DNA from: Roseburia faecis
GTDB lineage: Bacteria > Bacillota > Clostridia > Lachnospirales > Lachnospiraceae
Direction: 5' to 3'
DNA length: 64,000 nucleotides
NCBI RefSeq assembly: GCF_001406815.1
Contig: NZ_CVRR01000005.1
Coordinates: 372,001 to 436,000 of the forward strand
Shown here: one piece after another, positions 1-64,000 of the stretch
Layout: the number at the start of each line of letters is the position of its first letter
Numbering within the stretch: the stretch's first letter is position 1
Notes under the pieces: generated by a model
Told to the model about the DNA's origin: nothing
Database searches by the model: none
What the model saw: the letters and a program-made list of their open reading frames with translations, nothing else
Program-made: the position numbers and the translations under genes

Positions 1-862
1 GGCAGATGCACGGAGCAGTGATACTTGAAGTAATCATATGCCCATTGTCACGGTTTTCTGCCTCAAATCCGGAAGCACCTCCGAATACAAAAGATCCATG
101 ATTCGTCTGATGGCCGTAGAAATCCGCATCTGCGGTACCAAGCATCTGTGGAAACATCTTTGGCTCAGCCTCCGTAACCAGTGCCTCGATCAGCTCTTTG
201 CGCATCGGGATGTCAATGCCGACACTCGCTGCAATCGAACGGCTTTCGTATCCGGATGCCAGTACAATGGTTTCTCCTTCATACACATTTTCTGCGGTTA
301 CCACACGTCTGGCTTTTCCTTTGATCTTCTGGATCTCGAGCACATCCTCACCTGTGATAAACTCTGCGCCAAGCTCTCTGGCTCTCTTGTAAAAACCGAG
401 GGTTGCAACGAGCGGATTGGCATGTCCGTCGGTCGGGCACCAGCTGGCAACCGTAATCTCATCGCTTAAGTATGGGTTGATCTCACGCACTTCTTTTCCA
501 TCGATCATCCGCACATCCAGTCCCAGTGCAACGGCACGGTCCGTCAGTCCCTGTAAGATTTCTTTATGCTTTGCTGTCTTTCCGAGACGAAGGTTTCCTT
601 CTTTATGGTATTCCACATCCACACCGAGTTCTTCGGACAGTGTCGGCCACATGTGTTCCACGGCATACATGGCAAGCGGAAGTTCTCTTGGATCACGTCC
701 GGACTGTCTTACACCGCCTCCGTTTCTTGAGGAACCACCGTTTCCGATATAATCGCTTTTTTCGAGTACGATCACGGAAACCCCTTCTTTTGCCAGATAA
801 TAAGCTGTTGCGCATCCGATGATTCCACCACCGATAATTACTACTTCCGCATTATTCTTCAT
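1..862 (-). CDS. DAO-family FAD oxidoreductase subunit, C-terminus outside window
   Basis: Only the N-terminal ~287 residues are inside the window; the gene runs off the left edge. The protein opens with a Rossmann FAD-binding motif (VVIIGGGIIGCATAYYLA), followed by LEKSDYIGNGGSSRNGGGVR, the pattern of D-amino acid oxidase / sarcosine oxidase beta-type flavoproteins. It overlaps the upstream BFD-type gene by 11 bp and is the last visible gene of a four-gene minus-strand operon with two further iron-sulfur proteins and an FAD/NAD oxidoreductase. Such gene sets (HcnABC, opine oxidase, L-proline or hydroxyproline dehydrogenase, heterotetrameric sarcosine oxidase) oxidise an amino or imino acid and pass electrons to the partner subunits. 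The substrate cannot be told from sequence. A GlpA-like glycerol-3-phosphate dehydrogenase is a less likely alternative. Confidence 0.8.
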   Translation of the reverse strand, partial: MKNNAEVVIIGGGIIGCATAYYLAKEGVSVIVLEKSDYIGNGGSSRNGGGVRQSGRDPRELPLAMYAVEHMWPTLSEELGVDVEYHKEGNLRLGKTAKHKEILQGLTDRAVALGLDVRMIDGKEVREINPYLSDEITVASWCPTDGHANPLVATLGFYKRARELGAEFITGEDVLEIQKIKGKARRVVTAENVYEGETIVLASGYESRSIAASVGIDIPMRKELIEALVTEAEPKMFPQMLGTADADFYGHQTNHGSFVFGGASGFEAENRDNGHMITSSITAPCIC

Positions 863-1193
863 CTTCCTCGCCCTCCTTTGCCTCTGCCGCAAACACGCGC
901 ATCTCGATCGGACGCATCGGTGCCCGGGATGTTGCCGGTTCCAGTTCTGCCGGGGATACGTTCAGTTCTCTTGCCACGATTCCTTTGACCAGCTTTGCAC
1001 AGGTCTGTCCCTGACAGAGTCCCATGCCGGTTCTTAAATACCGGCGGATCTCCGTCAGTGTGAACATTCCATCGTGCACCGCTTTGCGAATTTCCCCTTT
1101 GGTTACTTCCTCGCACCGGCAGATGATCATATCGTCATCCGGTCCCGGTACGAAAGGTCCGATATCTCTTGATCTATCATTAATCTCATGCAT
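852..1193 (-). CDS. BFD-like [2Fe-2S] binding subunit
   Basis: A 113-residue protein with the BFD-type [2Fe-2S] cysteine pattern: Cys25-x-Cys27 (IICRCEEVT) and Cys60-x4-Cys65 (GMGLCQGQTC). In relatives this domain is either a separate small subunit, as here, or is fused to the larger oxidoreductase. The start has a good ribosome binding site (AGGAGG, 8 nt upstream). The C-terminus ends in an acidic tail (EGEEDEE). The 11-bp overlap with the next gene and 21-bp gap from the previous one indicate co-transcription and translational coupling. Its role is probably electron transfer between the two flavin subunits of the same dehydrogenase. Confidence 0.8.
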   Translation of the reverse strand: MHEINDRSRDIGPFVPGPDDDMIICRCEEVTKGEIRKAVHDGMFTLTEIRRYLRTGMGLCQGQTCAKLVKGIVARELNVSPAELEPATSRAPMRPIEMRVFAAEAKEGEEDEE

Positions 1194-1214
1194 AATTTTT
1201 TCCTCCTCTGTGAA

Positions 1215-2798
1215 TCAGGCTTCTGCCTTACGATAAAATCTGGCCTTCATTGCCATATCTGCCGGCACCTTAATCGTCAGCAGATTCGTGTGGTCAAATG
1301 CCTTCGATGTCCTGACGGATACCACTTCCGCCTCACAGATTTTTTCACCGCTCCGGCTCATTCCGTATCCCTTTTCTCCCTTTTCCGGAAGTGGAAGGAA
1401 TTCATATGGAAGCGTCACGGTTGCAAATCCCGGCTCATACGTTTCATCGACTAAGAAGATTGCCTGTCCGGAGCAGGATGCCACGCACATACCGCATCCG
1501 ATGCAATCCACATCCGGATCTACCACCGGAAGGGAGGTAATATTTTCTCCAATCCTGATGCAATGCTTCGGGCATGCATCCTGACATGGGTTACACGGAA
1601 TGTTCTGTGTACATTCCATCACCGGATGAACACCGACTTTGTGTGTCACGCCCGGGAAGCGTTCGATTTCATCATCTGCAACATATCCTTTTTTCAGAAG
1701 ATTCATGGAAATATCGATTCCTTCTTCTGTCTTCTCGATAAGTTTTCCACGATTCTTTGGAGCAAACATGCCCTGACGCAGTCCGTCAAGTGCATCCTCC
1801 TGTTCTTTTACCTTTGTCTTTAATTCTTCCTCATCCATATATCCCAGGTAATGGGCAGCTGCGATTCCTGCGATACGTCCCTCGATCATGGCAGAGCTGG
1901 CTTCCTCGATCCCCGATACATCGCCTGCTACGAAAATTCCCTTAATTGAGGTTTCGCCATATGCATCACAGATCGGAACCTGTCCGCCACGCTTTGGATT
2001 GTCTTCCATCTCGCAGCCCGCCATTTTCAACAGCTGCGACATAGGAGAAAGTCCGACTGCCAGACAGATCGTATCCACATCGAAATGCTTTTCGGTTCCC
2101 GGAATGAACTGGAAGTGGTCATCCACTTCTGCAATCGTAACACCAGTCACATACTCCTCGCCCTCTGCTTTTACAATAGTATGGGAAAGATAAAACGGAA
2201 CACCGGTTCGTGCAACCTTTGCTGCATGGACTCCGTACCCACCGACACGGGGTGCTGCATCAACCAGTGCAACCACATCACAGCCGCACTGCATCAGCTG
2301 GAAGGATACGACCAGACCGACATTTCCGGAACCAAGCATCAGAATTTTGTTTCCCGGTTTTACCCCGTGCAGATTCATCATCGTCTGTGCGGCTCCTGCG
2401 CCGATGACTCCCGGAAGATTCCAGCCCTCAAAGGTAACCATATTTTCAGCGGCTCCTGTAGCAATGATTATGGAATCTCCTTTGTAGTGATGAACCTCAT
2501 CTTTGATCCTTACCACAATTTCTTTATCCAGATACATGCCGATAACGGTTGCATTCAGCACAACTTTCACACCGGCATCCGCTGCTTCCTGCAACAGCTG
2601 CTGTCCGATCACAAAACCTCTGACTTTTGCCTTATGTTCCTTTGATCCAAAGAATTTATGGATCTGCTTAAACAGCTGTCCACCCGGCTTCTCATTTTCA
2701 TCAAATACTACAACTTTCAGTCCCCGCTTTGCTGCCTCAACTGCTGCAGACAATCCGGATGGACCGGCTCCTACGATAATCAGATCATAACGCTTCAT
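1215..2798 (-). CDS. FAD/NAD-dependent oxidoreductase with two [4Fe-4S] motifs
   Basis: This 527-residue protein has an N-terminal FAD-binding GxGxxG (IIVGAGPSGLSAA), a second Rossmann motif (ILMLGSGNVGLV) at about residue 152, the ATG-type FAD motif (IFVAGDVSGIEEA) near 292, and then a ferredoxin-like insertion with two cysteine clusters (about residues 396-413 and 432-442, including CIGCGMCVASC). It matches the large (alpha-like) subunit of HcnB/opine oxidase/proline dehydrogenase complexes, with the additional 4Fe-4S domain seen in anaerobes. I chose the ATG at 2798, which has GGGGAG 8 nt upstream, over a GTG nine bases earlier that would sit on the ribosome binding site. It lies between the [2Fe-2S] ferredoxin gene and the BFD gene. 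Confidence 0.82.
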   Translation of the reverse strand: MKRYDLIIVGAGPSGLSAAVEAAKRGLKVVVFDENEKPGGQLFKQIHKFFGSKEHKAKVRGFVIGQQLLQEAADAGVKVVLNATVIGMYLDKEIVVRIKDEVHHYKGDSIIIATGAAENMVTFEGWNLPGVIGAGAAQTMMNLHGVKPGNKILMLGSGNVGLVVSFQLMQCGCDVVALVDAAPRVGGYGVHAAKVARTGVPFYLSHTIVKAEGEEYVTGVTIAEVDDHFQFIPGTEKHFDVDTICLAVGLSPMSQLLKMAGCEMEDNPKRGGQVPICDAYGETSIKGIFVAGDVSGIEEASSAMIEGRIAGIAAAHYLGYMDEEELKTKVKEQEDALDGLRQGMFAPKNRGKLIEKTEEGIDISMNLLKKGYVADDEIERFPGVTHKVGVHPVMECTQNIPCNPCQDACPKHCIRIGENITSLPVVDPDVDCIGCGMCVASCSGQAIFLVDETYEPGFATVTLPYEFLPLPEKGEKGYGMSRSGEKICEAEVVSVRTSKAFDHTNLLTIKVPADMAMKARFYRKAEA

Positions 2799-2813
2799 AT
2801 TACTCACTCCCCT

Positions 2814-3140
2814 CTACTGTTCTTCAAACGGTTTATCCGATACGCCGTACTGTGTCTGGACTTTCATGCCCTCTGCAAGCGGTGTCATGCAGGTGCGGAC
2901 ATTTGGTTTTCCATCCACGACCATCACGCAGTCGGTGCATCTTCCGATCGCACAGAAGATTCCTCTCGGTTTGTGTTCCTTTTTGGTATAACGGTGAACC
3001 ATCACGCCTGCGGCTTTTAATGCTGCGGCAATTGGCTCTCCTTCGTATCCCTGTAATTCTTTACCGTCATAGGTGAATGTAACCAGTTTCCCTTTCTGCT
3101 GTTCTCCAAGGATTGGATGTTCTGAAATTCTGCTGCTCAT
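2814..3140 (-). CDS. (2Fe-2S)-binding ferredoxin-like subunit
   Basis: A 108-residue protein with Cys63-x4-Cys68-x2-Cys71 and Cys84 (CAIGRCTDC, RTC), the arrangement of the Fer2_4 domain found at the N-terminus of sarcosine oxidase alpha and in HcnA. It is the first gene of the four-gene operon, preceded by a strong ribosome binding site (GGAAGGAG, 5 nt). Together with the next gene it makes up what is a single alpha subunit in tetrameric sarcosine oxidase. It should carry electrons out of the flavin centres. Confidence 0.82.
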   Translation of the reverse strand: MSSRISEHPILGEQQKGKLVTFTYDGKELQGYEGEPIAAALKAAGVMVHRYTKKEHKPRGIFCAIGRCTDCVMVVDGKPNVRTCMTPLAEGMKVQTQYGVSDKPFEEQ

Positions 3141-3189
3141 ATAACTCCTTCCTTTCTATGTGTAATCATGTATGGTTTCCGTGAAAATC

Positions 3190-3220
3190 AAAAAGACGCC
3201 TATGATTTCTCATAGACGCC
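3190..3220 (-). terminator. Hairpin plus U-run in the leader of the oxidoreductase operon
   Basis: On the minus strand an 11-bp stem (GGCGTCTATGA / TCATAGGCGTC, two G-U pairs) closes a GAAA tetraloop and is followed directly by TTTTT. It lies about 50 nt before the start of the ferredoxin gene, so it is either the end of an upstream transcript or an attenuator in the operon leader. The repeat elements just upstream would be part of that leader. Confidence 0.6.
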
Positions 3221-3226
3221 TTTGTC

Positions 3227-3360
3227 TAATGCGGTGCCCCGTAAGGGGTATCGCCTTCGTACATCGCTTCCGCGTGAGCGGAACTCTCATGCGATGTGCT
3301 CCTTATTACGGTGCCCCGTAAGGGGTATCGCCTGCGGTACATCTCCGATGTATCGCCCTC
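3227..3360. repeat. Two-copy palindromic intergenic repeat
   Basis: The 23-bp unit GGTGCCCCGTAAGGGGTATC... occurs twice (about 3232 and 3311), each copy with a CCCC/GGGG mini-hairpin core. The stretch between and after them folds as further hairpins (GTACATCGC/GCGATGTGC and GTACATC/GATGTAT). I recognise no known riboswitch in it. It resembles dispersed palindromic intergenic repeats of Lachnospiraceae, but a structured leader for the downstream operon is also possible because an attenuator-like hairpin follows. Confidence 0.55.
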
Positions 3361-3452
3361 CATTATGTTTTTTCCAAGAACCAATTACTTTTCTTAACTT
3401 GTCCTTATCATACCCTCTCTCCCAACACATGTATTGTAAAAAACGATACAAC

Positions 3453-3487
3453 AAAAAAGAAGCTGTGCATTCATGCAACAGCTTCCT
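3453..3487 (-). terminator. Rho-independent terminator of thrH
   Basis: On the minus strand AAGCTGTTGCAT and ATGCACAGCTT pair (one bulged base) and are followed by TTTTTT. It sits about 25 bp after the thrH stop codon. Confidence 0.8.
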
Positions 3488-3510
3488 TCTTTGTTTTCAT
3501 CTCCGACAAA

Positions 3511-4116
3511 TTATCCTTCAATCACTTTTTTGATTGCTGCAAACAGCTCATCGTACGTCTCATATGCAGGAATATCCGGATACTCAGCCTTGATCGCATC
3601 GGTACTCTTAAATAAGAACCCCGCCTTGCTGGCCTGGATCATGCCAAGATCATTGTGACTGTCTCCGCTAGCGATGGTATCATAACCGATGGACTGTAAT
3701 GCCTTGACGGTTGTGTACTTGGACTTCTCACAGCGCATCTTAAAGCCCGTGATCTCTCCGTTATCGGCAACTTCAAGCGAGTTGCAGAAAATTGTCGGGT
3801 ATCCGAGTTTTTTCATAAGCGGACCTGCAAACTGGGAAAACGTATCACTGATGATAATCACCTGTGTCATGGCACGCAGTTTATCCAAAAATTCCTTTGC
3901 GCCCGGAATCGGATCGATCTTTGCGATGGTCTCCTGAATCTCTTTGAGTCCAAGACCGTGCTCCTTTAAAATTCCGATACGGTATTTCATAAGCTTATCA
4001 TAATCCGGCTCATCCCTGGTTGTTCTCTTTAATTCCGGAATGCCGGTCTCTTCTGCAAATGCGATCCAGATTTCCGGTACCAGTACACCTTCTAAGTCCA
4101 AGCAAACAATTTCCAT
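3511..4116 (-). CDS. thrH: ThrH-type phosphoserine phosphatase / homoserine phosphotransferase
   Basis: A 201-residue HAD-superfamily protein. It begins MEIVCLDLEGVLVPEIW, with the nucleophile-type DLE motif (Asp7, Glu9) typical of ThrH rather than the DxD of SerB, then IIISDTFSQF (motif II) and GDSHNDLGMI (motif IV). ThrH hydrolyses phosphoserine and can transfer the phosphate to homoserine, linking serine and threonine synthesis. The ATG at 4116 is chosen because GGAGG lies 8 nt upstream; an in-frame ATG 15 bases earlier overlaps that site. The gene is monocistronic with its own terminator. Confidence 0.9.
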   Translation of the reverse strand: MEIVCLDLEGVLVPEIWIAFAEETGIPELKRTTRDEPDYDKLMKYRIGILKEHGLGLKEIQETIAKIDPIPGAKEFLDKLRAMTQVIIISDTFSQFAGPLMKKLGYPTIFCNSLEVADNGEITGFKMRCEKSKYTTVKALQSIGYDTIASGDSHNDLGMIQASKAGFLFKSTDAIKAEYPDIPAYETYDELFAAIKKVIEG

Positions 4117-4225
4117 TTTTTCTTCCTCCATGTGAAAATAAATATACTACTATTCCGATTTAGTTCCATTGTAATGAATTCGGCAGTCCCTGTCTAGTAC
4201 CAAAAGGAGATTCCTATTGATTGAT

Positions 4226-4266
4226 AAAAACAAGAGACCACAAATTATTTCTGTGATCCCTTGTTT
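4226..4266 (-). terminator. Terminator of the Abi gene
   Basis: On the minus strand ACAAGGGATCACAG pairs imperfectly with TTGTGGTCTCTTGT and is followed by TTTTTATC, immediately after the Abi stop codon. Confidence 0.7.
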
Positions 4267-4268
4267 GT

Positions 4269-5183
4269 CTATCTTTCCAACTGCTCATACCAGTCTTGTG
4301 GAAACCCTATATGTTTTAACGATATGTCATCCTCATATTCTTCTATTACAGCCCTTAATTCTGTCATAACCTTGCTATTCCATTCTTTCTTATCGGGATA
4401 CAATCGTTTAAGAACTAATATCTGGGAAAATAATTTTCTATTTTGTGGTGCTACAGATTCCTTTGGCATTTTAGGTAATGCCGTAAATGACCAATAATAT
4501 AACCTTGAATAATGAGCACATCTATTTCTTAAGTCAGTAATACAACGTAACCAGCTTTTTAAACACGCTACTGATGTATCATATATCTCTTTTGCTATAT
4601 ATTTCTGATCGCCCGATTGTAAATCCGCATAAAAATAAGATAGCATCCCCATCGAAAAGAATTCGATAATTACCCATATCGGAAATTTTCCATCATATTT
4701 TTCCTTATGATGCTTAACAACTAAACTGTTTTTATTTTCCTCTATGCAAACATTCAGTAGTTTTCTAAATTTATCATGATTGTGTTTTTTATTATAAATA
4801 CTCTTATCCATGTACCCCAAAGATCCATAGACATGTCCACAGTAATAAGCAAGTTGTGTTCTTAAATGTAATTCAATTCTCTCTATACAATTAAACAGTA
4901 CTCCTCGTAATTTACTATCAAACTTATAAATTCGTTGAATTCTATTAAAACTTATATCTGCAAAATATGTTCCATTCTTTTTTCTAAACGGAAGAAAATA
5001 AGCAGATAAACGATAATAGTTTGCCTGCTTTAAAAAACTGATACATTCCGTATCATTATTCACTATAAAGCCTTTTTCTTTGATAAGTTCCACTTGCTGT
5101 TCATAGGTTTTCGGCTGTTTTATAATTTGATAATCATGCCCTGCTTTACTATGATTTTCCCGTACACCATCGCTTATATCCAC
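4269..5183 (-). CDS. Abi_2 (AbiD/AbiF-like) abortive infection protein
   Basis: A 304-residue protein of the Abi_2 family. It has the N-terminal YEQQVELIKEKGFIV and YYRLSAYFLPFR blocks, the central FDSKLRGVLFNCIERIELHLR block and the C-terminal DLRNRCAHYSRLYYW block, whose RNRCAH is a HEPN-type Rx4-6H ribonuclease motif. Family members arrest phage-infected cells. The likely start is GTG at 5183 with GGGAG 8 nt upstream; a TTG 15 bases earlier has no separate binding site. Base composition is clearly AT-richer than the flanking metabolic genes, so the gene was probably acquired. A short structured RNA with its own promoter precedes it, as reported for AbiF systems, and may act as the antitoxin or regulator. 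No other defence gene adjoins it. Confidence 0.88.
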   Translation of the reverse strand: MDISDGVRENHSKAGHDYQIIKQPKTYEQQVELIKEKGFIVNNDTECISFLKQANYYRLSAYFLPFRKKNGTYFADISFNRIQRIYKFDSKLRGVLFNCIERIELHLRTQLAYYCGHVYGSLGYMDKSIYNKKHNHDKFRKLLNVCIEENKNSLVVKHHKEKYDGKFPIWVIIEFFSMGMLSYFYADLQSGDQKYIAKEIYDTSVACLKSWLRCITDLRNRCAHYSRLYYWSFTALPKMPKESVAPQNRKLFSQILVLKRLYPDKKEWNSKVMTELRAVIEEYEDDISLKHIGFPQDWYEQLER

Positions 5184-5201
5184 TATTATTTCTCCCAAAA
5201 T

Positions 5202-5258
5202 AAAAATGTCTCCCCATGGGACACATCACTTACGTGAGAGGTGTGGGGAGTCCTGTTG
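5202..5258 (-). ncRNA. Candidate abiF-like small RNA before the Abi gene
   Basis: On the minus strand an outer stem CTCCCC/GGGGAG (5210-5250) encloses an inner stem ACAC...TCAC-GTAA-GTGA...TGTGT and is followed by ACATTTTTATTTT. The RNA would therefore be about 50 nt with its own terminator, starting a few bases after a promoter at 5264-5292. It ends just before the Abi ribosome binding site. abiF RNAs upstream of Abi_2 genes are established; the match to that family is my inference from position and fold, not from a covariance search. Confidence 0.55.
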
Positions 5259-5263
5259 ATATT

Positions 5264-5292
5264 ATAATATGCTATTTCTATAAAAATCGCAA
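5264..5292 (-). promoter_or_regulatory. Promoter of the small RNA / Abi gene
   Basis: TTGCGA (5287-5292) and TATTAT (5264-5269) are separated by 17 bp on the minus strand, placing the start near 5256, directly before the hairpin RNA. Confidence 0.55.
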
Positions 5293-5337
5293 CCATTTTT
5301 TAATTTATTTTTTCTGTCTAAATACAATCGTTACTCT

Positions 5338-6657
5338 TCACTTCTGTTGTGCCATAAATCTTCGGTAAAAGAACACCCCCACCAGCGTGGTAAGAACTTC
5401 CGTCACCGGAAAAGTAAACCAGAAATAATTAAGTCCCAGACGGGAAAACAAATATCCAAGCGGTACAAACAGAATCATCGTGCGCACGACGGTAAGAAGC
5501 GAACTTTTGACTGCTGCACCAACCGCCTGAAAAAATACCAGAAAAATCAGGGAAGTAACCATCGGGATAAAACTGATTCCCACAAAATGAAACCCAACGG
5601 TTCCAATCGCAATCACCTGTGGATCACTTGTAAATACCCGAAGCATCTGTCCAGGAATCAGATTGAAAACTAACGTCCCGATAAACATCAGCCCCATGCC
5701 TCCCACAAGCGAAGTGGACAATGTTTTCTTACAGCGATCCATCTGCCCCGAAGCATAATTGTAGCTGATCACCGGTACAATACAGGTCTGCAGTGCCCCC
5801 AGCGGAATAAAGAAAAATGACTGCCACTTGTAATAAAGTCCCAGTGCCGTAACTGCCTGATCGGAAAAGGTTGCAAGAATCAGATTCAGTCCGAGAATAT
5901 AAAAGGTATATGCCGACTGCATAAGGATATTCGGAATTCCAAGTTTATAAATAAAACAGATATCCCGCGGATACACCGAAAGCGGTGGAGACTTGCGAAA
6001 CCCTTTTTTCATTACAATAAGAGCCGCTACAATCTGTCCCACAACAGTTGCGATGGCAGCTCCGGCAATCCCAAGTTTCGGAAGCCCGAACAGTCCAAAA
6101 ATAAATAACGGGTCCAGCGCGATATTAACCAGTGCCCCCACAATCTGTGCGATCATCGGTGTCTTCATATCCCCATTTGCCTGTAAAATCTTTGTCCAGA
6201 TACTTTCGGTAAACAATCCAATGCTGAATACGCAGACGATCCGGCCGTATACAATCACATCCTTTATGACTTCCGGGGAATCCGTAGACATCCGTGCATA
6301 TGCCGGCATAAAAAAGAAACAGACTGCCGCAAAAAGCACCCACAATGCCAGCGTAAGCGGTGTTCCGATTCCTCCATATTCATTTGCTTTTTTCTCATCA
6401 TGCACACCCAGATAATGTGCCATTGCCGTATTGATCCCGACTCCCGTTCCTACAGCAATGGCAATCATAAGAAGCTGCAATGGATAAATAATGGAAAGTG
6501 CCGTCAGTCCACTCTCCGAATATTTTCCGACAAATAAACTGTCTACGATGTTATAAAGCGCCTGGATCAGCTGGGCGAGCATGACCGGAGGTGCAATCTT
6601 GAGCAGAATCCTGCTGACTTTTTCTGTTCCAAAAAAGTTGCTGTCTGATGTATTCAT
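5338..6657 (-). CDS. MATE-family multidrug/Na+ antiporter
   Basis: A 439-residue protein with about 12 hydrophobic segments and two MatE domains (KIAPPVMLAQLIQALYNIVD at the start; the second half begins near KLGIPNILMQSAYTFYI). MATE proteins export cationic drugs or metabolites in exchange for Na+ or H+. I place the start at ATG 6657; the longer in-frame extension would read through the promoter and an inverted repeat. Substrate unknown. The gene is alone on its transcript and probably controlled by the palindrome at 6663-6702. Confidence 0.88.
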   Translation of the reverse strand: MNTSDSNFFGTEKVSRILLKIAPPVMLAQLIQALYNIVDSLFVGKYSESGLTALSIIYPLQLLMIAIAVGTGVGINTAMAHYLGVHDEKKANEYGGIGTPLTLALWVLFAAVCFFFMPAYARMSTDSPEVIKDVIVYGRIVCVFSIGLFTESIWTKILQANGDMKTPMIAQIVGALVNIALDPLFIFGLFGLPKLGIAGAAIATVVGQIVAALIVMKKGFRKSPPLSVYPRDICFIYKLGIPNILMQSAYTFYILGLNLILATFSDQAVTALGLYYKWQSFFFIPLGALQTCIVPVISYNYASGQMDRCKKTLSTSLVGGMGLMFIGTLVFNLIPGQMLRVFTSDPQVIAIGTVGFHFVGISFIPMVTSLIFLVFFQAVGAAVKSSLLTVVRTMILFVPLGYLFSRLGLNYFWFTFPVTEVLTTLVGVFFYRRFMAQQK

Positions 6658-6662
6658 AAAAC

Positions 6663-6702
6663 AAAATCCCCTGTGAAAATTCGTATTTCCACAGGGGATT
6701 TT
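6663..6702. promoter_or_regulatory. Perfect 13-bp inverted repeat over the MATE -10 and RBS
   Basis: AAAATCCCCTGTG (6663-6675) and CACAGGGGATTTT (6690-6702) are perfect reverse complements 14 bp apart. On the minus strand the upstream arm overlaps the -10 element and the downstream arm contains AGGGGA, the only Shine-Dalgarno-like sequence before the MATE start. It can therefore be a repressor operator or an RNA hairpin that hides the ribosome binding site. Confidence 0.7.
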
Positions 6703-6726
6703 ACGCCCGAAAATCATACAAGTCAA
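6698..6726 (-). promoter_or_regulatory. MATE gene promoter
   Basis: TTGACT (6721-6726) and TAAAAT (6698-6703) with a 17-bp spacer on the minus strand. The -10 lies inside the inverted repeat. Confidence 0.65.
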
Positions 6727-6780
6727 TCTGTTTTTCCCATCCATTTACACCAGCCTGGGATGCTTTTTCTTTTCAAAAAT

Positions 6781-8457
6781 TTATAAATGATAAGCATACA
6801 CCCGTGCTTCATATGCCTGCAGCATTTCTTCCTTCTGTTTGGAATAATTTCCGATCAAAAGCTTGGCATCTGCAGGAATCTGCTCCGTTACTTCTGCCGG
6901 AATGGAAACTTCTTTTTCCGTAAAATTACAAAGCACCATCAGCCGCTGCGTCCCGAGCATTCTGGTATAGATAAATAATGCCTCATCCTCCGGTGCTAAC
7001 AGTTTGTAATCCCCATAAACGATAATCTCGTTCTCATGACGCAGGCGAATCAGTTTTTTGTAGTACGAAAAGACAGAATCCGGATCGCTGATCTCCTGTT
7101 TTGCATTGACTTTAGGATAGTTACTGTTTACCTTAATCCACGGAGTTCCTGTGGTAAAACCAGCATTTGCACTGTCATCCCACTGCATCGGCGTGCGCGC
7201 ATTGTCGCGGCTGATCCGCTTTAAATATCCCATCATTTCTTCATGAGATACCCCACAGGTTTCTGTCAGTTCTTTGTAAGCATTCAGGCTTTCAATATCC
7301 CGGTAATCCTCTAACTGATCAAAATAAGCATTACACATGCCAAGTTCTTCCCCCTGATAAACATATGGCGTTCCCTGCATCATATGCAGACAGGTTCCCA
7401 GCATTTTTGCTGAAATTTCCCGATACTGTTCACTGTCATTTCCAAACCAGGAAACCGAGCGCGGCTGATCATGATTGGATAAAAACAAACTGTTCCAGGC
7501 TTTCCCTTCCAGTCCGGTCTGCCATCTGGATAAAATCTTCTTCCATACCGGAAGCGGCATCTTATGGCTGTCCCATTTACCGTAATGGTTGTCTGCCTCC
7601 GGTCCTCCTCCGGTATGTTCGAACTGGAAAACCATGTTCAGTTCGCTGCCATCTGCATTTGCATATTTTTTTGCCTCTTCCAGCGTCACTCCGGATGCCT
7701 CGCCCACTGTGATCAGATCATAATGGGAAAGCACTTTCCGGTTCATTTCTTTTAAATACTCATGCACATGCGGACCGTTCGCACAACCACTGTCTGCGTA
7801 TCCGGTTTCTCCCGGAATTCCATCCGGCAGTCCTTCCGGTTTGGAAATCAGGCTGATCACGTCCATACGGAATCCATCAATGCCTTTTTCACACCACCAG
7901 TTCATCATCTCAAATACCCGGTCCCGCACTTTTGGATTGTCCCAGTTGAGATCCGGCTGTTTTTTCGAAAACAGATGCAGGAAATACATATCCGTCTGTG
8001 GATCATATTTCCATGCCGAACCACTGAAACAGGACCCCCAGTTATTCGGCTCTTTTCCGTCTTTTCCTTTTCTCCAGATATAAAAATCGCGGTATGGATT
8101 ATCCACGCTCTTTCTGCTTTCCACAAACCATGCATGCTCATCGGATGTATGATTGACAACCAGATCCATCATGATCTTAATTCCCAGCTCATGTGCCCGT
8201 GCAAGCATTCTGTCATAATCTTCCATGGTTCCGAATTCTTCCATGATTGCCTGATAATCGCTGATGTCGTATCCATTGTCATCGTTCGGTGACTGATAAA
8301 CCGGGGACAGCCAGATCACATCAATTCCAAGTTCTTTGAGGTACTCTAATTTTTCTGTAATACCATTGAGATCCCCGATGCCGTCTCCATTTGAATCCAT
8401 GAAACTCCGCGGATAAATCTGATATACAACCGCTTCTTTCCACCATGCCTTATTCAA
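6781..8457 (-). CDS. GH13 subfamily 31 oligo-1,6-glucosidase
   Basis: A 558-residue cytoplasmic alpha-glucosidase (no signal peptide). It starts MNKAWWKEAVVYQIYPRSF and has the Ca-site NGDGIGDL, region I DLVVNHT, region II GFRMDVI with nucleophile Asp199, region III TVGEAS with acid/base Glu253, and region IV SNHDQPR with Asp330. Val200 after the nucleophile is the residue associated with alpha-1,6 rather than alpha-1,4 preference in this subfamily. The start is a TTG at 8457 with GGAGG 8 nt upstream, and it reproduces the family N-terminus exactly. It closes an importer/glycosidase locus and probably hydrolyses isomalto-oligosaccharides or related alpha-glucosides after uptake. Confidence 0.93.
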   Translation of the reverse strand: MNKAWWKEAVVYQIYPRSFMDSNGDGIGDLNGITEKLEYLKELGIDVIWLSPVYQSPNDDNGYDISDYQAIMEEFGTMEDYDRMLARAHELGIKIMMDLVVNHTSDEHAWFVESRKSVDNPYRDFYIWRKGKDGKEPNNWGSCFSGSAWKYDPQTDMYFLHLFSKKQPDLNWDNPKVRDRVFEMMNWWCEKGIDGFRMDVISLISKPEGLPDGIPGETGYADSGCANGPHVHEYLKEMNRKVLSHYDLITVGEASGVTLEEAKKYANADGSELNMVFQFEHTGGGPEADNHYGKWDSHKMPLPVWKKILSRWQTGLEGKAWNSLFLSNHDQPRSVSWFGNDSEQYREISAKMLGTCLHMMQGTPYVYQGEELGMCNAYFDQLEDYRDIESLNAYKELTETCGVSHEEMMGYLKRISRDNARTPMQWDDSANAGFTTGTPWIKVNSNYPKVNAKQEISDPDSVFSYYKKLIRLRHENEIIVYGDYKLLAPEDEALFIYTRMLGTQRLMVLCNFTEKEVSIPAEVTEQIPADAKLLIGNYSKQKEEMLQAYEARVYAYHL

Positions 8458-8584
8458 TACCGTATCCTCCTTGCCTCTCTCATATTTGAATACCTGCATT
8501 ATACGGCATTTTTACGGAATTTTCTTTCACATTACTGCGCAAAAATAAAACAATTCTGCCCTTTGTGTGTATTTTCTTTCATTA

Positions 8585-8620
8585 GAAAAGCTGATCTGCA
8601 TTCTCGCAAACCAGCTTTTC
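8585..8620 (-). terminator. Terminator after the sugar-binding protein gene
   Basis: GAAAAGCTG and CAGCTTTTC pair around an 18-nt loop, about 45 bp past the stop codon of the solute-binding protein. The A/U-rich arms double as the U-run. Partial read-through into the GH13 gene is possible. Confidence 0.55.
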
Positions 8621-8663
8621 CTATCATTTTAAAGAGAGTCGTATGTTTTTGTGTTATACATTT

Positions 8664-9989
8664 TTACTGTGCATCTGCTGTTTTCTGTACATTTTGCAGT
8701 TCTTTTAATGGATCTGCTCCCGCCGCAACATTCTGCATTGCGACCTGAAGTGCAGTCTCGATTTCACTGTTGGAAAGTTTTCTGCTTCCGGCAGCATTGG
8801 AAACATATTTATTTACATCATCAATTGATTGCTGCTGTAATTCTCCATCAACAGTTCCCGTATAGGAAATATCATTTGACACCGGTGCTCCCTGCAGATA
8901 ATTGACCCAATACTGCTGTCCGTCACCATCTGCAAGGAACTGAATAAATTTCATTGCTGCTTCTTTATTCTTGCAATCTTTATTCATGCTGACCATAACA
9001 TCTACGCCGGACGTTCCAAGCTGCTCACCACTATCAGATACTCCCGGGAATGGTTCCATTCCGATAACATCACCTTTATTTCCAATTTCCGTTCCCTGAA
9101 TTTCAGAACTTGAGGATGAAGTTGGTCCTAAATGCCAGGAACCAGTCATAAAAAATACTGCTTTTCTGGCAAAGAAATATTGATCTCTTGCATCAGGGTA
9201 TGTCGAAACTCCCAATGCTCCATCTTCAAAAATTCCATCTGTAAACATTTTTTTCCATGCATTCATGGTATCTACAAAACACTGATCTGTCCATTTTCTT
9301 TTTCCAGCTTCTGCTTCATATACAGCACCATTTTCAAATTCATTGGATGCCTGAATAAACCAATCCGAATTTATCCAGTCATCAGCAGCTCCTGCAGCTA
9401 CACATACATAACCTTTTGCTTTCGCCTTCGCTGCCGCATCCTTTAATTCGTCATACGTTGTCGGAACCTTATCAATTCCACATTCATCCATAAGTGTCTT
9501 GTTATACATCAATGTCGTCATTCCTGCTACCAGAAGTGGCATTCCTGCCATCGTACCATCTTCTGTGGTACACTGATCAACTGCATTGGAATTAATTTTA
9601 TCTTCCCATCCACTCCAATACTGATCCGCTGTTTCTTTCATATCAACGGAAAACTTGGCATATTGATTCATCATGGAACCTGTTGTCATACCATATAAAT
9701 CAGGACCTGTTCCAGATGCCATGGCAACCTGAAGCTTTTCAAAAAAGTCATCCTGTTCTGTTCTGGTATAATCAATATGAATATTTGGATTTTCTTTTTC
9801 GAATTCATTAATCATTTCTTCTGATTGATCATTCGTTGGAAGCCACGACCAGAATGTTAATGTCACATCTTCATTTGATGCTCCCTGTGTTCCACTGTCT
9901 TTGTTGTCTCCTGATCCACATCCTACAACTGCGGTTGCCATAACCGCTGCCATGATCAAAGCCATGCATCTTTTCCATCTCTTTTTCAT
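8664..9989 (-). CDS. CUT1 ABC importer sugar-binding lipoprotein
   Basis: A 441-residue extracellular lipoprotein. It has a positively charged signal peptide with lipobox AVVGC (Cys24) and a Gly/Ser-rich linker, and then a family 1 solute-binding fold (LTFWSWLPTNDQSEEMINEFEKENPNI...). It captures an oligosaccharide and delivers it to the two permeases encoded at 11894-13576. An excellent AGGGGG ribosome binding site precedes ATG 9989. No ATPase gene is in the locus, so a shared MsmK-type ATPase elsewhere presumably energises uptake, as is usual for CUT1 systems in Firmicutes. Confidence 0.92.
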   Translation of the reverse strand: MKKRWKRCMALIMAAVMATAVVGCGSGDNKDSGTQGASNEDVTLTFWSWLPTNDQSEEMINEFEKENPNIHIDYTRTEQDDFFEKLQVAMASGTGPDLYGMTTGSMMNQYAKFSVDMKETADQYWSGWEDKINSNAVDQCTTEDGTMAGMPLLVAGMTTLMYNKTLMDECGIDKVPTTYDELKDAAAKAKAKGYVCVAAGAADDWINSDWFIQASNEFENGAVYEAEAGKRKWTDQCFVDTMNAWKKMFTDGIFEDGALGVSTYPDARDQYFFARKAVFFMTGSWHLGPTSSSSSEIQGTEIGNKGDVIGMEPFPGVSDSGEQLGTSGVDVMVSMNKDCKNKEAAMKFIQFLADGDGQQYWVNYLQGAPVSNDISYTGTVDGELQQQSIDDVNKYVSNAAGSRKLSNSEIETALQVAMQNVAAGADPLKELQNVQKTADAQ

Positions 9990-10069
9990 AAGCGTTCCCC
10001 CTTATTACACTTGGTTGATTTGATGATATTAAATTACTATATTTTTATCTGTCTATGTACTCAAATTTT

Positions 10070-11890
10070 TTAACAATTTGTGTAATTTTTTGTGTAGCAA
10101 TATTGCAAAATCCGGGTATTTTTTAGTTGTAAATTCATGCCAGTATTTCCACTGTCCGAAAAATCTTTTATTTCCTTACCATTTACCCAAAGATGCGAGA
10201 AATCTCCGTCTGCGATCCGATAAATTGCATATCGTCCCACTTCATTCTCCATGAAAGTCATATTCTTTTCACCAATTTCTATGCAAACGCATCCATGATG
10301 ATCCACTGCCTCCAATTGTATTTCTTCCACATAATCGCTTTTTGTCAGCTTACTTTTCATATTTAGAACATGACGTTTCGGAGCCATGCCTTCGTCATCA
10401 ACATTTACGTTTTGCTCCAGCCTGTAATTTTCATCGAGATAAACGAGATCTTTGCCGGTCAGATCAAATGTTTCCGTTACTGCAAAACTGTGAAGCGTAA
10501 GGTCAGAAAAATAAGTTTCTATGCCGAGCCGGTCTTTCCCCTGTGAATCATATCTGTGCGCATAGTCACAAAAACGATATTTTTCATCCAGAATAACCGT
10601 ATATTTATCTTTTTTTCTGTCCACACAAATGCAATGAGGAACTGTATAATCATAATTTTGTTCCAGTTTTTCACTGAGCAGAACCTGTTCCACAGCATTT
10701 ACACACTCAATCATTTCACATGTAGATCTGCCACTGTGAATCTGTAATTTTACATAATTTTGTGCATCTGACCATGCAAGATAAATATCATAACGGCATC
10801 CAATATGATTTTGCGCTGCAGAAATCCAATACTCACAACGATAGAACTTCCCCATTTGTGCTAACCAGACCTGCTGATTGACCTTTAAATCATTTTTACA
10901 GACAGCTGCCATCTGCGGTACTTTCTGTGCTTCCTGTGTCGGTCCGTTACAAATCATCTGTAACCCATTAAACATAAGCGGATCCATTCGCATTTCTCTT
11001 TGTTCCTTTTCCGGAATCAGATCCTCTTTTGCCATCCGTCCATGATATACAATCCAGTCATCTACCATATTCGGAGCTTTTACGATTGTATTATGACCGG
11101 TTCCCTCTACCAACTCATTTTTATGAAGCAATGGCATCCAGATATCATTTGACGGATACTTATTCCAGACCATATCAAGCAGATTTTCTTTATTTTCTGC
11201 AACGGCTGTTCCTACAAAATAATCCACATTTACATATGCATTCGCGGAATACGTAAGAAAGCAATGATTTCCATGAACAACTGTGGCAGCTCCCTCTAAT
11301 GTATACCAGTCTCTCCCATCGCCAAAACGGTCTTTAGCAAAAATTTCCTGTTCCAGAGTTGGAAGAAGCACCGGTTTCGGATTCCCTGCAAATTGCTCCG
11401 GAGATAACATTTCATCCAATAAAATAATAGTTCCCGCTACTTTCTCATCCGTTCCAATCCAATCATTGACGGAATAAAACATATACAGCTTCTCATTCCA
11501 CAAAATCGGATGTGAATCTATAGAAAATTTATTAAAAAACGTCTTTTCCCATACGAATGGTCCTTCCGGATTTTTCGATTCGGCAAGTTTAAGCCACTGT
11601 TTATGCCCATCCTCTTCTTCTCTGTCCAAATTGGAATAATACATATAAAATACTCCGTTCCAATAAAACACAGATGGTGCCCAATAATCTCTTTTATCCG
11701 GCTCTTTAATTGCATATCCTTTATACTCCCAGTGTACCAGGTCTTCTGATATACTGACTTTTACTCCATCACTGTCTGTTGCATAGCAATAATATGTTCC
11801 ACACCACCGCATAACAAACGGATCTGGGTTTGTATGCCTTTTCCCATCCGAAAACGGAACGGGATTACAAAAAAATTTTTCTACGTCCAT
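10070..11890 (-). CDS. GH43 family glycosidase
   Basis: A 606-residue protein without signal peptide. The N-terminal ~320 residues are a five-bladed GH43 domain: NPDPFV carries the catalytic base Asp23, SIDSHPI the pKa-modulating Asp, and TLEGAATV the acid Glu. GH43 enzymes are beta-xylosidases, arabinofuranosidases or related exo-enzymes. The C-terminal ~280 residues form an accessory beta-rich region (residues ~340-600) that I do not recognise as a named module. It begins 3 bp after the MalG-type permease gene, so it is translated in the same operon and probably trims an imported hetero-oligosaccharide. Exact substrate unknown. Confidence 0.85.
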   Translation of the reverse strand: MDVEKFFCNPVPFSDGKRHTNPDPFVMRWCGTYYCYATDSDGVKVSISEDLVHWEYKGYAIKEPDKRDYWAPSVFYWNGVFYMYYSNLDREEEDGHKQWLKLAESKNPEGPFVWEKTFFNKFSIDSHPILWNEKLYMFYSVNDWIGTDEKVAGTIILLDEMLSPEQFAGNPKPVLLPTLEQEIFAKDRFGDGRDWYTLEGAATVVHGNHCFLTYSANAYVNVDYFVGTAVAENKENLLDMVWNKYPSNDIWMPLLHKNELVEGTGHNTIVKAPNMVDDWIVYHGRMAKEDLIPEKEQREMRMDPLMFNGLQMICNGPTQEAQKVPQMAAVCKNDLKVNQQVWLAQMGKFYRCEYWISAAQNHIGCRYDIYLAWSDAQNYVKLQIHSGRSTCEMIECVNAVEQVLLSEKLEQNYDYTVPHCICVDRKKDKYTVILDEKYRFCDYAHRYDSQGKDRLGIETYFSDLTLHSFAVTETFDLTGKDLVYLDENYRLEQNVNVDDEGMAPKRHVLNMKSKLTKSDYVEEIQLEAVDHHGCVCIEIGEKNMTFMENEVGRYAIYRIADGDFSHLWVNGKEIKDFSDSGNTGMNLQLKNTRILQYCYTKNYTNC

Positions 11891-11893
11891 AAT

Positions 11894-12700
11894 TTATCCT
11901 TTCACTGCGCCTGCGGTAATACCTGATACAAGGAATTTCTGACTTACCAGATAAACCAGAATTGATGGCAATGCCAACAAAATCATAACAGCATAAATAC
12001 GTGCCACATCTACCGGACTCTGATATGTACTCGACATAAAATACTGCGCTGCCAATGTAACTGTATAATTATCTTCACTCCGCATTACAAGAAGCGGAAC
12101 CAGATAATCATTCCATGAATAAATAAAAGTAAGTACCAGTACATTTGCGATCATCGGTACACTCAATGGAACCATGAATTTTCTCCATATACAAAATGTT
12201 GTTGCTCCATCTATTCTTGCACTTTCGATCAATTCATCCGGTATCGTATCAAAATAATTCTTTATCATCAGTAACATCATCGGTGCATTAAATGCAATCA
12301 ATGGGAGAATCACTCCAAAATGTGTATCCAATAACTTTAAATTTTTAATTGTTGCAAATAAAGGACTTGTTACAGCAGCTACCGGGACAGCCAGACATGC
12401 AAGTATCATTCCATAAATTATTTTACTGCCCGGAAATTTCATTTTTGAAAATGCAAATGCCGCCAATGCCGTAATGGCTGTAACAACAACAGCCGTTGTA
12501 ACTCCGATAAACAAACTATTAAATACAACCTTAAAATAACTGATTTTTTTATAACTTAACACATATGCATAATTTCCAAAGCCGTTAATTGTAAACGATT
12601 TTGTCAATGCAATCACCAAAGGAAGAATCCAGATCGCTGCACATACTATTAAAACCAGATAAGTGAAAACCTTTGATTTTGCTCTCTTCTTTTTTCCCAT
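11894..12700 (-). CDS. CUT1 ABC permease, MalG/LacG type
   Basis: A 268-residue inner-membrane permease with six predicted transmembrane segments and the EAA loop (ELIESARIDGATTFCIWRKF) that contacts the ATPase. It lies between the MalF-type permease (3 bp upstream) and the GH43 gene (3 bp downstream), the tight packing of a single operon. Confidence 0.92.
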   Translation of the reverse strand: MGKKKRAKSKVFTYLVLIVCAAIWILPLVIALTKSFTINGFGNYAYVLSYKKISYFKVVFNSLFIGVTTAVVVTAITALAAFAFSKMKFPGSKIIYGMILACLAVPVAAVTSPLFATIKNLKLLDTHFGVILPLIAFNAPMMLLMIKNYFDTIPDELIESARIDGATTFCIWRKFMVPLSVPMIANVLVLTFIYSWNDYLVPLLVMRSEDNYTVTLAAQYFMSSTYQSPVDVARIYAVMILLALPSILVYLVSQKFLVSGITAGAVKG

Positions 12701-12703
12701 CGT

Positions 12704-13576
12704 TTAGTCCTCCTTACCGAATTTCACCTGCAGGAATGACATCACCATAGCAATAATCAGAATTGCCACACCTATGGATGCCGCACCTCCGGCGTTAAAA
12801 TCTTTAAATGCTTTCTCATACAGATAAGTGTTCATAACTGTCGTGGATCTTCCAGGTCCACCACCGGTAAGAAGTTTTACAATATCAAACGTTTTCAGAG
12901 AACCTACGATGCCAAGAATTATTAATACATTTGTAGTTCCTTTCAGCATCGGAAGTGTCACGGAGAAAGTTGTTCTCCAAAATCCCGCTCCATCAATTTT
13001 TGCAGCTTCATACACATCATCCGGTAAACTCATCAGCCCTGCATAATAGGTAATCATAGAAAATCCCATCCACTGAAAAATATTTACAATAATAACTGAA
13101 ACCAGTGCAATCTTAGGATCTCCCAACCAGTTTACTGCAAATCCGTTTAAATGAATTGCTCTCAGAAACTGATTTAACGCTCCGTTTGTAGGGTCCATGA
13201 TAATTCTGAAAATGGCAGTAATAATAGAAGTAGCCATTGCAATCGGCATAAAATAAATAGCCTTAAATACATTAGACCCCGGAAGTTTTTTCTTTAAAAG
13301 AACCGCAAGCACAAATCCCAAAAGTGCCTGAATAAAAACCGTTCCCACAAAGAAAATCAAGTTATTCACTACCGATGTCCAGAATACATGATCCTTAAAC
13401 ATTTTTATGTAGTTTTTCAGTGCCACAAAATGGAATACATCTGTCATTCCATCCCAATCTGTAAAACTGACCACTACAGTGTCAATGATGCAATAATACA
13501 CCAGTACGAAGGACAGCACGATCATCGGTAAAATATACAGATATGCTATCCAGCTTTTCTTTCCTGTCTTATTCAT
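12704..13576 (-). CDS. CUT1 ABC permease, MalF/LacF type
   Basis: A 290-residue permease with six transmembrane segments and the EAA motif (DVYEAAKIDGAGFWRTTF). It pairs with the MalG-type protein downstream. ATG 13576 is chosen over an ATG 15 bases upstream because GGAGG is 8 nt before it. It is the first transporter gene after the regulator gene, with a 72-bp gap that could hold a promoter, though none is obvious. Confidence 0.92.
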   Translation of the reverse strand: MNKTGKKSWIAYLYILPMIVLSFVLVYYCIIDTVVVSFTDWDGMTDVFHFVALKNYIKMFKDHVFWTSVVNNLIFFVGTVFIQALLGFVLAVLLKKKLPGSNVFKAIYFMPIAMATSIITAIFRIIMDPTNGALNQFLRAIHLNGFAVNWLGDPKIALVSVIIVNIFQWMGFSMITYYAGLMSLPDDVYEAAKIDGAGFWRTTFSVTLPMLKGTTNVLIILGIVGSLKTFDIVKLLTGGGPGRSTTVMNTYLYEKAFKDFNAGGAASIGVAILIIAMVMSFLQVKFGKED

Positions 13577-13648
13577 ATCCTTCACCTCCATGACTCAATT
13601 ATAGAGAAATCACGAGGCAAAAAAGATAACATTTTTTTGGAAAATACT

Positions 13649-15199
13649 CTATTTTTTTGCCGCAAACGCGCTTGGCGTCATGCCAACCATTTCTTTAAAT
13701 ACTTTAAAGAAATAATTATAATTACGAAATCCCGACTGTTCTACGATCTCTTTCATAGAAATATCATTACGAATCAAAAGACTTTTTGCCTTATTTACAC
13801 GCTGTTGATTTAAATATTCCACAAAACGTAATCCTGTTTCCTTTTTAAACTCTTTACTGAGAGAGGTATAACTGCATCCCACGATCTCTGCACATTTCTC
13901 AAGCGAAATATCTGCTGTATAATTCTCCTGAATGTAAATGAGTGCTTTTGTAATATTAGCAGAATACTGTTTTCTCTCCTGCTGACGCAAATCCTGAGTT
14001 TGCCTGTGTAATATTTCAAGAATCAACGAACGATACTGTCCAAATACCTCAAACTGATCCATTTTCTGAAATTGCTGATCCGTGTCACTTTCTTCCAGAT
14101 ACCCATACTTCTTCATAAGTTGAATAATTTGAACACAACATTGATGTGCATACTTCTTATATACCTGTCCACGTTCCATTATATCCAGCATTTCTCCTAT
14201 TGTATCTATATATGCCGGCATATGATTGGCAAATTCAAATTCCAGCTGTTCCCAACAGGTATCTTCCAATATCTGCCCGGAATAGACAACAGGATTCGTA
14301 ACCGTTGTATAAACAATGCGGTTTTCTCCCAAATAAAATTTATCATGCAATAAGATCCGAATTTTATTAATTTCCTGCATTGCTCCATCAAGATTCGCAT
14401 GTACTTCCCCACATACAACTGACAATGTTGTATCCAGCATTCGAATTGCAAGCCTTTGCAACCTAGCCGCAATATTACTGATTGAATTCATCATTAACAA
14501 CATGCTCTTTTCCTTTTCAAAAGAGATCAATATATATAAATGATATTCTTTTGTCATATATATAATATACGGATAATTTTCTCCCAATATCTGACTGATA
14601 ATATCTATAACTGCTTTACTGATATCCTGCTTATATTCCAGCGGATGAATATCTTTCCGTATTTTATAATCCGGACTAATGGCAATGCAACATACATTAG
14701 AACAACAAAATTCAATTTTGTTTTCTTCCGTGAGCTTTCGAATATAATCAGCCTGAAACGAAATTTCCTCCCGTATACAAAATCCCCTTTTCCGATAAAC
14801 TTTCTTTCCTTTTGGAACTATACGATATTGCTCCCGTACCTGATCTAATACATGAAGCAAATACTCTTTTGTCAATTCATGCTTTAACAAATAATTTGCT
14901 GCACCATTAACCAGACTTCCCCTTACAAAATTAAAATCATCAAATCCACTAATTGCAATAACCGGGAGATATTCATTTATAATATGTACATTGCGCATCA
15001 ATTCCACACCATTCATTTCCGGCATCTGCATGTCACATAACAAAATATCAACGGAATTCTTTCTTAACCAGTCCAATGCAGTTTTTCCATTCTTAAAATC
15101 CGCTATAATTTCATAAATGTCATTTTCCTCAAGATATTTCTTTATTGTATTCCTACTGGACAATTCATCATCTACCAAAACCAATTGTATCTTTTCCAT
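13649..15199 (-). CDS. YesN-type AraC response regulator
   Basis: A 516-residue regulator: N-terminal receiver (residues 1-120, LVLVDDE acidic pocket, phospho-acceptor Asp in LLCDMQMPEMNG, Lys in YLLKHE), a long linker, and a C-terminal AraC/XylS double helix-turn-helix (about 410-510, ending VFKEMVGMTPSAFAAK). It should activate the adjacent importer/glycosidase genes when phosphorylated by the kinase encoded just upstream, whose 3' end overlaps it by about 32 bp. The start MEKIQLVLVDDE at 15199 is chosen as the canonical receiver N-terminus; the in-frame extension upstream overlaps the kinase and has no homologous content. Confidence 0.9.
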   Translation of the reverse strand: MEKIQLVLVDDELSSRNTIKKYLEENDIYEIIADFKNGKTALDWLRKNSVDILLCDMQMPEMNGVELMRNVHIINEYLPVIAISGFDDFNFVRGSLVNGAANYLLKHELTKEYLLHVLDQVREQYRIVPKGKKVYRKRGFCIREEISFQADYIRKLTEENKIEFCCSNVCCIAISPDYKIRKDIHPLEYKQDISKAVIDIISQILGENYPYIIYMTKEYHLYILISFEKEKSMLLMMNSISNIAARLQRLAIRMLDTTLSVVCGEVHANLDGAMQEINKIRILLHDKFYLGENRIVYTTVTNPVVYSGQILEDTCWEQLEFEFANHMPAYIDTIGEMLDIMERGQVYKKYAHQCCVQIIQLMKKYGYLEESDTDQQFQKMDQFEVFGQYRSLILEILHRQTQDLRQQERKQYSANITKALIYIQENYTADISLEKCAEIVGCSYTSLSKEFKKETGLRFVEYLNQQRVNKAKSLLIRNDISMKEIVEQSGFRNYNYFFKVFKEMVGMTPSAFAAKK

Positions 15200-16910
15200 T
15201 TTCCTCAACCTCCCTAATAACTGGCAGCACAAAGACACATCTTGTATATGCTCCAATTTTACTTTCATAATGCAATCCATATGCATCACCAAAACAAAGT
15301 CTGATTCTCTCATTCACATTTGCAACACCAATACCATTAAATGATTTCTTATCTTTTTTCTTTTCAGAAAGAATCTTCTTTATGGCTTCCTCGGGCATCC
15401 CTTCTCCGTTATCCTCAATCCATATTTCTAACCGTTCTTTTTGAATACAGGTCTTTATCAGTATTTTTCCCTGTTTTGACAAATCCACCGGAATTCCGTG
15501 ATAAATTGCATTTTCTATAATCGGCTGCAAAATAAATCTTGGTACATATAACGAAAGTGTATCCGGTTCTATCTGTCTTTCTACCTGAAAATCAAAACTT
15601 CCACTATATTCCATAATAACAAGATAATTATCCACATATTCCAATTCTTTTTTTAGACAAATCAATGCATTATCCTGATGAATAACCGCACGTAAAAGAT
15701 AATTTAACGCATTAACTAATGGTATAATATTGTCTGCATGCTGAATTTTTGCCATCCATGCAACATTGTTTAAGACGTTAGAAACAAAATGTGGGTTGAT
15801 TTGTGCCTGTAAAAAGGCCATTTCTGCAATGCGTTTATCCCTCTCTTCCTGCGCAACCTGCTTCATCAAATCAGAAATCTGATACACCATCCCGTTAAAT
15901 GTTTCTCCCATCTGTCCAATTTCATCATTTTCTTTTATTCGATACTGAACCGTTAAATCTCCCTTTGACACTTCTTTCATCTTATTTCGTAAAACAGTAA
16001 TTTCCCCTGTAAGCTTTGTCACAAAAAATGTCAGAATTAAAACTGCCAGACCGATAATCATTATAATTACCATTCCGGTCAAAACCATTGTTTTTTGAAT
16101 ACCGGAAATATAATATTCAGACGGAATACTCATTTTAAATGTCCAGCCAACATTTTTTGCATAAAATGTATTTGAAACATATGCCCTATTCTTTACGCTA
16201 ATCTTTCTGTCTCTGTTCGCATATATTTCCGTTCCCTGATCATTGATTACTTCAAAATAACTGTTCTTTGGTAAATTGACAGAAAACATTTGATCGATTA
16301 CACTGTAATCAAAATATACGATTACATATCCTATAATATTTTCTTTATCATCAGTAATGGCTCTCACTGCCGGAACCACATAATCACTGGATACCGTAGA
16401 TTTCAAGCCTTCCATATGTATAGGTTCCATCATTATTACTGTTTTTTTCAGCTTATCGCAATTCAGATTTTTCACTTTCTGATAAATAGTGTTATTTTGT
16501 TCAATGACATGATTTGATGAAAATATGCATTTTTCATTTGCCGCAATCGAAATTCCAGAAATATAATATTTGTATCCATCAATACCATTTAAATACTCCA
16601 ATATTTTTCTGCGATTTTCCAAATATATCTGATTCCATTGATTATTTTGTTTTATCTGCTCTGAATTCAGTGTATTTACCGGCTGTATAACATTCTTTTG
16701 ATTTTCGGAAATCATGGTTGCCATGTATGATGTGTCCGTTAAAAGATATTCAAACGCATGATATGCATCTTTCATTGAGCTTTCAGAAACATTTTGTAAA
16801 TATGTACTGGTCAATTTACTGCTTGTCTGATACCAGATTCCCATAATAACCGCCCCACTTAGGGCCAAAATAATTACTACTACAAGTATAATTTTATTTT
16901 TTAACTTCAT
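15168..16910 (-). CDS. YesM-type sensor histidine kinase
   Basis: A 580-residue membrane kinase. It has TM1 at about residues 7-27, a large extracellular sensor domain (Cache-like, 30-265), TM2 at about 275-300, HAMP, the His_kinase domain with phosphorylatable His in AQINPHFVSNVLNNV (about residue 374), and HATPase_c with N box (PIIENAIYHGI) and G box (EDNGEGMPEEA). These YesM kinases sense extracellular sugars or the sugar-loaded binding protein. The ATG at 16910 has TAGGAGG upstream. It overlaps the response regulator start, so the two are coupled. Confidence 0.92.
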   Translation of the reverse strand: MKLKNKIILVVVIILALSGAVIMGIWYQTSSKLTSTYLQNVSESSMKDAYHAFEYLLTDTSYMATMISENQKNVIQPVNTLNSEQIKQNNQWNQIYLENRRKILEYLNGIDGYKYYISGISIAANEKCIFSSNHVIEQNNTIYQKVKNLNCDKLKKTVIMMEPIHMEGLKSTVSSDYVVPAVRAITDDKENIIGYVIVYFDYSVIDQMFSVNLPKNSYFEVINDQGTEIYANRDRKISVKNRAYVSNTFYAKNVGWTFKMSIPSEYYISGIQKTMVLTGMVIIMIIGLAVLILTFFVTKLTGEITVLRNKMKEVSKGDLTVQYRIKENDEIGQMGETFNGMVYQISDLMKQVAQEERDKRIAEMAFLQAQINPHFVSNVLNNVAWMAKIQHADNIIPLVNALNYLLRAVIHQDNALICLKKELEYVDNYLVIMEYSGSFDFQVERQIEPDTLSLYVPRFILQPIIENAIYHGIPVDLSKQGKILIKTCIQKERLEIWIEDNGEGMPEEAIKKILSEKKKDKKSFNGIGVANVNERIRLCFGDAYGLHYESKIGAYTRCVFVLPVIREVEENGKDTIGFGR

Positions 16911-17006
16911 TATTGTGCCTCCTATCCCCAATATACCCTTACAATATTATAATTTCACCAAAAAACTTAACTCTTTTTTTGTTTTTTACTATATTTTTTT
17001 GCTGCA

Positions 17007-17041
17007 AAAAAGATGTATCCCGACAATAGAATACATCTTTT
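17007..17041 (-). terminator. Terminator of the YhgE/Pip pair
   Basis: AAAAGATGTATTC and the opposing GATACATCTTTT pair across a short loop; on the minus strand the structure runs into TTTTTT. It follows the stop of the second YhgE/Pip gene. Confidence 0.75.
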
Positions 17042-17073
17042 CCACACTTATTTTACAATTTAAACTATATGAA

Positions 17074-19260
17074 CTAAATTATTTTTGTTTCCTCCAGCTG
17101 CTCGGTAAACGCTTCGTTCATCCGGATAATCGGTTTACGAAGTACAAGTCCCATAAAAAGTGCAATCACCAGGAAGATGCCCAGTTTTGCCAGATCTATC
17201 CAGTAATCGTTCCCATAACAGCCTCCAACCGATTCCCTCAGGGCTGCCATACTGTGGGTAAACGGCAGAAGCGGATACACAGCCCGGAAAAATTTCGGAG
17301 CACATTCAATCGGGAAAGTTCCACCAGTTCCGGCAACCTGCATAACAAGTAAAACCACACTGCCTGCTTTTCCGATATCTCCAAATGAAACCGTCAGCGT
17401 ATAACTGATCGTGACATAGACTATACTTGAAAACCAGCACCCAAATAAAAACAGAAACGTATGCTCACACTGAATCCCAAGATAATACAGATCTCCCAGT
17501 GCAATCAGCGTACTCTGCAACAGACCAAGAATCAGAAATATGATCCAGCGTCCAAGATAAATTTCATGAATTTTGACATTTTTCAGTCCCATCTTTTTTA
17601 TGCTTTCCTCGGAAACGGTCACTTTTAACATCGCAACCAGCACGATTCCGCCGATCCAGATAGAAAGTGTCGAATAAAACGGTGCCATGGAAGAACCATA
17701 ATTATCAATTGGATAAATTTTCTTCGTATTCAGTTCCACCGGTGCCGACAGAAAGGCACTGACCCCGGACTTATTATCATAGATCATATGTTCCAGATCC
17801 GCATAATCCCCGTTGTCTTTTGCTTTCGTGAGCTTATCCGTAATCTTTTTTATTTTATTTGCAGATTTACGTAAAAGTTTACCGGAATCACCCAGACAGG
17901 TCTGTATTTCTGACAGATCCGATCCTGCGGTGTCCGTTAACGTGTAAACACCCTTTGCACTTGCATTGATCTGTTTCGTCAGACCGGTAATGTCTTTTGA
18001 TGTTTCACCGATCGAATCTTCAAGGTTCTGCAGAGTTCCTTTTACATCATTTTCATATTCTTTGCTGATCTGCTGCAGACGTTTCTGATTTTCTTTTACA
18101 AGGGCATCCAAAGCTTTCTTGTCAGAAATCAGACCTGTAGTGGACTTCTTCATGGAAGCCGCATTATCGATCAGATCATCCCGCAGTTCTTCCTGTTTTT
18201 CAATAGAACGGTTGATCTTTTCAATCATAGGTCCTATTGAGGAATCGGTTTCCGGATGTTTTTCCGAAAGCTTGATCAAATTATCCCGGAGTGTTGTAAA
18301 TGACTTGATGTTTTTATCCACCGTCTTTGCTGCTTTTACAAGGGTATCTGCTGTATCCTCACTGCCATTTATTCCATCTTCCACCGTCTGATCCAAAAGC
18401 AGGCTCATTTCAGAATATACCTTTTGGCCTGCTTTCAGTGCTTTTCCCACGCTCTCGGTCGCACTGCTTATTGTCGTTTTCATATCGGTAAACGTCTTTT
18501 TGGAATTTTCCAGAACCTGTTTTCCATCCGCAGACTCTGTTTTCAGTTCTTTTAAAAAATCAGAAGACGCATTCAGCAGGGACTGGGCAGAAGACGTAAT
18601 CCCCGAAAAAGTTTCCAGCGTGGACGCAGTCATATCCATGTCATCCGATGCATCCCCAAGATTGTGGATCAGATTATCCACCAGCCGGTCTGCTCCGTTT
18701 GCCTCAGCCATATTAGAGACCGACTGAAACACCGTCATTGCCGTGTCGGATATTGTCTTTATAAATACCTGATTCACCTGTTTCTGGATCGCGGTTGCAC
18801 CCTTGTCGGTCACTTTTGGTGCAATCGCATTTTCCTTGGCGTTGGAATAGTAAATAATTTCCGGCTTTTGAATCTGATCGGAAAACAGACTCATCATCTG
18901 GGTACTGAATTTCTCCGGAACAACAATCGCCGCATAATATTGTCCGGATTTTACCCCCTCCATTGCCTTTTCTTTGCTGGTAAATACCCAGTCCATCTGT
19001 GTATTTTCCCTTAGTGCGGAAATCACCTGTTCCCCTACATTAATCTCAAGGGGAATCAGACTTCCGGTATATCCCTCATCCACACTTGCCACCGCGACCT
19101 TTAAATTTCCCGTATTGTTATACGGGTCCCAGCTTGCCGCAATATTAAACCATGCATACAGACACGGAACGACAAGGACACCGATGACAACAATCATTGC
19201 GATTACATTTTTGCGAATCCGTTTCACGTCGTCGATGAAAATTTTCAGAATGTTTTTCAT
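17074..19260 (-). CDS. YhgE/Pip family membrane protein (second of pair)
   Basis: A 728-residue protein. It has an N-terminal transmembrane helix followed by the Pip motif (VVPCLYAWFNIAASWDPYNNTGNLKVAVASVD), an extracellular domain of about 450 residues rich in predicted coiled coil, and a C-terminal block of about five to six transmembrane helices related to ABC-2 permeases (FPIECAPKFFRAVYPLLPFTHSM). The family is named after the Lactococcus phage-infection protein; roles in phage adsorption and in export have been proposed. Its start codon overlaps the stop of the upstream paralogue by 4 bp. Confidence 0.87.
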   Translation of the reverse strand: MKNILKIFIDDVKRIRKNVIAMIVVIGVLVVPCLYAWFNIAASWDPYNNTGNLKVAVASVDEGYTGSLIPLEINVGEQVISALRENTQMDWVFTSKEKAMEGVKSGQYYAAIVVPEKFSTQMMSLFSDQIQKPEIIYYSNAKENAIAPKVTDKGATAIQKQVNQVFIKTISDTAMTVFQSVSNMAEANGADRLVDNLIHNLGDASDDMDMTASTLETFSGITSSAQSLLNASSDFLKELKTESADGKQVLENSKKTFTDMKTTISSATESVGKALKAGQKVYSEMSLLLDQTVEDGINGSEDTADTLVKAAKTVDKNIKSFTTLRDNLIKLSEKHPETDSSIGPMIEKINRSIEKQEELRDDLIDNAASMKKSTTGLISDKKALDALVKENQKRLQQISKEYENDVKGTLQNLEDSIGETSKDITGLTKQINASAKGVYTLTDTAGSDLSEIQTCLGDSGKLLRKSANKIKKITDKLTKAKDNGDYADLEHMIYDNKSGVSAFLSAPVELNTKKIYPIDNYGSSMAPFYSTLSIWIGGIVLVAMLKVTVSEESIKKMGLKNVKIHEIYLGRWIIFLILGLLQSTLIALGDLYYLGIQCEHTFLFLFGCWFSSIVYVTISYTLTVSFGDIGKAGSVVLLVMQVAGTGGTFPIECAPKFFRAVYPLLPFTHSMAALRESVGGCYGNDYWIDLAKLGIFLVIALFMGLVLRKPIIRMNEAFTEQLEETKII

Positions 19261-21797
19261 TTGCTGTTCTCCTCCTTCAAAATTTTCATCAGTTCCTCAG
19301 AACTCATCTCTCCCAAAACAGATTTCTTTTTCATCTCTTCATGCAGATATTCCACAATCAGCAGATACAGAATCAGTGCAAGTAAAGAAACGATCCACAA
19401 AATCAGATAGACCAGTTTGGATTCCAGGCTAAACATCAAAATCAGAAATACGAGTGGTATAACCATCATACAGATAAATCCGGAGCGTACCATAACCGGA
19501 TAATATTTTTCAAACGCGAGTGTTTTCTCTGTTAATTTCTTTCTCCACGCATCATCTTTCATAATCACCTGCATAATCCGCTGCAGCTGTGGATTATCCC
19601 TGCCCTTGGAATCCGTCTCACAGATCATCAGATCGGTTTCTGCAAGTCTGACATCAAACAGATGATTCAGATTCATCAGAAGCGGACGGAGTACAAGCCC
19701 GATAAACAATGCGACCAGTAAAAATACCAGCAGTTTTCCCAGGCTGCTTCTATAAGTATGATGATAGTATCCGGCAATACATTCCCGCATTGCGCTGATC
19801 GAATAAGAAAACGGAAGCAGCGGATGCAGTTTCTGGAAAAATTCCGGCATCATTTCAATCGGATACGTTCCGGAAGAACCCGGAATCTGTAAAATTACCA
19901 GAAGAACCGCCAGTGCTTTTCCCATGTGTTTAAACGTCGATGCCAGTGCAAAGATCAGATTCACATAAACAAAAGAAGTTAACATTCCGGCAAGAATAAA
20001 TTTTACCGGATGCAAACACTGTACTTTCAGCAGAATAATATCTCCCGCACATACGATAGCTCCCTGAATCAGTCCTATGATAAGAAACAGCAGAATACGC
20101 CCGAAATACGCACTTGTCGGTGTAAAATCCGGCACTTCTTTGTCCCGATCTACTTCCTGTTTTAAAATAGAAACCAGTATCAGTCCACCTACCCAGAGTG
20201 CCAGGTTTGTATAAAACGGGGTCATTCCTGTTCCGTAATTTTCCACTTCATACAGGACATCCGTCTTTATGTTTACCGGAGAAGACATAAAATTGGAAAT
20301 ATCTTTGGCATCAATCTTTTCCAGTGACAGGATATTCTGATACATATCCGAATTCTGCAGTGTCTGCAGATCCGTGACCGTTTTCTGCAGTTTCTGATCC
20401 ACCTGTCCCATGACATTGCCCGTCTGTGTAAATACTTTGGAGCTGCTGTGCAATGCAGATTTTAACTGATCCAGCAGATCTCTCATCTGTTTTGTCATGG
20501 ATGTTATGCTATGTAAGGTTGTTGACAGATCTCCGCTTATATCTGCCAGACCTTCCAGTGACTGATCCAGCTGCGGGTAAATATTTTTGCTGAAATCAAT
20601 CCGGCTGTTCTGAAAACTCTCACGGTTATCCTCTGCAAGCGTTTCCAGTGAACTTCTCGTATCTTTGGAATTCTTTAACACTTTCCGCATACTGGTATTT
20701 GCACTTTTCAATGAATTTACCAGTTTCTGCGCAGAAATGCTCTGCGTCTGCAGCTGTGAAATTTTCTGTCCGACAGATGCTGATAACTGTGTATCTTTTC
20801 CAAGATTCTGATTTAACTTTTCCAGATCTTTGAGAAGCTTGGCATTTTTCTCATTGATCCGGGTGATCGTATCGAGACTGTCCTCAACCGCAAGATTTGC
20901 CTTATCTGCCTTTATCTCAAACTTATTCAGACTCTTAGAAGCCGAGGACGAAACTTCATCCAGAAAAACTTCCCCGCCGGTCAGCCCATTGGAGAACTGT
21001 TTATAAAATTTTCCAAGTGCCGTCTGACTTTTTTCCAGCAATGCAGAAGTTTCTTTTAAAGAAGAAGAGCTGTCCTTTGCTGCCTCATCCACCTGATCTA
21101 AAGACTCCTTGATTTCTTTGATCTGTGCATCGGATTTATCTACTTTTTTCTGAAATTCTTTTACCAGCTTCTGATAATCCGTTAAATTATTCTGAACTTC
21201 GGTAATGGCAGATGTCAGTTCCGACTGTGTATCGTCCAGTCCTCTGGTAATACTGTCTGCGGAAGACTTTACAATTTCTGATACTGCCGAAGATGCCGTG
21301 GCGGAAAATGTGTCGTTGATCTGCTGCTGCACCGTTGTCGCACCGGTATCCGTAATCTTCGGTGCAATGGCATTTTTCTTTTCATTGACATAATAGTCCA
21401 GCTTCGGGCGTTTCAGGTCTCCGGAGAGAATACTTACCAGGGAACTGCTGAAATTCTCCGGAATGACGATTGCCGCATAGTAATCTCCTGCCTGAACACC
21501 TTCTTTGGCTTTCTCTTCGCTGACAAACTGCCAGCCCAGCGACTTGTTTTCTTTCAGTTTTTCAACAATCGAATCGCCTGCATTCATCGTGATCACGTCG
21601 GTTTTGGTCCCTGTATCGCAATTGGCAATTGCCACCCTGATTCCCGAAGTATTTGCATACGGGTCCATGTTTGCGGCAATATTAAACCATGCATACAAAG
21701 ACGGCAGGAGACATACGCCGATCATAACCAGTGTCGCGGCACGGTTTTTTAACAGACGTCGCACATCCCTGCGGAAAATCTGAAATGCTGTCTTCAT
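19257..21797 (-). CDS. YhgE/Pip family membrane protein (first of pair)
   Basis: An 846-residue paralogue of the next gene with the same architecture: TM1 and LLPSLYAWFNIAANMDPYANTSGIRVAIANCD, a long coiled-coil extracellular stalk, and a C-terminal ABC-2-like membrane block (YPIEMMPEFFQKLHPLLPFSYS). It carries a further ~130-residue C-terminal extension with two extra hydrophobic helices and a charged cytoplasmic tail absent from its partner. Translation starts at ATG 21797 with GAGG 6 nt upstream. The 4-bp overlap suggests the two proteins form a hetero-complex. Confidence 0.87.
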   Translation of the reverse strand: MKTAFQIFRRDVRRLLKNRAATLVMIGVCLLPSLYAWFNIAANMDPYANTSGIRVAIANCDTGTKTDVITMNAGDSIVEKLKENKSLGWQFVSEEKAKEGVQAGDYYAAIVIPENFSSSLVSILSGDLKRPKLDYYVNEKKNAIAPKITDTGATTVQQQINDTFSATASSAVSEIVKSSADSITRGLDDTQSELTSAITEVQNNLTDYQKLVKEFQKKVDKSDAQIKEIKESLDQVDEAAKDSSSSLKETSALLEKSQTALGKFYKQFSNGLTGGEVFLDEVSSSASKSLNKFEIKADKANLAVEDSLDTITRINEKNAKLLKDLEKLNQNLGKDTQLSASVGQKISQLQTQSISAQKLVNSLKSANTSMRKVLKNSKDTRSSLETLAEDNRESFQNSRIDFSKNIYPQLDQSLEGLADISGDLSTTLHSITSMTKQMRDLLDQLKSALHSSSKVFTQTGNVMGQVDQKLQKTVTDLQTLQNSDMYQNILSLEKIDAKDISNFMSSPVNIKTDVLYEVENYGTGMTPFYTNLALWVGGLILVSILKQEVDRDKEVPDFTPTSAYFGRILLFLIIGLIQGAIVCAGDIILLKVQCLHPVKFILAGMLTSFVYVNLIFALASTFKHMGKALAVLLVILQIPGSSGTYPIEMMPEFFQKLHPLLPFSYSISAMRECIAGYYHHTYRSSLGKLLVFLLVALFIGLVLRPLLMNLNHLFDVRLAETDLMICETDSKGRDNPQLQRIMQVIMKDDAWRKKLTEKTLAFEKYYPVMVRSGFICMMVIPLVFLILMFSLESKLVYLILWIVSLLALILYLLIVEYLHEEMKKKSVLGEMSSEELMKILKEENSK

Positions 21798-21830
21798 TCA
21801 TTACCTCTTTCTATTCTCAGTTTCTTAATG

Positions 21831-21868
21831 AAAAAAGGAAAATGGCTTTTTCAGCCATTCCCCTTTTT
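21831..21868 (-). terminator. Terminator of the FtsX-type ABC transporter
   Basis: On the minus strand AATGGCTGAAAAAGCCATT forms a tight hairpin extended by AAAAGGGG/CCTTTTTT, ending in a U-run, between the permease stop at 21992 and the YhgE/Pip start. Confidence 0.8.
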
Positions 21869-21991
21869 TATTATAAAGAGTTCTATATGAATGTTCAACC
21901 GAAACTTGAAAATTATTAGAACGCATTATTTGGACGCAGATATTAGAATTTTCTCTGTTCACAGAAAACCTATCTTCCTAAAATCATGTCC

Positions 21992-24526
21992 TTATTTTTT
22001 CATCATTGCATACCTTATCATGCCGGCAAACAACAACAAGAGTCCAACCATAATCACTACAGTTGCCGCAACACAAAACCATAACGCGCCCTGCACACCA
22101 GAGGCAAAGATCCTGTAATACAATGCAGACGCACAGCCTCCAATGACAAGCCCTATAGCAATGCCATTCCTTCCATATCCGAAAAACTCTTTTGCAAGCA
22201 TCTGTTTCTCCTGCTTCGGTGTCATGCCGACCGAACGCAGAATGACAAATTCCCGTCTCCGCTGCCACAGATCGGTCAGCACCGTATTACAGATGTTCGT
22301 CACACCGATTAAAAGCACTGCAAGCAAAAATCCATAGAGTGCAATTCCATCTACAAACAACAGCATATTGTTTTCCCGGTTCTGCAGATCGCGGTTTCGG
22401 ATTTCCTCCGGATAAAAATCATAGGTTTTTTCCAGTGCCTGTGTGAGCGTTCCCGGATCGGTACTGGCGTATTTTACGGTAATTTTTGCACCACCCTGCG
22501 GATCGTGGGCATCGAGCCATGCATCACTGACAATGATGGTTCCGGAATCTGTATAGCTCTGCGACGTATCGACACCAAACGGCCGCCTGGTTGTGACTGC
22601 TGCGATCTGCATCTGATCGGTCATGTCCGGTGTTTTCTCCATCTGTTCTTCGTGGCAGAACTGTCCCCTGATCCAGTCGCCTGGTTTGTAATCTGTCACC
22701 TTCCATGTGGTTTCCTTTCCATCCCAGTACCCGGCATACGCATTGTAAAATATCGCACAATCTTTTGCCGTTTCATAGGAAAGTCCCAGTTCTTTCAGGT
22801 AATTGCGGTACGCTGTTTCTCCGACTGCCAGTACCTGGATCACTGCGGTTGTCTCATGTTTGAGATCCGGTGCTCCATTTCGTCGGATATGCGTCTGTGT
22901 ATACGGCACCTCTTTCGTATTCACCATATATGCCGCCGTCCGCAGAACTGCCGCTTCCGTGACGCTTTTTTCCTTTGTGCTCTGCAAAACCGCAGACCGG
23001 TTTACCTCCCAGCTTCCCTGCACATCCACCGAAACATTGGCATGATCGTCAAACATATGGTTGCTTTGTCCTACCGAAATCGTCTGTACTCCCATAAAAT
23101 AGGATACCAGAATAAAAAGCGCCGTACATCCTGCGATTGCAGCCGTGATCGTCCGCTTTTTTGCCCGGCGGCTTTTCTTTGCCTGCCCGCGCATTGCCGC
23201 AACCGGAGAACTTTTTGCCGCCTGTTTTGCCGGACGGCGCGCGGAAAGAACAAGAGTGACAGTTGAGAGTAAAATACCGGCGATAAGCATCTGCCATGCC
23301 ACATGAACATGCAGATACTGTACGGTATTCTGCCCGTACAACAACGCTTTGATAGCAAAAATTCCGCCTGTCGAAAGCAACAGTCCCAGCACAGTTCCCA
23401 GGGGAATTGCGGTGCGCCCTGTCAGAAATGCCTCGTAATACACACTTTGCCGAATCTGCCGCGGTGTGGCACCGACCGAGGCAAGCATGCCGTAACTCTT
23501 TCGCTTTTCCTCCATGGAAATAGCAAAGCTACTACCGATGCAGCTTACCGCCGCTGCCAGAATGATAACATTTGTGACCGCAACTGCAAGATAGAGCATG
23601 TGATACGCCGACTGGCCGATATCCATGCGCTCAAATCTTATCAGCCCCCAGTTTTCATAAAACCGGTACGGAGACCGCTCCATCAGATCATTAATCTGGC
23701 GGTTTGTGATGCGTTCATCTTTGATAAACGGAAATTTCTGTACGCCGGGGGTAAGTGTAACACCCACAATATCCGCTGTCGTCTGTGCCCGGTCACGCAG
23801 CCCTGCTTTCGTGTACTTGCAATAAATATCCGTGCGCTGCATGTACTTTTCCGGGATATTATCTCCCTTTGGATTCAGATATGTAATTACACTGTAGCCC
23901 GGTGCTGTCCACTCCTCAAATCCAAAGTTCGGACGCTGCACAATGCCAACCACCTGAAAAGATGCCGTTAATTTCTTTTTCAGTTTTTCTCCCGTTCGGT
24001 AACCACTCGACTGTGTCAGCACATTCCCGTTCTTATCCTCACGTTCGGAAATGTCCAGTGTGATCATATCCCCCACACGATATTCCACGCCACCGTTCGT
24101 CATCATATGCCGGGAAAGCAAAATCTCATGATCGTTTTTGGGCATACGTCCCTTGATCAGATGCAGGGCATTTTTCTGCATGGCCCGATTGTCCATTGCG
24201 GCCAGATACACATACGGTTTATCGGGATTTTTACTGCCGGAAAGCTTTGCATACCCCAGCCCGACACTCTGGTATGCGGTCGCAACCTTGCGGTTATTTA
24301 CAATGTGATCCGCCTCCTCACGCGGCACATCGTAAAATACATAGTCATAATCTCCGCTTAAATCCTTTGCATATTCGATCAGTCCCGCCTGACAGGACGA
24401 AGCAAAGGAAAAAACTGCGGCAAACAACGCCGTGGCAATGCAGGTTGTGATCCACACGGCAATGGTCTGCCGTCTGTTTTTCTTTCGCTCACGAATTGTC
24501 CGTTTTTTCATAATGGAAGTAACCAT
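21992..24526 (-). CDS. MacB/FtsX-type ABC transporter permease
   Basis: An 844-residue membrane protein. It has a single N-terminal TM, a large extracellular domain, three TM helices with an FtsX domain near residues 315-435 (MLASVGATPRQIRQS), a further TM, a second extracellular domain, and a C-terminal FtsX domain (ILRSVGMTPKQEKQM, followed by TMs). This is the duplicated-FtsX layout of peptide or lipid exporters linked to two-component systems. GGGAGGG lies 6 nt before the ATG. It is 2 bp downstream of its ATPase gene and follows the dedicated kinase and regulator, so it is probably a cell-envelope stress or antimicrobial peptide response pump. Confidence 0.87.
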   Translation of the reverse strand: MVTSIMKKRTIRERKKNRRQTIAVWITTCIATALFAAVFSFASSCQAGLIEYAKDLSGDYDYVFYDVPREEADHIVNNRKVATAYQSVGLGYAKLSGSKNPDKPYVYLAAMDNRAMQKNALHLIKGRMPKNDHEILLSRHMMTNGGVEYRVGDMITLDISEREDKNGNVLTQSSGYRTGEKLKKKLTASFQVVGIVQRPNFGFEEWTAPGYSVITYLNPKGDNIPEKYMQRTDIYCKYTKAGLRDRAQTTADIVGVTLTPGVQKFPFIKDERITNRQINDLMERSPYRFYENWGLIRFERMDIGQSAYHMLYLAVAVTNVIILAAAVSCIGSSFAISMEEKRKSYGMLASVGATPRQIRQSVYYEAFLTGRTAIPLGTVLGLLLSTGGIFAIKALLYGQNTVQYLHVHVAWQMLIAGILLSTVTLVLSARRPAKQAAKSSPVAAMRGQAKKSRRAKKRTITAAIAGCTALFILVSYFMGVQTISVGQSNHMFDDHANVSVDVQGSWEVNRSAVLQSTKEKSVTEAAVLRTAAYMVNTKEVPYTQTHIRRNGAPDLKHETTAVIQVLAVGETAYRNYLKELGLSYETAKDCAIFYNAYAGYWDGKETTWKVTDYKPGDWIRGQFCHEEQMEKTPDMTDQMQIAAVTTRRPFGVDTSQSYTDSGTIIVSDAWLDAHDPQGGAKITVKYASTDPGTLTQALEKTYDFYPEEIRNRDLQNRENNMLLFVDGIALYGFLLAVLLIGVTNICNTVLTDLWQRRREFVILRSVGMTPKQEKQMLAKEFFGYGRNGIAIGLVIGGCASALYYRIFASGVQGALWFCVAATVVIMVGLLLLFAGMIRYAMMKK

Positions 24527-24528
24527 GC

Positions 24529-25200
24529 CTATCCCTCCCTTATGATTTTTCCATCTTCAATGACAATCACACGGTCGGCGGTCTTTGCGATCTCGAGATT
24601 ATGCGTGATCATGATGATGGTCTGTCTGTATTCCTGATTCGCTCTGCGCAACAGCTCAACGATCTCGTCACTGTTCTTTTTATCCAGATTTCCGGTTGGT
24701 TCATCTGCCAGAACAATTGCCGGACGGTTGATCAGTGCCCGCCCGATGGATACGCGCTGCTGCTGTCCGCCGGAGAGTTCTTCCGGAAGATGCGTTTTTC
24801 TTCCGTTAAGTCCCAGCTCATCGATCAGTTTATCCAGACGCTTTTTATCCACCGTCTGTCCGTCAAGTTCACACGGCAATGTAATGTTTTCCTCCACATT
24901 TAATGTCGGGATCAGGTTGAAAAACTGATAGATCAGACCGATCTGCCTGCGCCGGAAAATTGCCAGTTTTTCCGTGCTCAGCGTGTAGATGTCTTCTCCC
25001 TGTATCCAGACTTTCCCCTCCGTTGGCTGATCCACGCCGCCTAACATATGAAGCAGTGTCGATTTTCCGCTTCCGGAACTGCCGACAACTGCCACAAATT
25101 CGCCCTGTGCGACGGAAAGAGACAGATCATTGACTGCGGTCACACTTGTATTGCCTTTGCCATAGATCTTCGTAAGATGTTCTGTTCTTAAAATTTCCAT
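24529..25200 (-). CDS. MacB-type ABC transporter ATPase
   Basis: A 223-residue ATPase with Walker A GSSGSGKST, Q-loop YQFFNLIPTL, signature LSGGQQQRVSIGRAL, Walker B IVLADEPTGNLD and H-loop MITHNLE: the LolD/MacB subclass that works with FtsX-type permeases. The gene has a strong AGGAGG site and its own upstream region with an 11-bp direct repeat, so it starts a separate transcript from the kinase. Confidence 0.92.
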   Translation of the reverse strand: MEILRTEHLTKIYGKGNTSVTAVNDLSLSVAQGEFVAVVGSSGSGKSTLLHMLGGVDQPTEGKVWIQGEDIYTLSTEKLAIFRRRQIGLIYQFFNLIPTLNVEENITLPCELDGQTVDKKRLDKLIDELGLNGRKTHLPEELSGGQQQRVSIGRALINRPAIVLADEPTGNLDKKNSDEIVELLRRANQEYRQTIIMITHNLEIAKTADRVIVIEDGKIIREG

Positions 25201-25227
25201 TGTGTTCTTTCCTCCTCTACAGGTTTC

Positions 25228-25261
25228 ATCTTACGGATGGCAGGTGACATCTCCGTGACAT
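25228..25261 (-). promoter_or_regulatory. Response-regulator box and promoter of the ABC exporter
   Basis: On the minus strand ATGTCAC occurs twice exactly 11 bp apart (plus coordinates 25255-25261 and 25244-25250), followed by TAAGAT (25228-25233) as a plausible -10. An 11-bp-spaced tandem repeat over the -35 region is the usual binding site of OmpR-family activators such as the one encoded at 26554. Confidence 0.5.
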
Positions 25262-25278
25262 TTTTCAAATTTGTCAGG

Positions 25279-26544
25279 TTATTTTAAGTATTTTATGATA
25301 AAAACGTTGTATCCATTTTCGGATTCAACACTCAGATAAGCATTTTGTTTTTCAAGAATGGCTTTTGCAAGGGGCAGTCCGATTCCGATATTGCTGCTTC
25401 CATCGTTTGCGGCACTGTAATAGCGTTCAAAAATTTTCTTTATCTTTTCTTTTGTGATCGGTGCCCCCGGATTTGCTATGGAGACAGACGTATAAACTGC
25501 ATTATCCGAAAGCGTTACCGTCACGTTTTCGCCCTCTTTGCTGTGCTCAATGGCATTTTTCAGAATGTTTTGTACCGCTTCGCGGTTCCAGTCCAAATCG
25601 CCCACCCGCTGCACCTGTGCTTCCATGCCGCAAACGCGGATTTTTACGCCTTTCAGTTCCGCAAAAATTTCCAGATGATCGATTGCCTCCGTAAGCATCC
25701 GGTTGACGGAAAACGGCTCTTTTTTCAGTGCAACCATTCCCGCATCCAGCCGGGACAGTTTTAACATAGCTACGATCATCCAGTTCATGGAATAAATCTG
25801 CCGGGAGACTTCGCGCAGAAAACGCCTGCGGGTTTCCGGCGGCATCTGCTCATTTTCATTGAGGTTATCCAGCAGAATGGATGCTGAAGTAAGCGGTGTT
25901 TTCAACTGGTGGGAAATGTCCGCAACCGATTCTGCAAGCGCGGTCTTTTTCTCTTTTGCGTGGTCGGATTCTTCTTTTAGAAACAGCGTGATCTTGTAAA
26001 GCTGGTTTTTCAGATGGCTTAGTTCATCCTCCGTGTTGTCTGCCAGTGCCAGATCATAATGACCGCGGACGATTTCTTCCATGTAATCCGACAGTTCTGC
26101 AAGTTTACGACTCCGCCGTTTCTGATAAATGAAAAACAGACCTCCGGCTGCAAGTTCCACCAGCAGCACACCGCCAAGCGTCCTCAAAAGAATCCTGCGT
26201 TCCATGGTTTTTGTTCCGGCAATCACCGGTTCCGCCTCTGATATGCCATAACTTTGCAGGATTTTTTCTGCTTCTTTTATTTCTTTCTGATGGGATTTCT
26301 GATATGCATGCGGGTGCTCTAACATGCGCATGCACTCTGAGATTTTTTTCTGTCTGGATTCCTCTGTGTCACTGCCATCGTTTTTCAGTACGATGCCTAG
26401 CATTGCAGTTACTGCCTCATTTTCTTTTACACGATAGCTGCGAACTGCAAACATTGCCACAGTTGCTGAAAGAACTAAAATAATAACACTGCACAATAGA
26501 AACCAGCGGAATAGTTTCTTTGCTTCTTTATTTTCGTATTCCAT
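25279..26544 (-). CDS. Sensor histidine kinase of the FtsX-ABC locus
   Basis: A 421-residue kinase. It has TM1 (about 13-33), an extracellular domain of ~90 residues, TM2 (about 120-140), a HAMP-like linker, HisKA with His in SVADISHQLKTPLTSASI, and HATPase_c (N box VQNILKNAIEHS, G boxes ANPGAP and IGIGLPLAKAI). It presumably phosphorylates the OmpR-type regulator encoded 9 bp upstream. The start has AGGAG 6 nt before ATG 26544. Confidence 0.9.
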   Translation of the reverse strand: MEYENKEAKKLFRWFLLCSVIILVLSATVAMFAVRSYRVKENEAVTAMLGIVLKNDGSDTEESRQKKISECMRMLEHPHAYQKSHQKEIKEAEKILQSYGISEAEPVIAGTKTMERRILLRTLGGVLLVELAAGGLFFIYQKRRSRKLAELSDYMEEIVRGHYDLALADNTEDELSHLKNQLYKITLFLKEESDHAKEKKTALAESVADISHQLKTPLTSASILLDNLNENEQMPPETRRRFLREVSRQIYSMNWMIVAMLKLSRLDAGMVALKKEPFSVNRMLTEAIDHLEIFAELKGVKIRVCGMEAQVQRVGDLDWNREAVQNILKNAIEHSKEGENVTVTLSDNAVYTSVSIANPGAPITKEKIKKIFERYYSAANDGSSNIGIGLPLAKAILEKQNAYLSVESENGYNVFIIKYLK

Positions 26545-26553
26545 CCTGTTCTC

Positions 26554-27219
26554 CTACAGATTCAGCCGATACCCGATCCCGCGCACCGTGACAATCACAT
26601 TCCCCTCTTTGTCACCAAGTTTTTCGCGCAGACGCTTCATTGTAACGGTCAACGTATTGTCATTGACAAAATTTCCTGCCATATCCCAGATTCCGTTTAA
26701 AATTTCCTCGCGCGTAAAAATTTTATGCGGATTGGAAAATAAAGTCATAAGAATTTTGTATTCGAGCTTTGTCACCGCGATCGGTTCCCCGTGCCGATAG
26801 ACTTTGCCCGTGTCCGGTTCCACCGCAATATTTCCACAGGTCAGCCGCCGGATTTTTTCGGTCCTGCGCAGCACATTGCGGATGCGCGACACCAGTTCCC
26901 GATTTCGAAACGGCTTGATCACATAATCATCCGCTCCGAGATCAAATCCGAGCACCACATCTTTTTCCTCATCCTTTGCCGTCAGAAAAATGACCGGTGC
27001 AATGTCATGTTCCTTAATTTCCCTGCACAGATCAAATCCGTTTCCATCCGGAAGGGAAACGTCAAGAAGCACAAGATCCACCTGCCTGCCGGCAAGAAGA
27101 TCCTGTGCTTCTTTCTTTGTTTTTGCCACTAAAAACGTATATTGTTCTTCTGTCAGAAGATATTCTAACCCCATGATGATTGACTCGTTATCCTCGATCA
27201 GTAAAATTGTCTCGTTCAT
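26554..27219 (-). CDS. OmpR-family response regulator
   Basis: A 221-residue regulator with receiver domain (LLIEDNE, phospho-acceptor Asp in LVLLDVSLPDGNG, Lys in YVIKPF) and winged-helix output (VAVEPDTGKVYRHGEPIAVT ... VTVRGIGYRL). ATG 27219 is chosen because AGAGGAAAA precedes it and the receiver begins there. First gene of the regulator-kinase-ABC exporter locus; its probable target is the 11-bp repeat box at 25244-25261. Confidence 0.92.
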   Translation of the reverse strand: MNETILLIEDNESIIMGLEYLLTEEQYTFLVAKTKKEAQDLLAGRQVDLVLLDVSLPDGNGFDLCREIKEHDIAPVIFLTAKDEEKDVVLGFDLGADDYVIKPFRNRELVSRIRNVLRRTEKIRRLTCGNIAVEPDTGKVYRHGEPIAVTKLEYKILMTLFSNPHKIFTREEILNGIWDMAGNFVNDNTLTVTMKRLREKLGDKEGNVIVTVRGIGYRLNL

Positions 27220-27293
27220 ACCGCTTTTTCCTCTGTTTTTCAACATTCTGCTTATTATAATAAAAGAAACGAAAGGAAAAGTCCAGCCGGCAA

Positions 27294-28403
27294 TCAGACT
27301 TCCAACCGGTGGTATCTTCGTTTTCCCACAGCCATCAAGCAGACCGCAGCCGTTCCACTGCAGAATAACACGGCAAATTCATTTCCTGCAAACGACAGGC
27401 ACAGATCATTTTCCATAAACCAGCCTCCGCTGGTTGCATACAGTACTGTGGGATTAAAGAATTCCCGGATAAGATCCCACACATTTCCCATCTGCACATA
27501 GGCAAGCAGATATGCCCCCATAAAAAGAAGACCCAATACCGCAAACGAAAAATAACTGTTCTGTAAAAACAACTGCACTGCGGCAGTAACAGCCGCAATG
27601 ATCCCAAGCAGTCCCACAAGCACCACCAGCGCAAGCAAAGAATAACGCCACTGCTCCAGCCGCCAGAACGTGACAAACGGATACATCATCTGCAGCCGCG
27701 GCTCTGCAACCATGCATGCCGCCACCGGAACATGCCACAGGTTCTGAAACGGAACCGCTGCAAAAAATACCAAGAGGGTAAACACTGTAAGCAGTCCTGC
27801 ATAAAACAGCCCGCACAACGTTCCTGCAAGCATTTTCTTTTCCATCATTTTCTTTCCGGTGGTGGTCGCTAAAACCAGATCCTGCGTCTTATATATCCTC
27901 TCATAATCCATCAGATACAGCATCGAAAGAATCATCAGAACCGCGGTCTGCAAAATCAGCTTCTTCCACAGTTTTCCATACAAAGTGGAGTGCAGTTTAT
28001 ACCAACTTCCCGGATAAAAGGCATACGTGCCTTCCCCTGTTTTTCTGATCTGTTCCACCCGCTTCTGCAACCTGTCATAATTGCGCACAATCCACATTCC
28101 CCAGGCTCCTTGCGGTTCATATCCACTCTTTTTTTCTTTCTGTTCCAGAATCTTACGCATATCCAGTGTATCATACATTCCGCCATAGGTCTTTTTATAG
28201 TCCGCATAGGCACTTTCATACTCCGGGCTTGCCGTCTCCTCATCCGTCACAGCCACATGCATCTGCCGCAGTTCCTTTCTCATGCCGGCATTTCCCACAT
28301 AGGTATAGATACTCAAAAACTGAAACAGCCCGAATGTGATACAGACAATCCACAGAAACGGATGCCGCAGACATTTTCCACACTCTTTTTGCAAAAGGCG
28401 CAT
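27294..28403 (-). CDS. ABC-2-like membrane protein, ECF-sigma operon
   Basis: A 369-residue membrane protein: one N-terminal helix, an extracellular domain of ~110 residues, then about six transmembrane helices ending at the C-terminus. Sequence blocks such as YERIYKTQDLVLATTTGKKMMEKK correspond to RERLCHVLPLYATTATGRKI in the next gene upstream, so the two are diverged paralogues, probably the permease halves of one ABC transporter. It is the last gene of the sigma-factor operon. AAGGAG precedes the ATG. Confidence 0.75.
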   Translation of the reverse strand: MRLLQKECGKCLRHPFLWIVCITFGLFQFLSIYTYVGNAGMRKELRQMHVAVTDEETASPEYESAYADYKKTYGGMYDTLDMRKILEQKEKKSGYEPQGAWGMWIVRNYDRLQKRVEQIRKTGEGTYAFYPGSWYKLHSTLYGKLWKKLILQTAVLMILSMLYLMDYERIYKTQDLVLATTTGKKMMEKKMLAGTLCGLFYAGLLTVFTLLVFFAAVPFQNLWHVPVAACMVAEPRLQMMYPFVTFWRLEQWRYSLLALVVLVGLLGIIAAVTAAVQLFLQNSYFSFAVLGLLFMGAYLLAYVQMGNVWDLIREFFNPTVLYATSGGWFMENDLCLSFAGNEFAVLFCSGTAAVCLMAVGKRRYHRLEV

Positions 28404-28431
28404 TCTTTCTCTCCTTTACACTCATCTATCG

Positions 28432-29547
28432 TCAGAGATCTCTGTAATGATCCCTGTGCATTTTCCACCACAGCACGCACGCGCATGCCAAAATCCACCC
28501 CAGAATCCAAAGCTCTTCTGAATAAGGCAGGCTATTTTCATCCATCGGCTTCTGAAACAGATATACAAAAATGTGTATTAGCAAAAAGCCAATCCCTGCG
28601 CATGCCGGAATGGCAAATGCAATTCCCGCAATGTAATTGCCTGCCGTTCTTCCGATCAGGTAAATCAAAACAACCGCAGCCAGCACAAACACAAACACCA
28701 GCAGCATGTAAAGCAGCATATAGAAACCAAATGGCAGATTTTTACACCACAACTGCAGTCCCGTATCGTCGATACAATCGCCTTTCCAGAATACCGCCAG
28801 TCCTTTTATGCCATAAACCAGTACATAAATACCAAATTGTACGATTCCCACAAAACCGCAGCAGACCACAAGTGCCTGAAACTGTCTGTCAAAAATTTTC
28901 CGCCCGGTAGCGGTCGTCGCATACAACGGCAGCACATGACATAACCGTTCCCGTACCAGATACGGCAGTGCAAGGATTGCAAAACAAATCAGAAGCAGAA
29001 TTCCCATCATTCTCATATCTTTTTCTACAATATAAAAAATTCCACCCGGCATTAGAGAGATGCTGTCTTCGTTCTGTAAATTTTTATATTCATCCAGCCG
29101 ATCGAGCACCTGAAGTTCAAAAAACAGTTTTGAACCTTTTGAATCCTCAAAGACCAGACGCGACAGTTCCTGATCGATTTTCTTTTCCTCATCGGTTAAA
29201 GTATCCTTATCAAAAAAGGTTTCCCGTGTCTTCGAAAATTCCTGATAATTCGTAATTTTTGCATCTGCAAGAACCGGATCCGCCGCAATGATCCGGGTGT
29301 ATGCCTCTTCCAGTTCTTTTCTTTTTTCATCCAGCTTCGACCAGTCCTCACGCGGCAGCGAAGTTCCCCAGCTTTCGATCAGTTCGGCGTAAAACGGCAT
29401 ATCATACGGGGAATCTGTTGTCTGCCCTCCCGCCGGATAAATCGTCACTTCTAAAAACAACTGGTAAAACAGCACCGTAAATACTGCTATAACAAGCAAT
29501 ACCCGGATATCCATGATTTTTTTACATTCTTTTATCAATATTTTCAT
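28432..29547 (-). CDS. ABC-2-like permease, ECF-sigma operon
   Basis: A 371-residue protein with an N-terminal helix, an extracellular loop of ~150 residues and a C-terminal multi-helix membrane block. The start ATG at 29547 overlaps the stop of the ATPase gene (ATGA), strong evidence for coupling; an in-frame extension further upstream lies wholly inside the ATPase gene. It should form the membrane channel with the paralogue encoded downstream. Substrate unknown. Confidence 0.75.
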   Translation of the reverse strand: MKILIKECKKIMDIRVLLVIAVFTVLFYQLFLEVTIYPAGGQTTDSPYDMPFYAELIESWGTSLPREDWSKLDEKRKELEEAYTRIIAADPVLADAKITNYQEFSKTRETFFDKDTLTDEEKKIDQELSRLVFEDSKGSKLFFELQVLDRLDEYKNLQNEDSISLMPGGIFYIVEKDMRMMGILLLICFAILALPYLVRERLCHVLPLYATTATGRKIFDRQFQALVVCCGFVGIVQFGIYVLVYGIKGLAVFWKGDCIDDTGLQLWCKNLPFGFYMLLYMLLVFVFVLAAVVLIYLIGRTAGNYIAGIAFAIPACAGIGFLLIHIFVYLFQKPMDENSLPYSEELWILGWILACACVLWWKMHRDHYRDL

Positions 29548-30407
29548 GCCGGTTCCTCCTGATAAGTAACCAGAAATACATCTTCCAGATTCGGCGTACA
29601 ATTCCTGCTGCCTTCCTCCGGCTTGCTGCTGTAATAACGCACCTGCATATGTTCCTGCTCCTGCCGCACAGAAAGAATCAGATGCGTGTCTTGAAATGCA
29701 TCAAACGCACGGTCTTCCATCACGCACTCATACACCTTTCCATCAAGCGTTTTACAAATATTGGAAACCGTGTCCATCCGGTATAGTTTACGTTCTTTTA
29801 ACAGAATCACCTGATTGGCATTCGACTCAATATCCGACACAATATGCGTGGAAAGAATGACGATCCGGTCCTTTGACAACGTTGACAGGATATTGCGGAA
29901 GCGCGCCCGCTCTTTTGGATCAAGTCCCGCAGTCGGTTCATCCAGTATCAGAATTTTCGGATCATTTAACATTGCCTGTGCAATTCCCACCCGCTGGATC
30001 ATTCCTCCGGAAAATTTTTTCATTTTTTTGTCTGCCACATCAGAAAGTCCGACCAGTTCGAGCAGTTGTTCTATCTTTTCTTTTGCGGTCTGCTTTGGCA
30101 TATTTTTAAGTGCTGCCAGATAATCCAGATACTGCACGGGTGTGTTGTTTTTGTAATATCCAAACTGCTGCGGCAGATACCCCAGCAGATCCCGGTATTT
30201 TTCCCCGAGTTTTGCAACAGGAATCCCATCCCATAAAATTTCTCCCTGTGTAGGAACCAGCAGGGTTGCAATCATTTTTATGAGAGTTGTCTTTCCCGCA
30301 CCGTTTGGGGCAAGCATTCCGTAAAGCCCATGCTCCATCTCAAGACTGATGTCTTCCACCGCCGGAAATTTTCCGTAACTTTTGCTAACATGCGAAAGAG
30401 TAAGCAT
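29544..30407 (-). CDS. ABC transporter ATPase, ECF-sigma operon
   Basis: A 287-residue ATPase. It has Walker A APNGAGKTT (an Ala replaces the usual first Gly), Q-loop YLPQQFGYY, signature FSGGMIQRVGIAQAM, Walker B ILILDEPTAGLDP and H-loop ILSTHIVSDIE, plus a ~70-residue C-terminal extension typical of ABC-2 exporters. It overlaps the preceding membrane protein gene by 23 bp and the following permease gene by 4 bp. Confidence 0.9.
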   Translation of the reverse strand: MLTLSHVSKSYGKFPAVEDISLEMEHGLYGMLAPNGAGKTTLIKMIATLLVPTQGEILWDGIPVAKLGEKYRDLLGYLPQQFGYYKNNTPVQYLDYLAALKNMPKQTAKEKIEQLLELVGLSDVADKKMKKFSGGMIQRVGIAQAMLNDPKILILDEPTAGLDPKERARFRNILSTLSKDRIVILSTHIVSDIESNANQVILLKERKLYRMDTVSNICKTLDGKVYECVMEDRAFDAFQDTHLILSVRQEQEHMQVRYYSSKPEEGSRNCTPNLEDVFLVTYQEEPA

Positions 30408-31158
30408 CTTTTTTCTCCACCTTTCCTATTGATACGAACAAAAGACAAAAGCTTGCGGCAGTGACCGCGCCGTGCACCGCCAGCGGAACCGATGTAAAAA
30501 GAAACATCTGCACGCCAGTTTCCGCAAACCTTGCAATCACACACACACACGCCCAGACTGCGATCAGACCTGCATAAAACAGACCACCCGCACCTTTGTG
30601 GCAGGCATATACACAGACCGAAGCAAACAAAAACACACTGCTGCTTCCCACCAGAACCATACTCACAAATGCTTTTCCCGAAACATCCGTAAATAAAGCT
30701 GCTCCGGTCACATTGACCAGTATCATGATCACGCCTGCATACAGCATGCGAAGTCCCGACAGATAGCTCTGGGAATAATGAAGCGAGCCGATCAGCTCCT
30801 GCATGTGGTTCTGCGCATCCAGCCACCATGCCAGCACCGCAAACACCAGAAAACAGACAGGAAATCCTAAAAACACGATGATCATCTGCGTTTCGGGCTG
30901 CTTTGCATATGACTGTCCGAGCCATCCGATTCCCAGATACAGACAGGCAACAATAAGCCAGATACTTCCGCTCTGATAAAATATGGCACGAATGCCCGGT
31001 CCCCAGTAAATTTCTTTGATTCTTTCCCACAGACTCTGCCGTTTTGGTATTGCTTTTTCCACAATCGCACGACATTCCTTCTGCATAACGCTATCCTCCG
31101 GGAATTCTACTGGAAGCAGTGGTATCTTCTGTTCTTTCTCCCATTCCTTTTCCTTCAT
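30385..31158 (-). CDS. Membrane protein next to ECF sigma factor, possible anti-sigma
   Basis: A 257-residue protein with ~75 cytoplasmic N-terminal residues and then six hydrophobic segments. It starts inside the sigma gene (ATGA overlap), the usual place for an anti-sigma factor. I see no zinc-type HxxxCxxC motif, so the anti-sigma role is inferred from position and topology alone; it could equally be a further transporter component. Confidence 0.6.
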   Translation of the reverse strand: MKEKEWEKEQKIPLLPVEFPEDSVMQKECRAIVEKAIPKRQSLWERIKEIYWGPGIRAIFYQSGSIWLIVACLYLGIGWLGQSYAKQPETQMIIVFLGFPVCFLVFAVLAWWLDAQNHMQELIGSLHYSQSYLSGLRMLYAGVIMILVNVTGAALFTDVSGKAFVSMVLVGSSSVFLFASVCVYACHKGAGGLFYAGLIAVWACVCVIARFAETGVQMFLFTSVPLAVHGAVTAASFCLLFVSIGKVEKKDAYSFAC

Positions 31159-31703
31159 CTTTGCACCTCCTGCCGAATCCTTTTTAACATCTGGTAAAAC
31201 CGGGTCTTTACGGTACTCTCCGCAAGATCCATCTCCTCTGCAATCTGCGCAAATGTTTTCTCCTCAAAGCATTTTTTCTGAAAAATGCGAATCCATTCGC
31301 GCTCATAGGAAACGACAATATCCATAATCCGGCGAATCTCTTCTTTTTGAACCATATGCTCCGCCAGATCACGCACAGTTTTTTCCTCCTCTGTTTCCCA
31401 TTGCAGGGGCTGCTGCAGTTTTTCCTTTTTATAACTTTTGCTGCGATAATAATCCGTGATCCTGTTGGCTGCCACACGGTATGCCCAGGTGCGGAAGCCC
31501 GCCTTTTTCTCATCAAACGCATAAATTCCCTGCAAAACCGTAATAAAAATTTCCTGTGTCAGATCAAGCGCAAGTTCCCTCTCTCCGGTCTGCCGGTAGG
31601 TAAACGCATAGATTTCCCGGTAGTATCGCCGGATCAGTTCATCCGCCGCTTTTTTATCCTGTTTTTTCTTAATTCTGCGGATTAACTGGTTGTCCGTCTG
31701 CAT
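31155..31703 (-). CDS. ECF-type RNA polymerase sigma factor
   Basis: A 182-residue sigma-70 family protein: region 2 (residues ~25-90: YYREIYAFTYRQTGERELAL, then FRTWAYRVAANRITDYYR) and region 4 helix-turn-helix (~125-178: FAQIAEEMDLAESTVKTRFY). It heads a five-gene operon with a putative anti-sigma protein and an ABC exporter, so it probably responds to an envelope signal and drives its own operon. GGTGA precedes the ATG. Confidence 0.9.
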   Translation of the reverse strand: MQTDNQLIRRIKKKQDKKAADELIRRYYREIYAFTYRQTGERELALDLTQEIFITVLQGIYAFDEKKAGFRTWAYRVAANRITDYYRSKSYKKEKLQQPLQWETEEEKTVRDLAEHMVQKEEIRRIMDIVVSYEREWIRIFQKKCFEEKTFAQIAEEMDLAESTVKTRFYQMLKRIRQEVQR

Positions 31704-31739
31704 GCATGTTCACCGCCTTTATCTCCGTTCACTCAGATA

Positions 31740-31766
31740 TACGAAATATGATACAAAATAGTTTGG
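31740..31766 (-). promoter_or_regulatory. Tentative ECF-type promoter of the sigma operon
   Basis: On the minus strand CCAAAC (31761-31766) and CGTA (31740-31743) are 17 bp apart, which fits an ECF promoter with an AAC -35 core and CGT -10 core. A housekeeping promoter (TTTTCA-17-TATCAT) overlaps it, so autoregulation is only a possibility. Confidence 0.3.
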
Positions 31767-31790
31767 ATTCTGAAAAGATTTTTCAAAAAC

Positions 31791-31827
31791 AAAAAAGAGC
31801 CGGTGCAAAATCAATTTGCACCGGTTT
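31791..31827 (-). terminator. metE terminator
   Basis: AAACCGGTGCAAA and TTTGCACCGG form a stable stem on the minus strand followed by CTCTTTTTTG, directly after metE. Confidence 0.88.
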
Positions 31828-31843
31828 CCTTTTGTAACACTTT

Positions 31844-34111
31844 TTATGCTTCCTTCCGCAGTTCCTTTGCCGCCTCCACAAGATGTTTCAAGCTGGCAAC
31901 GGTCTCCGGTACGCCGCGGGTTTTTAATCCACAGTCCGGATTTACCCAGAGCTTCTCCGGAGCGATACGGGTGAGCATTTTTTCAAGTGCTGCCTTGATT
32001 TCCTCTACTGACGGTACACGTGGGGAATGGATATCGTACACGCCCGGTCCTACCTCCGTCTTGAAATGGTTCTCCTTTAAGGAATCCAGAATCAGCAGAT
32101 CGGAACGGGATGCCTCAAACGTAATGACATCGGCATCCATGTCGTCGATTGCGCGGATGATATCGGTAAACTCGCTGTAGCACATATGGGTGTGGATCTG
32201 TGTCTGTGCTTTCACACCGCTGTGTACCAGACGGAATGCCGGAATTGCCCAGTCAAGATATTCTTTGTACCAGTCACTCCTGCGCAGCGGAAGCTTCTCG
32301 CGGAGTGCCGCCTCGTCAACCTGGATCACACGGATACCGTTTGCCTCAAGATCGAGCACCTCATCCCGAATGGCAAGTGCGATCTGATAGGTGCTTTCCT
32401 TTAAGGAAATGTCCTCACGCGGGAAAGACCAGTTTAAAATCGTAACCGGACCGGTCAGCATGCCCTTCATCGGCTTCTTTGTCAGGCTCTGTGCATAAAC
32501 GGACCAGTCCACGGTCATCGGCTTTTCGCGGGATACATCCCCCCAGATGACTGGCGGCTTCACGCAGCGGGTACCATAAGACTGCACCCATGCCTTCTCG
32601 GTAAACAGATAACCACTCAGCTGCTCGCCGAAATATTCCACCATGTCATTTCGCTCAAACTCCCCGTGCACCAGCACATCGAGTCCGATCTCCTTCTGGA
32701 TCTGTACCCACTCAGCAATCTTCTTTTTATTAAATTCCACATAGGCTTCTTCGCTGATCTCTCCCTTGCGGCGTGCCGTACGGTTTTTCTTGACATCCGC
32801 AGTCTGTGGGAAAGAACCGATCGTTGTCGTCGGGAATACCGGCAGCGCAAACTCTTTTTTCTGAATCGCTTCACGCTCTTTAAATACCGGAAGTCTGGTA
32901 AAGTCTTCCTCACGAATCGCTGCTACACGCTCCTGTACCGCATTGTTTCTGCAATCCGGACGGGTGGCAAACAAAGAGGTATTTTCCAGAAATGCCGCAT
33001 CCAGTTTGTAATCAACGTCTGCCAGTTTCTTTAACTCTGCCAGTTCCTGCAGCTTCTCCTCTGCAAATGCAAAGTGCTCGGTATATTTTTCCGGAAGCTT
33101 TGTCTCATTTTTCAATGTATATGGCACATGAAGCAGGGAGCAGGAAGTATTTAACACCACATTGATGTTCTTCGCCTTAAGCGTATTGATCACCTCCAAA
33201 GTCTTTCCGTAGTGGTTCTTCCAGATATTTTTTCCATTGACAAGTCCTGCAAACAATACCTTATCCTGTGGAAAACCATTTGCTTCTACCAGTTCTTTTG
33301 TTTTTCTGCCCTCTAGGAAATCCAGACCGATTCCGTCAAAAGCAAGCGCTGTGATATTGCCATAACAGTCACGCACATCCCCGAAATAGGTCTGTAACAG
33401 TACTTTGCCTGATCCCTTTTTTGCAAGGATTCCCTGATATAAGGTTTCGAATAATGCAATGTCTTCACTGGTCAGATCATGCACCAGATATGGTTCGTCA
33501 AACTGTACCCATTCTGCGCCGGCTGCAACAAACTTCTCAAGCAACCCTGCGTATGCAGCGATCACGGCATCTGCATAATCTGTGGCCTGTTTCTTTCCCA
33601 CATAACGCAGGAGTTTTAACAGGGTAAATGCACCGATGATTACCGGTTTTGTGGTAATGCCAAGGGCTTTTGCCTCTGCAAACTCGTCAAAGGGCTTGGT
33701 TCCGGCAAGTTTGATCTCTGTATTATCATCGATTTCCGGTACCATGTAATGATAGTTGGTGTTGAACCATTTTTTCATGGCAAGTGCCTTGACATCTCCA
33801 GCTGCTCCCTGATACCCCCTTGCCATGGCAAAATAGGTATCCAGTGCAGAAAGTCCAAGCTTTGTGTAGCGCTCTGGAATAATATTGAATAATACTGCCG
33901 TATCCAATGTCATATCATAGAAAGAAAAATCATTTGACGGAATGAAATCCAGTCCGGTATTTTTTTGTAATGTCCACTGGGTTTTGCGGATTTCTTTTGC
34001 GGTATTTTGTAATTCTTCCACAGAAATCTCACCGCGGAAATATTTTTCTGTTGTAAATTTCAGTTCCCGTAAGGACCCCACTCTCGGGTATCCGATAATT
34101 GATGTTTTCAT
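31844..34111 (-). CDS. metE: Cobalamin-independent methionine synthase
   Basis: A 755-residue enzyme that transfers a methyl group from 5-methyl-tetrahydropteroyl-triglutamate to homocysteine. The N-terminal domain starts [19 protein letters not shown]. The catalytic C-terminal domain has IGSFPQT, the zinc ligands in [10 protein letters not shown] (His, Cys) and [10 protein letters not shown] (Cys), and the homocysteine-binding VDEAALRE. Full length for the family. ATG 34111 has AGGAG upstream; the in-frame extension is not homologous. The leader is short (about 75 nt), with a small AGAAGTGGCCGCTTCT inverted repeat but no room for a T-box or SAM riboswitch. Confidence 0.96.
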
Positions 34112-34164
34112 TATGCTCTCCTGATGTACAATGTTATAAAGTTCATCCAGAGAAGCGGCCACTT

Positions 34165-34195
34165 CTTTTGTTGCGCTTTAGTATAGCACAAGTCA
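34165..34195 (-). promoter_or_regulatory. metE promoter
   Basis: On the minus strand TGCTATACT is an extended -10 (TATACT), with a weak -35 TTATGC 18 bp upstream. The predicted transcript start is about 60-70 nt before the metE ATG. Confidence 0.45.
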
Positions 34196-34242
34196 AATTT
34201 ATTGCATAATACGATTTTCTACCGGTTTACCATAGTTTCAAA

Positions 34243-34506
34243 CTATATCAGTTTTATTTGACAAACGCCCTCTGGTTTCATATGCTTATTAATAGATTTG
34301 TCCCTATTTACATTTGTGTGTCTGATAGCTGTTTTAGTCAATGGTTCTTTATGACATTTACATTGAATATAGAAACATACATTTCTATGGATGGGTTTAA
34401 CAACATCAAATGTTGCAATGAAATCAACGCCACCATCAAAGCCTGCCTTATATCTTTCTGGGTCAGCTTCATTAAATTGTGGTTTTAAGGTAATGAGTAC
34501 AAGCAT
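34243..34506 (-). pseudogene. Possible nuclease (PD-(D/E)xK) remnant
   Basis: An open frame of 87 residues without a ribosome binding site. The stretch GFDGGVDFIATFDVV followed by CFYIQCKCHKE resembles the D...QxK core of Mrr/PD-(D/E)xK restriction nucleases. After that the sequence becomes low in homology-like features (NVNRDKSINKHMKPEG) and ends. It may be a decayed fragment of a restriction enzyme. I cannot exclude a fortuitous frame. Confidence 0.3.
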
Positions 34507-34703
34507 TAACCAACGTCTATGAGGCTATTTTTCAAACACCAAGATATAGAAAATATAAAATATTTTTTAGAAAGGAAAATTTTTATAGAAAATAAATTAC
34601 AGACATTAGCTTGGCTGTAGTCTTTTTAAACAGCATATGTTAGACTACTGTTATACAATTGGTATTTATAGAAAAAATCAAACAGCTAGGAGAGCATTTA
34701 TTT

Positions 34704-35651
34704 ATGAATAGTTTTACATATGCATTGGAACAAAGAAATTTGGAAGAATTAAGAAAGTATCCTAAGGCAGACTTGCACAATCATTTTGTGCTTGGTGGAA
34801 ATAGAATGTTTATATATCAGAAAACTCGTAAAAAAATTGAGCCATTAGTTAATCCTTTGTCATCAATGGATGAGATGAATCAATGGAGTCAAAAATATAT
34901 TGATCAAGATTTTAATAGCACTGCGATGAGAAAATTTTTAATCAGAGCAACCTTTGAACAAGCCAAGGAAGATGGAGTAACTGTGCTTGAAATTGGTGAA
35001 GATGTGTGGGGCTTAAATGAATTTTTTAATAATGATATTGATGAGTTGGTTAATGCTTTTACAAGTGCTCAAAAAGAAGTCGCTCCCGATATAGAATTAA
35101 GGCTCCAAATTGGATTATCAAGACATTGTCCTATCAGTTATTTAGAAGATTGTTTATCGCTTTTTTGGGGAAATAAGAATTTTTATTCTATTGATTTGTA
35201 CGGTGATGAATTAGCACAACCTATCGAAAATTTTAAAGGAATTTATCGGCGTGCAAAAAAAGAAGGATTAAGGCTAAAAGCGCATGTTGGAGAATGGGGG
35301 ACTGCCAAAGACGTAAGAACAGCAGTAGAGGAATTAGAACTTGATGAGGTTCAACATGGGATAGCAGCAGTCAGCGATGAATCAGTAATCCGCTTTTTGG
35401 CAGATAATAAAATCAGATTAAATATTACGCCAACAAGTAATATTTTACTTGGAAGGGTTGCAGATATGTCTATGCATCCGATTGGAAAACTGTATCGTAG
35501 TGGTGTTGATGTTACTATAAATTCTGATGATGTATTAATATTTGATTCAGATGTATCCAAAGAATATCTACGGCTTTATGAGTCTCAGTGCTTAACTGCA
35601 GAAGAATTAGAAAACATAAGAAAAAATGGACTGAAACCTATAATTGTATAG
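34704..35651 (+). CDS. Adenosine deaminase-like amidohydrolase
   Basis: A 315-residue TIM-barrel metal hydrolase. It has ADLHNHFVLGG (the first HxH metal site), LKAHVGEWG (the HAGE-type motif with catalytic Glu), VQHGIAA (third metal His), ITPTSN and INSDDV (the SxDD metal Asp). These are the adenosine deaminase signatures, but the motifs deviate from canonical Add (LHVHLDG, RIGHG, TDDP), so the substrate could be another purine or nucleoside-like compound. AGGAG lies 11 nt before ATG 34704. It is AT-rich and lies on the opposite strand to the surrounding chromosome, between a nuclease-like remnant and an integrated element, so it looks acquired. Confidence 0.82.
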   Translation: MNSFTYALEQRNLEELRKYPKADLHNHFVLGGNRMFIYQKTRKKIEPLVNPLSSMDEMNQWSQKYIDQDFNSTAMRKFLIRATFEQAKEDGVTVLEIGEDVWGLNEFFNNDIDELVNAFTSAQKEVAPDIELRLQIGLSRHCPISYLEDCLSLFWGNKNFYSIDLYGDELAQPIENFKGIYRRAKKEGLRLKAHVGEWGTAKDVRTAVEELELDEVQHGIAAVSDESVIRFLADNKIRLNITPTSNILLGRVADMSMHPIGKLYRSGVDVTINSDDVLIFDSDVSKEYLRLYESQCLTAEELENIRKNGLKPIIV

Positions 35652-35678
35652 ACAAATCCTTGTCAATTACAAGAGACA

Positions 35679-35717
35679 TTGAAAGAGCCAGTCCATTCAA
35701 GGTGCTGGCTCTTTCAA
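35679..35717 (+). terminator. Terminator of the deaminase-like gene
   Basis: Perfect 13-bp arms TTGAAAGAGCCAG and CTGGCTCTTTCAA around a 13-nt loop, 27 bp after the stop codon. The following tract is only AAAATTC, so termination relies on the U-rich 3' arm; it could work in both directions. Confidence 0.65.
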
Positions 35718-35746
35718 AATTCAAATCTAATAAATTGCACGACAAC

Positions 35747-35805
35747 TTAGTGAAAAAATGAATACCCATTAGTGTAAAAATGAATAAAACATGTAGAAAC
35801 GAATA
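35747..35805. repeat. 22-bp-spaced direct repeats outside the attachment site
   Basis: TTAGTGAAAAAATGAATA (35747-35764) and TTAGTGTAAAAATGAATA (35769-35786) differ at one base and are 22 bp apart; a third degenerate copy (TAGAAACGAATA) follows at about the same spacing. They could be protein-binding sites. The rest of the interval to 35988 shows no gene. Confidence 0.5.
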
Positions 35806-35988
35806 AATATTCATGTTAGTTTAATCTAATAGGCAGAAGGAACACTTTTCCGAAAAGGGAGATAGATTTTTATCGCCCCAAAAGAGAAACTGATTATGCA
35901 GACAAATTTTCATTTGTATAACTAAAATCTCAACTTTCCTTATTTTATGCGACTTGGCGGTATGCCTTGCCACTCTATATGTATCCTT

Positions 35989-36014
35989 TTCCCTTGTTTT
36001 TGCCCTTATGAGGT
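35989..36014. other. Left attachment site (attL) of the mobilizable element
   Basis: The 26-bp sequence starting TTCCCTTGTTTTTGCCC and ending TTATGAGGT is repeated exactly at 50258-50283. Its first nine bases TTCCCTTGT are matched by an inverted copy ACAAGGGAA at 36019-36027, the paired-arm arrangement of a core integrase site. It lies 32 bp from the end of the integrase gene. Confidence 0.78.
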
Positions 36015-36045
36015 ATCTACAAGGGAAAGTTTTTCTTATTCGATT

Positions 36046-37344
36046 TTATTCTCCAACCACCTTATCAAGTAGTCGGGCTGAGTTTCGCTTACCTTCTCGG
36101 TTAGCGTGTGCATAGACATTCATAGTGGTACTTACATCCGAGTGTCCAAGTAATTCCTGTACATCCTTTGGTGCTGCTCCATTTGAGAGCAGGTTTGTGG
36201 TATAAGTGTGTCGCAGGGTGTGGAAGTGGAAATTATCATCAAGCTCCGACAATCGTTTCCTTGCTGTCCTTAAAGCTGTCTCAACCGTTGCAGGGGCTTC
36301 GTATGCTCCGTCCGGTCTGATACATACAAGGTCAATCTCGTTGTAATCAAGCGGAATGTCCTCTGTGCCATCCAAATGATAAAGCTCATAGTAGATACGA
36401 TTCTTTTCCTTAACTTCCCTGTAGTAGTTCCTCTGATAGAGTTCTCCGTAACTGAATACCTGCTTTCTCTGTTCCTTTTTCGCTTTCTTTAAGATGTCAG
36501 CGAGCGTATCACAGAAATCCACGATACGGACTTTCTTTCGCTTTGTCGGACCAATCTCGGTCTTGTGCCTTGCTCCGTTGTAACGGACACTTCTTCGTAC
36601 TGTCAGATACTGTTCCTCAAAGTTAATGTCACTCCAAGACAGTCCGCATACCTCTCCAAGTCTAAGACCTGTGTAGTACGCTATCTGTACCGGCAGGACA
36701 GCAGGCTTGTTTCTTTCTTCCAGATACTCCATAAGCGTTTGATACTGCTCTGGTGTAATCGGGTTGATAACCTCTGCATCCTCATCATTATCAGAAAACA
36801 AATCCACATCTTCCTCGGCTTTCCTACGCATTACCACATACTGCATTGGATTGAATGTGATGTACTGCTTTGGAAAGACTGCAAATCGGAAGGACTGTTG
36901 CAGGACTGCGTGGAAAGAACGGATATAGTCGATGGTGTAACCCTTTGACTTAAAATTTCCTTCCTCACCGCCAAATGCAAGTAAATCCATAAACTTCTGC
37001 AAATGCTCCGAAGTGACTGTCTTTAGTTTTCTGTTTCCGATTGGGTGTTGTTTAATCCTGTTTACTGCCTGTAAATAGTTACCGACTGTACCGTTGCTAA
37101 GTGAACCCGTTTTCAAATCTTCCTCTGCCCATACATCTAGCATCTGTCCGAGTGTGAGGTTGTCCGCTTTGGCTAGAAATTTCTTTGCGTCATAATCCTC
37201 CATAGCCTTGCGTAACATTTTCTCTGTCTCTGATTTGCTCTCCGTACCTGCAAATTCTTTCTGAACCAAGTTACCACTTGCATCCTCCACATAAAAGCGG
37301 TAGTACCATTTCTTGCCTTTCTTCCTTACAGAACCTTTTGCCAT
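36046..37344 (-). CDS. int: Tyrosine integrase of the mobilizable element (Tn916-like)
   Basis: A 432-residue tyrosine recombinase. It has an N-terminal arm-binding AP2-like domain (GSVRKKGKKWYYRFYVED), a SAM-like core-binding domain (residues ~70-165), and a catalytic domain with Arg in YTGLRLGEVCG, HTLRHTY, LLGHSD and nucleophile Tyr in TMNVYAH. It catalyses insertion and, with Xis, excision at the 26-bp repeats. ATG 37344 has AGGAG upstream. It differs from the second integrase in this window in both sequence and attachment site. Confidence 0.93.
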   Translation of the reverse strand: MAKGSVRKKGKKWYYRFYVEDASGNLVQKEFAGTESKSETEKMLRKAMEDYDAKKFLAKADNLTLGQMLDVWAEEDLKTGSLSNGTVGNYLQAVNRIKQHPIGNRKLKTVTSEHLQKFMDLLAFGGEEGNFKSKGYTIDYIRSFHAVLQQSFRFAVFPKQYITFNPMQYVVMRRKAEEDVDLFSDNDEDAEVINPITPEQYQTLMEYLEERNKPAVLPVQIAYYTGLRLGEVCGLSWSDINFEEQYLTVRRSVRYNGARHKTEIGPTKRKKVRIVDFCDTLADILKKAKKEQRKQVFSYGELYQRNYYREVKEKNRIYYELYHLDGTEDIPLDYNEIDLVCIRPDGAYEAPATVETALRTARKRLSELDDNFHFHTLRHTYTTNLLSNGAAPKDVQELLGHSDVSTTMNVYAHANREGKRNSARLLDKVVGE

Positions 37345-37427
37345 AATCGTTTCTCCTTTCGATATCGGCAATCGGAACTGGTGAAATGCTTCTTGCGTGT
37401 AAGTATATCATAGCTCCGTCTGCCTAT

Positions 37428-38051
37428 CTATACCGAATCGGGATCTTTTTCTGATAAAAGATTGGCTAGTCGATTTTTCGCTGTCTCAGGATTCTTAGAA
37501 TACAGTCTTACAATATCGCCCATATCGTTCAATGCGTTGACGGTGTGGGTGATTTCTCTAAGGAACATAATCTCATTGTATTCCTTATTGGATTCAAACC
37601 CCATTGTCTGGGCGAGCATTTTGTTATCTGTATTTCCTTTGAAATTCTTACAAGCGAACTGGAACGAATCCACGAACAGCTCGTATTCCCGTAACATCAG
37701 TAGTAGCAGGTCTTTGGAAAAATCACTTTCGGACTGTTCCATATCATAAGGGAGCTTATTCAGAATGGAAGTCATCACATCACGAATCTGTAATTCTCTT
37801 TTATCCGTAATGTCTGTTTCGTATTCGTCCGTCTCACCTTTCAGCCATTCCACAGATACATGAAGTGCATCTGCCAGACCTTCTAAGGTCATTTTCTTGG
37901 TGTTATCAATCGTTCCTGCTTCGTATCTCTGAATGGTTGAGGCTGTCACGCCCATTTTTTCAGCGACATAAGGCTGGTTCAATCCTAACTCCTGTCTACG
38001 GCTTTTTGCTCTGCTACCGATTGTCTTTCGCAATTCTTTATCTTTTAACAT
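37428..38051 (-). CDS. XRE-family repressor of the mobilizable element
   Basis: A 207-residue regulator with an N-terminal helix-turn-helix (SRAKSRRQELGLNQPYVAEK, then GVTASTIQRYEAG) and a C-terminal helical domain of unknown type. AAGGAGG precedes ATG 38051. It is divergent from the excisionase gene, and the operator-like palindromes between them overlap both promoters, so it most likely keeps excision off and limits its own synthesis. Confidence 0.87.
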   Translation of the reverse strand: MLKDKELRKTIGSRAKSRRQELGLNQPYVAEKMGVTASTIQRYEAGTIDNTKKMTLEGLADALHVSVEWLKGETDEYETDITDKRELQIRDVMTSILNKLPYDMEQSESDFSKDLLLLMLREYELFVDSFQFACKNFKGNTDNKMLAQTMGFESNKEYNEIMFLREITHTVNALNDMGDIVRLYSKNPETAKNRLANLLSEKDPDSV

Positions 38052-38082
38052 ACTTGCGAACCTCCTTTTTCGGTATGTCATT

Positions 38083-38118
38083 ACTATACCACATAACACG
38101 ATATATTGCAATACGCAA
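38083..38118 (-). promoter_or_regulatory. Repressor gene promoter with overlapping operator
   Basis: On the minus strand TTGCAA (38106-38111) and TATAGT (38083-38088) are 17 bp apart. The -35 lies within TTGCAATACGCAA (38106-38118), a variant of the palindrome TTGCGTAACGCAA found near the excisionase promoter. Confidence 0.65.
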
Positions 38119-38149
38119 TTCTATAAAAGATGATAGAATTTCGTAAGGC

Positions 38150-38201
38150 TTGACATAGCGTTATAAAAGATATATACTTTAATCAGAATTGCGTAACGCA
38201 A
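38150..38201 (+). promoter_or_regulatory. Excisionase promoter and operator
   Basis: Near-consensus TTGACA (38150-38155), 17-bp spacer, TATACT (38173-38178). The perfect palindrome TTGCGTAACGCAA lies at 38189-38201, over the transcription start, where a bound repressor would block initiation. Confidence 0.75.
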
Positions 38202-38288
38202 GTTTTAAAAAAGGCTAATCCTTTCTTCAAAAAGGAACATCCTCTGATATACAAGACTTGTAATCCTACGCAGGAATGAGGTGATCGA

Positions 38289-38522
38289 ATGACAGAATTA
38301 AAGTTTGCTCTCTCCATTGAAGAAGCTGCCGACTATACAGGTATCGGAAGAAACACTCTTAGAAATCTTGTGGAATGGGAAAAGCTGCCTATCCTTAGAG
38401 TGGGAAGAAAAATCTTAATCCGCAGGGAACGATTAGACGAGTTTCTGATTCTCAATGAGGGGAAGGATTTACGAGACAGACACGCAGTAAAAGCGGTCAA
38501 GGGAACAATGAAAAATGAATAA
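38289..38522 (+). CDS. xis: Excisionase (Tn916 Xis-like)
   Basis: A 77-residue basic protein with a winged helix-turn-helix of the excisionase class (LSIEEAADYTGIGRNTLRNL ... LPILRVGRKILIRRERLDEF). It bends DNA at the element ends and directs the integrase towards excision. GAGGTGA precedes the ATG. It is divergent from the repressor and starts the rightward transcript. Confidence 0.9.
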   Translation: MTELKFALSIEEAADYTGIGRNTLRNLVEWEKLPILRVGRKILIRRERLDEFLILNEGKDLRDRHAVKAVKGTMKNE

Positions 38523-38661
38523 GGGACAGTCCTAAGACCATCCCTCTGGTATGTATCTGACTAAAAGCCATGATATACCTACACGCAAATAGATTATATC
38601 ACGGACAAGTCCTCAGATACAACCAGAACTTTTGGAAAATGAGGACAAGATGGATGTGAAT

Positions 38662-38845
38662 GGGTGCAATCGTCCACCCAGTTATAGCTTGTTGGTAGGA
38701 CAAGTCCACCCAAGATGCAAAAGGTGTTATGAATAGTCCACCCAAGCCAGAAAATGAAGTGGGTGCAACCATCCACCCAAGTGAAGCCGACTGGTAGGAC
38801 AAGTCCACCCAACTTACAAAAAGTGCTGTGAGAAGTCATACCAAG
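38662..38845. repeat. 99-bp tandem repeat with iteron-like TCCACCCA boxes
   Basis: Two imperfect copies start with GGGTGCAA at 38662 and 38761. The octamer TCCACCCA occurs five times (38673, 38705, 38737, 38772, 38804), spaced 32, 32, 35 and 32 bp, about three helical turns, so a protein would meet every copy on the same face. TGGGTG inverted copies add short palindromes. No gene is supported here. The placement between xis and the relaxase suggests a replication or transfer control site. Confidence 0.6.
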
Positions 38846-39063
38846 TGTAGCTATGAAAAAAGCTGTCCGACCTATGACAAAAAGTGTACGCTACTATGAT
38901 TTTGAGTGTCCAATCTATGGGGTACATTTTCAAAGAGTTAATAGTAAAAAGCTCTATTAAAATCAAAATGTAATAAAACAATGCACTATTAAAAATGAAA
39001 TTTAATAGGAACTTTTACTACCACTTCCTTGCCAGACACAGTTTAAAAGTAAGCGAAGTAACA

Positions 39064-39265
39064 CAATGCTATTGTCAGGGCAAAAATGCTAACGAATCGT
39101 GCTATTGTTTTTTCGATTTTAATAGCAGACTTCTACTGTTTCTACGGTTTTTGCTAAAAAGTCTGAATAATAGAACAATGCTATTGTTAAGGCAAAAGTG
39201 CTAACGGATTCGTCTATTGTTTCGCTGATTTTCATAGCAATCTTCTAGCATTTCTGTTAAGAAAA
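39064..39265. repeat. 112-bp direct repeat upstream of the oriT region
   Basis: CAATGCTATTGT...GGCAAAA.TGCTAACG occurs at 39064 and again at 39176, with about 80% identity over the unit, including TCTATTGTTT and ATAGCA blocks. CTATTG/CAATAG pairs give internal hairpins. The surrounding interval from 38523 to 39576 holds no convincing gene. Confidence 0.6.
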
Positions 39266-39359
39266 GGGAGTGCCGGATACGGCACATAAAAAGTGTGCCA
39301 TTAAAGGCACAAAATTAGGTGCTGAGGGAACAGTTACAGCTAAAAGTGAACTTCATAAG

Positions 39360-39495
39360 CAAGCCCTCGGCGTTTGAGAGCGAAATACACCCATCGCACA
39401 AAACTTCGTTTTGTACTCTGTGTATTTCGCTCTGCGAGGCTTAGCCGCCACAAGGCGGATGTGTTCGCAAGACGAGTGCCTATGCACTCGCTCAC
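39360..39495 (+). other. Candidate oriT of the mobilizable element
   Basis: Nested hairpins precede the relaxase: 14-bp arms AGAGCGAAATACAC (39377-39390) and GTGTATTTCGCTCT (39420-39433) enclosing ACAAAAC-TTC-GTTTTGT, then CCGCC-ACAA-GGCGG (39445-39458) and GAGTGC-CTAT-GCACTC (39474-39489). A cluster of structured inverted repeats just upstream of a mob gene is typical of a transfer origin. The nick site cannot be read from sequence alone. Confidence 0.55.
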
Positions 39496-39576
39496 AGGGA
39501 AAGTTTACTACTCACATCTCATCTATCTTATCTGTCCTCTTTTCCAAAATCAAAACTGGGAAAGGAGGAAATCGCT

Positions 39577-41142
39577 ATGCCAAGAAATTCATTTGTGCAG
39601 ATGTCAAAGCTCCATAATGTTCGTGGAAGAATCTATTATATCTCCAGTGACAAAAAACAGGAAAATCTCTATGCGGTATATGAAACCACAGACCGAAAAT
39701 TTTGGACAGAACTTGCCAAGTGCAATCAGGCAGAATTTAAGAAAAGCGGTACAGAGGGAAAATGTATCGAAGCAAGAGAATTTATCATTGCCCTGCCGGA
39801 ATCCTTTGTGGATTATCCGCCAGACGGACTATTAAAATATATGACGGATAAATTCAAAAGTCGGTATGGTGTTGATTGTATTGCAGCACTCCATCATAAC
39901 AAACGAAAGACGAATTATCATATCCATCTTATCTTTGCAGAACGAAATTATCTTGACGAACCGATAGAAAAGATTGCCACCAGAAATATGTTCTATGATG
40001 AGAAAGGTAATCATGTTCGTACCAAGAAAGAAATCCTAGACGAGAATGGAACTATCCGTAAAAGGTGTAAGGTGATCAAGAAAGGTGAGGTCTACGAAAG
40101 ACAGATGTTTACCATCAAGGACGCTCGCTTTAAGCAGGAACATTTCTTAGATGAGGTCAAGGTATTTTATACCGATGTCATCAACGGACTTGTCAAAGAT
40201 GAGAAAGAAAAGCTGTCTGCATTCAAGCGTGGGGATGTCTATCTTGCCACTAAGAAAATCGGTAAGAACAATCCAAAGGCAGATAAGATTACACTCAATA
40301 ATAAGGTCATACAGGACTGGAATCGTACTGTGGATCACGCTTTGGTATCGGGGATGGAGCGAAAGGAAATCTTAAAGGTAAAGCAGGAACAGATTTCAAC
40401 TCCGATTAAGGAATCCATTCACAAGTATGGCAATCATCCGGAGCTTTTGTTTATGATTATCTTTCGGGCAATCGAGCTGTTAAAAGAACTCATAAAGTTG
40501 CTGATACAGAAACAGGAACAACAGAAAGCCAGAATCTCCGACCTTATGGAGCGAAGAAATGAAAAACAAGAGAAACAACCAGCTCCATCCGTTACACAGA
40601 CAGACAATCAGACAATTCCTGCTGTGACCCAACCATTCAAAGCACCTGCTACTACTACCGCAGAAAAGACCGTTATTCCGCCAAGACCAAGAATGTCTGA
40701 GCTGGCACACGATTATGAGATGCGACTTGAAGAGATTATGGAGAAACTTAAACGACAAAACAGAGCCATTCATACGCAGGAAGTGAAAAAAGACCTTATT
40801 GACGAGGATTTGAAGAACTGTACAGGATTATTCCAAGGAAAGAAACGAAAGGAATTGCAGGCACAGTCTAACAAATACGCAGAAACGATTAAGATTATGA
40901 AGCAGGGATTATCCCATATCGTGCAGGATTACAAATATCCAACGGTAGATGCGTTCCTGCAAGTCTATAAACAAGGCAAGTCCGAGTATGAATCCTATGT
41001 CAAAGCAAACAAGGAATGGAACTCCAAGTATGGAGAAAACTCAATCCATCGAAAGCTGGCAGAAAAACAGGCAGAAGTTCAGAAACGGGAACAGGACAGA
41101 GATTTTAACTATCGTTCGCCATCAGACAGAGGAGCTAGATAA
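39577..41142 (+). CDS. MobA/MobL family relaxase
   Basis: A 521-residue protein. The N-terminal ~190 residues are a relaxase domain with the HxH metal motif (TNYHIHLIFAER, preceded by HHNKRK); candidate catalytic tyrosines lie in GRIYYISSD near the start. The rest is a charged, Gln/Lys-rich, largely helical tail with a hydrophobic patch (LLFMIIFRAIELLKELIKLL). It nicks oriT and pilots the strand during conjugation driven by another element. The ribosome binding site AAGGAGG is excellent. It ends at a bidirectional terminator shared with the agr operon. Confidence 0.88.
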   Translation: MPRNSFVQMSKLHNVRGRIYYISSDKKQENLYAVYETTDRKFWTELAKCNQAEFKKSGTEGKCIEAREFIIALPESFVDYPPDGLLKYMTDKFKSRYGVDCIAALHHNKRKTNYHIHLIFAERNYLDEPIEKIATRNMFYDEKGNHVRTKKEILDENGTIRKRCKVIKKGEVYERQMFTIKDARFKQEHFLDEVKVFYTDVINGLVKDEKEKLSAFKRGDVYLATKKIGKNNPKADKITLNNKVIQDWNRTVDHALVSGMERKEILKVKQEQISTPIKESIHKYGNHPELLFMIIFRAIELLKELIKLLIQKQEQQKARISDLMERRNEKQEKQPAPSVTQTDNQTIPAVTQPFKAPATTTAEKTVIPPRPRMSELAHDYEMRLEEIMEKLKRQNRAIHTQEVKKDLIDEDLKNCTGLFQGKKRKELQAQSNKYAETIKIMKQGLSHIVQDYKYPTVDAFLQVYKQGKSEYESYVKANKEWNSKYGENSIHRKLAEKQAEVQKREQDRDFNYRSPSDRGAR

Positions 41143-41152
41143 TCTAATTAAA

Positions 41153-41195
41153 TTCAAAAAAGATAAAGACCATCAAATTCTTTATCTTTTTTGAA
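41153..41195. terminator. Bidirectional terminator between relaxase and agrB
   Basis: Perfect 17-bp arms TTCAAAAAAGATAAAGA (41153-41169) and its reverse complement (41179-41195), U-rich on both strands. It separates the convergent relaxase and agrB transcripts. Confidence 0.85.
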
Positions 41196-41216
41196 TATTT
41201 ATGAAAAGTCATCCTG

Positions 41217-41783
41217 CTATTTAAAGTGTCTCATTAGATTTTTAATTGTTTCGACTATCATAAGAATGATTACGCAGAAAAAGGAATAAAACAATGTGGT
41301 ATTCATCTTCGTGTTTCCAATTTTATAAAACAGCAGAAATCCAATGCTAACAATTATCACAGAAATAAGTTTATGTATCCATTTTTGTTTGGTGGTTAAA
41401 CATATTTTATGGTTACTTATAGGTGCAAATAATATACACATAAGGACAAGTATCAAATATCCTAGTACAGTTGGCTTTAAATAGATTATAGCCCACTTAT
41501 CAAGACAACCGAGAAAAAAGCTGCCTAAGATACATGTTAACTGCGTTGGAGCATGGGCACCTCCGGTATAATGTCGTAACAATGAAAAGGTAATTACCCA
41601 AATTAGGGTATAGCCGAGTGTATGTGATAAAACTCCCCATACGAACAATAACACTATGGTTATAAAAGTATTCAAAAAACATTCTAAGCCATATATGTAT
41701 ATTTCTAATTGATCCGCAGAAACATCCTCCCCGGATAGTTCTGCTAACTTATTAGCAATAGATGTAGCCCACTTCGTAATCAT
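41217..41783 (-). CDS. agrB: AgrB-like autoinducer-processing membrane protease
   Basis: A 188-residue membrane protein with about five or six hydrophobic segments and the AgrB catalytic signature LLRHYTGGAHAPTQLTC, where His and Cys are seven residues apart as in staphylococcal AgrB. AgrB trims the AgrD precursor at its C-terminus and forms the thiolactone. It is the last of three minus-strand genes, overlapping the regulator gene by 4 bp. Its substrate is most likely the AgrD-like peptide encoded on the other strand at 45639, almost 4 kb away, an unusual arrangement. Confidence 0.9.
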   Translation of the reverse strand: MITKWATSIANKLAELSGEDVSADQLEIYIYGLECFLNTFITIVLLFVWGVLSHTLGYTLIWVITFSLLRHYTGGAHAPTQLTCILGSFFLGCLDKWAIIYLKPTVLGYLILVLMCILFAPISNHKICLTTKQKWIHKLISVIIVSIGFLLFYKIGNTKMNTTLFYSFFCVIILMIVETIKNLMRHFK

Positions 41784-42514
41784 TCAAAATCCCCGCTTGT
41801 ATCAAATCTTGTTGTATATTTGGTAAAAGCACTTATCACGTCTTTGGAATAAGAACGTGCGATTTGTGTAGTTAGATGATTTGACAATTCAATCGTTCCT
41901 GATGTAATACGATAGATATGTGCCATATTTACAATATAAGAACGATGGGTTCGGATAAATTCACTTGGCAAATGGACAATAATCTTATTTAGGGTAGACA
42001 TTTGTTCATAGCATTTGCCGTCTACGGTCAATATATCCACATAATGTAATCTGCTCGAAAATGTCAATATATCTGCATAGGGAATACTTACAATTTCCTG
42101 CTTGTTTCGGTATATGTAGGTATTATTAGATAACTCCTTCGCGATTTCATCCAAACACAGAAAAAGAGTATTTTCCTTGACGGGTTTTAGCAAGTAGTTT
42201 AAAGCTCTGACTTCATATCCTCGGAATACATATTCTCTAAAAGCTGTTAAAAATACAATAATACCTTGATAACCAGATTCACGAAGGCGTTTAGCAACCT
42301 CAATTCCATTCATTTGCCCCATTTGTATGTCAAGGAAAAATGCTGAAGCCTGTATAGTTGTGCCTTCAGAATTTTTTGAAAAATATTCTTCGCCCGATTC
42401 GTATTCGTCAATTTCAATATCCCAATCATATTGCTGCCCGTATTTTCTTATTCCATTTTTCAGCCGTTCTGATTCGATCACAGAATCTTCAAGTATGGTT
42501 ATTTTCATTTTCAT
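41780..42514 (-). CDS. AgrA-like LytTR response regulator
   Basis: A 244-residue regulator with receiver domain (ITILEDS, Asp in FFLDIQMGQMNG, Lys in YLLKPVK) and a C-terminal LytTR DNA-binding domain (about 135-240: LTFSSRLHYVDILTVDGKCY ... FIRTHRSYIVN). LytTR proteins bind paired 9-bp direct repeats, and such repeats are present before both cargo transcription units. Both its start and stop overlap the neighbours by 4 bp (ATGA), so the three proteins are made together. Confidence 0.92.
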   Translation of the reverse strand: MKMKITILEDSVIESERLKNGIRKYGQQYDWDIEIDEYESGEEYFSKNSEGTTIQASAFFLDIQMGQMNGIEVAKRLRESGYQGIIVFLTAFREYVFRGYEVRALNYLLKPVKENTLFLCLDEIAKELSNNTYIYRNKQEIVSIPYADILTFSSRLHYVDILTVDGKCYEQMSTLNKIIVHLPSEFIRTHRSYIVNMAHIYRITSGTIELSNHLTTQIARSYSKDVISAFTKYTTRFDTSGDFE

Positions 42515-43863
42515 AGTAGTTTGTTATTCTCCTTATCCGGTATCATAATATGTACGGAAAAAATTTTGTTATCAGATGTAATCTGCAATACGCCATCTGC
42601 CTTTTCTACAAGCTCTTTTACTCGTCTTATCCCAAGTCCATGTTCTTTTCCTTGTTTAACACTCAAAATGTCTCCATCAATGCTACCTTTTATCACACCA
42701 TCATAATTATTTTCAATGTGAATCAGTATCATATTCTGGTAAGGTTTAATATAAAAATAAATGTATGGATGCTCGGTTGGATCAGAGATTATAAGTCTTT
42801 CTCCTGCTTCAATGGAATTATTCCATATATTTCCAAGTATGGATGAAAGCTCAACAGAATCAAGCGGAAAATTTTCAGGAGCCATAATAGAATATTCTGT
42901 CTTAATTCCGTGTTTTTCAGCATAATCAAGTTTTGCGGTAAGTATGCAGTCAATAGCAATATTTCCCGTTGCTATGGCACTTTGCGTAGTTGCAAGAGTG
43001 TTATGGTATTGCTCTGTATATGCTATAAGTTCATCCCATTTCTTGTCTTTTGCTAATACGTTGATTGCATCCACATAAATCTGCATATCATGTTTCATTT
43101 TTCGTAATCGTTCAGTTGTCTCAGATAAGCTATTGAACTCAGTCCTTTCCAGCTCATAAATCTTTTGTTCTTCCAGTAATCGTATGTTTTCTTCTTTTGA
43201 ATAACCTAGCTGGTATATGTATAGCATCAATACTAAAAATAAAATAATAAAAAACAAGTCAACCAATGATAGCCTAGCTGAAAAGGATGAATCACCAAAT
43301 TTATCAACAGATTCCAAAGTCAGCCTTAATATGTAGTGCCCGATTGCAAGTCCAGAAATTGCGATGAAAATATATGCAACTTTTTGGAACGGTGAAAGAG
43401 ATATGTCTTTGTTTCCAATAGAATGAAATAACAAGACAAAAACAGCTATCATTGCCAAATATAACATGGTATATGGCTTCCGTAATGTTCCACCTAATAA
43501 TAGCTCCAGAGACGCTCCTTTATAAAGAGTAACGGGAATAAAGAACGAAATCTGTTCTGCAACTAAGCAAATGATGGAATACGAAAAGCCCCAAAAGATA
43601 CGGCGAATTATACTATCACGATAGAACAATACTGCATATCCAATGTCCAAAACACAAGATGACATCAAAGTGCTGTAGGATGATATTCCCATTTTATTCA
43701 GCGTGCATAACACAGCAAACTGAAATGATACGAAAAGAAACATCAAAACTGCTTGATGTTTATAATTTGCTCGAATACGCAATTTTTTATGGATAAATAT
43801 TATAAACAATGCCAGTTCTAAGAAATTAACAATATATTCCCATATTGAGTCAATATATAGCAT
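42511..43863 (-). CDS. AgrC-like receptor histidine kinase
   Basis: A 450-residue kinase. It has six to seven N-terminal transmembrane helices (residues ~1-210), the sensor of AgrC-type receptors; a coiled-coil dimerisation segment; phospho-acceptor His in RLRKMKHDMQIYVD; and an HATPase_c_5-type catalytic domain (ILGNIWNNSIEAG; GLGIRRVKELVEK). It should bind the cyclic peptide outside the cell and phosphorylate the LytTR regulator. ATG 43863 with AGGAAG upstream is preferred to a GTG nine bases earlier. First gene of the agr operon. Confidence 0.9.
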   Translation of the reverse strand: MLYIDSIWEYIVNFLELALFIIFIHKKLRIRANYKHQAVLMFLFVSFQFAVLCTLNKMGISSYSTLMSSCVLDIGYAVLFYRDSIIRRIFWGFSYSIICLVAEQISFFIPVTLYKGASLELLLGGTLRKPYTMLYLAMIAVFVLLFHSIGNKDISLSPFQKVAYIFIAISGLAIGHYILRLTLESVDKFGDSSFSARLSLVDLFFIILFLVLMLYIYQLGYSKEENIRLLEEQKIYELERTEFNSLSETTERLRKMKHDMQIYVDAINVLAKDKKWDELIAYTEQYHNTLATTQSAIATGNIAIDCILTAKLDYAEKHGIKTEYSIMAPENFPLDSVELSSILGNIWNNSIEAGERLIISDPTEHPYIYFYIKPYQNMILIHIENNYDGVIKGSIDGDILSVKQGKEHGLGIRRVKELVEKADGVLQITSDNKIFSVHIMIPDKENNKLL

Positions 43864-43895
43864 AGCTACCACTTCCTTTAATCATTCTCCGTCAT

Positions 43896-43924
43896 ATTTT
43901 ATCATCAATAAAGTAGGTACACAA
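43896..43924 (-). promoter_or_regulatory. Promoter of the kinase-regulator-agrB operon
   Basis: On the minus strand TTGTGT (43919-43924), 17-bp spacer, TAAAAT (43896-43901). It is back-to-back with the LytTR-controlled promoter, leaving the LytTR boxes just upstream of its -35, so the regulator could affect both directions. Confidence 0.6.
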
Positions 43925-43935
43925 CATAATATGCT

Positions 43936-44004
43936 ACCGTTTGTGCATAGTGAGCTACCATTCATGCATAGAGGTATTGAAAAGTATAAAGATTTTGTTA
44001 TATT
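43936..44004 (+). promoter_or_regulatory. LytTR box and promoter P1 (matrixin unit)
   Basis: ACCGTTTGT (43936-43944) and ACCATTCAT (43957-43965) are separated by 12 bp, the AgrA-type tandem arrangement. TTGAAA (43977-43982) begins after an 11-bp gap and is followed by a short 16-bp spacer and TATATT (43999-44004). The short spacer fits a promoter that needs an activator. Every element and distance recurs at 45497-45565. Confidence 0.85.
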
Positions 44005-44066
44005 CAAGGTATACTACTACATCTTAAGTATTCTGAGAATCTATAATATGGAGTGGAGATGATAAG

Positions 44067-44111
44067 ATGTCGTACTTTAGGAATATTAACAGGATATATA
44101 ATGTGTACTAG
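44067..44111 (+). CDS. Possible 14-codon leader peptide
   Basis: In the ~190-nt leader of the matrixin gene, ATG 44067 opens MSYFRNINRIYNVY and stops at TAG 44111. GGAG lies 8 nt upstream of the ATG, which is the main support. A second overlapping frame (44101-44160, 19 codons, three Cys) has a weaker AGGA. No family is recognisable; either could be a leader peptide or noise. Confidence 0.3.
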   Translation: MSYFRNINRIYNVY

Positions 44112-44200
44112 TATGTGTTGCGTTTCAATTTTCATAAAGATAACCTTTAAGAATAATTGAAGATAACCGTTGTTACATGATTGAAAAGGAGTGAAGGAGT

Positions 44201-44722
44201 ATGCATTTTAAAAAATCTGTTTTAAAAAATCATTTATTGTATAGCATTATAACTTTAATGGCTATAGCAATGCTATTTCCTATTACGGCATTTGCACAAG
44301 CTTATGTACAAACATGGGATCTTGTTGATTCTGGCAAACATCTAGACTATGACGGAAACAGCACTTACATGAGTTATATTAACACTGGGGCTGCCACATG
44401 GAATGCATATAAATCTGGAGTAATCAGAAAAGACAGTGCTTTTGTTGTAGAAGATGTATACGTAAGCGATGTCAATGCTTCGAATGGATGGGCAGGCATG
44501 ACATATTCTAGTGGTAAAATTGAACTCAATACCTATTATATGAGCGGTTATAGTAATAGTAAAAAACAGAATGTAGCGACACATGAATTGGGACATGCAT
44601 TAGGGTTGGATCACAGTACTTCAACAGATGTTATGGATGCAGCAATTACGGGACATACTAGTACGCAGGCATTATCTCAAAATGATAAAGATTCATATGA
44701 TGCCGCATATAATAATTATTAG
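44201..44722 (+). CDS. Secreted matrixin-type zinc metalloprotease
   Basis: A 173-residue precursor. It has a signal peptide of about 33 residues (basic N-terminus, hydrophobic core LLYSIITLMAIAMLFPITAFA, AQA cleavage) and a small catalytic domain of the matrixin (M10) class with the zinc site HELGHALGLDH and a downstream MDA Met-turn. No propeptide cysteine switch is visible, so activity may start on export. GTGAAGGAG precedes the ATG. As first gene behind LytTR promoter P1 it should be made at quorum. Possible substrates are the exported proteins of the same element or competitor surface proteins; this is inference. Confidence 0.9.
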   Translation: MHFKKSVLKNHLLYSIITLMAIAMLFPITAFAQAYVQTWDLVDSGKHLDYDGNSTYMSYINTGAATWNAYKSGVIRKDSAFVVEDVYVSDVNASNGWAGMTYSSGKIELNTYYMSGYSNSKKQNVATHELGHALGLDHSTSTDVMDAAITGHTSTQALSQNDKDSYDAAYNNY

Positions 44723-44737
44723 GGGAGGGAGAACGCT

Positions 44738-45409
44738 ATGAAAAAATCAAGTATCTATGGTATTTTGTCTATTGTTCTTATCGTAGGAATGTTTTTTACA
44801 GGATGTGCATCCAAAAATAATGCAAGTCAACTGAATACAAATGTATCTAACTTGCCAATCCACCAGATGCACGCATCTTTTGTATATGATACTGATAACA
44901 TTCGCGAAGCTGTTGGTATCTGTGATTACGTATTTGTAGCAAAGGTTGTCAGTTGCGATGGAACCGAGTATCGAAATGTTATAACGACTGAAGATGAAAA
45001 AGGAAATCCTAAGGAGGTCGGTTCGCCTTACACTAATTATACTATTCAGGTTCTCGAAAATATAAAAGGTGAACTTATTACAGATAAACCTATTCCTATT
45101 GTTAAACAAGGCGGAATTTCAGAAAAACAAGATGCTATTTATCTGTTTGAGAATGATTCACTGCCTTCCGAAAATTCCATTTATATCTTTTTGGCATATG
45201 CACAAGAGGATGGTTCGTTACTAATTTCTGGTCCAAATTCAAATGTAATGTGTAACGATTCGAATATGTATTCTATTAATTCTGTCTCAGAGGAAAAATC
45301 AGTTACAGAATACGATGAGTTTATTACATATAAAGATGCTAATGATAATGAGATTATTCCAGTTGATCGAGAGCGTTATAAATCTATATATGAGACTGAC
45401 AATAATTAA
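44738..45409 (+). CDS. Quorum-controlled lipoprotein of unknown function
   Basis: A 223-residue lipoprotein with lipobox FFTGC (Cys23). After a short linker the mature part runs IREAVGICDYVFVAKVVSC ... YTNYTIQVLENIKGEL ... PIVKQGG ... SIYIFLAYAQEDGSLLISG, a beta-rich pattern. The protein encoded at 48545 follows the same order of blocks (SSLIARITVT ... KTMVKIEEIYKDN ... IYIIEPVSF ... DTYLIFLKN), so the two seem to be diverged members of one family. I do not recognise a named domain. It lies 15 bp after the matrixin gene and before a terminator; immunity or protease-partner roles are possible. Confidence 0.75.
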   Translation: MKKSSIYGILSIVLIVGMFFTGCASKNNASQLNTNVSNLPIHQMHASFVYDTDNIREAVGICDYVFVAKVVSCDGTEYRNVITTEDEKGNPKEVGSPYTNYTIQVLENIKGELITDKPIPIVKQGGISEKQDAIYLFENDSLPSENSIYIFLAYAQEDGSLLISGPNSNVMCNDSNMYSINSVSEEKSVTEYDEFITYKDANDNEIIPVDRERYKSIYETDNN

Positions 45410-45435
45410 TCATTATTTCTGAAATATATAGATTA

Positions 45436-45476
45436 AAGATGGCAGGTAGGTGCTTAACCTATCTGCCATCTTTTCG
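45436..45476 (+). terminator. Terminator of the matrixin-lipoprotein unit
   Basis: AAGATGGCAGGTAGG and CCTATCTGCCATCTT pair with one mismatch/bulge around TGCTTAA-type loop, followed by TTTCGGTTTT. It separates P1 and P2 transcripts. Confidence 0.85.
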
Positions 45477-45496
45477 GTTTTATACCTATATGTAGA

Positions 45497-45565
45497 ACAG
45501 TTCGTGCATGTTGGGCTACCATTCGTGCATAGAGGGATTGAAAAAATTAAATACTCTGTTATATT
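45497..45565 (+). promoter_or_regulatory. LytTR box and promoter P2 (autoinducer unit)
   Basis: ACAGTTCGT (45497-45505) and ACCATTCGT (45518-45526), 12 bp apart; TTGAAA (45538-45543) after 11 bp; 16-bp spacer; TATATT (45560-45565). The layout is identical to P1 and ACAGTT matches the staphylococcal AgrA half-site. It drives agrD, giving positive feedback. Confidence 0.87.
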
Positions 45566-45638
45566 AAGCACATACCATGGTAAACAAATAAAGTTGTCTG
45601 TAATTGTCAGACAATTAAGGAGGGGGGGGGTGAAAACG

Positions 45639-45785
45639 ATGGACAATAAGCAAGTAAACAAGGCACCCCAGAAAAGTGCCCGTCTCGTACTTCAGGCAGT
45701 GACTGCTATTGCTCGAAGTAATGCAAATTCATTGTGCCGTGGTTTGTTGTATGAACCAAAAGTACCAACGCAGTTAAAAAAATAA
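45639..45785 (+). CDS. agrD: AgrD-like cyclic autoinducer peptide precursor
   Basis: A 48-residue peptide laid out like AgrD: an amphipathic N-terminal helix (KSARLVLQAVTAIAR), a core with a single Cys (NSLCRGLLY), and the conserved acidic/proline tail EPKVPTQLKK, comparable to the VEVPKEL tail that AgrB removes. The mature signal is predicted to be a thiolactone of Cys33 with a residue four or five positions on. AAGGAGG is separated from the ATG by a run of nine G bases and TGAAAACG. It is transcribed from LytTR promoter P2, not next to agrB. The family call rests on pattern and context. Confidence 0.85.
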   Translation: MDNKQVNKAPQKSARLVLQAVTAIARSNANSLCRGLLYEPKVPTQLKK

Positions 45786-45803
45786 GATTGGGAGGAATTG
45801 ACT

Positions 45804-46223
45804 ATGATGTTAAAAAGTTTAAAACAGAAGATTGCAAAAGTAGGTATTGGTTTGTTTTGTGCAGGATGTGTATTTCTTTCTTCAGCAGCATATTCTCAGG
45901 CGGCATCTTACACCGCTTATGCACTTAAACTGAATAAGACTAATAACTTTACCTCTATGCATGCAAAAACAACATCCGATGATTACATCACAAATGAGGT
46001 AACAGCAATTACCAATACCTCTTACGCAAATTTCTGGGCTGTCAATAACAGCAAGAGTAAAATATCTAATAAGTATAAGCAGGGTGTTGGAACAGGATCT
46101 TGTAATTTAATCTTTACCAAGAGCGGTTATAATTCTACTAACACACAGGTCGGTATGGGAATGGAAAATTATCAATCTCAATTATCAACTGCATTTGTAA
46201 GTGGAAATGTAGATTTTAGATAA
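45804..46223 (+). CDS. Small exported protein, candidate secreted effector
   Basis: A 139-residue precursor. It has a signal peptide (basic start MMLKSLKQKIAK, hydrophobic core VGIGLFCAGCVFLSSAAYSQA, cleavage near AAS) and a mature domain of about 100 residues rich in Asn, Ser, Thr and Tyr with a beta-type pattern ending FVSGNVDFR. The overall look recalls lactococcin-972 / DUF2712-type exported proteins, which also travel with a two-permease ABC transporter, but I cannot confirm this. It lies 18 bp after agrD with a strong GGGAGG site and before a leaky-looking terminator, so it should be the most abundant product of the P2 unit. Confidence 0.75.
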   Translation: MMLKSLKQKIAKVGIGLFCAGCVFLSSAAYSQAASYTAYALKLNKTNNFTSMHAKTTSDDYITNEVTAITNTSYANFWAVNNSKSKISNKYKQGVGTGSCNLIFTKSGYNSTNTQVGMGMENYQSQLSTAFVSGNVDFR

Positions 46224-46233
46224 CAGAAGGGAT

Positions 46234-46267
46234 GGGCATAAACCTCTTCGTGGGTTTATGCCCTTTT
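46234..46267 (+). terminator. Terminator or attenuator before the ABC genes
   Basis: GGGCATAAACC (46234-46244) and GGTTTATGCCC (46253-46263) pair perfectly and are followed by only four T. Partial read-through would give high levels of the exported protein and lower levels of the transporter. Confidence 0.75.
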
Positions 46268-46277
46268 GGTAAAGATT

Positions 46278-47108
46278 ATGAAAAAAATGGTTCTTATAGA
46301 AATCAAACATTGTATTGATCGTGCAGAATATAAAGTTGTTTTTATTGCTCTAATGATTTTAAATATTGCTTCGTATATTTTATGTGTAAAAAATGATATA
46401 GGAAAAAGTTATCAATTTATTCGTTCAGCAAATGAAAATTTCGTATTACAGGGCACTGAAGCGGCATATATTCCATATATAATGTATCTGTTATTGCCTG
46501 TTTATGCAACAATTATTGCATCACTTTCCTTAATAAGAGAAGAAAAAAGCAATAGTTCAATCCTACTTATTCAAAGAATCGGGAAAAAGAAATATTTAGC
46601 AGGAAAATTATTTGGCATTCTGATTGTAACCTTTTTGACAATAACAATACCAATGCTCATAAATTTATTATTATGCCACTTGACATATCCAATACATGGA
46701 TATGACAGTGCTTGGGGAGAACCTGATTACGCTATAGGTTTGGTATCATATAACGCTGACAATTTTCTTGATATGGTGAGATTGCAACATCCAACTTTAT
46801 ATAATCTAATATACATTTTTAATTACGGAATTTTTGGCTCGGGATTAGCTATCTTAGCTTATGCTCTTTCATATTATAACAAAATGAAAGTTCTATATTT
46901 CGCAAAGATACCTGGTGCTTTGTTTATATTCTATATTGTTTTTAATTTGATTGTTTCTGTCTTTGGGCTAAATGAATTCTCTATACAAGGTTATATTATG
47001 CCTAATGTTCATGGAAATATAATAGGAGAAATTGTTCTGATATTGCTTATTTTTGGATTAAGTATTGGCATTATACAGAGAAAAATAAAAAATTATGAAG
47101 TTATATAA
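46278..47108 (+). CDS. ABC-2-like permease of the quorum-controlled exporter
   Basis: A 276-residue membrane protein with about six hydrophobic segments (YIPYIMYLLLPVYATIIASL; ILIVTFLTITIPMLINLLL; ILIFGLSIGII). The conserved-looking LIREEKSNSSILLIQRIGKKKYLAGKL resembles the ABC-2 loop. ATG 46278 is preferred; a TTG twelve bases upstream lies in the preceding hairpin. It overlaps the next gene by 14 bp. With that gene and the ATPase it probably forms a self-protection or export pump. Confidence 0.72.
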   Translation: MKKMVLIEIKHCIDRAEYKVVFIALMILNIASYILCVKNDIGKSYQFIRSANENFVLQGTEAAYIPYIMYLLLPVYATIIASLSLIREEKSNSSILLIQRIGKKKYLAGKLFGILIVTFLTITIPMLINLLLCHLTYPIHGYDSAWGEPDYAIGLVSYNADNFLDMVRLQHPTLYNLIYIFNYGIFGSGLAILAYALSYYNKMKVLYFAKIPGALFIFYIVFNLIVSVFGLNEFSIQGYIMPNVHGNIIGEIVLILLIFGLSIGIIQRKIKNYEVI

Positions 47109-47895
47109 GAAAAAAATTTTGAATGTTAATGTTGGAAAATGCTTACTAGTATCACTTATAACATTTGTAATTAGATATTTTTATGCTAATGTGTACTTGG
47201 GGTTTCATAATAGTCTGGTTACAATAACAGAAGGAGTACGTTCACAAATATATTTTGGGGGAATACTAATAGATCATTCGTTTGACCTTATATCTTTATC
47301 ATTTTTTGCGATTTTGTTTATCCTTGAGATTTGTTATCTTACAATGGACTTATTTAATGATGCAAATGATAACATGGTAATTCTACTTCCTCGTTATGGG
47401 AAAAAACACATAATTTATAAGGATATATTAATAAAAATGATATTACGTGACTGTATTGTAGTTGTTTCCGATTATTTGTTTTTTCTTTTTGTAGAGCATA
47501 CCTCTAATGGCTTAGAAGATTTCAAAGTTATTTTTATGCTATTGATAGAGATTTTTCATTTGCAAATGATTAGTTATTTGTTTTCATTTTGGAAAGATTC
47601 AATTATAGGATACATCGTTGCATTTATTGTATTTTTTATTCCAGTAATGGTGTGTGGATTTTATTTTTCAATGGGAAATGTTATATGGAAAATTTGGCAT
47701 TATTCCTTGCTACATATTCCTTTATTTAATTGGCATAACAAGCTTATTATATATTATGTCGAAGAAAATTACGAATGGACTACAAGCAATATAGATTTAT
47801 TGAATTTTAAGTCAAGCTGTCTCATTTCAGTTATATCATCCGCTGTTTTGGTGTGGATAGGTAAATTTCTTTGCGAAAAAAAACAAATATTGTGA
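47095..47895 (+). CDS. Second membrane subunit of the quorum-controlled exporter
   Basis: A 266-residue membrane protein with about six hydrophobic helices and the loop NDNMVILLPRYGKKHIIYKDIL, which matches in position the GKKKYLAGKL loop of its partner. It overlaps the preceding gene by 14 bp and is 14 bp before the ATPase start. Function inferred from context. Confidence 0.68.
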   Translation: MKLYKKKILNVNVGKCLLVSLITFVIRYFYANVYLGFHNSLVTITEGVRSQIYFGGILIDHSFDLISLSFFAILFILEICYLTMDLFNDANDNMVILLPRYGKKHIIYKDILIKMILRDCIVVVSDYLFFLFVEHTSNGLEDFKVIFMLLIEIFHLQMISYLFSFWKDSIIGYIVAFIVFFIPVMVCGFYFSMGNVIWKIWHYSLLHIPLFNWHNKLIIYYVEENYEWTTSNIDLLNFKSSCLISVISSAVLVWIGKFLCEKKQIL

Positions 47896-47909
47896 GGTGA
47901 ATGATATCC

Positions 47910-48545
47910 ATGAATTTATATGTAAAATCTATTTCAAAGTCAATTAAAGGTGAAAAAGTGCTTGATGATATCAGTTATACATTTGAATCTGGTAAAATAT
48001 ATGGAATATATGGTAAAAATGGTTCAGGTAAAACAATGCTACTCAGAGCCATTGCAGGTTTTATAAATACAGACAAAGGATACATAAAATATAATCACAA
48101 GGCATTACATAAAGATATGGATGTTTTACCAGATTTAGGAGCTGTTATTGAAAATATTTCTTTTTGGAGTATGTATTCAGGATTTGAAAATTTGAAAATG
48201 CTTTCCAATATAAAAGGAATTGTATCAGATGAAGAAATATATGAAATAATGATATACTTTGGTCTTGATCCCAAATCAAAGAAAAAAGTAAATAAATATT
48301 CATTAGGAATGCGTCAAAAACTAGCTCTTTGTCAAGCACTGATGGAACATCCAAAAATTTTGCTTTTGGATGAGCCAACTAACGCATTGGATCAGCATAG
48401 CATTGATTTATTTCGTGAACGTATATTGGAAGAAAAAAAGAATGATACCATTACTATACTGACAAGCCATAATAAAGAAGATATTGAAATATTAGCGGAT
48501 GAGAAGATATGCATGGAATTTGGTAAAATTAAGGAGTTGATGTAA
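47910..48545 (+). CDS. ABC transporter ATPase of the quorum-controlled exporter
   Basis: A 211-residue ATPase with Walker A YGKNGSGKT, signature YSLGMRQKLALCQAL, Walker B ILLLDEPTNALD and H-loop ILTSHNKED. Compact, as in bacteriocin-immunity and lactococcin-972-type transporters. ATG 47910 has GAGGTG about 10 nt upstream; an ATG nine bases earlier is too close. Its stop overlaps the next start (TAATG). Confidence 0.9.
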   Translation: MNLYVKSISKSIKGEKVLDDISYTFESGKIYGIYGKNGSGKTMLLRAIAGFINTDKGYIKYNHKALHKDMDVLPDLGAVIENISFWSMYSGFENLKMLSNIKGIVSDEEIYEIMIYFGLDPKSKKKVNKYSLGMRQKLALCQALMEHPKILLLDEPTNALDQHSIDLFRERILEEKKNDTITILTSHNKEDIEILADEKICMEFGKIKELM

Positions 48546-49228
48546 TGAAGAAATTTGTATTAACTATCTGTGTTGTAATCATTTGTATGGTGACAGCCTT
48601 ATTCTATGGAAAGACTGGGATAAAAACAACTACAGGGGTTCATGATCCTGATATTGCTTTATCAGAAAATACAGCTATGGAAATTTTCTATACAGGAGGG
48701 CAGAAAACTTCTTACTTTAACAATGAAAGTAATTACTCATTGGATGATATGGAAAAAGATTCTTCTTTAATAGCTCGTATAACTGTAACAAATTCTCGTG
48801 AAATGAGTTTACGATCAACAAAAACAATGGTAAAAATAGAGGAAATCTATAAGGATAATTCTGCTAATCTTTCAGTAGGTGACTGTATTTACATTATAGA
48901 ACCTGTATCATTTGTTAGAGGTGAAGAATTTTACACTAACGGATGGCAATATCTGAAGACCGAAGATACTTATTTAATATTTTTAAAAAATCTAGGATGT
49001 ATTGATGGGTATAAATACACCAAAGAGGAAGAAAATTCATTTATGCCTGTATCGGAAATATATTCAAAGAGAAATCTAACTCATGATGAAAGTTGTGTGG
49101 TTTTTGATTCGGCGGAAACTCTCTATTCAAGTATATCTATGTTTGCATTTTTGACCTCAGAAAAAACTATAGTAGATAATTATGAGAAAATATGGAAAAA
49201 CATTACAAATTCAGGTAAGTATGAATGA
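48545..49228 (+). CDS. Exported/anchored protein, paralogue-like to the 44738 lipoprotein
   Basis: A 227-residue protein with an N-terminal membrane helix (FVLTICVVIICMVTALFYG), lacking a lipobox, and an extracellular beta-rich domain (SSLIARITVTNSREMSL ... VGDCIYIIEP ... TYLIFLKNLGC). The block order parallels the lipoprotein at 44738. It overlaps the ATPase gene by 1 bp, so it is translated with the transporter; an immunity or accessory role is plausible. No named family recognised. Confidence 0.68.
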   Translation: MKKFVLTICVVIICMVTALFYGKTGIKTTTGVHDPDIALSENTAMEIFYTGGQKTSYFNNESNYSLDDMEKDSSLIARITVTNSREMSLRSTKTMVKIEEIYKDNSANLSVGDCIYIIEPVSFVRGEEFYTNGWQYLKTEDTYLIFLKNLGCIDGYKYTKEEENSFMPVSEIYSKRNLTHDESCVVFDSAETLYSSISMFAFLTSEKTIVDNYEKIWKNITNSGKYE

Positions 49229-49366
49229 TTTAATTATTTATGAATGAATCTCTCCTATTCTATTTCCTGTGAGAAGCGTATCAATGTTAGAAATTCATGG
49301 AGATACTGAATTAAGCAATATGGAATCATTCAATCTTAAAGAAACTAAAAATGGAGATAATAGAAA

Positions 49367-49729
49367 TTGAATAAAAAGAAATTGGCAAAGAGTGTTGTAG
49401 GCATTGCTTTAATTGTAAGTGTAGCTATACTTATCGTTGTATGTGTTGGAAAAATAAAGCACATTCAGAATAAAAAAAATATTATTGGTACATGGAAGAA
49501 TGCAAATGCAGAGGAAGTGTTTACCTTTCAAGAAAATGGAGGACTTGTTGTAAACAAAGATATGCCCGAATTGGGTATTACCTGTGGCAATGCATTATAT
49601 AGCATATCTTCCTCAAATATGATTTTTGTGGAACAGAGAGATAATAGCGTGAATTTTGAGATAGAAGTAGATCAAAACGAATTAACAATCTTCTTTATGG
49701 GTCATAAATATTGGGAATTAACAAAATAG
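49367..49729 (+). CDS. Small membrane-anchored protein, lipocalin-like tail
   Basis: A 120-residue protein with an N-terminal anchor (VVGIALIVSVAILIVVCVG) and an extracellular domain containing IIGTWKNANAEEVFTFQENGG, the GTW...F.F..NG pattern common in lipocalin-like / DUF5640-type domains. Translation would begin at TTG 49367, with GGAG 10 nt upstream. It follows the exporter operon after a 138-bp gap with no feature I can support and precedes a terminator. Confidence 0.6.
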   Translation: MNKKKLAKSVVGIALIVSVAILIVVCVGKIKHIQNKKNIIGTWKNANAEEVFTFQENGGLVVNKDMPELGITCGNALYSISSSNMIFVEQRDNSVNFEIEVDQNELTIFFMGHKYWELTK

Positions 49730-49774
49730 CAATTGCATATAAAGCGATACTCATGATATCCATAACCATAAAAT

Positions 49775-49830
49775 ATAGAGCCGATGAATCACTCGTTATT
49801 TCGATTGTGAGTTATCGGCTCTATTTCATT
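49775..49830 (+). terminator. Terminator at the end of the cargo operon
   Basis: ATAGAGCCGAT (49775-49785) and ATCGGCTCTAT (49814-49824) pair around a 28-nt loop that can itself pair partly; TTCATT follows. Confidence 0.7.
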
Positions 49831-49909
49831 ATTTATGGAAGGGCTAAAGAAATATCGTATTTTATAGAAATACTTTTGACAGATTTCTTCTCATTTTTAT
49901 GTTCTTTTA

Positions 49910-50152
49910 TCAAGTGCTATACCATTCCATATTCATCGCATTCACCCAATCTTGCATTTCTGAATCAAGATACAAACGGGCATATTCTAGTGGATTGTCA
50001 ATCGCCAGTGCATCCAACATTCGTTGAGAGTTAGGAGTAGTAATCAATCCATCTTCTGCCTTGCCACAGTCAATCCGAAGTATGTAGCCATTGTAATAAT
50101 TGATGTCTATGATGTTGTGATATTTATTATATTCTGCATGAACGATATTCAT
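49910..50152 (-). CDS. DUF6061-like small protein
   Basis: An 80-residue soluble protein (MNIVHAEYNKYHNIIDINYY ... LRIDCGKAEDGL ... IDNPLEYARLYLDSEMQDWV). It resembles the small DUF6061 proteins common on Lachnospiraceae mobile elements; function unknown. AAAGGA precedes the ATG. It is the last gene inside the right attachment site. Confidence 0.65.
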   Translation of the reverse strand: MNIVHAEYNKYHNIIDINYYNGYILRIDCGKAEDGLITTPNSQRMLDALAIDNPLEYARLYLDSEMQDWVNAMNMEWYST

Positions 50153-50257
50153 ATTGCAAAGTCCTTTCTCTTATCTGTTTCAGTTGTAGAAGCATCTTGA
50201 CCAGTTCCAGCCGATTATGTGATTTATATAATGTTATTAGCTGTTACCGGATTTTGC

Positions 50258-50283
50258 TTCCCTTGTTTTTGCCCTTATGAGGT
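50258..50283. other. Right attachment site (attR) of the mobilizable element
   Basis: Exact copy of the 26-bp repeat at 35989-36014. Its inverted arm ACAAGGGAA lies at 50292-50300, four bases further away than at the left end. Further AAGGGAAA-type motifs follow at about 50314 and 50325. The interval 50153-50405 contains no gene. Confidence 0.78.
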
Positions 50284-50405
50284 GTCGTAACACAAGGGAA
50301 AAGGATATAACATAAGGGAAAGTCTAAGGGAAAGCTCACTTGCCAAAACTGTAGTAAAATCAAGGCATTGCGGATTTTATCGTAACACTTTATAATACCA
50401 GTTAG

Positions 50406-51269
50406 GTGTTAAAGAATTGTAGGTATCAAAATTTTAATTTATATCCACCGGAATACGATCGTACAACAAAACAGCCAATGAAGGATTTCGGGTTCATCGA
50501 ATCGTTAAAAATCGACTCCATGGTTGTTCTGATCAAAGAAAGCTATCGCGGATTCGCTGATCTGTCACTGGAAAACTATTTTTCCACAGATGAACAGGTT
50601 CTTGATTACCGCCTCGGGGTTGTCGAAGATCTTGTTAACAATCCCAATCTGTACGAAACATTCGGTAAGGCTGTATCCATGATCTACAACATCAACGATA
50701 TGCGCCGCGCGATGAGTTCCGAATTTACCATTGATTCTTCGCTCCGCTCTGTGCGGTACCTGGAATTATATGTGGAAATCGTCACACTGTTTGCCGATAA
50801 TTTATCACAGGCTGCGCTGCAATCCGAAGGCATGAAAAATTTCCAGAAAGAAATCAATGGAATTGCACAGAGCAGCGAGTTTCAAACGCTAAGCTCTGAG
50901 CTTTCCAAGATGGAAACAAATTTCGGATACTTAAAAAGCGTAACGCTTGGCATCAATTTAGACGGAAATCTCTGCCCGATGGAAGCCGGATATATTGCAA
51001 CCGAAGTGCTCACCGGCATCGGCATTATCGGCTGCTGTGGGCTTTATGTCACACACATCCACGATCTGACACAACAACTCGATGTCTACAATTCCCATCC
51101 TGAAAACCGCGGAAAAATTGACAACCTTGTTGCCATGATGGAAAGTAAGGAAGAAGGCACCCGAAGCTACAAGGTGATCCGAACAACCCCGGATGGCTTA
51201 AGCTATGCGAAGGATATTGCCAGACGGTATAGGCTGGATCTGGAAGATATTTTAAAGAATTGTAAATAA
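50406..51269 (+). pseudogene. MutS-family ATPase gene with internal deletion
   Basis: An open frame of 287 codons, read from a GTG without a ribosome binding site. Residues ~27-195 match the helical core (domain III-like) of MutS-family proteins (GFIESLKIDSMVVLIKESYR ... NFQKEINGIAQSSEF). At about residue 195 (nt ~50991) the sequence jumps from CPMEAG to YIATEVLTGIGIIG...LYVTHIHDL, the end of the ATPase domain. Walker A and the main Walker B region are therefore missing in frame. The product cannot be a working MutS ATPase. The 5' end probably also lost its native start, being close to the integrated element. Confidence 0.75.
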
Positions 51270-51347
51270 ATCTATGGTAAACCTTGTCCCCATCCCAAAT
51301 TCACTGTCCACTTCGATGGTTCCGTCATGTGCTTCGATAATTACTTT
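51252..51347 (-). pseudogene. Histidine kinase C-terminal remnant
   Basis: On the minus strand the frame AKVIIEAHDGTIEVDSEFG, then MGTRFTIDLFTIL and stop, is the last ~30 residues of an HATPase_c domain (usual form EAHGG.I.V.S..G.GT.F). Nothing of the rest of the kinase is present. Directly upstream, a separate tail LLGFILYASR-stop with its own GGAGG after it suggests other decayed membrane-protein genes. The interval 51270-51640 is otherwise empty. Confidence 0.6.
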
Positions 51348-51647
51348 TGCAATTCAACATAACTGCACCTCCTACCGACTGGCATACAGGATAAATCCAA
51401 GTAGTCCGATTACAGCGGCACTTAACTATGCCCGCCAAAATAGAAAACAGCCTGTTGGCTTAGAAAGCACGATAACACTGATACACACGCTCCATCAAAA
51501 AATCAGAGGTTCCGGAGGACTAAAATCTCCCACAAAAATACCCTCGAAACTGCTCTCTGGTTGTCCTATATTTAACCACTAAAAATTGGGGGAAAACGAC
51601 TCTCATTTAGCCAAATCTGGTCAAACCACATCATCCCGTTTATGTAT

Positions 51648-51732
51648 AAGAAAACCCCGGAAAACCTTGATTTTCCGGGGTTTGTAAACCTTTTGATATA
51701 GCCTGAACAGTCGATTAACGCTTGCTGAACTG
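51648..51732 (-). other. Site with rpsI 3' end (18 bp) and terminator, empty or outer att site
   Basis: On the minus strand CAGTTCAGCAAGCGTTAA (51715-51732) reads QFSKR-stop, the C-terminus of ribosomal protein S9. It is followed by TTTACAAACCCCGG, a CCCCGGAAAA/TTTTCCGGGG hairpin and TTTTC, which looks like the native rpsI terminator. Only the last 18 bp of the gene are present, so this is a recombination footprint at the rpsI 3' end, not the gene itself. Confidence 0.6.
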
Positions 51733-51900
51733 AGAAATCCCACAGGACAAGGGTTTGCAGAGATAATGTTGCATACTTGTTGTATGCGTAGAACTGTCCA
51801 CAGAGTTCCAAAACAGCTAATGGTTCTATTATTCTTGCAATCAATTGTCTGCTTAAATATGCTGCGTCATAAAACATACCAATGATATACCGATTTGTCA

Positions 51901-52176
51901 CTAAACTATTTGTTCCTTGCAATAGGGAAGTTCATATAGCGTATCCGGATCAATATCAATGCATTTACAAGCATCTCTATTTCCGCCTATATCCCATGCT
52001 AATGTATCATTCATGATCGTACATGTATCAATAAATACCGAAATATCCCTCAATGGTTTGAAAACTTCTTTATCCAACATATTTTTCATATCATAACATA
52101 CAATTTTTCCATCTTCAAAGTAGACATACACTGTGTAGTCTTTCCTTGGTATCACTTGAACTACCTCAGGAAACAT
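51901..52176 (-). CDS. DUF2442 family protein
   Basis: A 91-residue protein (MFPEVVQVIPRKDYTVYVYF, DGKIVCYDMKNML). DUF2442 proteins usually sit beside DUF4160, as here, and the pair has been predicted to act as a toxin-antitoxin-like module. AGGAGG lies 8 nt before ATG 52176; a GTG nine bases upstream overlaps that site. The gap to the DUF4160 gene is 12 bp. Confidence 0.78.
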   Translation of the reverse strand: MFPEVVQVIPRKDYTVYVYFEDGKIVCYDMKNMLDKEVFKPLRDISVFIDTCTIMNDTLAWDIGGNRDACKCIDIDPDTLYELPYCKEQIV

Positions 52177-52188
52177 AAACAGCACCTC

Positions 52189-52449
52189 CTATACAAGTGG
52201 ATTAATTCTATTTAACGGCTTTCCATCTTTTGATAATTCCCAATTCTGCATCAACTCATCTTGATGTAAAACACACCACGCTAGAATTAACTTTAATTGT
52301 CTTGATGGCAAAGCTCCCTTGATGCATCTAGCTGTATCAATTTCAATAATTGCCTTATTCTCATTATACTCCGCATGAAAATGCGGCGGATTATGGTCAT
52401 CATAATACATTGTAACCCGAATTCCATAAAATAAAGATATTTCCGGCAT
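52189..52449 (-). CDS. DUF4160 family protein
   Basis: An 86-residue protein with the DUF4160 signature GIRVTMYYDDHNPPHFHAEY and a C-terminal LKLILAWCVLHQDELMQNWE helix. First gene of the DUF4160-DUF2442 pair. The two lie between the two rpsI-derived sites, so they are cargo or debris of an integrated element. Confidence 0.8.
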   Translation of the reverse strand: MPEISLFYGIRVTMYYDDHNPPHFHAEYNENKAIIEIDTARCIKGALPSRQLKLILAWCVLHQDELMQNWELSKDGKPLNRINPLV

Positions 52450-52514
52450 ATATTCACCTCCAAATACTCATTTTGATCTGTTCAAATACAGTATATCATA
52501 CTTATTCCTTTTTT

Positions 52515-52545
52515 TATACAAAAACTCCCCAGAACAAAGATCCTG
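52515..52545 (-). terminator. Terminator after the second rpsI 3'-end copy
   Basis: On the minus strand CTCCTCAGG and TCTGGGGAG pair around ATCTTTGT-type loop and are followed by TTTTTGT. Position relative to the SKR-stop codon matches the terminator at 51648-51690. Confidence 0.65.
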
Positions 52546-52612
52546 AGGAGTTGTAAATCGTATATAATTGTCCCTAAATATGCTGAATCGTATGATTCCA
52601 ATTATCTCTTTG

Positions 52613-52660
52613 TTAACGCTTGCTAAACTTTGGTGCTCTACGAGCTGCTTTGAGACCGTA
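52613..52660 (-). other. Copy of the rpsI 3' end carried at the end of the second element
   Basis: The minus strand reads TAC GGT CTC AAA ... TAA, i.e. YGLKAARRAPKFSKR and stop: the last 15 codons of ribosomal protein S9. Upstream of it the reading frame breaks (TAA in place of the Lys codon) and the sequence becomes that of the integrase region. Elements that insert at the 3' end of rpsI carry such a copy next to their integrase so that the host gene stays intact. Confidence 0.75.
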
Positions 52661-52729
52661 TTAAACATCTCTATGGTGCGTTTTTCCTTGATATTACGGG
52701 CTTTTTCGCATTTTCTGTTGTCGGTTGTC

Positions 52730-53971
52730 CTATTCCTTAACCATGGAAATCAGTGATTTTTCATCGAAATTCTCCTGGTTCAAAGCATCATTCACTACCT
52801 CGAAAAGTTCCTCTGGTTTATTATACTTGACCCTCGCGTAAATGTCCATAGTTGTCTTACTATTCTCATGCCCTGCCAGGTACTGAACTGTCTTAGGGTC
52901 AACGCCCGCATAGAGCAGATTCGTGATGTAGGTATGCCGCAACAAGTGCGGTGTTACATCGAAATTCAGGGTATAGCGAATCTTGGGATTGTTCCTCTGC
53001 GTTGTTCCTAATGTCGGCTTGACGGTATATTTGATGCTCTGTCCATTCACATATTTATAGTAAGTTCTCTCTTTCGCAGAACGAACAACTACATACTGCC
53101 AAACTCTCGTAAACTGAGAATAGGAAAGCGGCTGTCCCTCACTGTCCGCAATCACATACTCCGATATGGAATTGGCTTTTGCTTCCCGCAGGCAGTCCAC
53201 CAGGCACTTCGGAATGGGAATGTCCCTTTTAGCTGCTTTTGTCTTTAGAACGGTAGAAATCACCGGCCTGTTATGCTCCGCGCGCCATGCACGTCTCACG
53301 GAAATGTATGGTGTGGATTCATCCAGGAATACACAATCCCATTGCAATGCAAGAATTTCTTCCCGACGCAAGCCGGAATACAAACCAATCATAATAAAAA
53401 GATATGGCGGAAGCTCTTTCACCGTATCCAACAGAACCGCAACCTGTTGATCTGTTAAGGCATCTTTCTTTTTCGATGCTTTTCCGCCCTTTGCTGAAAT
53501 TCCTACACACGGATTATCGGTTATCAGCTGACTGCGCTCTGCCGAATAAAACACACACTTAATCAGCATATTTACCGTATCATACAGTCCTTTCGATTTT
53601 TGAGACAGCGGAACAAGCGCCAGACGAATATCATCCGCAGTCACTTCCTCCATATACATATCTCCCAGAGAGTTGATGACATAATTCTTCATATTCTGTC
53701 TGTATCCTTTTATAGTGGCCGTAGACACCTTTGCTGACTGCATCAGCAGCCATTTCTCACAATACTCGGCAACCGTCGGATGCTTCCGGCGAAAGATGAT
53801 TTCCTCCACCTGTCTCCGGCCTTCCAACTGCTTTTCATATAATTCTTCACAGGTGGTCGCATATAAGCTGACCTGCTTTCCATCGGCATCTGTAATTCTG
53901 GTTCTGTAATACAGTGTTCCTTTTCTTGTAACCGTTCCGTACTCTGGAACGCTTTGTTTTTTCTTAGCCAT
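52730..53971 (-). CDS. int: Tyrosine recombinase/integrase of the second element
   Basis: A 413-residue integrase: N-terminal arm-binding segment (GTVTRKGTLYYRTRITDADG), core-binding domain (residues ~65-150), and catalytic domain with Arg in YSGLRREEILALQWD, HLLRHTY, YLAGHEN and Tyr in TMDIYARV. It lies 69 bp from the rpsI-end copy, so rpsI is its probable target. ATG 53971 has AGAAGGA upstream; the in-frame extension enters the repeated region and is not conserved in type. Confidence 0.92.
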   Translation of the reverse strand: MAKKKQSVPEYGTVTRKGTLYYRTRITDADGKQVSLYATTCEELYEKQLEGRRQVEEIIFRRKHPTVAEYCEKWLLMQSAKVSTATIKGYRQNMKNYVINSLGDMYMEEVTADDIRLALVPLSQKSKGLYDTVNMLIKCVFYSAERSQLITDNPCVGISAKGGKASKKKDALTDQQVAVLLDTVKELPPYLFIMIGLYSGLRREEILALQWDCVFLDESTPYISVRRAWRAEHNRPVISTVLKTKAAKRDIPIPKCLVDCLREAKANSISEYVIADSEGQPLSYSQFTRVWQYVVVRSAKERTYYKYVNGQSIKYTVKPTLGTTQRNNPKIRYTLNFDVTPHLLRHTYITNLLYAGVDPKTVQYLAGHENSKTTMDIYARVKYNKPEELFEVVNDALNQENFDEKSLISMVKE

Positions 53972-53982
53972 ACAAATCTTGT

Positions 53983-54297
53983 CCTTCTCATTAACACTGA
54001 CAAAAAAAACAAAAAACAGGCGCATCAAATGAAATTTTATCAAAAATATTTTACAAGCTGCTTTAATCCACGGCGGATACTGTCTCGGACACGGCTTGGG
54101 TCTACACCTTCTACTTCGGCAATTTCATTTACCGTCATTCCCAGATAGTATCGGGCATAAATTCGCTTTGCCTGTTTCTCCGGCAGCTTCATCACAGCGG
54201 CATAGACCTGCTCCCGAAACTGTTTTTCCTCCAGAACCATCTCCGAAAAAATGGCAACAAAAAACGCCAGATTTCCGTGAGGGAAAACTGGCGCGCC
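53983..54297. repeat. ~310-bp direct repeat, copy 1
   Basis: Near-identical to 59226-59531, from CCTTCT(C/T)ATTAACACTGAC to GGGAAAACTGGC(G/A)CGCC. Only scattered substitutions and a short A-run difference separate them. Both carry a sigma-factor fragment and end in the hairpin GCCAGATTTCC/GGGAAAACTGGC. The two copies bracket the first immunity module. Confidence 0.88.
54040..54297 (-). pseudogene. Sigma-70-like factor, C-terminal fragment (copy 1)
   Basis: The minus strand encodes about 80 residues: VLEEKQFREQVYAAVMKLPE and AKRIYARYYLGMTVNEIAEV then GVDPSRVRDSIRRGLKQL, a sigma region-4 helix-turn-helix. The N-terminal part is gone; homology stops at the hairpin where the next module begins. 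In similar elements a small sigma-like gene lies just before int. Without a start it is probably silent. Confidence 0.7.
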
Positions 54298-54332
54298 CGA
54301 TAAATTTTCCAATTCTACGCATAACCGTTTCC

Positions 54333-54629
54333 TCACTGAACGAAAGTAAGGAACATGGCAAGCGCAACAATTCCCACCATCAGCAGCAGCCAAAAAACGC
54401 TGATTGCAGTTGATACAATATTGATAATGCTGCGGCTTTCCCTGCTCCGCACACATACCACCGAAAGAATCAGACCCAGCAGGACAAAAACGACATTGGC
54501 TCCGGCCCAAGCGGTTCGGGCTCCATCCGACAGCGAAAGGTGCAGAAGCGATGGGGCAAGAGCCGCCAGCGGTAGGATGCTCACAATGAGCGCAGCGATA
54601 CTAACTGATTGAAGTTTTTTCTTTTCCAT
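54333..54629 (-). CDS. Small membrane protein of immunity module 1
   Basis: A 98-residue protein with three hydrophobic segments (VSIAALIVSILPLAALAPSL; AGANVVFVLLGLILSVVCV; AISVFWLLLMVGIVALAMFL). It is the last gene of the ABC operon, 4 bp after the second permease. No family recognised; probably an accessory immunity protein. Confidence 0.65.
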   Translation of the reverse strand: MEKKKLQSVSIAALIVSILPLAALAPSLLHLSLSDGARTAWAGANVVFVLLGLILSVVCVRSRESRSIINIVSTAISVFWLLLMVGIVALAMFLTFVQ

Positions 54630-54633
54630 AGTT

Positions 54634-55398
54634 TTACCTCATTTCTTTTTTCCCAAATTGGGTGACAGCCAGCGCGAAAAACAGGCCAAACACTACAATC
54701 GCGCACGGCAGGAACGGAAACACCGAAAAAGCGGCGTCGGAAGTTTCTGCTGTAAAGTCATAGAGAGAGCAGGAAACGAGATAACCGCTGTAACAGTACG
54801 GGTAGGCGATCCACAGCGGCGTATTCGCAACCAATACACCGGGAATCACAAGCAGCAGATTTAATCCCACAGAAAGAAGCGGCTTTTCAAACAGCACAGT
54901 GATGACCCACATAGCTGCAATGCACGGCAACATAGTCAGAAACAGCCCCAAGCACCATTTCAGAAGATATAGGATCGGCAGGGTTTCTGTTACTCCCATT
55001 GTCTGTGTCGCAATCAACCCAGCGATTACAAATACGACAAGAAACGCCACCATCTCCATAAACAGATAAAAGGTAAGCACACAGAATTTGGCAATGGATA
55101 ATGCGCAGCGGCTGACCGGCAGCGCCAGCATTTTCAGAATCCCGTTATTTCCTGTTTCTCGTCCTGCGATCATCACGCAAACCACGATCATGCTGAATGG
55201 AAGCAGATAGTAGGCGTAAACAAGCGCACTTTGAATAAACATGGCAGGCCACGCATTGGTGTATTCCGGTGTAAAGTAGTTGCTCAAACTCGCAACCCCG
55301 GAAACCACCACCAATAAAGGTGCAATGAAAATCAGGGGTACGATTTTGGAGCGTTTTACTTTCATAAACTCGATTTTGAGTAAATCCAAAAAACTCAT
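54634..55398 (-). CDS. Lantibiotic-immunity-type ABC permease (LanG-like), module 1
   Basis: A 254-residue ABC-2 permease with six hydrophobic segments and the cytoplasmic GRETGNNGILKMLALPVSRC loop. LanFEG/CprABC transporters expel lantibiotics from the membrane. The gene follows the other permease by 16 bp. Confidence 0.82.
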   Translation of the reverse strand: MSFLDLLKIEFMKVKRSKIVPLIFIAPLLVVVSGVASLSNYFTPEYTNAWPAMFIQSALVYAYYLLPFSMIVVCVMIAGRETGNNGILKMLALPVSRCALSIAKFCVLTFYLFMEMVAFLVVFVIAGLIATQTMGVTETLPILYLLKWCLGLFLTMLPCIAAMWVITVLFEKPLLSVGLNLLLVIPGVLVANTPLWIAYPYCYSGYLVSCSLYDFTAETSDAAFSVFPFLPCAIVVFGLFFALAVTQFGKKEMR

Positions 55399-55414
55399 TT
55401 CTTATTATCCCTCC

Positions 55415-56140
55415 TTACTCGTAGCGTCTGTACTTCGCCAGCCACAAGCCCACAGCAAGGAACAACAGTGTTTCCACCAAAGCGACAAGGGCAACCGTCG
55501 AATCAGGCTGGGCGCTCATGGCTACTGCTGGTTTCAGAATAATCACAAAAGGATGCACCAGCAAAAGCGTCAGCCCCGAATTTGCAAGGGCCATACCACT
55601 CAGAAAACCGGCAACACCAATTCCAAGCGGCACCCACATATTTTCAAAGCGCGAGGAAATCAGCAGCATAAACGACAGTACCGGCATGGATGTGAGAAAA
55701 GAGTATCCGGCAAAGCGTACCAGCGTACCCATCTCAAACGCTCCGTCCGGCAAGTCCGTCATTCCGATCTGTGCAAGTGCCAGGTTTTGCAGCACGATAG
55801 CAACCAAAAACATGACCGTCAGAATCAGAAATTTACACAGATACATGGACGGGACGCTGACGGGAAGCATATACATCTTCTTTACGGCACTTCCCTTAAA
55901 TTCCATGTTGTAGATCATGCAGGTAGCAACCACGATACCGAACAGATTCAGCACCATAATCATGCCGTAGAGCTGGGTCAACAAGACATCCATCGGGGCC
56001 AGCGGCAGATTCAGAAGTGTGTCTTTCCGCACAATGAAATTGACAAATGCGTAGGCGGCTCCCAAGACACCAACGGCCAGCAGCACGGGAATCACGCCGG
56101 TTCGCTTTTCTTTCCGAAGTTCGATTGCCAGCGTTTTCAT
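55415..56140 (-). CDS. Lantibiotic-immunity-type ABC permease (LanE-like), module 1
   Basis: A 241-residue permease with six hydrophobic segments and NMEFKGSAVKKMYMLPVSVP as the ABC-2 loop. It overlaps the ATPase gene by 4 bp (ATGA). With its neighbours it forms a resistance pump against cationic antimicrobial peptides. Confidence 0.83.
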   Translation of the reverse strand: MKTLAIELRKEKRTGVIPVLLAVGVLGAAYAFVNFIVRKDTLLNLPLAPMDVLLTQLYGMIMVLNLFGIVVATCMIYNMEFKGSAVKKMYMLPVSVPSMYLCKFLILTVMFLVAIVLQNLALAQIGMTDLPDGAFEMGTLVRFAGYSFLTSMPVLSFMLLISSRFENMWVPLGIGVAGFLSGMALANSGLTLLLVHPFVIILKPAVAMSAQPDSTVALVALVETLLFLAVGLWLAKYRRYE

Positions 56141-56901
56141 AATTTTGCCCTCTGCTTTCTGTCCATGTTATCTTTCTCAACCATAGAAAGGAACACATCT
56201 TCCAGATTGTCCGCAGCGAAGCCGGATTGCAGGGCGTATTGACGCAGATCATTCATGCTTCCCTCAAACAGCAGCCGCCCGTGGTTGAGAATCCCAATGT
56301 CATCTGCAATCAATTCGATTTCAGACAGCATATGGGACGAGATCAGCACCGTGCAGTCGTAAAGGCTGGGCAAGGATTTTACCAGATTGCGGATTTCGTG
56401 GATACCAGACGGGTCAAGACCGTTTGTGGGTTCGTCCAGAATCAGAATCGGCGGACGCCCCAAGAGCGCCCCGGCAAGGCCCAAGCGTTGCTTCATCCCC
56501 AGCGAATACTGTTTTGCCAGCCGGTCGCCAAACTCGGTCAGCCCTACCAGTTCCAGAGCATCTTCCACATCCGCTTTCGGCAGTCCCAAAATGCGGCGGA
56601 TAATGTCAAGATTTTCCCGCCCGGTGAGATTCGCGTAGAAAGACGGCGCTTCGATGAAAGAACCGATCTCTTTGAGAATGGCAATCCGATCCTGCGGAAA
56701 CTGTTTCCCATCAATGGTAAAGCTGCCTTTTGTGGGGTCGGTCAACCCCAACAGCATTTTCATGGTAGTGGATTTGCCTGCCCCGTTCGGACCAAGAAAA
56801 CCATAAATGCTGCCCTTGCGAATATGAAGCGAAACATGATTGACCGAAGTGAAGTTCTTATATTTCTTGGTCAACTGTTCCGTTGTAATGATATAGTCCA
56901 T
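56137..56901 (-). CDS. Lantibiotic-immunity-type ABC ATPase (LanF/CprA-like), module 1
   Basis: A 254-residue ATPase with Walker A GPNGAGKST, signature YSLGMKQRLGLAGAL, Walker B ILILDEPTNGLDP, and in place of the usual Gln the IGSFIEAPSFY E-loop, the variant Q-loop that marks lantibiotic-immunity transporters. First gene of the operon, with AAGGAGATG before the ATG. Divergent from its regulator and kinase genes. Confidence 0.9.
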   Translation of the reverse strand: MDYIITTEQLTKKYKNFTSVNHVSLHIRKGSIYGFLGPNGAGKSTTMKMLLGLTDPTKGSFTIDGKQFPQDRIAILKEIGSFIEAPSFYANLTGRENLDIIRRILGLPKADVEDALELVGLTEFGDRLAKQYSLGMKQRLGLAGALLGRPPILILDEPTNGLDPSGIHEIRNLVKSLPSLYDCTVLISSHMLSEIELIADDIGILNHGRLLFEGSMNDLRQYALQSGFAADNLEDVFLSMVEKDNMDRKQRAKL

Positions 56902-56946
56902 AGAAACATCTCCTTTCGATGCTTCTATGGTACAACTTCAACCTGA

Positions 56947-56985
56947 CATCTACATTCTCCCGTCCTTACTTTTACCTTACTTTTC
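56947..56985 (-). promoter_or_regulatory. 11-bp direct repeats before the module 1 ABC operon
   Basis: CCTTACTTTTA (56964-56974) and CCTTACTTTTC (56975-56985) are adjacent 11-bp repeats. On the minus strand TAGATG (56947-56952) may be the -10 they serve. A typical site for the OmpR-type regulator encoded on the other side of this intergenic region. Confidence 0.55.
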
Positions 56986-57016
56986 AAGGAACAAGAACGC
57001 AGAACGGACAGCCCAT

Positions 57017-57024
57017 GATATAAT
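57017..57024 (+). promoter_or_regulatory. -10 of the module 1 regulator promoter
   Basis: TGATATAAT contains a perfect TATAAT (57019-57024) with a TG extension; no good -35. Transcription would start about 25 nt before the regulator ATG. Confidence 0.45.
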
Positions 57025-57057
57025 AGAAACAAATAAAATCAGATTGGAGAAACTGCT

Positions 57058-57759
57058 ATGGATAATTCCTTTTTACATACTAAAAGGCTCCTGTTGGTAG
57101 ATGATGAACAGGAACTATTGAAAATGGTTTCAGATATATTGAAAGATGCAGGATTTGAAACTGTCCTTACCGCAATGACGGTCAAAGAAGCTATTTTGAC
57201 CGCAAAAGAGGAAACTCCCGATTTAATTGTTTTGGATGTCATGCTGCCGGATGGGGATGGCTTTTCTCTGATGCAGCATTTCCGCACTTTTACCAATGTG
57301 CCGATCATTTTCTTAACAGCAAAGGACGAAGCAGCAGACAAATTATCGGGATTGGGGCTTGGTGCAGATGACTACATTTCTAAGCCCTTTATGCCGCAGG
57401 AACTGTTACTGCGTATCTATGCGGTACTGCGGCGGACCTACAAAGAGGATTCACCGCTGCTTGTTTTGGATGGATGTACGATTGATTTCAGCCGGGCCGA
57501 AGTCCATAAGGGCAGCGAAATTATCTCCCTGACAGCCAAAGAACATACTTTACTTGAAACGCTTGCCCGTAATGCTGGAAAGATTGTTACCGTAGATGCT
57601 CTTTGTGAAGCCCTCTGGGGGGATAATCCTTTTGGCTACGAAAACAGCCTCAATGCTCATGTCCGGCGCGTCCGGGAAAAGATTGAAACCGATCCATCAA
57701 AACCCGTGTCCCTAATAACCATTAAAGGATTAGGCTATAAGCTGATAGCAAGGAAGTGA
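57058..57759 (+). CDS. OmpR-family response regulator, module 1
   Basis: A 233-residue regulator: receiver (LLLVDDE, Asp in LIVLDVMLPDGDG, Lys in YISKPF) and winged-helix output (IDFSRAEVHKGSEIISLTAK ... SLITIKGLGYKL). GGAGAAA precedes the ATG. It should activate the divergent ABC operon through the 11-bp repeats. Four bases separate it from the kinase gene. Confidence 0.93.
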   Translation: MDNSFLHTKRLLLVDDEQELLKMVSDILKDAGFETVLTAMTVKEAILTAKEETPDLIVLDVMLPDGDGFSLMQHFRTFTNVPIIFLTAKDEAADKLSGLGLGADDYISKPFMPQELLLRIYAVLRRTYKEDSPLLVLDGCTIDFSRAEVHKGSEIISLTAKEHTLLETLARNAGKIVTVDALCEALWGDNPFGYENSLNAHVRRVREKIETDPSKPVSLITIKGLGYKLIARK

Positions 57760-57763
57760 TGTC

Positions 57764-59128
57764 ATGAAATCATTCGGAAGTTATATATCTAAATATCTTG
57801 TGTCGTTCGTTGCCTTTATTCTGATATTGCTTTTTCTTAATGCAGTAGTATTCGGTCTGACTTTTCAAAAGATTGTGACCGAGGATTATGGCGATTCATC
57901 CCCGCAATCCATGTTGGAAATGACTGCTACCGCCGCTACGCCGGAACAATTATCGGATGAGGCGGTGCAAATGCTCCGACAGAATCATATTTGGGCGATC
58001 TACTTGAATACAGATGGTCAATGTTATTGGTCGGTTGATTTGCCGGACAATGTGCCGAAAAATTACACAATTCAAGATGTCGCACTATTTTCAAAAGGGT
58101 ATATTGAGGATTACCCGGTTTTTATTTGGAACACCGATGATGGGTTGTTGGTGCTGGGCTATCCCACAGACAGCTACACAAAACTCACCAGCAATTACTA
58201 TTCCATTGCAGCACTTCAACGACTCCCCATCTTTGTGCTGGGGATGCTTGGCTTGGATGTGCTGTGCCTCTTTTCAGCCTATTACTTTTCCAAACGCAGA
58301 ATCATTCACAATACCGAACCGATTGTGTCCGCTGTGGAAACTTTGGCAGACGGAAAGCCAGTTTCACTTCATATCAGCGGAGAACTATCGGAAATTGCAA
58401 GCAGTGTAAACAAAGCTTCTTCCATTTTGAATAGGCAAAATGAAGCGCGGGCGAACTGGATCAGCGGCGTTTCCCATGACATCCGCACACCTCTCTCCAT
58501 GATTATGGGGTATGCGGGCCGTATTGCAGAAAGTAAAGCTGCCAGCAAGAGCATCCGTGAACAGGCGGAAATAGTACGGAAGCAAAGTGTAAAAATCAAA
58601 GAGCTGGTGCAGGATTTGAATTTAGTATCGCAGTTGGAATATGAGATGCAGCCGCTTCATAAAGAGATGGTTCGCTTATCCAAACTACTGCGATCCTATG
58701 TAGCAGACCTGTTGAATACAGGAATTTCCGATAGCTACAACATCGGAATTAAGATCACTCCTGACGCTGAAAATGCTGTGTTGGAATGTGATGCCAGATT
58801 GATTTCGCGAGCTATAAACAACCTTGTCCAGAACAGCATAAAACACAACCCACAGGGCTGTGAAGTCTGCCTTTCGCTTACAACATCGCAAAACCATCTT
58901 ATCTTGGCGGTTACGGATAACGGAACGGGTCTGTCTGCTGAAAAGCTGCAAGAGCTGGAAGAAAAACCGCATTATATGGAAAGCACAGATGAACGGCTTG
59001 ATTTAAGACATGGGCTTGGATTGCTGATTGTCCAACAAGTCGCCATAGCTCATAACGGCAATTTCAAACTTACTAATGTTTTCCCGAAAGGGTGTGAATC
59101 TACTTTAATATTCCCGTATATTGGATAA
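57764..59128 (+). CDS. Sensor histidine kinase, module 1 (CprK/LanK-like)
   Basis: A 454-residue kinase with TM1 (residues ~10-32), an extracellular domain of ~115 residues, TM2 (~150-172), a HAMP-like linker, HisKA with His in WISGVSHDIRTPLSMIMGYA, and HATPase_c (N box NNLVQNSIKHNP; G boxes DNGTGLSAE and HGLGLLIVQQV). Two-TM kinases with an extracellular domain beside a LanFEG pump sense lantibiotics. Followed by a strong terminator. Confidence 0.9.
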   Translation: MKSFGSYISKYLVSFVAFILILLFLNAVVFGLTFQKIVTEDYGDSSPQSMLEMTATAATPEQLSDEAVQMLRQNHIWAIYLNTDGQCYWSVDLPDNVPKNYTIQDVALFSKGYIEDYPVFIWNTDDGLLVLGYPTDSYTKLTSNYYSIAALQRLPIFVLGMLGLDVLCLFSAYYFSKRRIIHNTEPIVSAVETLADGKPVSLHISGELSEIASSVNKASSILNRQNEARANWISGVSHDIRTPLSMIMGYAGRIAESKAASKSIREQAEIVRKQSVKIKELVQDLNLVSQLEYEMQPLHKEMVRLSKLLRSYVADLLNTGISDSYNIGIKITPDAENAVLECDARLISRAINNLVQNSIKHNPQGCEVCLSLTTSQNHLILAVTDNGTGLSAEKLQELEEKPHYMESTDERLDLRHGLGLLIVQQVAIAHNGNFKLTNVFPKGCESTLIFPYIG

Positions 59129-59152
59129 ACAGGCAAGTACAAATCTATAAGG

Positions 59153-59199
59153 AAACGCCAGATGCAGAGGTGATATGCCCCTGGATCTGGCGTTTTCTT
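59153..59199 (+). terminator. Terminator of the module 1 regulator-kinase operon
   Basis: AAACGCCAGAT (59153-59163) and ATCTGGCGTTT (59185-59195) pair perfectly around a 21-nt loop and are followed by TCTT. Confidence 0.85.
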
Positions 59200-59225
59200 A
59201 ATAAGCGCACTTCAAATCGGTATAA

Positions 59226-59531
59226 CCTTCTTATTAACACTGACAAAAAACAGGCGCATCAAATGAAATTTTATCAAAAATATTTTCCAAGCTGCTTTAA
59301 TCCACGGCGGATACTGTCTCGGACACGGCTTGGGTCTACACCTTCTACTTCGGCAATTTCATTTACCGTCATTTCCAGATAGTATCGGGCATAAATTCGC
59401 TTTGCCTGTTTCTCCGGCAGCTTCACCACAGCGGCATAGACCTGCTCCTGAAACTGTTTTTCCTCCAGAACCATCTCCGAAAAAATGGCAACAAAAAACG
59501 CCAGATTTCCGTGAGGGAAAACTGGCACGCC
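59226..59531. repeat. ~310-bp direct repeat, copy 2
   Basis: Second copy of the segment at 53983-54297. Its left boundary falls at the position of the integrase ribosome binding site in copy 1, so this looks like the trace of the same junction in another element or a duplication during acquisition of the second module. Confidence 0.88.
59274..59531 (-). pseudogene. Sigma-70-like factor, C-terminal fragment (copy 2)
   Basis: Encodes the same region-4 fragment as copy 1 with few substitutions (FQEQVYAAVVKLPEKQ, YYLEMTVNEIAEVEG, RRGLKQLGKYF). The upstream coding part is again replaced at the same hairpin by an immunity module. Confidence 0.7.
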
Positions 59532-59545
59532 AAGAACAGCCATTA

Positions 59546-59986
59546 TTATACTGAATTACATGGAACGATAATGCCGATATAATTTCCACCATCAGGAAGT
59601 GTAATTGTGTCACTATAAGTTCCGGTTGTTTCAATCAAAGTGACTGCTTCATCAGATCCAGAAATCCAGAATACTTTTGCAGTACCTTCCATAATCTCCA
59701 AGGTGCAATCAATGGACAGCTCCTTACCGGCTTCTCTCTTTATGGAAGTTCCTCCGAACAAATACTCTGTACCTGAAAAGTTCGCATAATCAGCCGTATA
59801 AGTCCCTGTATAATCATCAATTCCTTTTTCTTTTTCCCCTTGCAGTGACGATTTCCCTGTCAGTTCTATGGAGCCCGCAGACTGAACAATGTTATTGTAA
59901 TGATTGAGAATTTCATCTTTTGAACAGCCAGCAAGCATAAAACTTCCCACAAGGACGAATGTTAATGCTAAAACTATTTTCTTCAT
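59546..59986 (-). CDS. Lipoprotein of immunity module 2
   Basis: A 146-residue lipoprotein with lipobox MLAGC (Cys21) and a beta-rich extracellular domain (TGKSSLQGEKEKGIDDYTGT ... DCTLEIMEGTAKVFWISGSD). It lies 7 bp after the second permease gene. Position suggests a LanI-like accessory immunity lipoprotein; no named family recognised. Confidence 0.7.
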   Translation of the reverse strand: MKKIVLALTFVLVGSFMLAGCSKDEILNHYNNIVQSAGSIELTGKSSLQGEKEKGIDDYTGTYTADYANFSGTEYLFGGTSIKREAGKELSIDCTLEIMEGTAKVFWISGSDEAVTLIETTGTYSDTITLPDGGNYIGIIVPCNSV

Positions 59987-59993
59987 AAAATCA

Positions 59994-60773
59994 TCACCAG
60001 CCTTTCTTTGGAGCTACCTTTTTGGCCTTTTTCTTTGTTTGGGTTGCTTCTCGTTCTTTCATGCACAAAATCAAGATGGCAGAAATAACGACAGCAAGCG
60101 CAAGACTGCAAGAACAGGTTCCAATATTCCAGTTGACTGCGGTATCATAGCTACGGTAGCCTACCATTCCGAGACTTGCGGTAATCGGATAAAGGTTTGC
60201 TAATGTCATATTTCCTGCGGCAAACATCCCTCCATATCCATAGACAAAAGCAATGATTACACCGACTAAAAAGCTGCCTGCCCTCCGACAAGTAAGAGCG
60301 ATAATCGGCAGAACCGCAAGATATAAAAAGAAATTAACCGCAGTAATCTGCAAGGCTGCTTTTAGAGCTAAGGAAATCTCAAAGCCGGGAAATCCCACAA
60401 TCATTTCTGCTATGATTGTAAACAGACTGCATATCAGCCCGAAAATAATAGACAATACGCCGCACACAATCAATTTTCCGGTCAACAGTTTCTTAAAAGA
60501 GATCGGCACAGTCAGAATATTTTTCAATGTGTCATCCGTCTGCTCACGAGAAATCATATATCCAGCAATTAGGCTGATACACATCGGAAAAATCATGGAC
60601 ATATTGTTTTTGATGACCTGTTCTGTAAGATAGGCGAAATCCCAAACGGAACCATCATTCGCCATAGAGGTAAACAATGTCAGCAGGACAGATAGGAGCA
60701 TGAGTGCAACGCCCGCCCAAAGGATATGATACCTTTTCAATTTATAAAATTCTGTTTTTACAATGCAAGCCAT
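59994..60773 (-). CDS. Lantibiotic-immunity-type ABC permease (LanG-like), module 2
   Basis: A 259-residue ABC-2 permease with six hydrophobic segments and the loop SREQTDDTLKNILTVPISFK. Two bases separate it from the first permease. A basic Lys-rich tail (KKKAKKVAPKK) ends the protein. Confidence 0.85.
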   Translation of the reverse strand: MACIVKTEFYKLKRYHILWAGVALMLLSVLLTLFTSMANDGSVWDFAYLTEQVIKNNMSMIFPMCISLIAGYMISREQTDDTLKNILTVPISFKKLLTGKLIVCGVLSIIFGLICSLFTIIAEMIVGFPGFEISLALKAALQITAVNFFLYLAVLPIIALTCRRAGSFLVGVIIAFVYGYGGMFAAGNMTLANLYPITASLGMVGYRSYDTAVNWNIGTCSCSLALAVVISAILILCMKEREATQTKKKAKKVAPKKGW

Positions 60774-60775
60774 GC

Positions 60776-61561
60776 TTATTCCCCCCTCTGCTTATATAAT
60801 CTGTCAATCAGTAAGAACGAAACCAATGCCATGATCCCAAGAATGAATACAACTTGAAATGTTGAAGGAATTAGCCCTGTCATTTGCTCCAAGTCCATTT
60901 TTATTCCATGAGCCGCCATATCTCCTGCACTCCAAAATGTAGTCAGTGGCGTGGGCAGAAGCCATAACATGGTTTTAGGCAGCGTGTCAAACAATGCCGT
61001 AGCACTCATGTTCAGAACACTGTAAAAGACACACAGCAAAATGGAAAAAACGTAGGTCTTACTGAAAAAGACAACAAGAACGATCAACGGGAGTGTTCCT
61101 GCCGTAATGAAAATTCCTGTTTCAACCGCTAAAAACAATTTATAGCCTATTCCATAAACTTCCAATGTTCCAAATCCGCAAAGAATTGTTGCAATGGTAG
61201 AAGCCACACAAAAAACAATTCCAAAGAGAAACAGGACAATAATTTTTGCAAGCACCATTTGCGTGCTGGTTACGGGAATTGTACGCAGATTTTTGAATGT
61301 GTCGTTGTCGCGTTCCATAAAAAACAGGGTGGCGGCAATCACACCGATAATGCAGGGCAGTAAAAACTGGATACCATATCCCAACACCATGTTAAATAGT
61401 CCGTCGAAAGCATCTGCCTGATCCGTATATCGCTCCATCATAGAGGGCGTTGTCATCAAATAAGTCAGCGGGATTGGAAACAGGAAAGCAGCCAGAATAA
61501 TCAGCGGAATAAATTTCTTCCGTTTCAATTTCAAAAATTCGCATTTGATTAGTTTAAGCAA
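60776..61561 (-). CDS. Lantibiotic-immunity-type ABC permease (LanE-like), module 2
   Basis: A 261-residue ABC-2 permease with six hydrophobic segments and the loop MERDNDTFKNLRTIPVTSTQ, closely analogous to that of its partner. It overlaps the ATPase gene by 8 bp. Confidence 0.86.
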   Translation of the reverse strand: MLKLIKCEFLKLKRKKFIPLIILAAFLFPIPLTYLMTTPSMMERYTDQADAFDGLFNMVLGYGIQFLLPCIIGVIAATLFFMERDNDTFKNLRTIPVTSTQMVLAKIIVLFLFGIVFCVASTIATILCGFGTLEVYGIGYKLFLAVETGIFITAGTLPLIVLVVFFSKTYVFSILLCVFYSVLNMSATALFDTLPKTMLWLLPTPLTTFWSAGDMAAHGIKMDLEQMTGLIPSTFQVVFILGIMALVSFLLIDRLYKQRGE

Positions 61562-62480
61562 TTCCTTCGCCCCCTGTCACACGCTTGAAGTAATCTTCAA
61601 GACTTTCTTCACAAGTATGCACCTCCGATACCTCCAATCCGTTTTCTACAAAGGCAGTTACAATTTTCCCCACAGGCAGATCCAGGTTGTGCAGGCGCAG
61701 ATTGTGGTCGTCCTGTATGGAGAAATGGTTTTCATGGAAATTGCGTTCCAAAATTCTTGCCGCCTGTGCAGTATCAGAGAGCGTAAAACGGATATGCTTA
61801 CTGCTTTTTTGCTCCAGCTCAGCAAGGCTTTCTTCTTCCAGCAACGCGCCGTGGTCGATAATTCCAATATCGTCAGCCAGCAAGGAAATCTCCGAAAGAA
61901 TGTGACTGGAAATCAAAATTGTTTTTCCTCTTGCGTCGCAAAGCTCCCGAATAAAGGAGCGTACTTCTGCAATACCGATGGGATCGAGACCGTTGATCGG
62001 CTCATCCAAAATCAAAAGCTCCGGATCGTGCATAACGGCAAGGGCGATGGCAAGCCGCTGCTTCATACCAAGAGAATACTGTGAAAAGAGCTTTTTATCT
62101 TTGTAGGGCAGTCCTACCAGATCCAGAGCGTCTTTGATGGCATGATTGTTTGGTACGCCCCGCAGGGTAGCAAAGATACGCAGGTTCTCTGTGCCGGTCA
62201 GGTTGGGATAAAAACCGGGGGACTCGATCAGACTGCCAATACGGGGCAGCAACTTCTTTTCATTCCCCTGTAAAGACTTTCCCCAGATTTTGACCTCACC
62301 GGAAGTAGGCTTCGTTAAGCCCAACAGCATTTTCATAGTTGTGGTTTTTCCGGCTCCGTTTCTACCCAACAGACCATAAATTCTCCCACGCTTGACATGG
62401 ATATTTAAGTCAGCCACACTTTTTTGTGAGCCGTATTGCTTCGTCAGATTTTTTGTTTCAATGATATAATTTGTATCCAT
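61554..62480 (-). CDS. Lantibiotic-immunity-type ABC ATPase (LanF-like), module 2
   Basis: A 308-residue ATPase with Walker A GRNGAGKTT, the immunity-type E-loop IGSLIESPGFY, signature YSLGMKQRLAIALAV, Walker B LLILDEPINGLDP and H-loop ILISSHILSE, plus a ~90-residue C-terminal extension. ATG 62480 has AGGAGG 8 nt upstream and is preferred to an in-frame ATG 36 bases earlier. Related to, but clearly diverged from, the module 1 ATPase, so the modules were acquired or evolved separately. Confidence 0.92.
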   Translation of the reverse strand: MDTNYIIETKNLTKQYGSQKSVADLNIHVKRGRIYGLLGRNGAGKTTTMKMLLGLTKPTSGEVKIWGKSLQGNEKKLLPRIGSLIESPGFYPNLTGTENLRIFATLRGVPNNHAIKDALDLVGLPYKDKKLFSQYSLGMKQRLAIALAVMHDPELLILDEPINGLDPIGIAEVRSFIRELCDARGKTILISSHILSEISLLADDIGIIDHGALLEEESLAELEQKSSKHIRFTLSDTAQAARILERNFHENHFSIQDDHNLRLHNLDLPVGKIVTAFVENGLEVSEVHTCEESLEDYFKRVTGGEGIA

Positions 62481-62506
62481 ATTCAAAACCTCCTGTTCTG
62501 TAAGGT

Positions 62507-62564
62507 ATTCTATCATGCCGACCTTGCATTAACCTTGCCGCAACCTTGCATTAACCTTGCAATT
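62507..62564 (-). promoter_or_regulatory. Four 11-bp direct repeats and promoter of module 2
   Basis: ACCTTGCATTA, ACCTTGCCGCA, ACCTTGCATTA and ACCTTGCAATT follow each other without a gap (62521-62564). On the minus strand TAGAAT (62507-62512) lies 9 bp after the last repeat and no -35 is present, the picture of an activator-dependent promoter bound by two regulator dimers. Confidence 0.75.
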
Positions 62565-62581
62565 TGAAATCCAGTAAAATA

Positions 62582-62609
62582 ACAAAGGCTCCCGCCATAA
62601 AGACGAGAA
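62582..62609 (-). terminator. Terminator of the module 2 regulator-kinase operon
   Basis: GGTTCTCGTC and GGCGGGAGCC pair (three G-U) around TTTAT on the minus strand, followed by TTTGTTATTTT, right after the kinase stop. Confidence 0.7.
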
Positions 62610-62614
62610 CCCGC

Positions 62615-63532
62615 TTAACTCTCCAAAGGAAAAAGCAACATAAATTCAGTTCCTTTTCCCGGCAAACTTTCAACTGTTATACTCCCACCCATCTTTTCTA
62701 CAAGCTGATGGACAATAGAAAGACCAAGTCCGCTGCCTTTTTCAGACCGTCCTTTGTCACACTTATAGAGCCGTTCAAAAATGTGTTTCAAATCTTCCTT
62801 CTCAATTCCCACTCCATTATCCGCCAGCAACAGCTCCATGCTGTTTTCCTTCTTCGATAGGGAAATTTTAATTTTGTCTGCATGGCTATGAGCGATTACA
62901 TTTTGAATAAGGTTATTGATGATCCTCATATAGCTATCCATATCTAATCTTACCCGGACAGGCTGTTCGGGAATATCGATGTCATACTCAACCTGTTTAT
63001 CCTCAAAAATCAGTATCCAGTCAATGAGGATATTTCTTGTCAGCTCTGCGGCCTCAACGCTCTGGATCTCCAAAGCAAACTCGTTTGAATTTAACTTGAA
63101 CCAGTCAAAGAGTACATCAATATATTCTTTCAGATCATGGGCTTTCCGGCGGGCGGTTTCAATATAACCATCCCGGTCTTTTCCTGTGACCAGTCCTTTG
63201 TGTGCAGCGTCAAGATACCCAATCAGAGTAGTAAGGGGCGTTCGCACGTCATGGGAAAGGCTCGTCATAAGTTGGCGGTTGGTTTCTTCTGTCTGCCGTA
63301 CAGTTGAAAGTCTGCTTTCATAGGCCACAACGATCTCGTTGATTTCATAGGCAAGAGGTGCTGTCAGTTCATTTGTTGCAGATAGAATACGCCGGTTGCC
63401 ATTTCCGTTTTTCACATCAACCAGCACATCGGTCATTTCTGCTATTTGTTTTTTTACACGCCGAACGAGAACGATGGAAGTCAATACAGCCCCAACAGCA
63501 ATCACAATGGACAAGAATACAATGATTTCCAT
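62615..63532 (-). CDS. Sensor histidine kinase, module 2
   Basis: A 305-residue kinase with a single N-terminal transmembrane helix (IIVFLSIVIAVGAVLTSIVLV) and almost no extracellular part, HisKA (LMTSLSHDVRTPLTTLIGYL) and HATPase_c (NNLIQNVIAHSH; ADNGVGIEKED; GSGLGLSIVHQ). Lacking its own sensor domain, it may sense within the membrane or through the ABC transporter, as BceS-type kinases do. Five bases separate it from the regulator gene. Confidence 0.92.
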   Translation of the reverse strand: MEIIVFLSIVIAVGAVLTSIVLVRRVKKQIAEMTDVLVDVKNGNGNRRILSATNELTAPLAYEINEIVVAYESRLSTVRQTEETNRQLMTSLSHDVRTPLTTLIGYLDAAHKGLVTGKDRDGYIETARRKAHDLKEYIDVLFDWFKLNSNEFALEIQSVEAAELTRNILIDWILIFEDKQVEYDIDIPEQPVRVRLDMDSYMRIINNLIQNVIAHSHADKIKISLSKKENSMELLLADNGVGIEKEDLKHIFERLYKCDKGRSEKGSGLGLSIVHQLVEKMGGSITVESLPGKGTEFMLLFPLES

Positions 63533-63537
63533 ACTGA

Positions 63538-64000
63538 CTACACCTCCTTATTAAACCGGTAGCCAATCCCTTTGACCGTTTGTATATACTTTGGGCTTGA
63601 AGGATTGACTTCTAATTTTTTACGAAGCCGACTGATAATCGCCATAATGTTACTGTCATCATAGAAATATTCTTCGCCCCATACTTCCTCATAAATCTGC
63701 TGTTTGGTCAAAATTTTCCCTTGATGTTTTGCACAGTACAGGAGCAAATCAAATTCCTTTGGGGGCAGTTCAAAAGTGCCGTTTGATGTAGTAACAGAAC
63801 GATTTTCAAGGTCAATCTGCAATCCGTCAAAATTTAGCTTTTGTATGGCTCCAGCTTGCTGATTAAAACGGGTGTAGCGGCGAATAAGAGACGCAATACG
63901 GGCAATCAGTTCATCCATATCAAACGGTTTTGTAAGATAATCGTCCGCTCCGGCTCGTAAGCCCCGTACTTTAGAAATGCTGTCATTTTTAGATGTGAAC
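63538..64000 (-). CDS. OmpR-family response regulator, module 2 (N-terminus outside window)
   Basis: The C-terminal ~154 residues are visible, the gene running off the right edge. The frame contains the end of the receiver (RGLRAGADDYLTKPFDMDEL with the conserved Lys) and a full winged-helix output (LQIDLENRSVTTSNGTFELP ... YIQTVKGIGYRFN). It should bind the four 11-bp repeats before the module 2 ABC operon. Confidence 0.92.
   Translation of the reverse strand, partial: FTSKNDSISKVRGLRAGADDYLTKPFDMDELIARIASLIRRYTRFNQQAGAIQKLNFDGLQIDLENRSVTTSNGTFELPPKEFDLLLYCAKHQGKILTKQQIYEEVWGEEYFYDDSNIMAIISRLRKKLEVNPSSPKYIQTVKGIGYRFNKEV

Follow-up and report, generated by a model that had tools for sequence, protein, structure and literature searches.

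The best explanation of the whole is that two promoters of the same layout, P1 and P2, in the 64,000-nucleotide stretch of Roseburia faecis DNA analysed here (the window) are activated by the phosphorylated AgrA-type LytTR response regulator of the same element, and we consider this very likely. As read from the sequence, P1, P2, the agr genes and their cargo are all on one 14.5-kb mobile element. Judging by the genes around it, the LytTR regulator is part of an agr-type quorum-sensing circuit in which agrD has been split off under its own promoter, P2. The promoters and genes are:

43936..44004, plus strand: P1, tandem LytTR box and TTGAAA-16-TATATT promoter (direct reading, repeat search, shuffle test, promoter scan).
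45497..45565, plus strand: P2, tandem LytTR box and TTGAAA-16-TATATT promoter, 5' of agrD (direct reading, repeat search, shuffle test, promoter scan).
42511..43872, minus strand: agrC-type GHKL histidine kinase (Pfam HATPase_c_5, E=1.6e-18; start chosen by reading, alternative start ATG 43863).
41780..42514, minus strand: agrA-type LytTR response regulator, presumed activator (Pfam LytTR, E=2.5e-16; Response_reg, E=1e-12).
41217..41783, minus strand: agrB, peptide-processing membrane protease (Pfam AgrB, E=3.6e-27).
44201..44722, plus strand: matrixin-like (M10) metalloprotease that contains HELGHALGLDH and begins like a signal peptide (Pfam Peptidase_M10, E=5.8e-9; weak MMP matches; signal peptide by reading only).
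44738..45409, plus strand: lipoprotein-like protein paired with the M10 protease (outside any Pfam family; lipobox seen on reading only).
45435..45473, plus strand: strong terminator hairpin between both transcription units (17-pair stem, then a T-rich tail).
45630..45785, plus strand: agrD, signal-peptide precursor with ...ANSLCRGLLYEPKVPTQLKK (NCBIfam TIGR04223, E=2.4e-10; alternative ATG 45639).
45804..46223, plus strand: small protein whose start resembles a signal peptide (no family; comparable small proteins at this place in sister elements).
46281..48545, plus strand: a pair of membrane proteins, of which the first is ABC-2 type, plus an ABC ATPase like peptide-protection/export ABCs (TIGR03740, E=7.5e-43).

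On direct reading, the half-sites of P1 are ACCGTTTGT (43936-43944) and ACCATTCAT (43957-43965), separated by a gap of 12 bp; 11 bp after the second half-site follows TTGAAA (43977-43982) and, after a further 16 bp, TATATT (43999-44004). P2 has the half-sites ACAGTTCGT (45497-45505) and ACCATTCGT (45518-45526), also with a gap of 12 bp, then TTGAAA after 11 bp (45538-45543) and TATATT after 16 bp (45560-45565). These spacings had been claimed in a preliminary description of this DNA, and both direct reading and a repeat search of the window confirm them to the base. The two boxes are 1,561 bp apart, the promoters are 81% identical across 69 nt in the repeat search, and a promoter consensus scan shows a TG upstream of -10 in both. 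The bases between the half-sites, which had been said to agree, are equal at 9 of the 12 gap positions. Since GCAT is present directly 3' of all four half-sites, the length of the conserved half-site is closer to 13 than to 9 bp, with the form ACMRTTYRTGCAT and a 21-bp period. Differences between P1 and P2 affect 3/38 positions in the 13-bp half-sites and hexamers compared to 10/31 elsewhere (Fisher p = 0.014), whereas the same contrast with 9-bp half-sites is not significant (3/30 vs 10/39, p = 0.13). The half-sites had also been said to fit the AgrA consensus; as a small correction, the core of the second half-sites is ATT and not GTT.

Going by the available extracts of the published work, almost all LytTR regulators have sites of two 9-11-nt repeats that are 11-13 nt apart (PMC4847170), pln promoters have two 9-bp tandem repeats with a 12-bp spacer directly upstream of -35 (PMC2714321), and in the LytTR regulatory systems HdrRM and BrsRM a 12-bp gap is the rule and the repeats tend to lie 10 bp 5' of -35 (PMC6193735). 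P1 and P2 contain direct repeats of 9 nt with a 12-nt gap, and these are located directly 5' of a -35/-10 promoter. The precision of the layout, which had been called unusual, is thus ordinary for LytTR-activated promoters (PMC2714321, PMC6193735).

In the promoter consensus scan of 43800-45700, P1 and P2 are among three sites scoring 10/12. The region contains 11 promoter-like sites compared to 10.6 in shuffles, so the hexamers of P1 and P2 alone are no proof. The pair pattern, in turn, matches twice in the window and never in 100 shuffles, and in the host genome (3,333,086 bases, 100 contigs) only P1 and P2 match at up to three mismatches, with no match of the reversed control. A chance origin of the pair is ruled out by the shuffles and the genome scan. 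The preliminary description had proposed such a scan with a 69-bp model and had argued that a motif found at many unrelated promoters would speak against a link to the divergent LytTR regulator; no third site at up to three mismatches was found in the 3.33-Mb genome.

When the scan was extended to 397 genomes of the family at up to one mismatch, five matches were found in three genomes (two in the own genome, two in G118 and one in G330) and none with the control; across 392 genomes of the order at up to two mismatches, there were eight matches in seven genomes, including the own two, and one with the control. The family and order matches without the window element give seven motif loci elsewhere. 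Five of them (G330, L095, L096, L097 and L100) have a gene encoding a Pfam LytTR domain at a distance of 363-2,264 bp. The LytTR density of the own genome predicts 0.026 such cases per site, and five of seven has P = 2e-7 if the loci are independent; as L096, L097 and L100 are built alike (LytTR, kinase, box, ABC pair), this value overstates the evidence. In L098, the 11.9 kb searched around the motif contained no relative of the regulator, and neither did the 11 kb searched in L099, where the motif is inside a reading frame. Genome-wide uniqueness, the LytTR genes near other motif loci and conservation in sister elements together argue for the link to the divergent LytTR regulator that had been proposed.

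A good -35 at 10-11 bp after the second half-site is present at P1, P2, G330 and G268. The best -35/-10 pair in L020, L095, L096, L097 and L100 scores weakly (6-8 of 12) and is found at a distance other than 10-11 bp. We recognised a box in only two (L020 and L021) of the 15 LytTR loci that are more distantly related (L020-L034); weak box matches in L024, L028 and L030, obtained in a loose LytTR scan with periods of 20-22, were discarded. A recurring module of LytTR regulator, short histidine kinase, tandem box and two large ABC proteins is seen in L020, L021, L096, L097 and L100.

AgrB, AgrC, AgrA and AgrD are encoded together, as in an agr system, where AgrC was called by its GHKL domain and position. 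The agrD reading frame has 51 residues and reaches 40 bits for TIGR04223 (cut-off 19). The NCBIfam equivalog cut-offs are reached neither for AgrA (49 vs cut-off 400 bits) nor for the AgrB-like equivalog (28.5 vs cut-off 282 bits). A solved-structure search with the regulator matched mostly the receiver domain, and a search of viral contigs yielded no relatives of the regulator. The agrC-agrA-agrB genes are divergent from P1, with the listed agrC start about 64 bp from the P1 boxes; the promoter scan of 43800-45700 listed no divergent agrCAB promoter. No Rfam family was found at gathering score in 41000-50500, and thus no RNAIII-like RNA was found there. Between the ribosome-binding site and the agrD start (45620-45630), the window has a run of nine G, compared to 4, 7, 6, 5 and 5 in L013, L014, L015, L017 and L018, and 2 in L019. 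The length of this run may tune agrD translation, or it may partly be an assembly effect.

The M10 metalloprotease is the first long gene 3' of P1. Among the 12 Pfam families matched by this protein, only M10 and Reprolysin_4 are above cut-off. By reading, short reading frames are present in the leader from P1 to the metalloprotease gene (44051-44161). Behind P2, the ABC ATPase scores 147 bits for TIGR03740, below the cut-off of 310. The 139-aa protein (45804..46223) and the small proteins of L013, L019 and the own contig C59 have no family above cut-off; the only hint of a possible bacteriocin role for these small proteins is the neighbouring ABC proteins.

The mobile element is outlined by the following features:

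35913..50433, no strand: mobile element with integrase, relaxase, agr circuit and cargo (14,521 bp with 3 differences in G118).
36046-37371: tyrosine integrase of the mobile element.
39577-41142: MobA/MobL-like relaxase of the mobile element (25.5 bits, just under the Pfam cut-off of 26.7).
35989-36028 and 50258-50301: near-direct repeat, 40/44 nt, near both element ends.

With an integrase, end repeats, a matching copy in another genus and a relaxase match just below the cut-off, this is a candidate integrative mobilizable element. The copy in G118, which we infer to be another genus within Lachnospiraceae, ends with 3,123 bp and 121 bp of stretch beyond it; G118 and L012 (Fusicatenibacter saccharivorans) are probably one assembly.

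Nine close relatives of the regulator were found (L011-L019; 86-100% identical). Both promoters are present in L011 and L012, whereas all seven remaining loci (L013-L019) have a single promoter between agrC and the first cargo gene; for L014 and L017, where the contigs stop about 0.9 kb beyond the promoter, this count is limited to that stretch. The first cargo gene after the single promoter is agrD in six of the seven loci and a lipoprotein-like gene in L016. The left flank of the single promoter resembles P1 and its body resembles P2. Compared to the single-promoter sister elements, the window thus contains an extra promoter and the metalloprotease-lipoprotein cassette. Because the sister elements carry one promoter with P1 flank and P2 body, the likeness of P1 and P2, which had been taken as a precise sign of LytTR control, is at least partly due to common descent. 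Most likely, P1 was copied from the local type of promoter and came in along with the cassette, at the site of the sisters' single promoter, and the promoter duplication would have had this direction.

Between L013 and L019, the half-sites and hexamers are unchanged (38/38 positions) compared to 161/206 positions in the remainder (p = 4e-4). L019 has 10 and not 11 bp before -35, and the cargo after agrD is unlike among the L013 type, L019 and the window. In L016, which is one metagenome-assembled contig, agrB and agrD are both absent; agrC, agrA and the promoter are kept, with one change in the first box. The joint loss of agrB and agrD is expected if this agrB acts on agrD, and an element such as L016 may be able to listen only. 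The agrB match of L014 ends at residue 61 and that of L015 at residue 123, in both cases within the contig.

The M10 metalloprotease has 12 matches in 10 of the 397 family genomes. A lipoprotein-like gene adjoins the M10 gene in 8/8 loci with an M10 identity of at least 42% (seven distinct, window and G118 copy included), so that the two genes form a stable pair. In G268, the pair (protease 78% identical) is located behind a tandem box, CCGTTTTCTGCA/CCGTTATCTGCA, with a 20-bp period. This box pattern has six matches in G268 at up to three mismatches and none with the control. Five of the six are in C4:121162-135458 (14.3 kb) beside agrA, agrC and agrB, which were called by Pfam LytTR, GHKL and AgrB domains, and the sixth is on another contig. 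For each of the five boxes beside the agr genes, the -35 begins 10-11 bp after the second half-site; an agrD was not identified in the G268 locus. When comparing the cassettes of the window and G268, the coding parts align at 72% (window about 44273-45259) and the promoters are in no alignment. Two agr-type regulators thus have the same M10-lipoprotein pair next to them, in each case with the box that is used locally.

Reading of the DNA upstream of the M10 pairs in G395, G314 (two loci) and G383 revealed no box. The pair in G101 has only a vague box candidate. Among the M10 loci elsewhere, clear boxes were seen in G268 alone. The larger G268 locus (L107, C4:119500-139400) contains agr-type genes, the M10-lipoprotein pair and five like-oriented box promoters, where other boxes of the set are near two Cys-rich-peptide radical SAM clusters of the CcpM type (TIGR04068).

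The own genome contains nine AgrD matches (one with an internal stop), ten AgrB matches (nine above cut-off) and 15 LytTR matches. Given the 15 LytTR and nine AgrD matches, the cognate pairing of the regulator with P1 and P2 is proposed from position. Around the remaining agrD loci of this genome, 3-kb stretches were scanned loosely for LytTR boxes (periods 20-22), with no convincing match. By reading, we found a second box type, TTACTTCGTGCA with a 20-bp period, at four places on contigs C19, C92 and C43 (L035, L037 and L088). A scan for it gave eight matches in all compared to three for the reversed control, and four of them look like background. The repeat is located upstream of two other agrD matches, one being that with the internal stop. 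As a distinct box type is present beside other agrD matches, the box sequence is a plausible basis of insulation. On the own contig C59 (L038), an agrD match is followed by genes for a small protein that looks secreted, a lipoprotein-like protein, two more proteins and an ABC ATPase, an order of gene types much like that behind P2.

These observations allow us to weigh activation by the element's own regulator against other explanations. P1 and P2 might be alike only through recent promoter duplication, with inherited boxes and a LytTR link that is non-functional at P1 or at either promoter. Sister elements with one promoter that combines the left flank of P1 with the body of P2, as well as the 81% identity over 69 nt, are in line with this, and a recently copied promoter would look conserved even without function. 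However, the differences between P1 and P2 are mainly outside the 13-bp half-sites and hexamers, the M10-lipoprotein pair of G268 is behind a different, locally matching box, and motif matches elsewhere cluster at LytTR genes; we thus regard duplication without function as unlikely.

Even less likely, in our view, is that the boxes are read by another LytTR regulator of the genome, or by several, resulting in cross-talk between circuits. Candidates for this would be among the 15 LytTR and nine AgrD matches in the genome, but the second box type differs in core and period (20 bp), and the element in another genus carries box and regulator together. Least probable of all, and hardly credible, is that the regulator represses P1 and P2 or that the P1 boxes mainly control the divergent agrCAB operon. 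LytTR repressors such as PlnD exist (PMC2714321, as extracted) and the P1 boxes are close to the listed agrC start (about 64 bp), whereas the direct repeats 5' of -35 in the orientation of P1 and P2 match published activator sites, and the same boxes are present at P2, where no divergent agr gene is adjacent.

If P1 and P2 are indeed activated by the element's own regulator, AgrD would be made from P2, and AgrB would then cleave and cyclise it. The resulting peptide would build up outside the cell; it is probably a thiolactone of five residues that starts at the Cys of CRGLLYEP. Its ring may be CRGLL, by analogy with the Listeria signal, which is described as the cyclic pentapeptide CFMFV in the available part of PMC4916163. 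AgrC would sense the peptide and phosphorylate the LytTR regulator, and a dimer of the regulator would bind the two half-sites, 21 bp apart on one helix face and directly 5' of -35, and recruit RNA polymerase. P2 would provide positive feedback via agrD and would also turn on the secreted protein and the ABC genes, and P1 would turn on the metalloprotease-lipoprotein pair. The agrCAB genes are presumably read from their own divergent promoter, outside the direct loop.

The element would thus combine a compact peptide-signalling circuit and its target promoters on 14.5 kb of mobile DNA that is present in more than one gut-bacterial genus. As this one genome contains several agr-type gene sets in parallel, together with at least two types of box, box sequence and spacing may separate the circuits. 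The one-promoter and two-promoter forms suggest a route for placing new cargo under quorum control. We tentatively propose, while considering it rather doubtful, that mobile agr elements of Lachnospiraceae gain quorum-controlled cargo by promoter-matched cassette capture. The M10-lipoprotein pair would be placed behind the local box 'dialect' (ACMRTTYRTGCAT with period 21 here, CCGTTTTCTGCA with period 20 in G268), with the promoter serving as recombination address, and some elements would later lose agrB and agrD and turn into pure receivers, as L016 might have done.

Several known systems resemble parts of this circuit. The pln regulon of Lactobacillus plantarum (PlnC/PlnD, LytTR-type) is not an AgrD cyclic-peptide circuit; its repeat TACGTTAAT is unlike those of P1 and P2 and, unlike in our model, its sites are shared by an activator and a repressor. 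The HdrRM and BrsRM regulators are paired with a membrane inhibitor and not with a histidine kinase that senses an AgrD peptide. VirR of Clostridium perfringens is a chromosomal regulator, and its box sequence is different. The placement of the repeats is nevertheless like that in P1 and P2, as the available text of PMC2838878 describes VirR boxes as two direct repeats just 5' of -35, on the same helix face and at a fixed promoter position, and part of the VirR regulon as located on plasmids.

Relatives of AgrA, AgrB, AgrC and AgrD are common to the window element and the agr systems of S. aureus and L. monocytogenes. In S. aureus, agrB, D, C and A form one operon read from P2 and the divergent RNAIII is read from P3, whereas agrD in the window is separate and on the opposite strand; unlike in these agr systems, it is apart from agrCAB with its own boxed promoter. 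AgrA is described to bind direct repeats that are located 5' of P2 and P3 and centred around -60 (PMC4227749, in extract); the -35/-10 spacer is 18-20 at these S. aureus promoters and 16 at P1 and P2 of the window. Agr genes on a mobile element have precedents in the phage phiCDHM1 and the possibly mobile agr3 locus of C. difficile (available text of PMC3901668), whereas here the regulator, boxes and cargo are on one element. Among the openly licensed papers listed for Lachnospiraceae agrD and for LytTR or agr genes on mobile elements, no title or abstract opening describes this element, which is a weak negative. The design of the switch is already known, and the modular twist of the element appears to be a second copy of the promoter with extra cargo.
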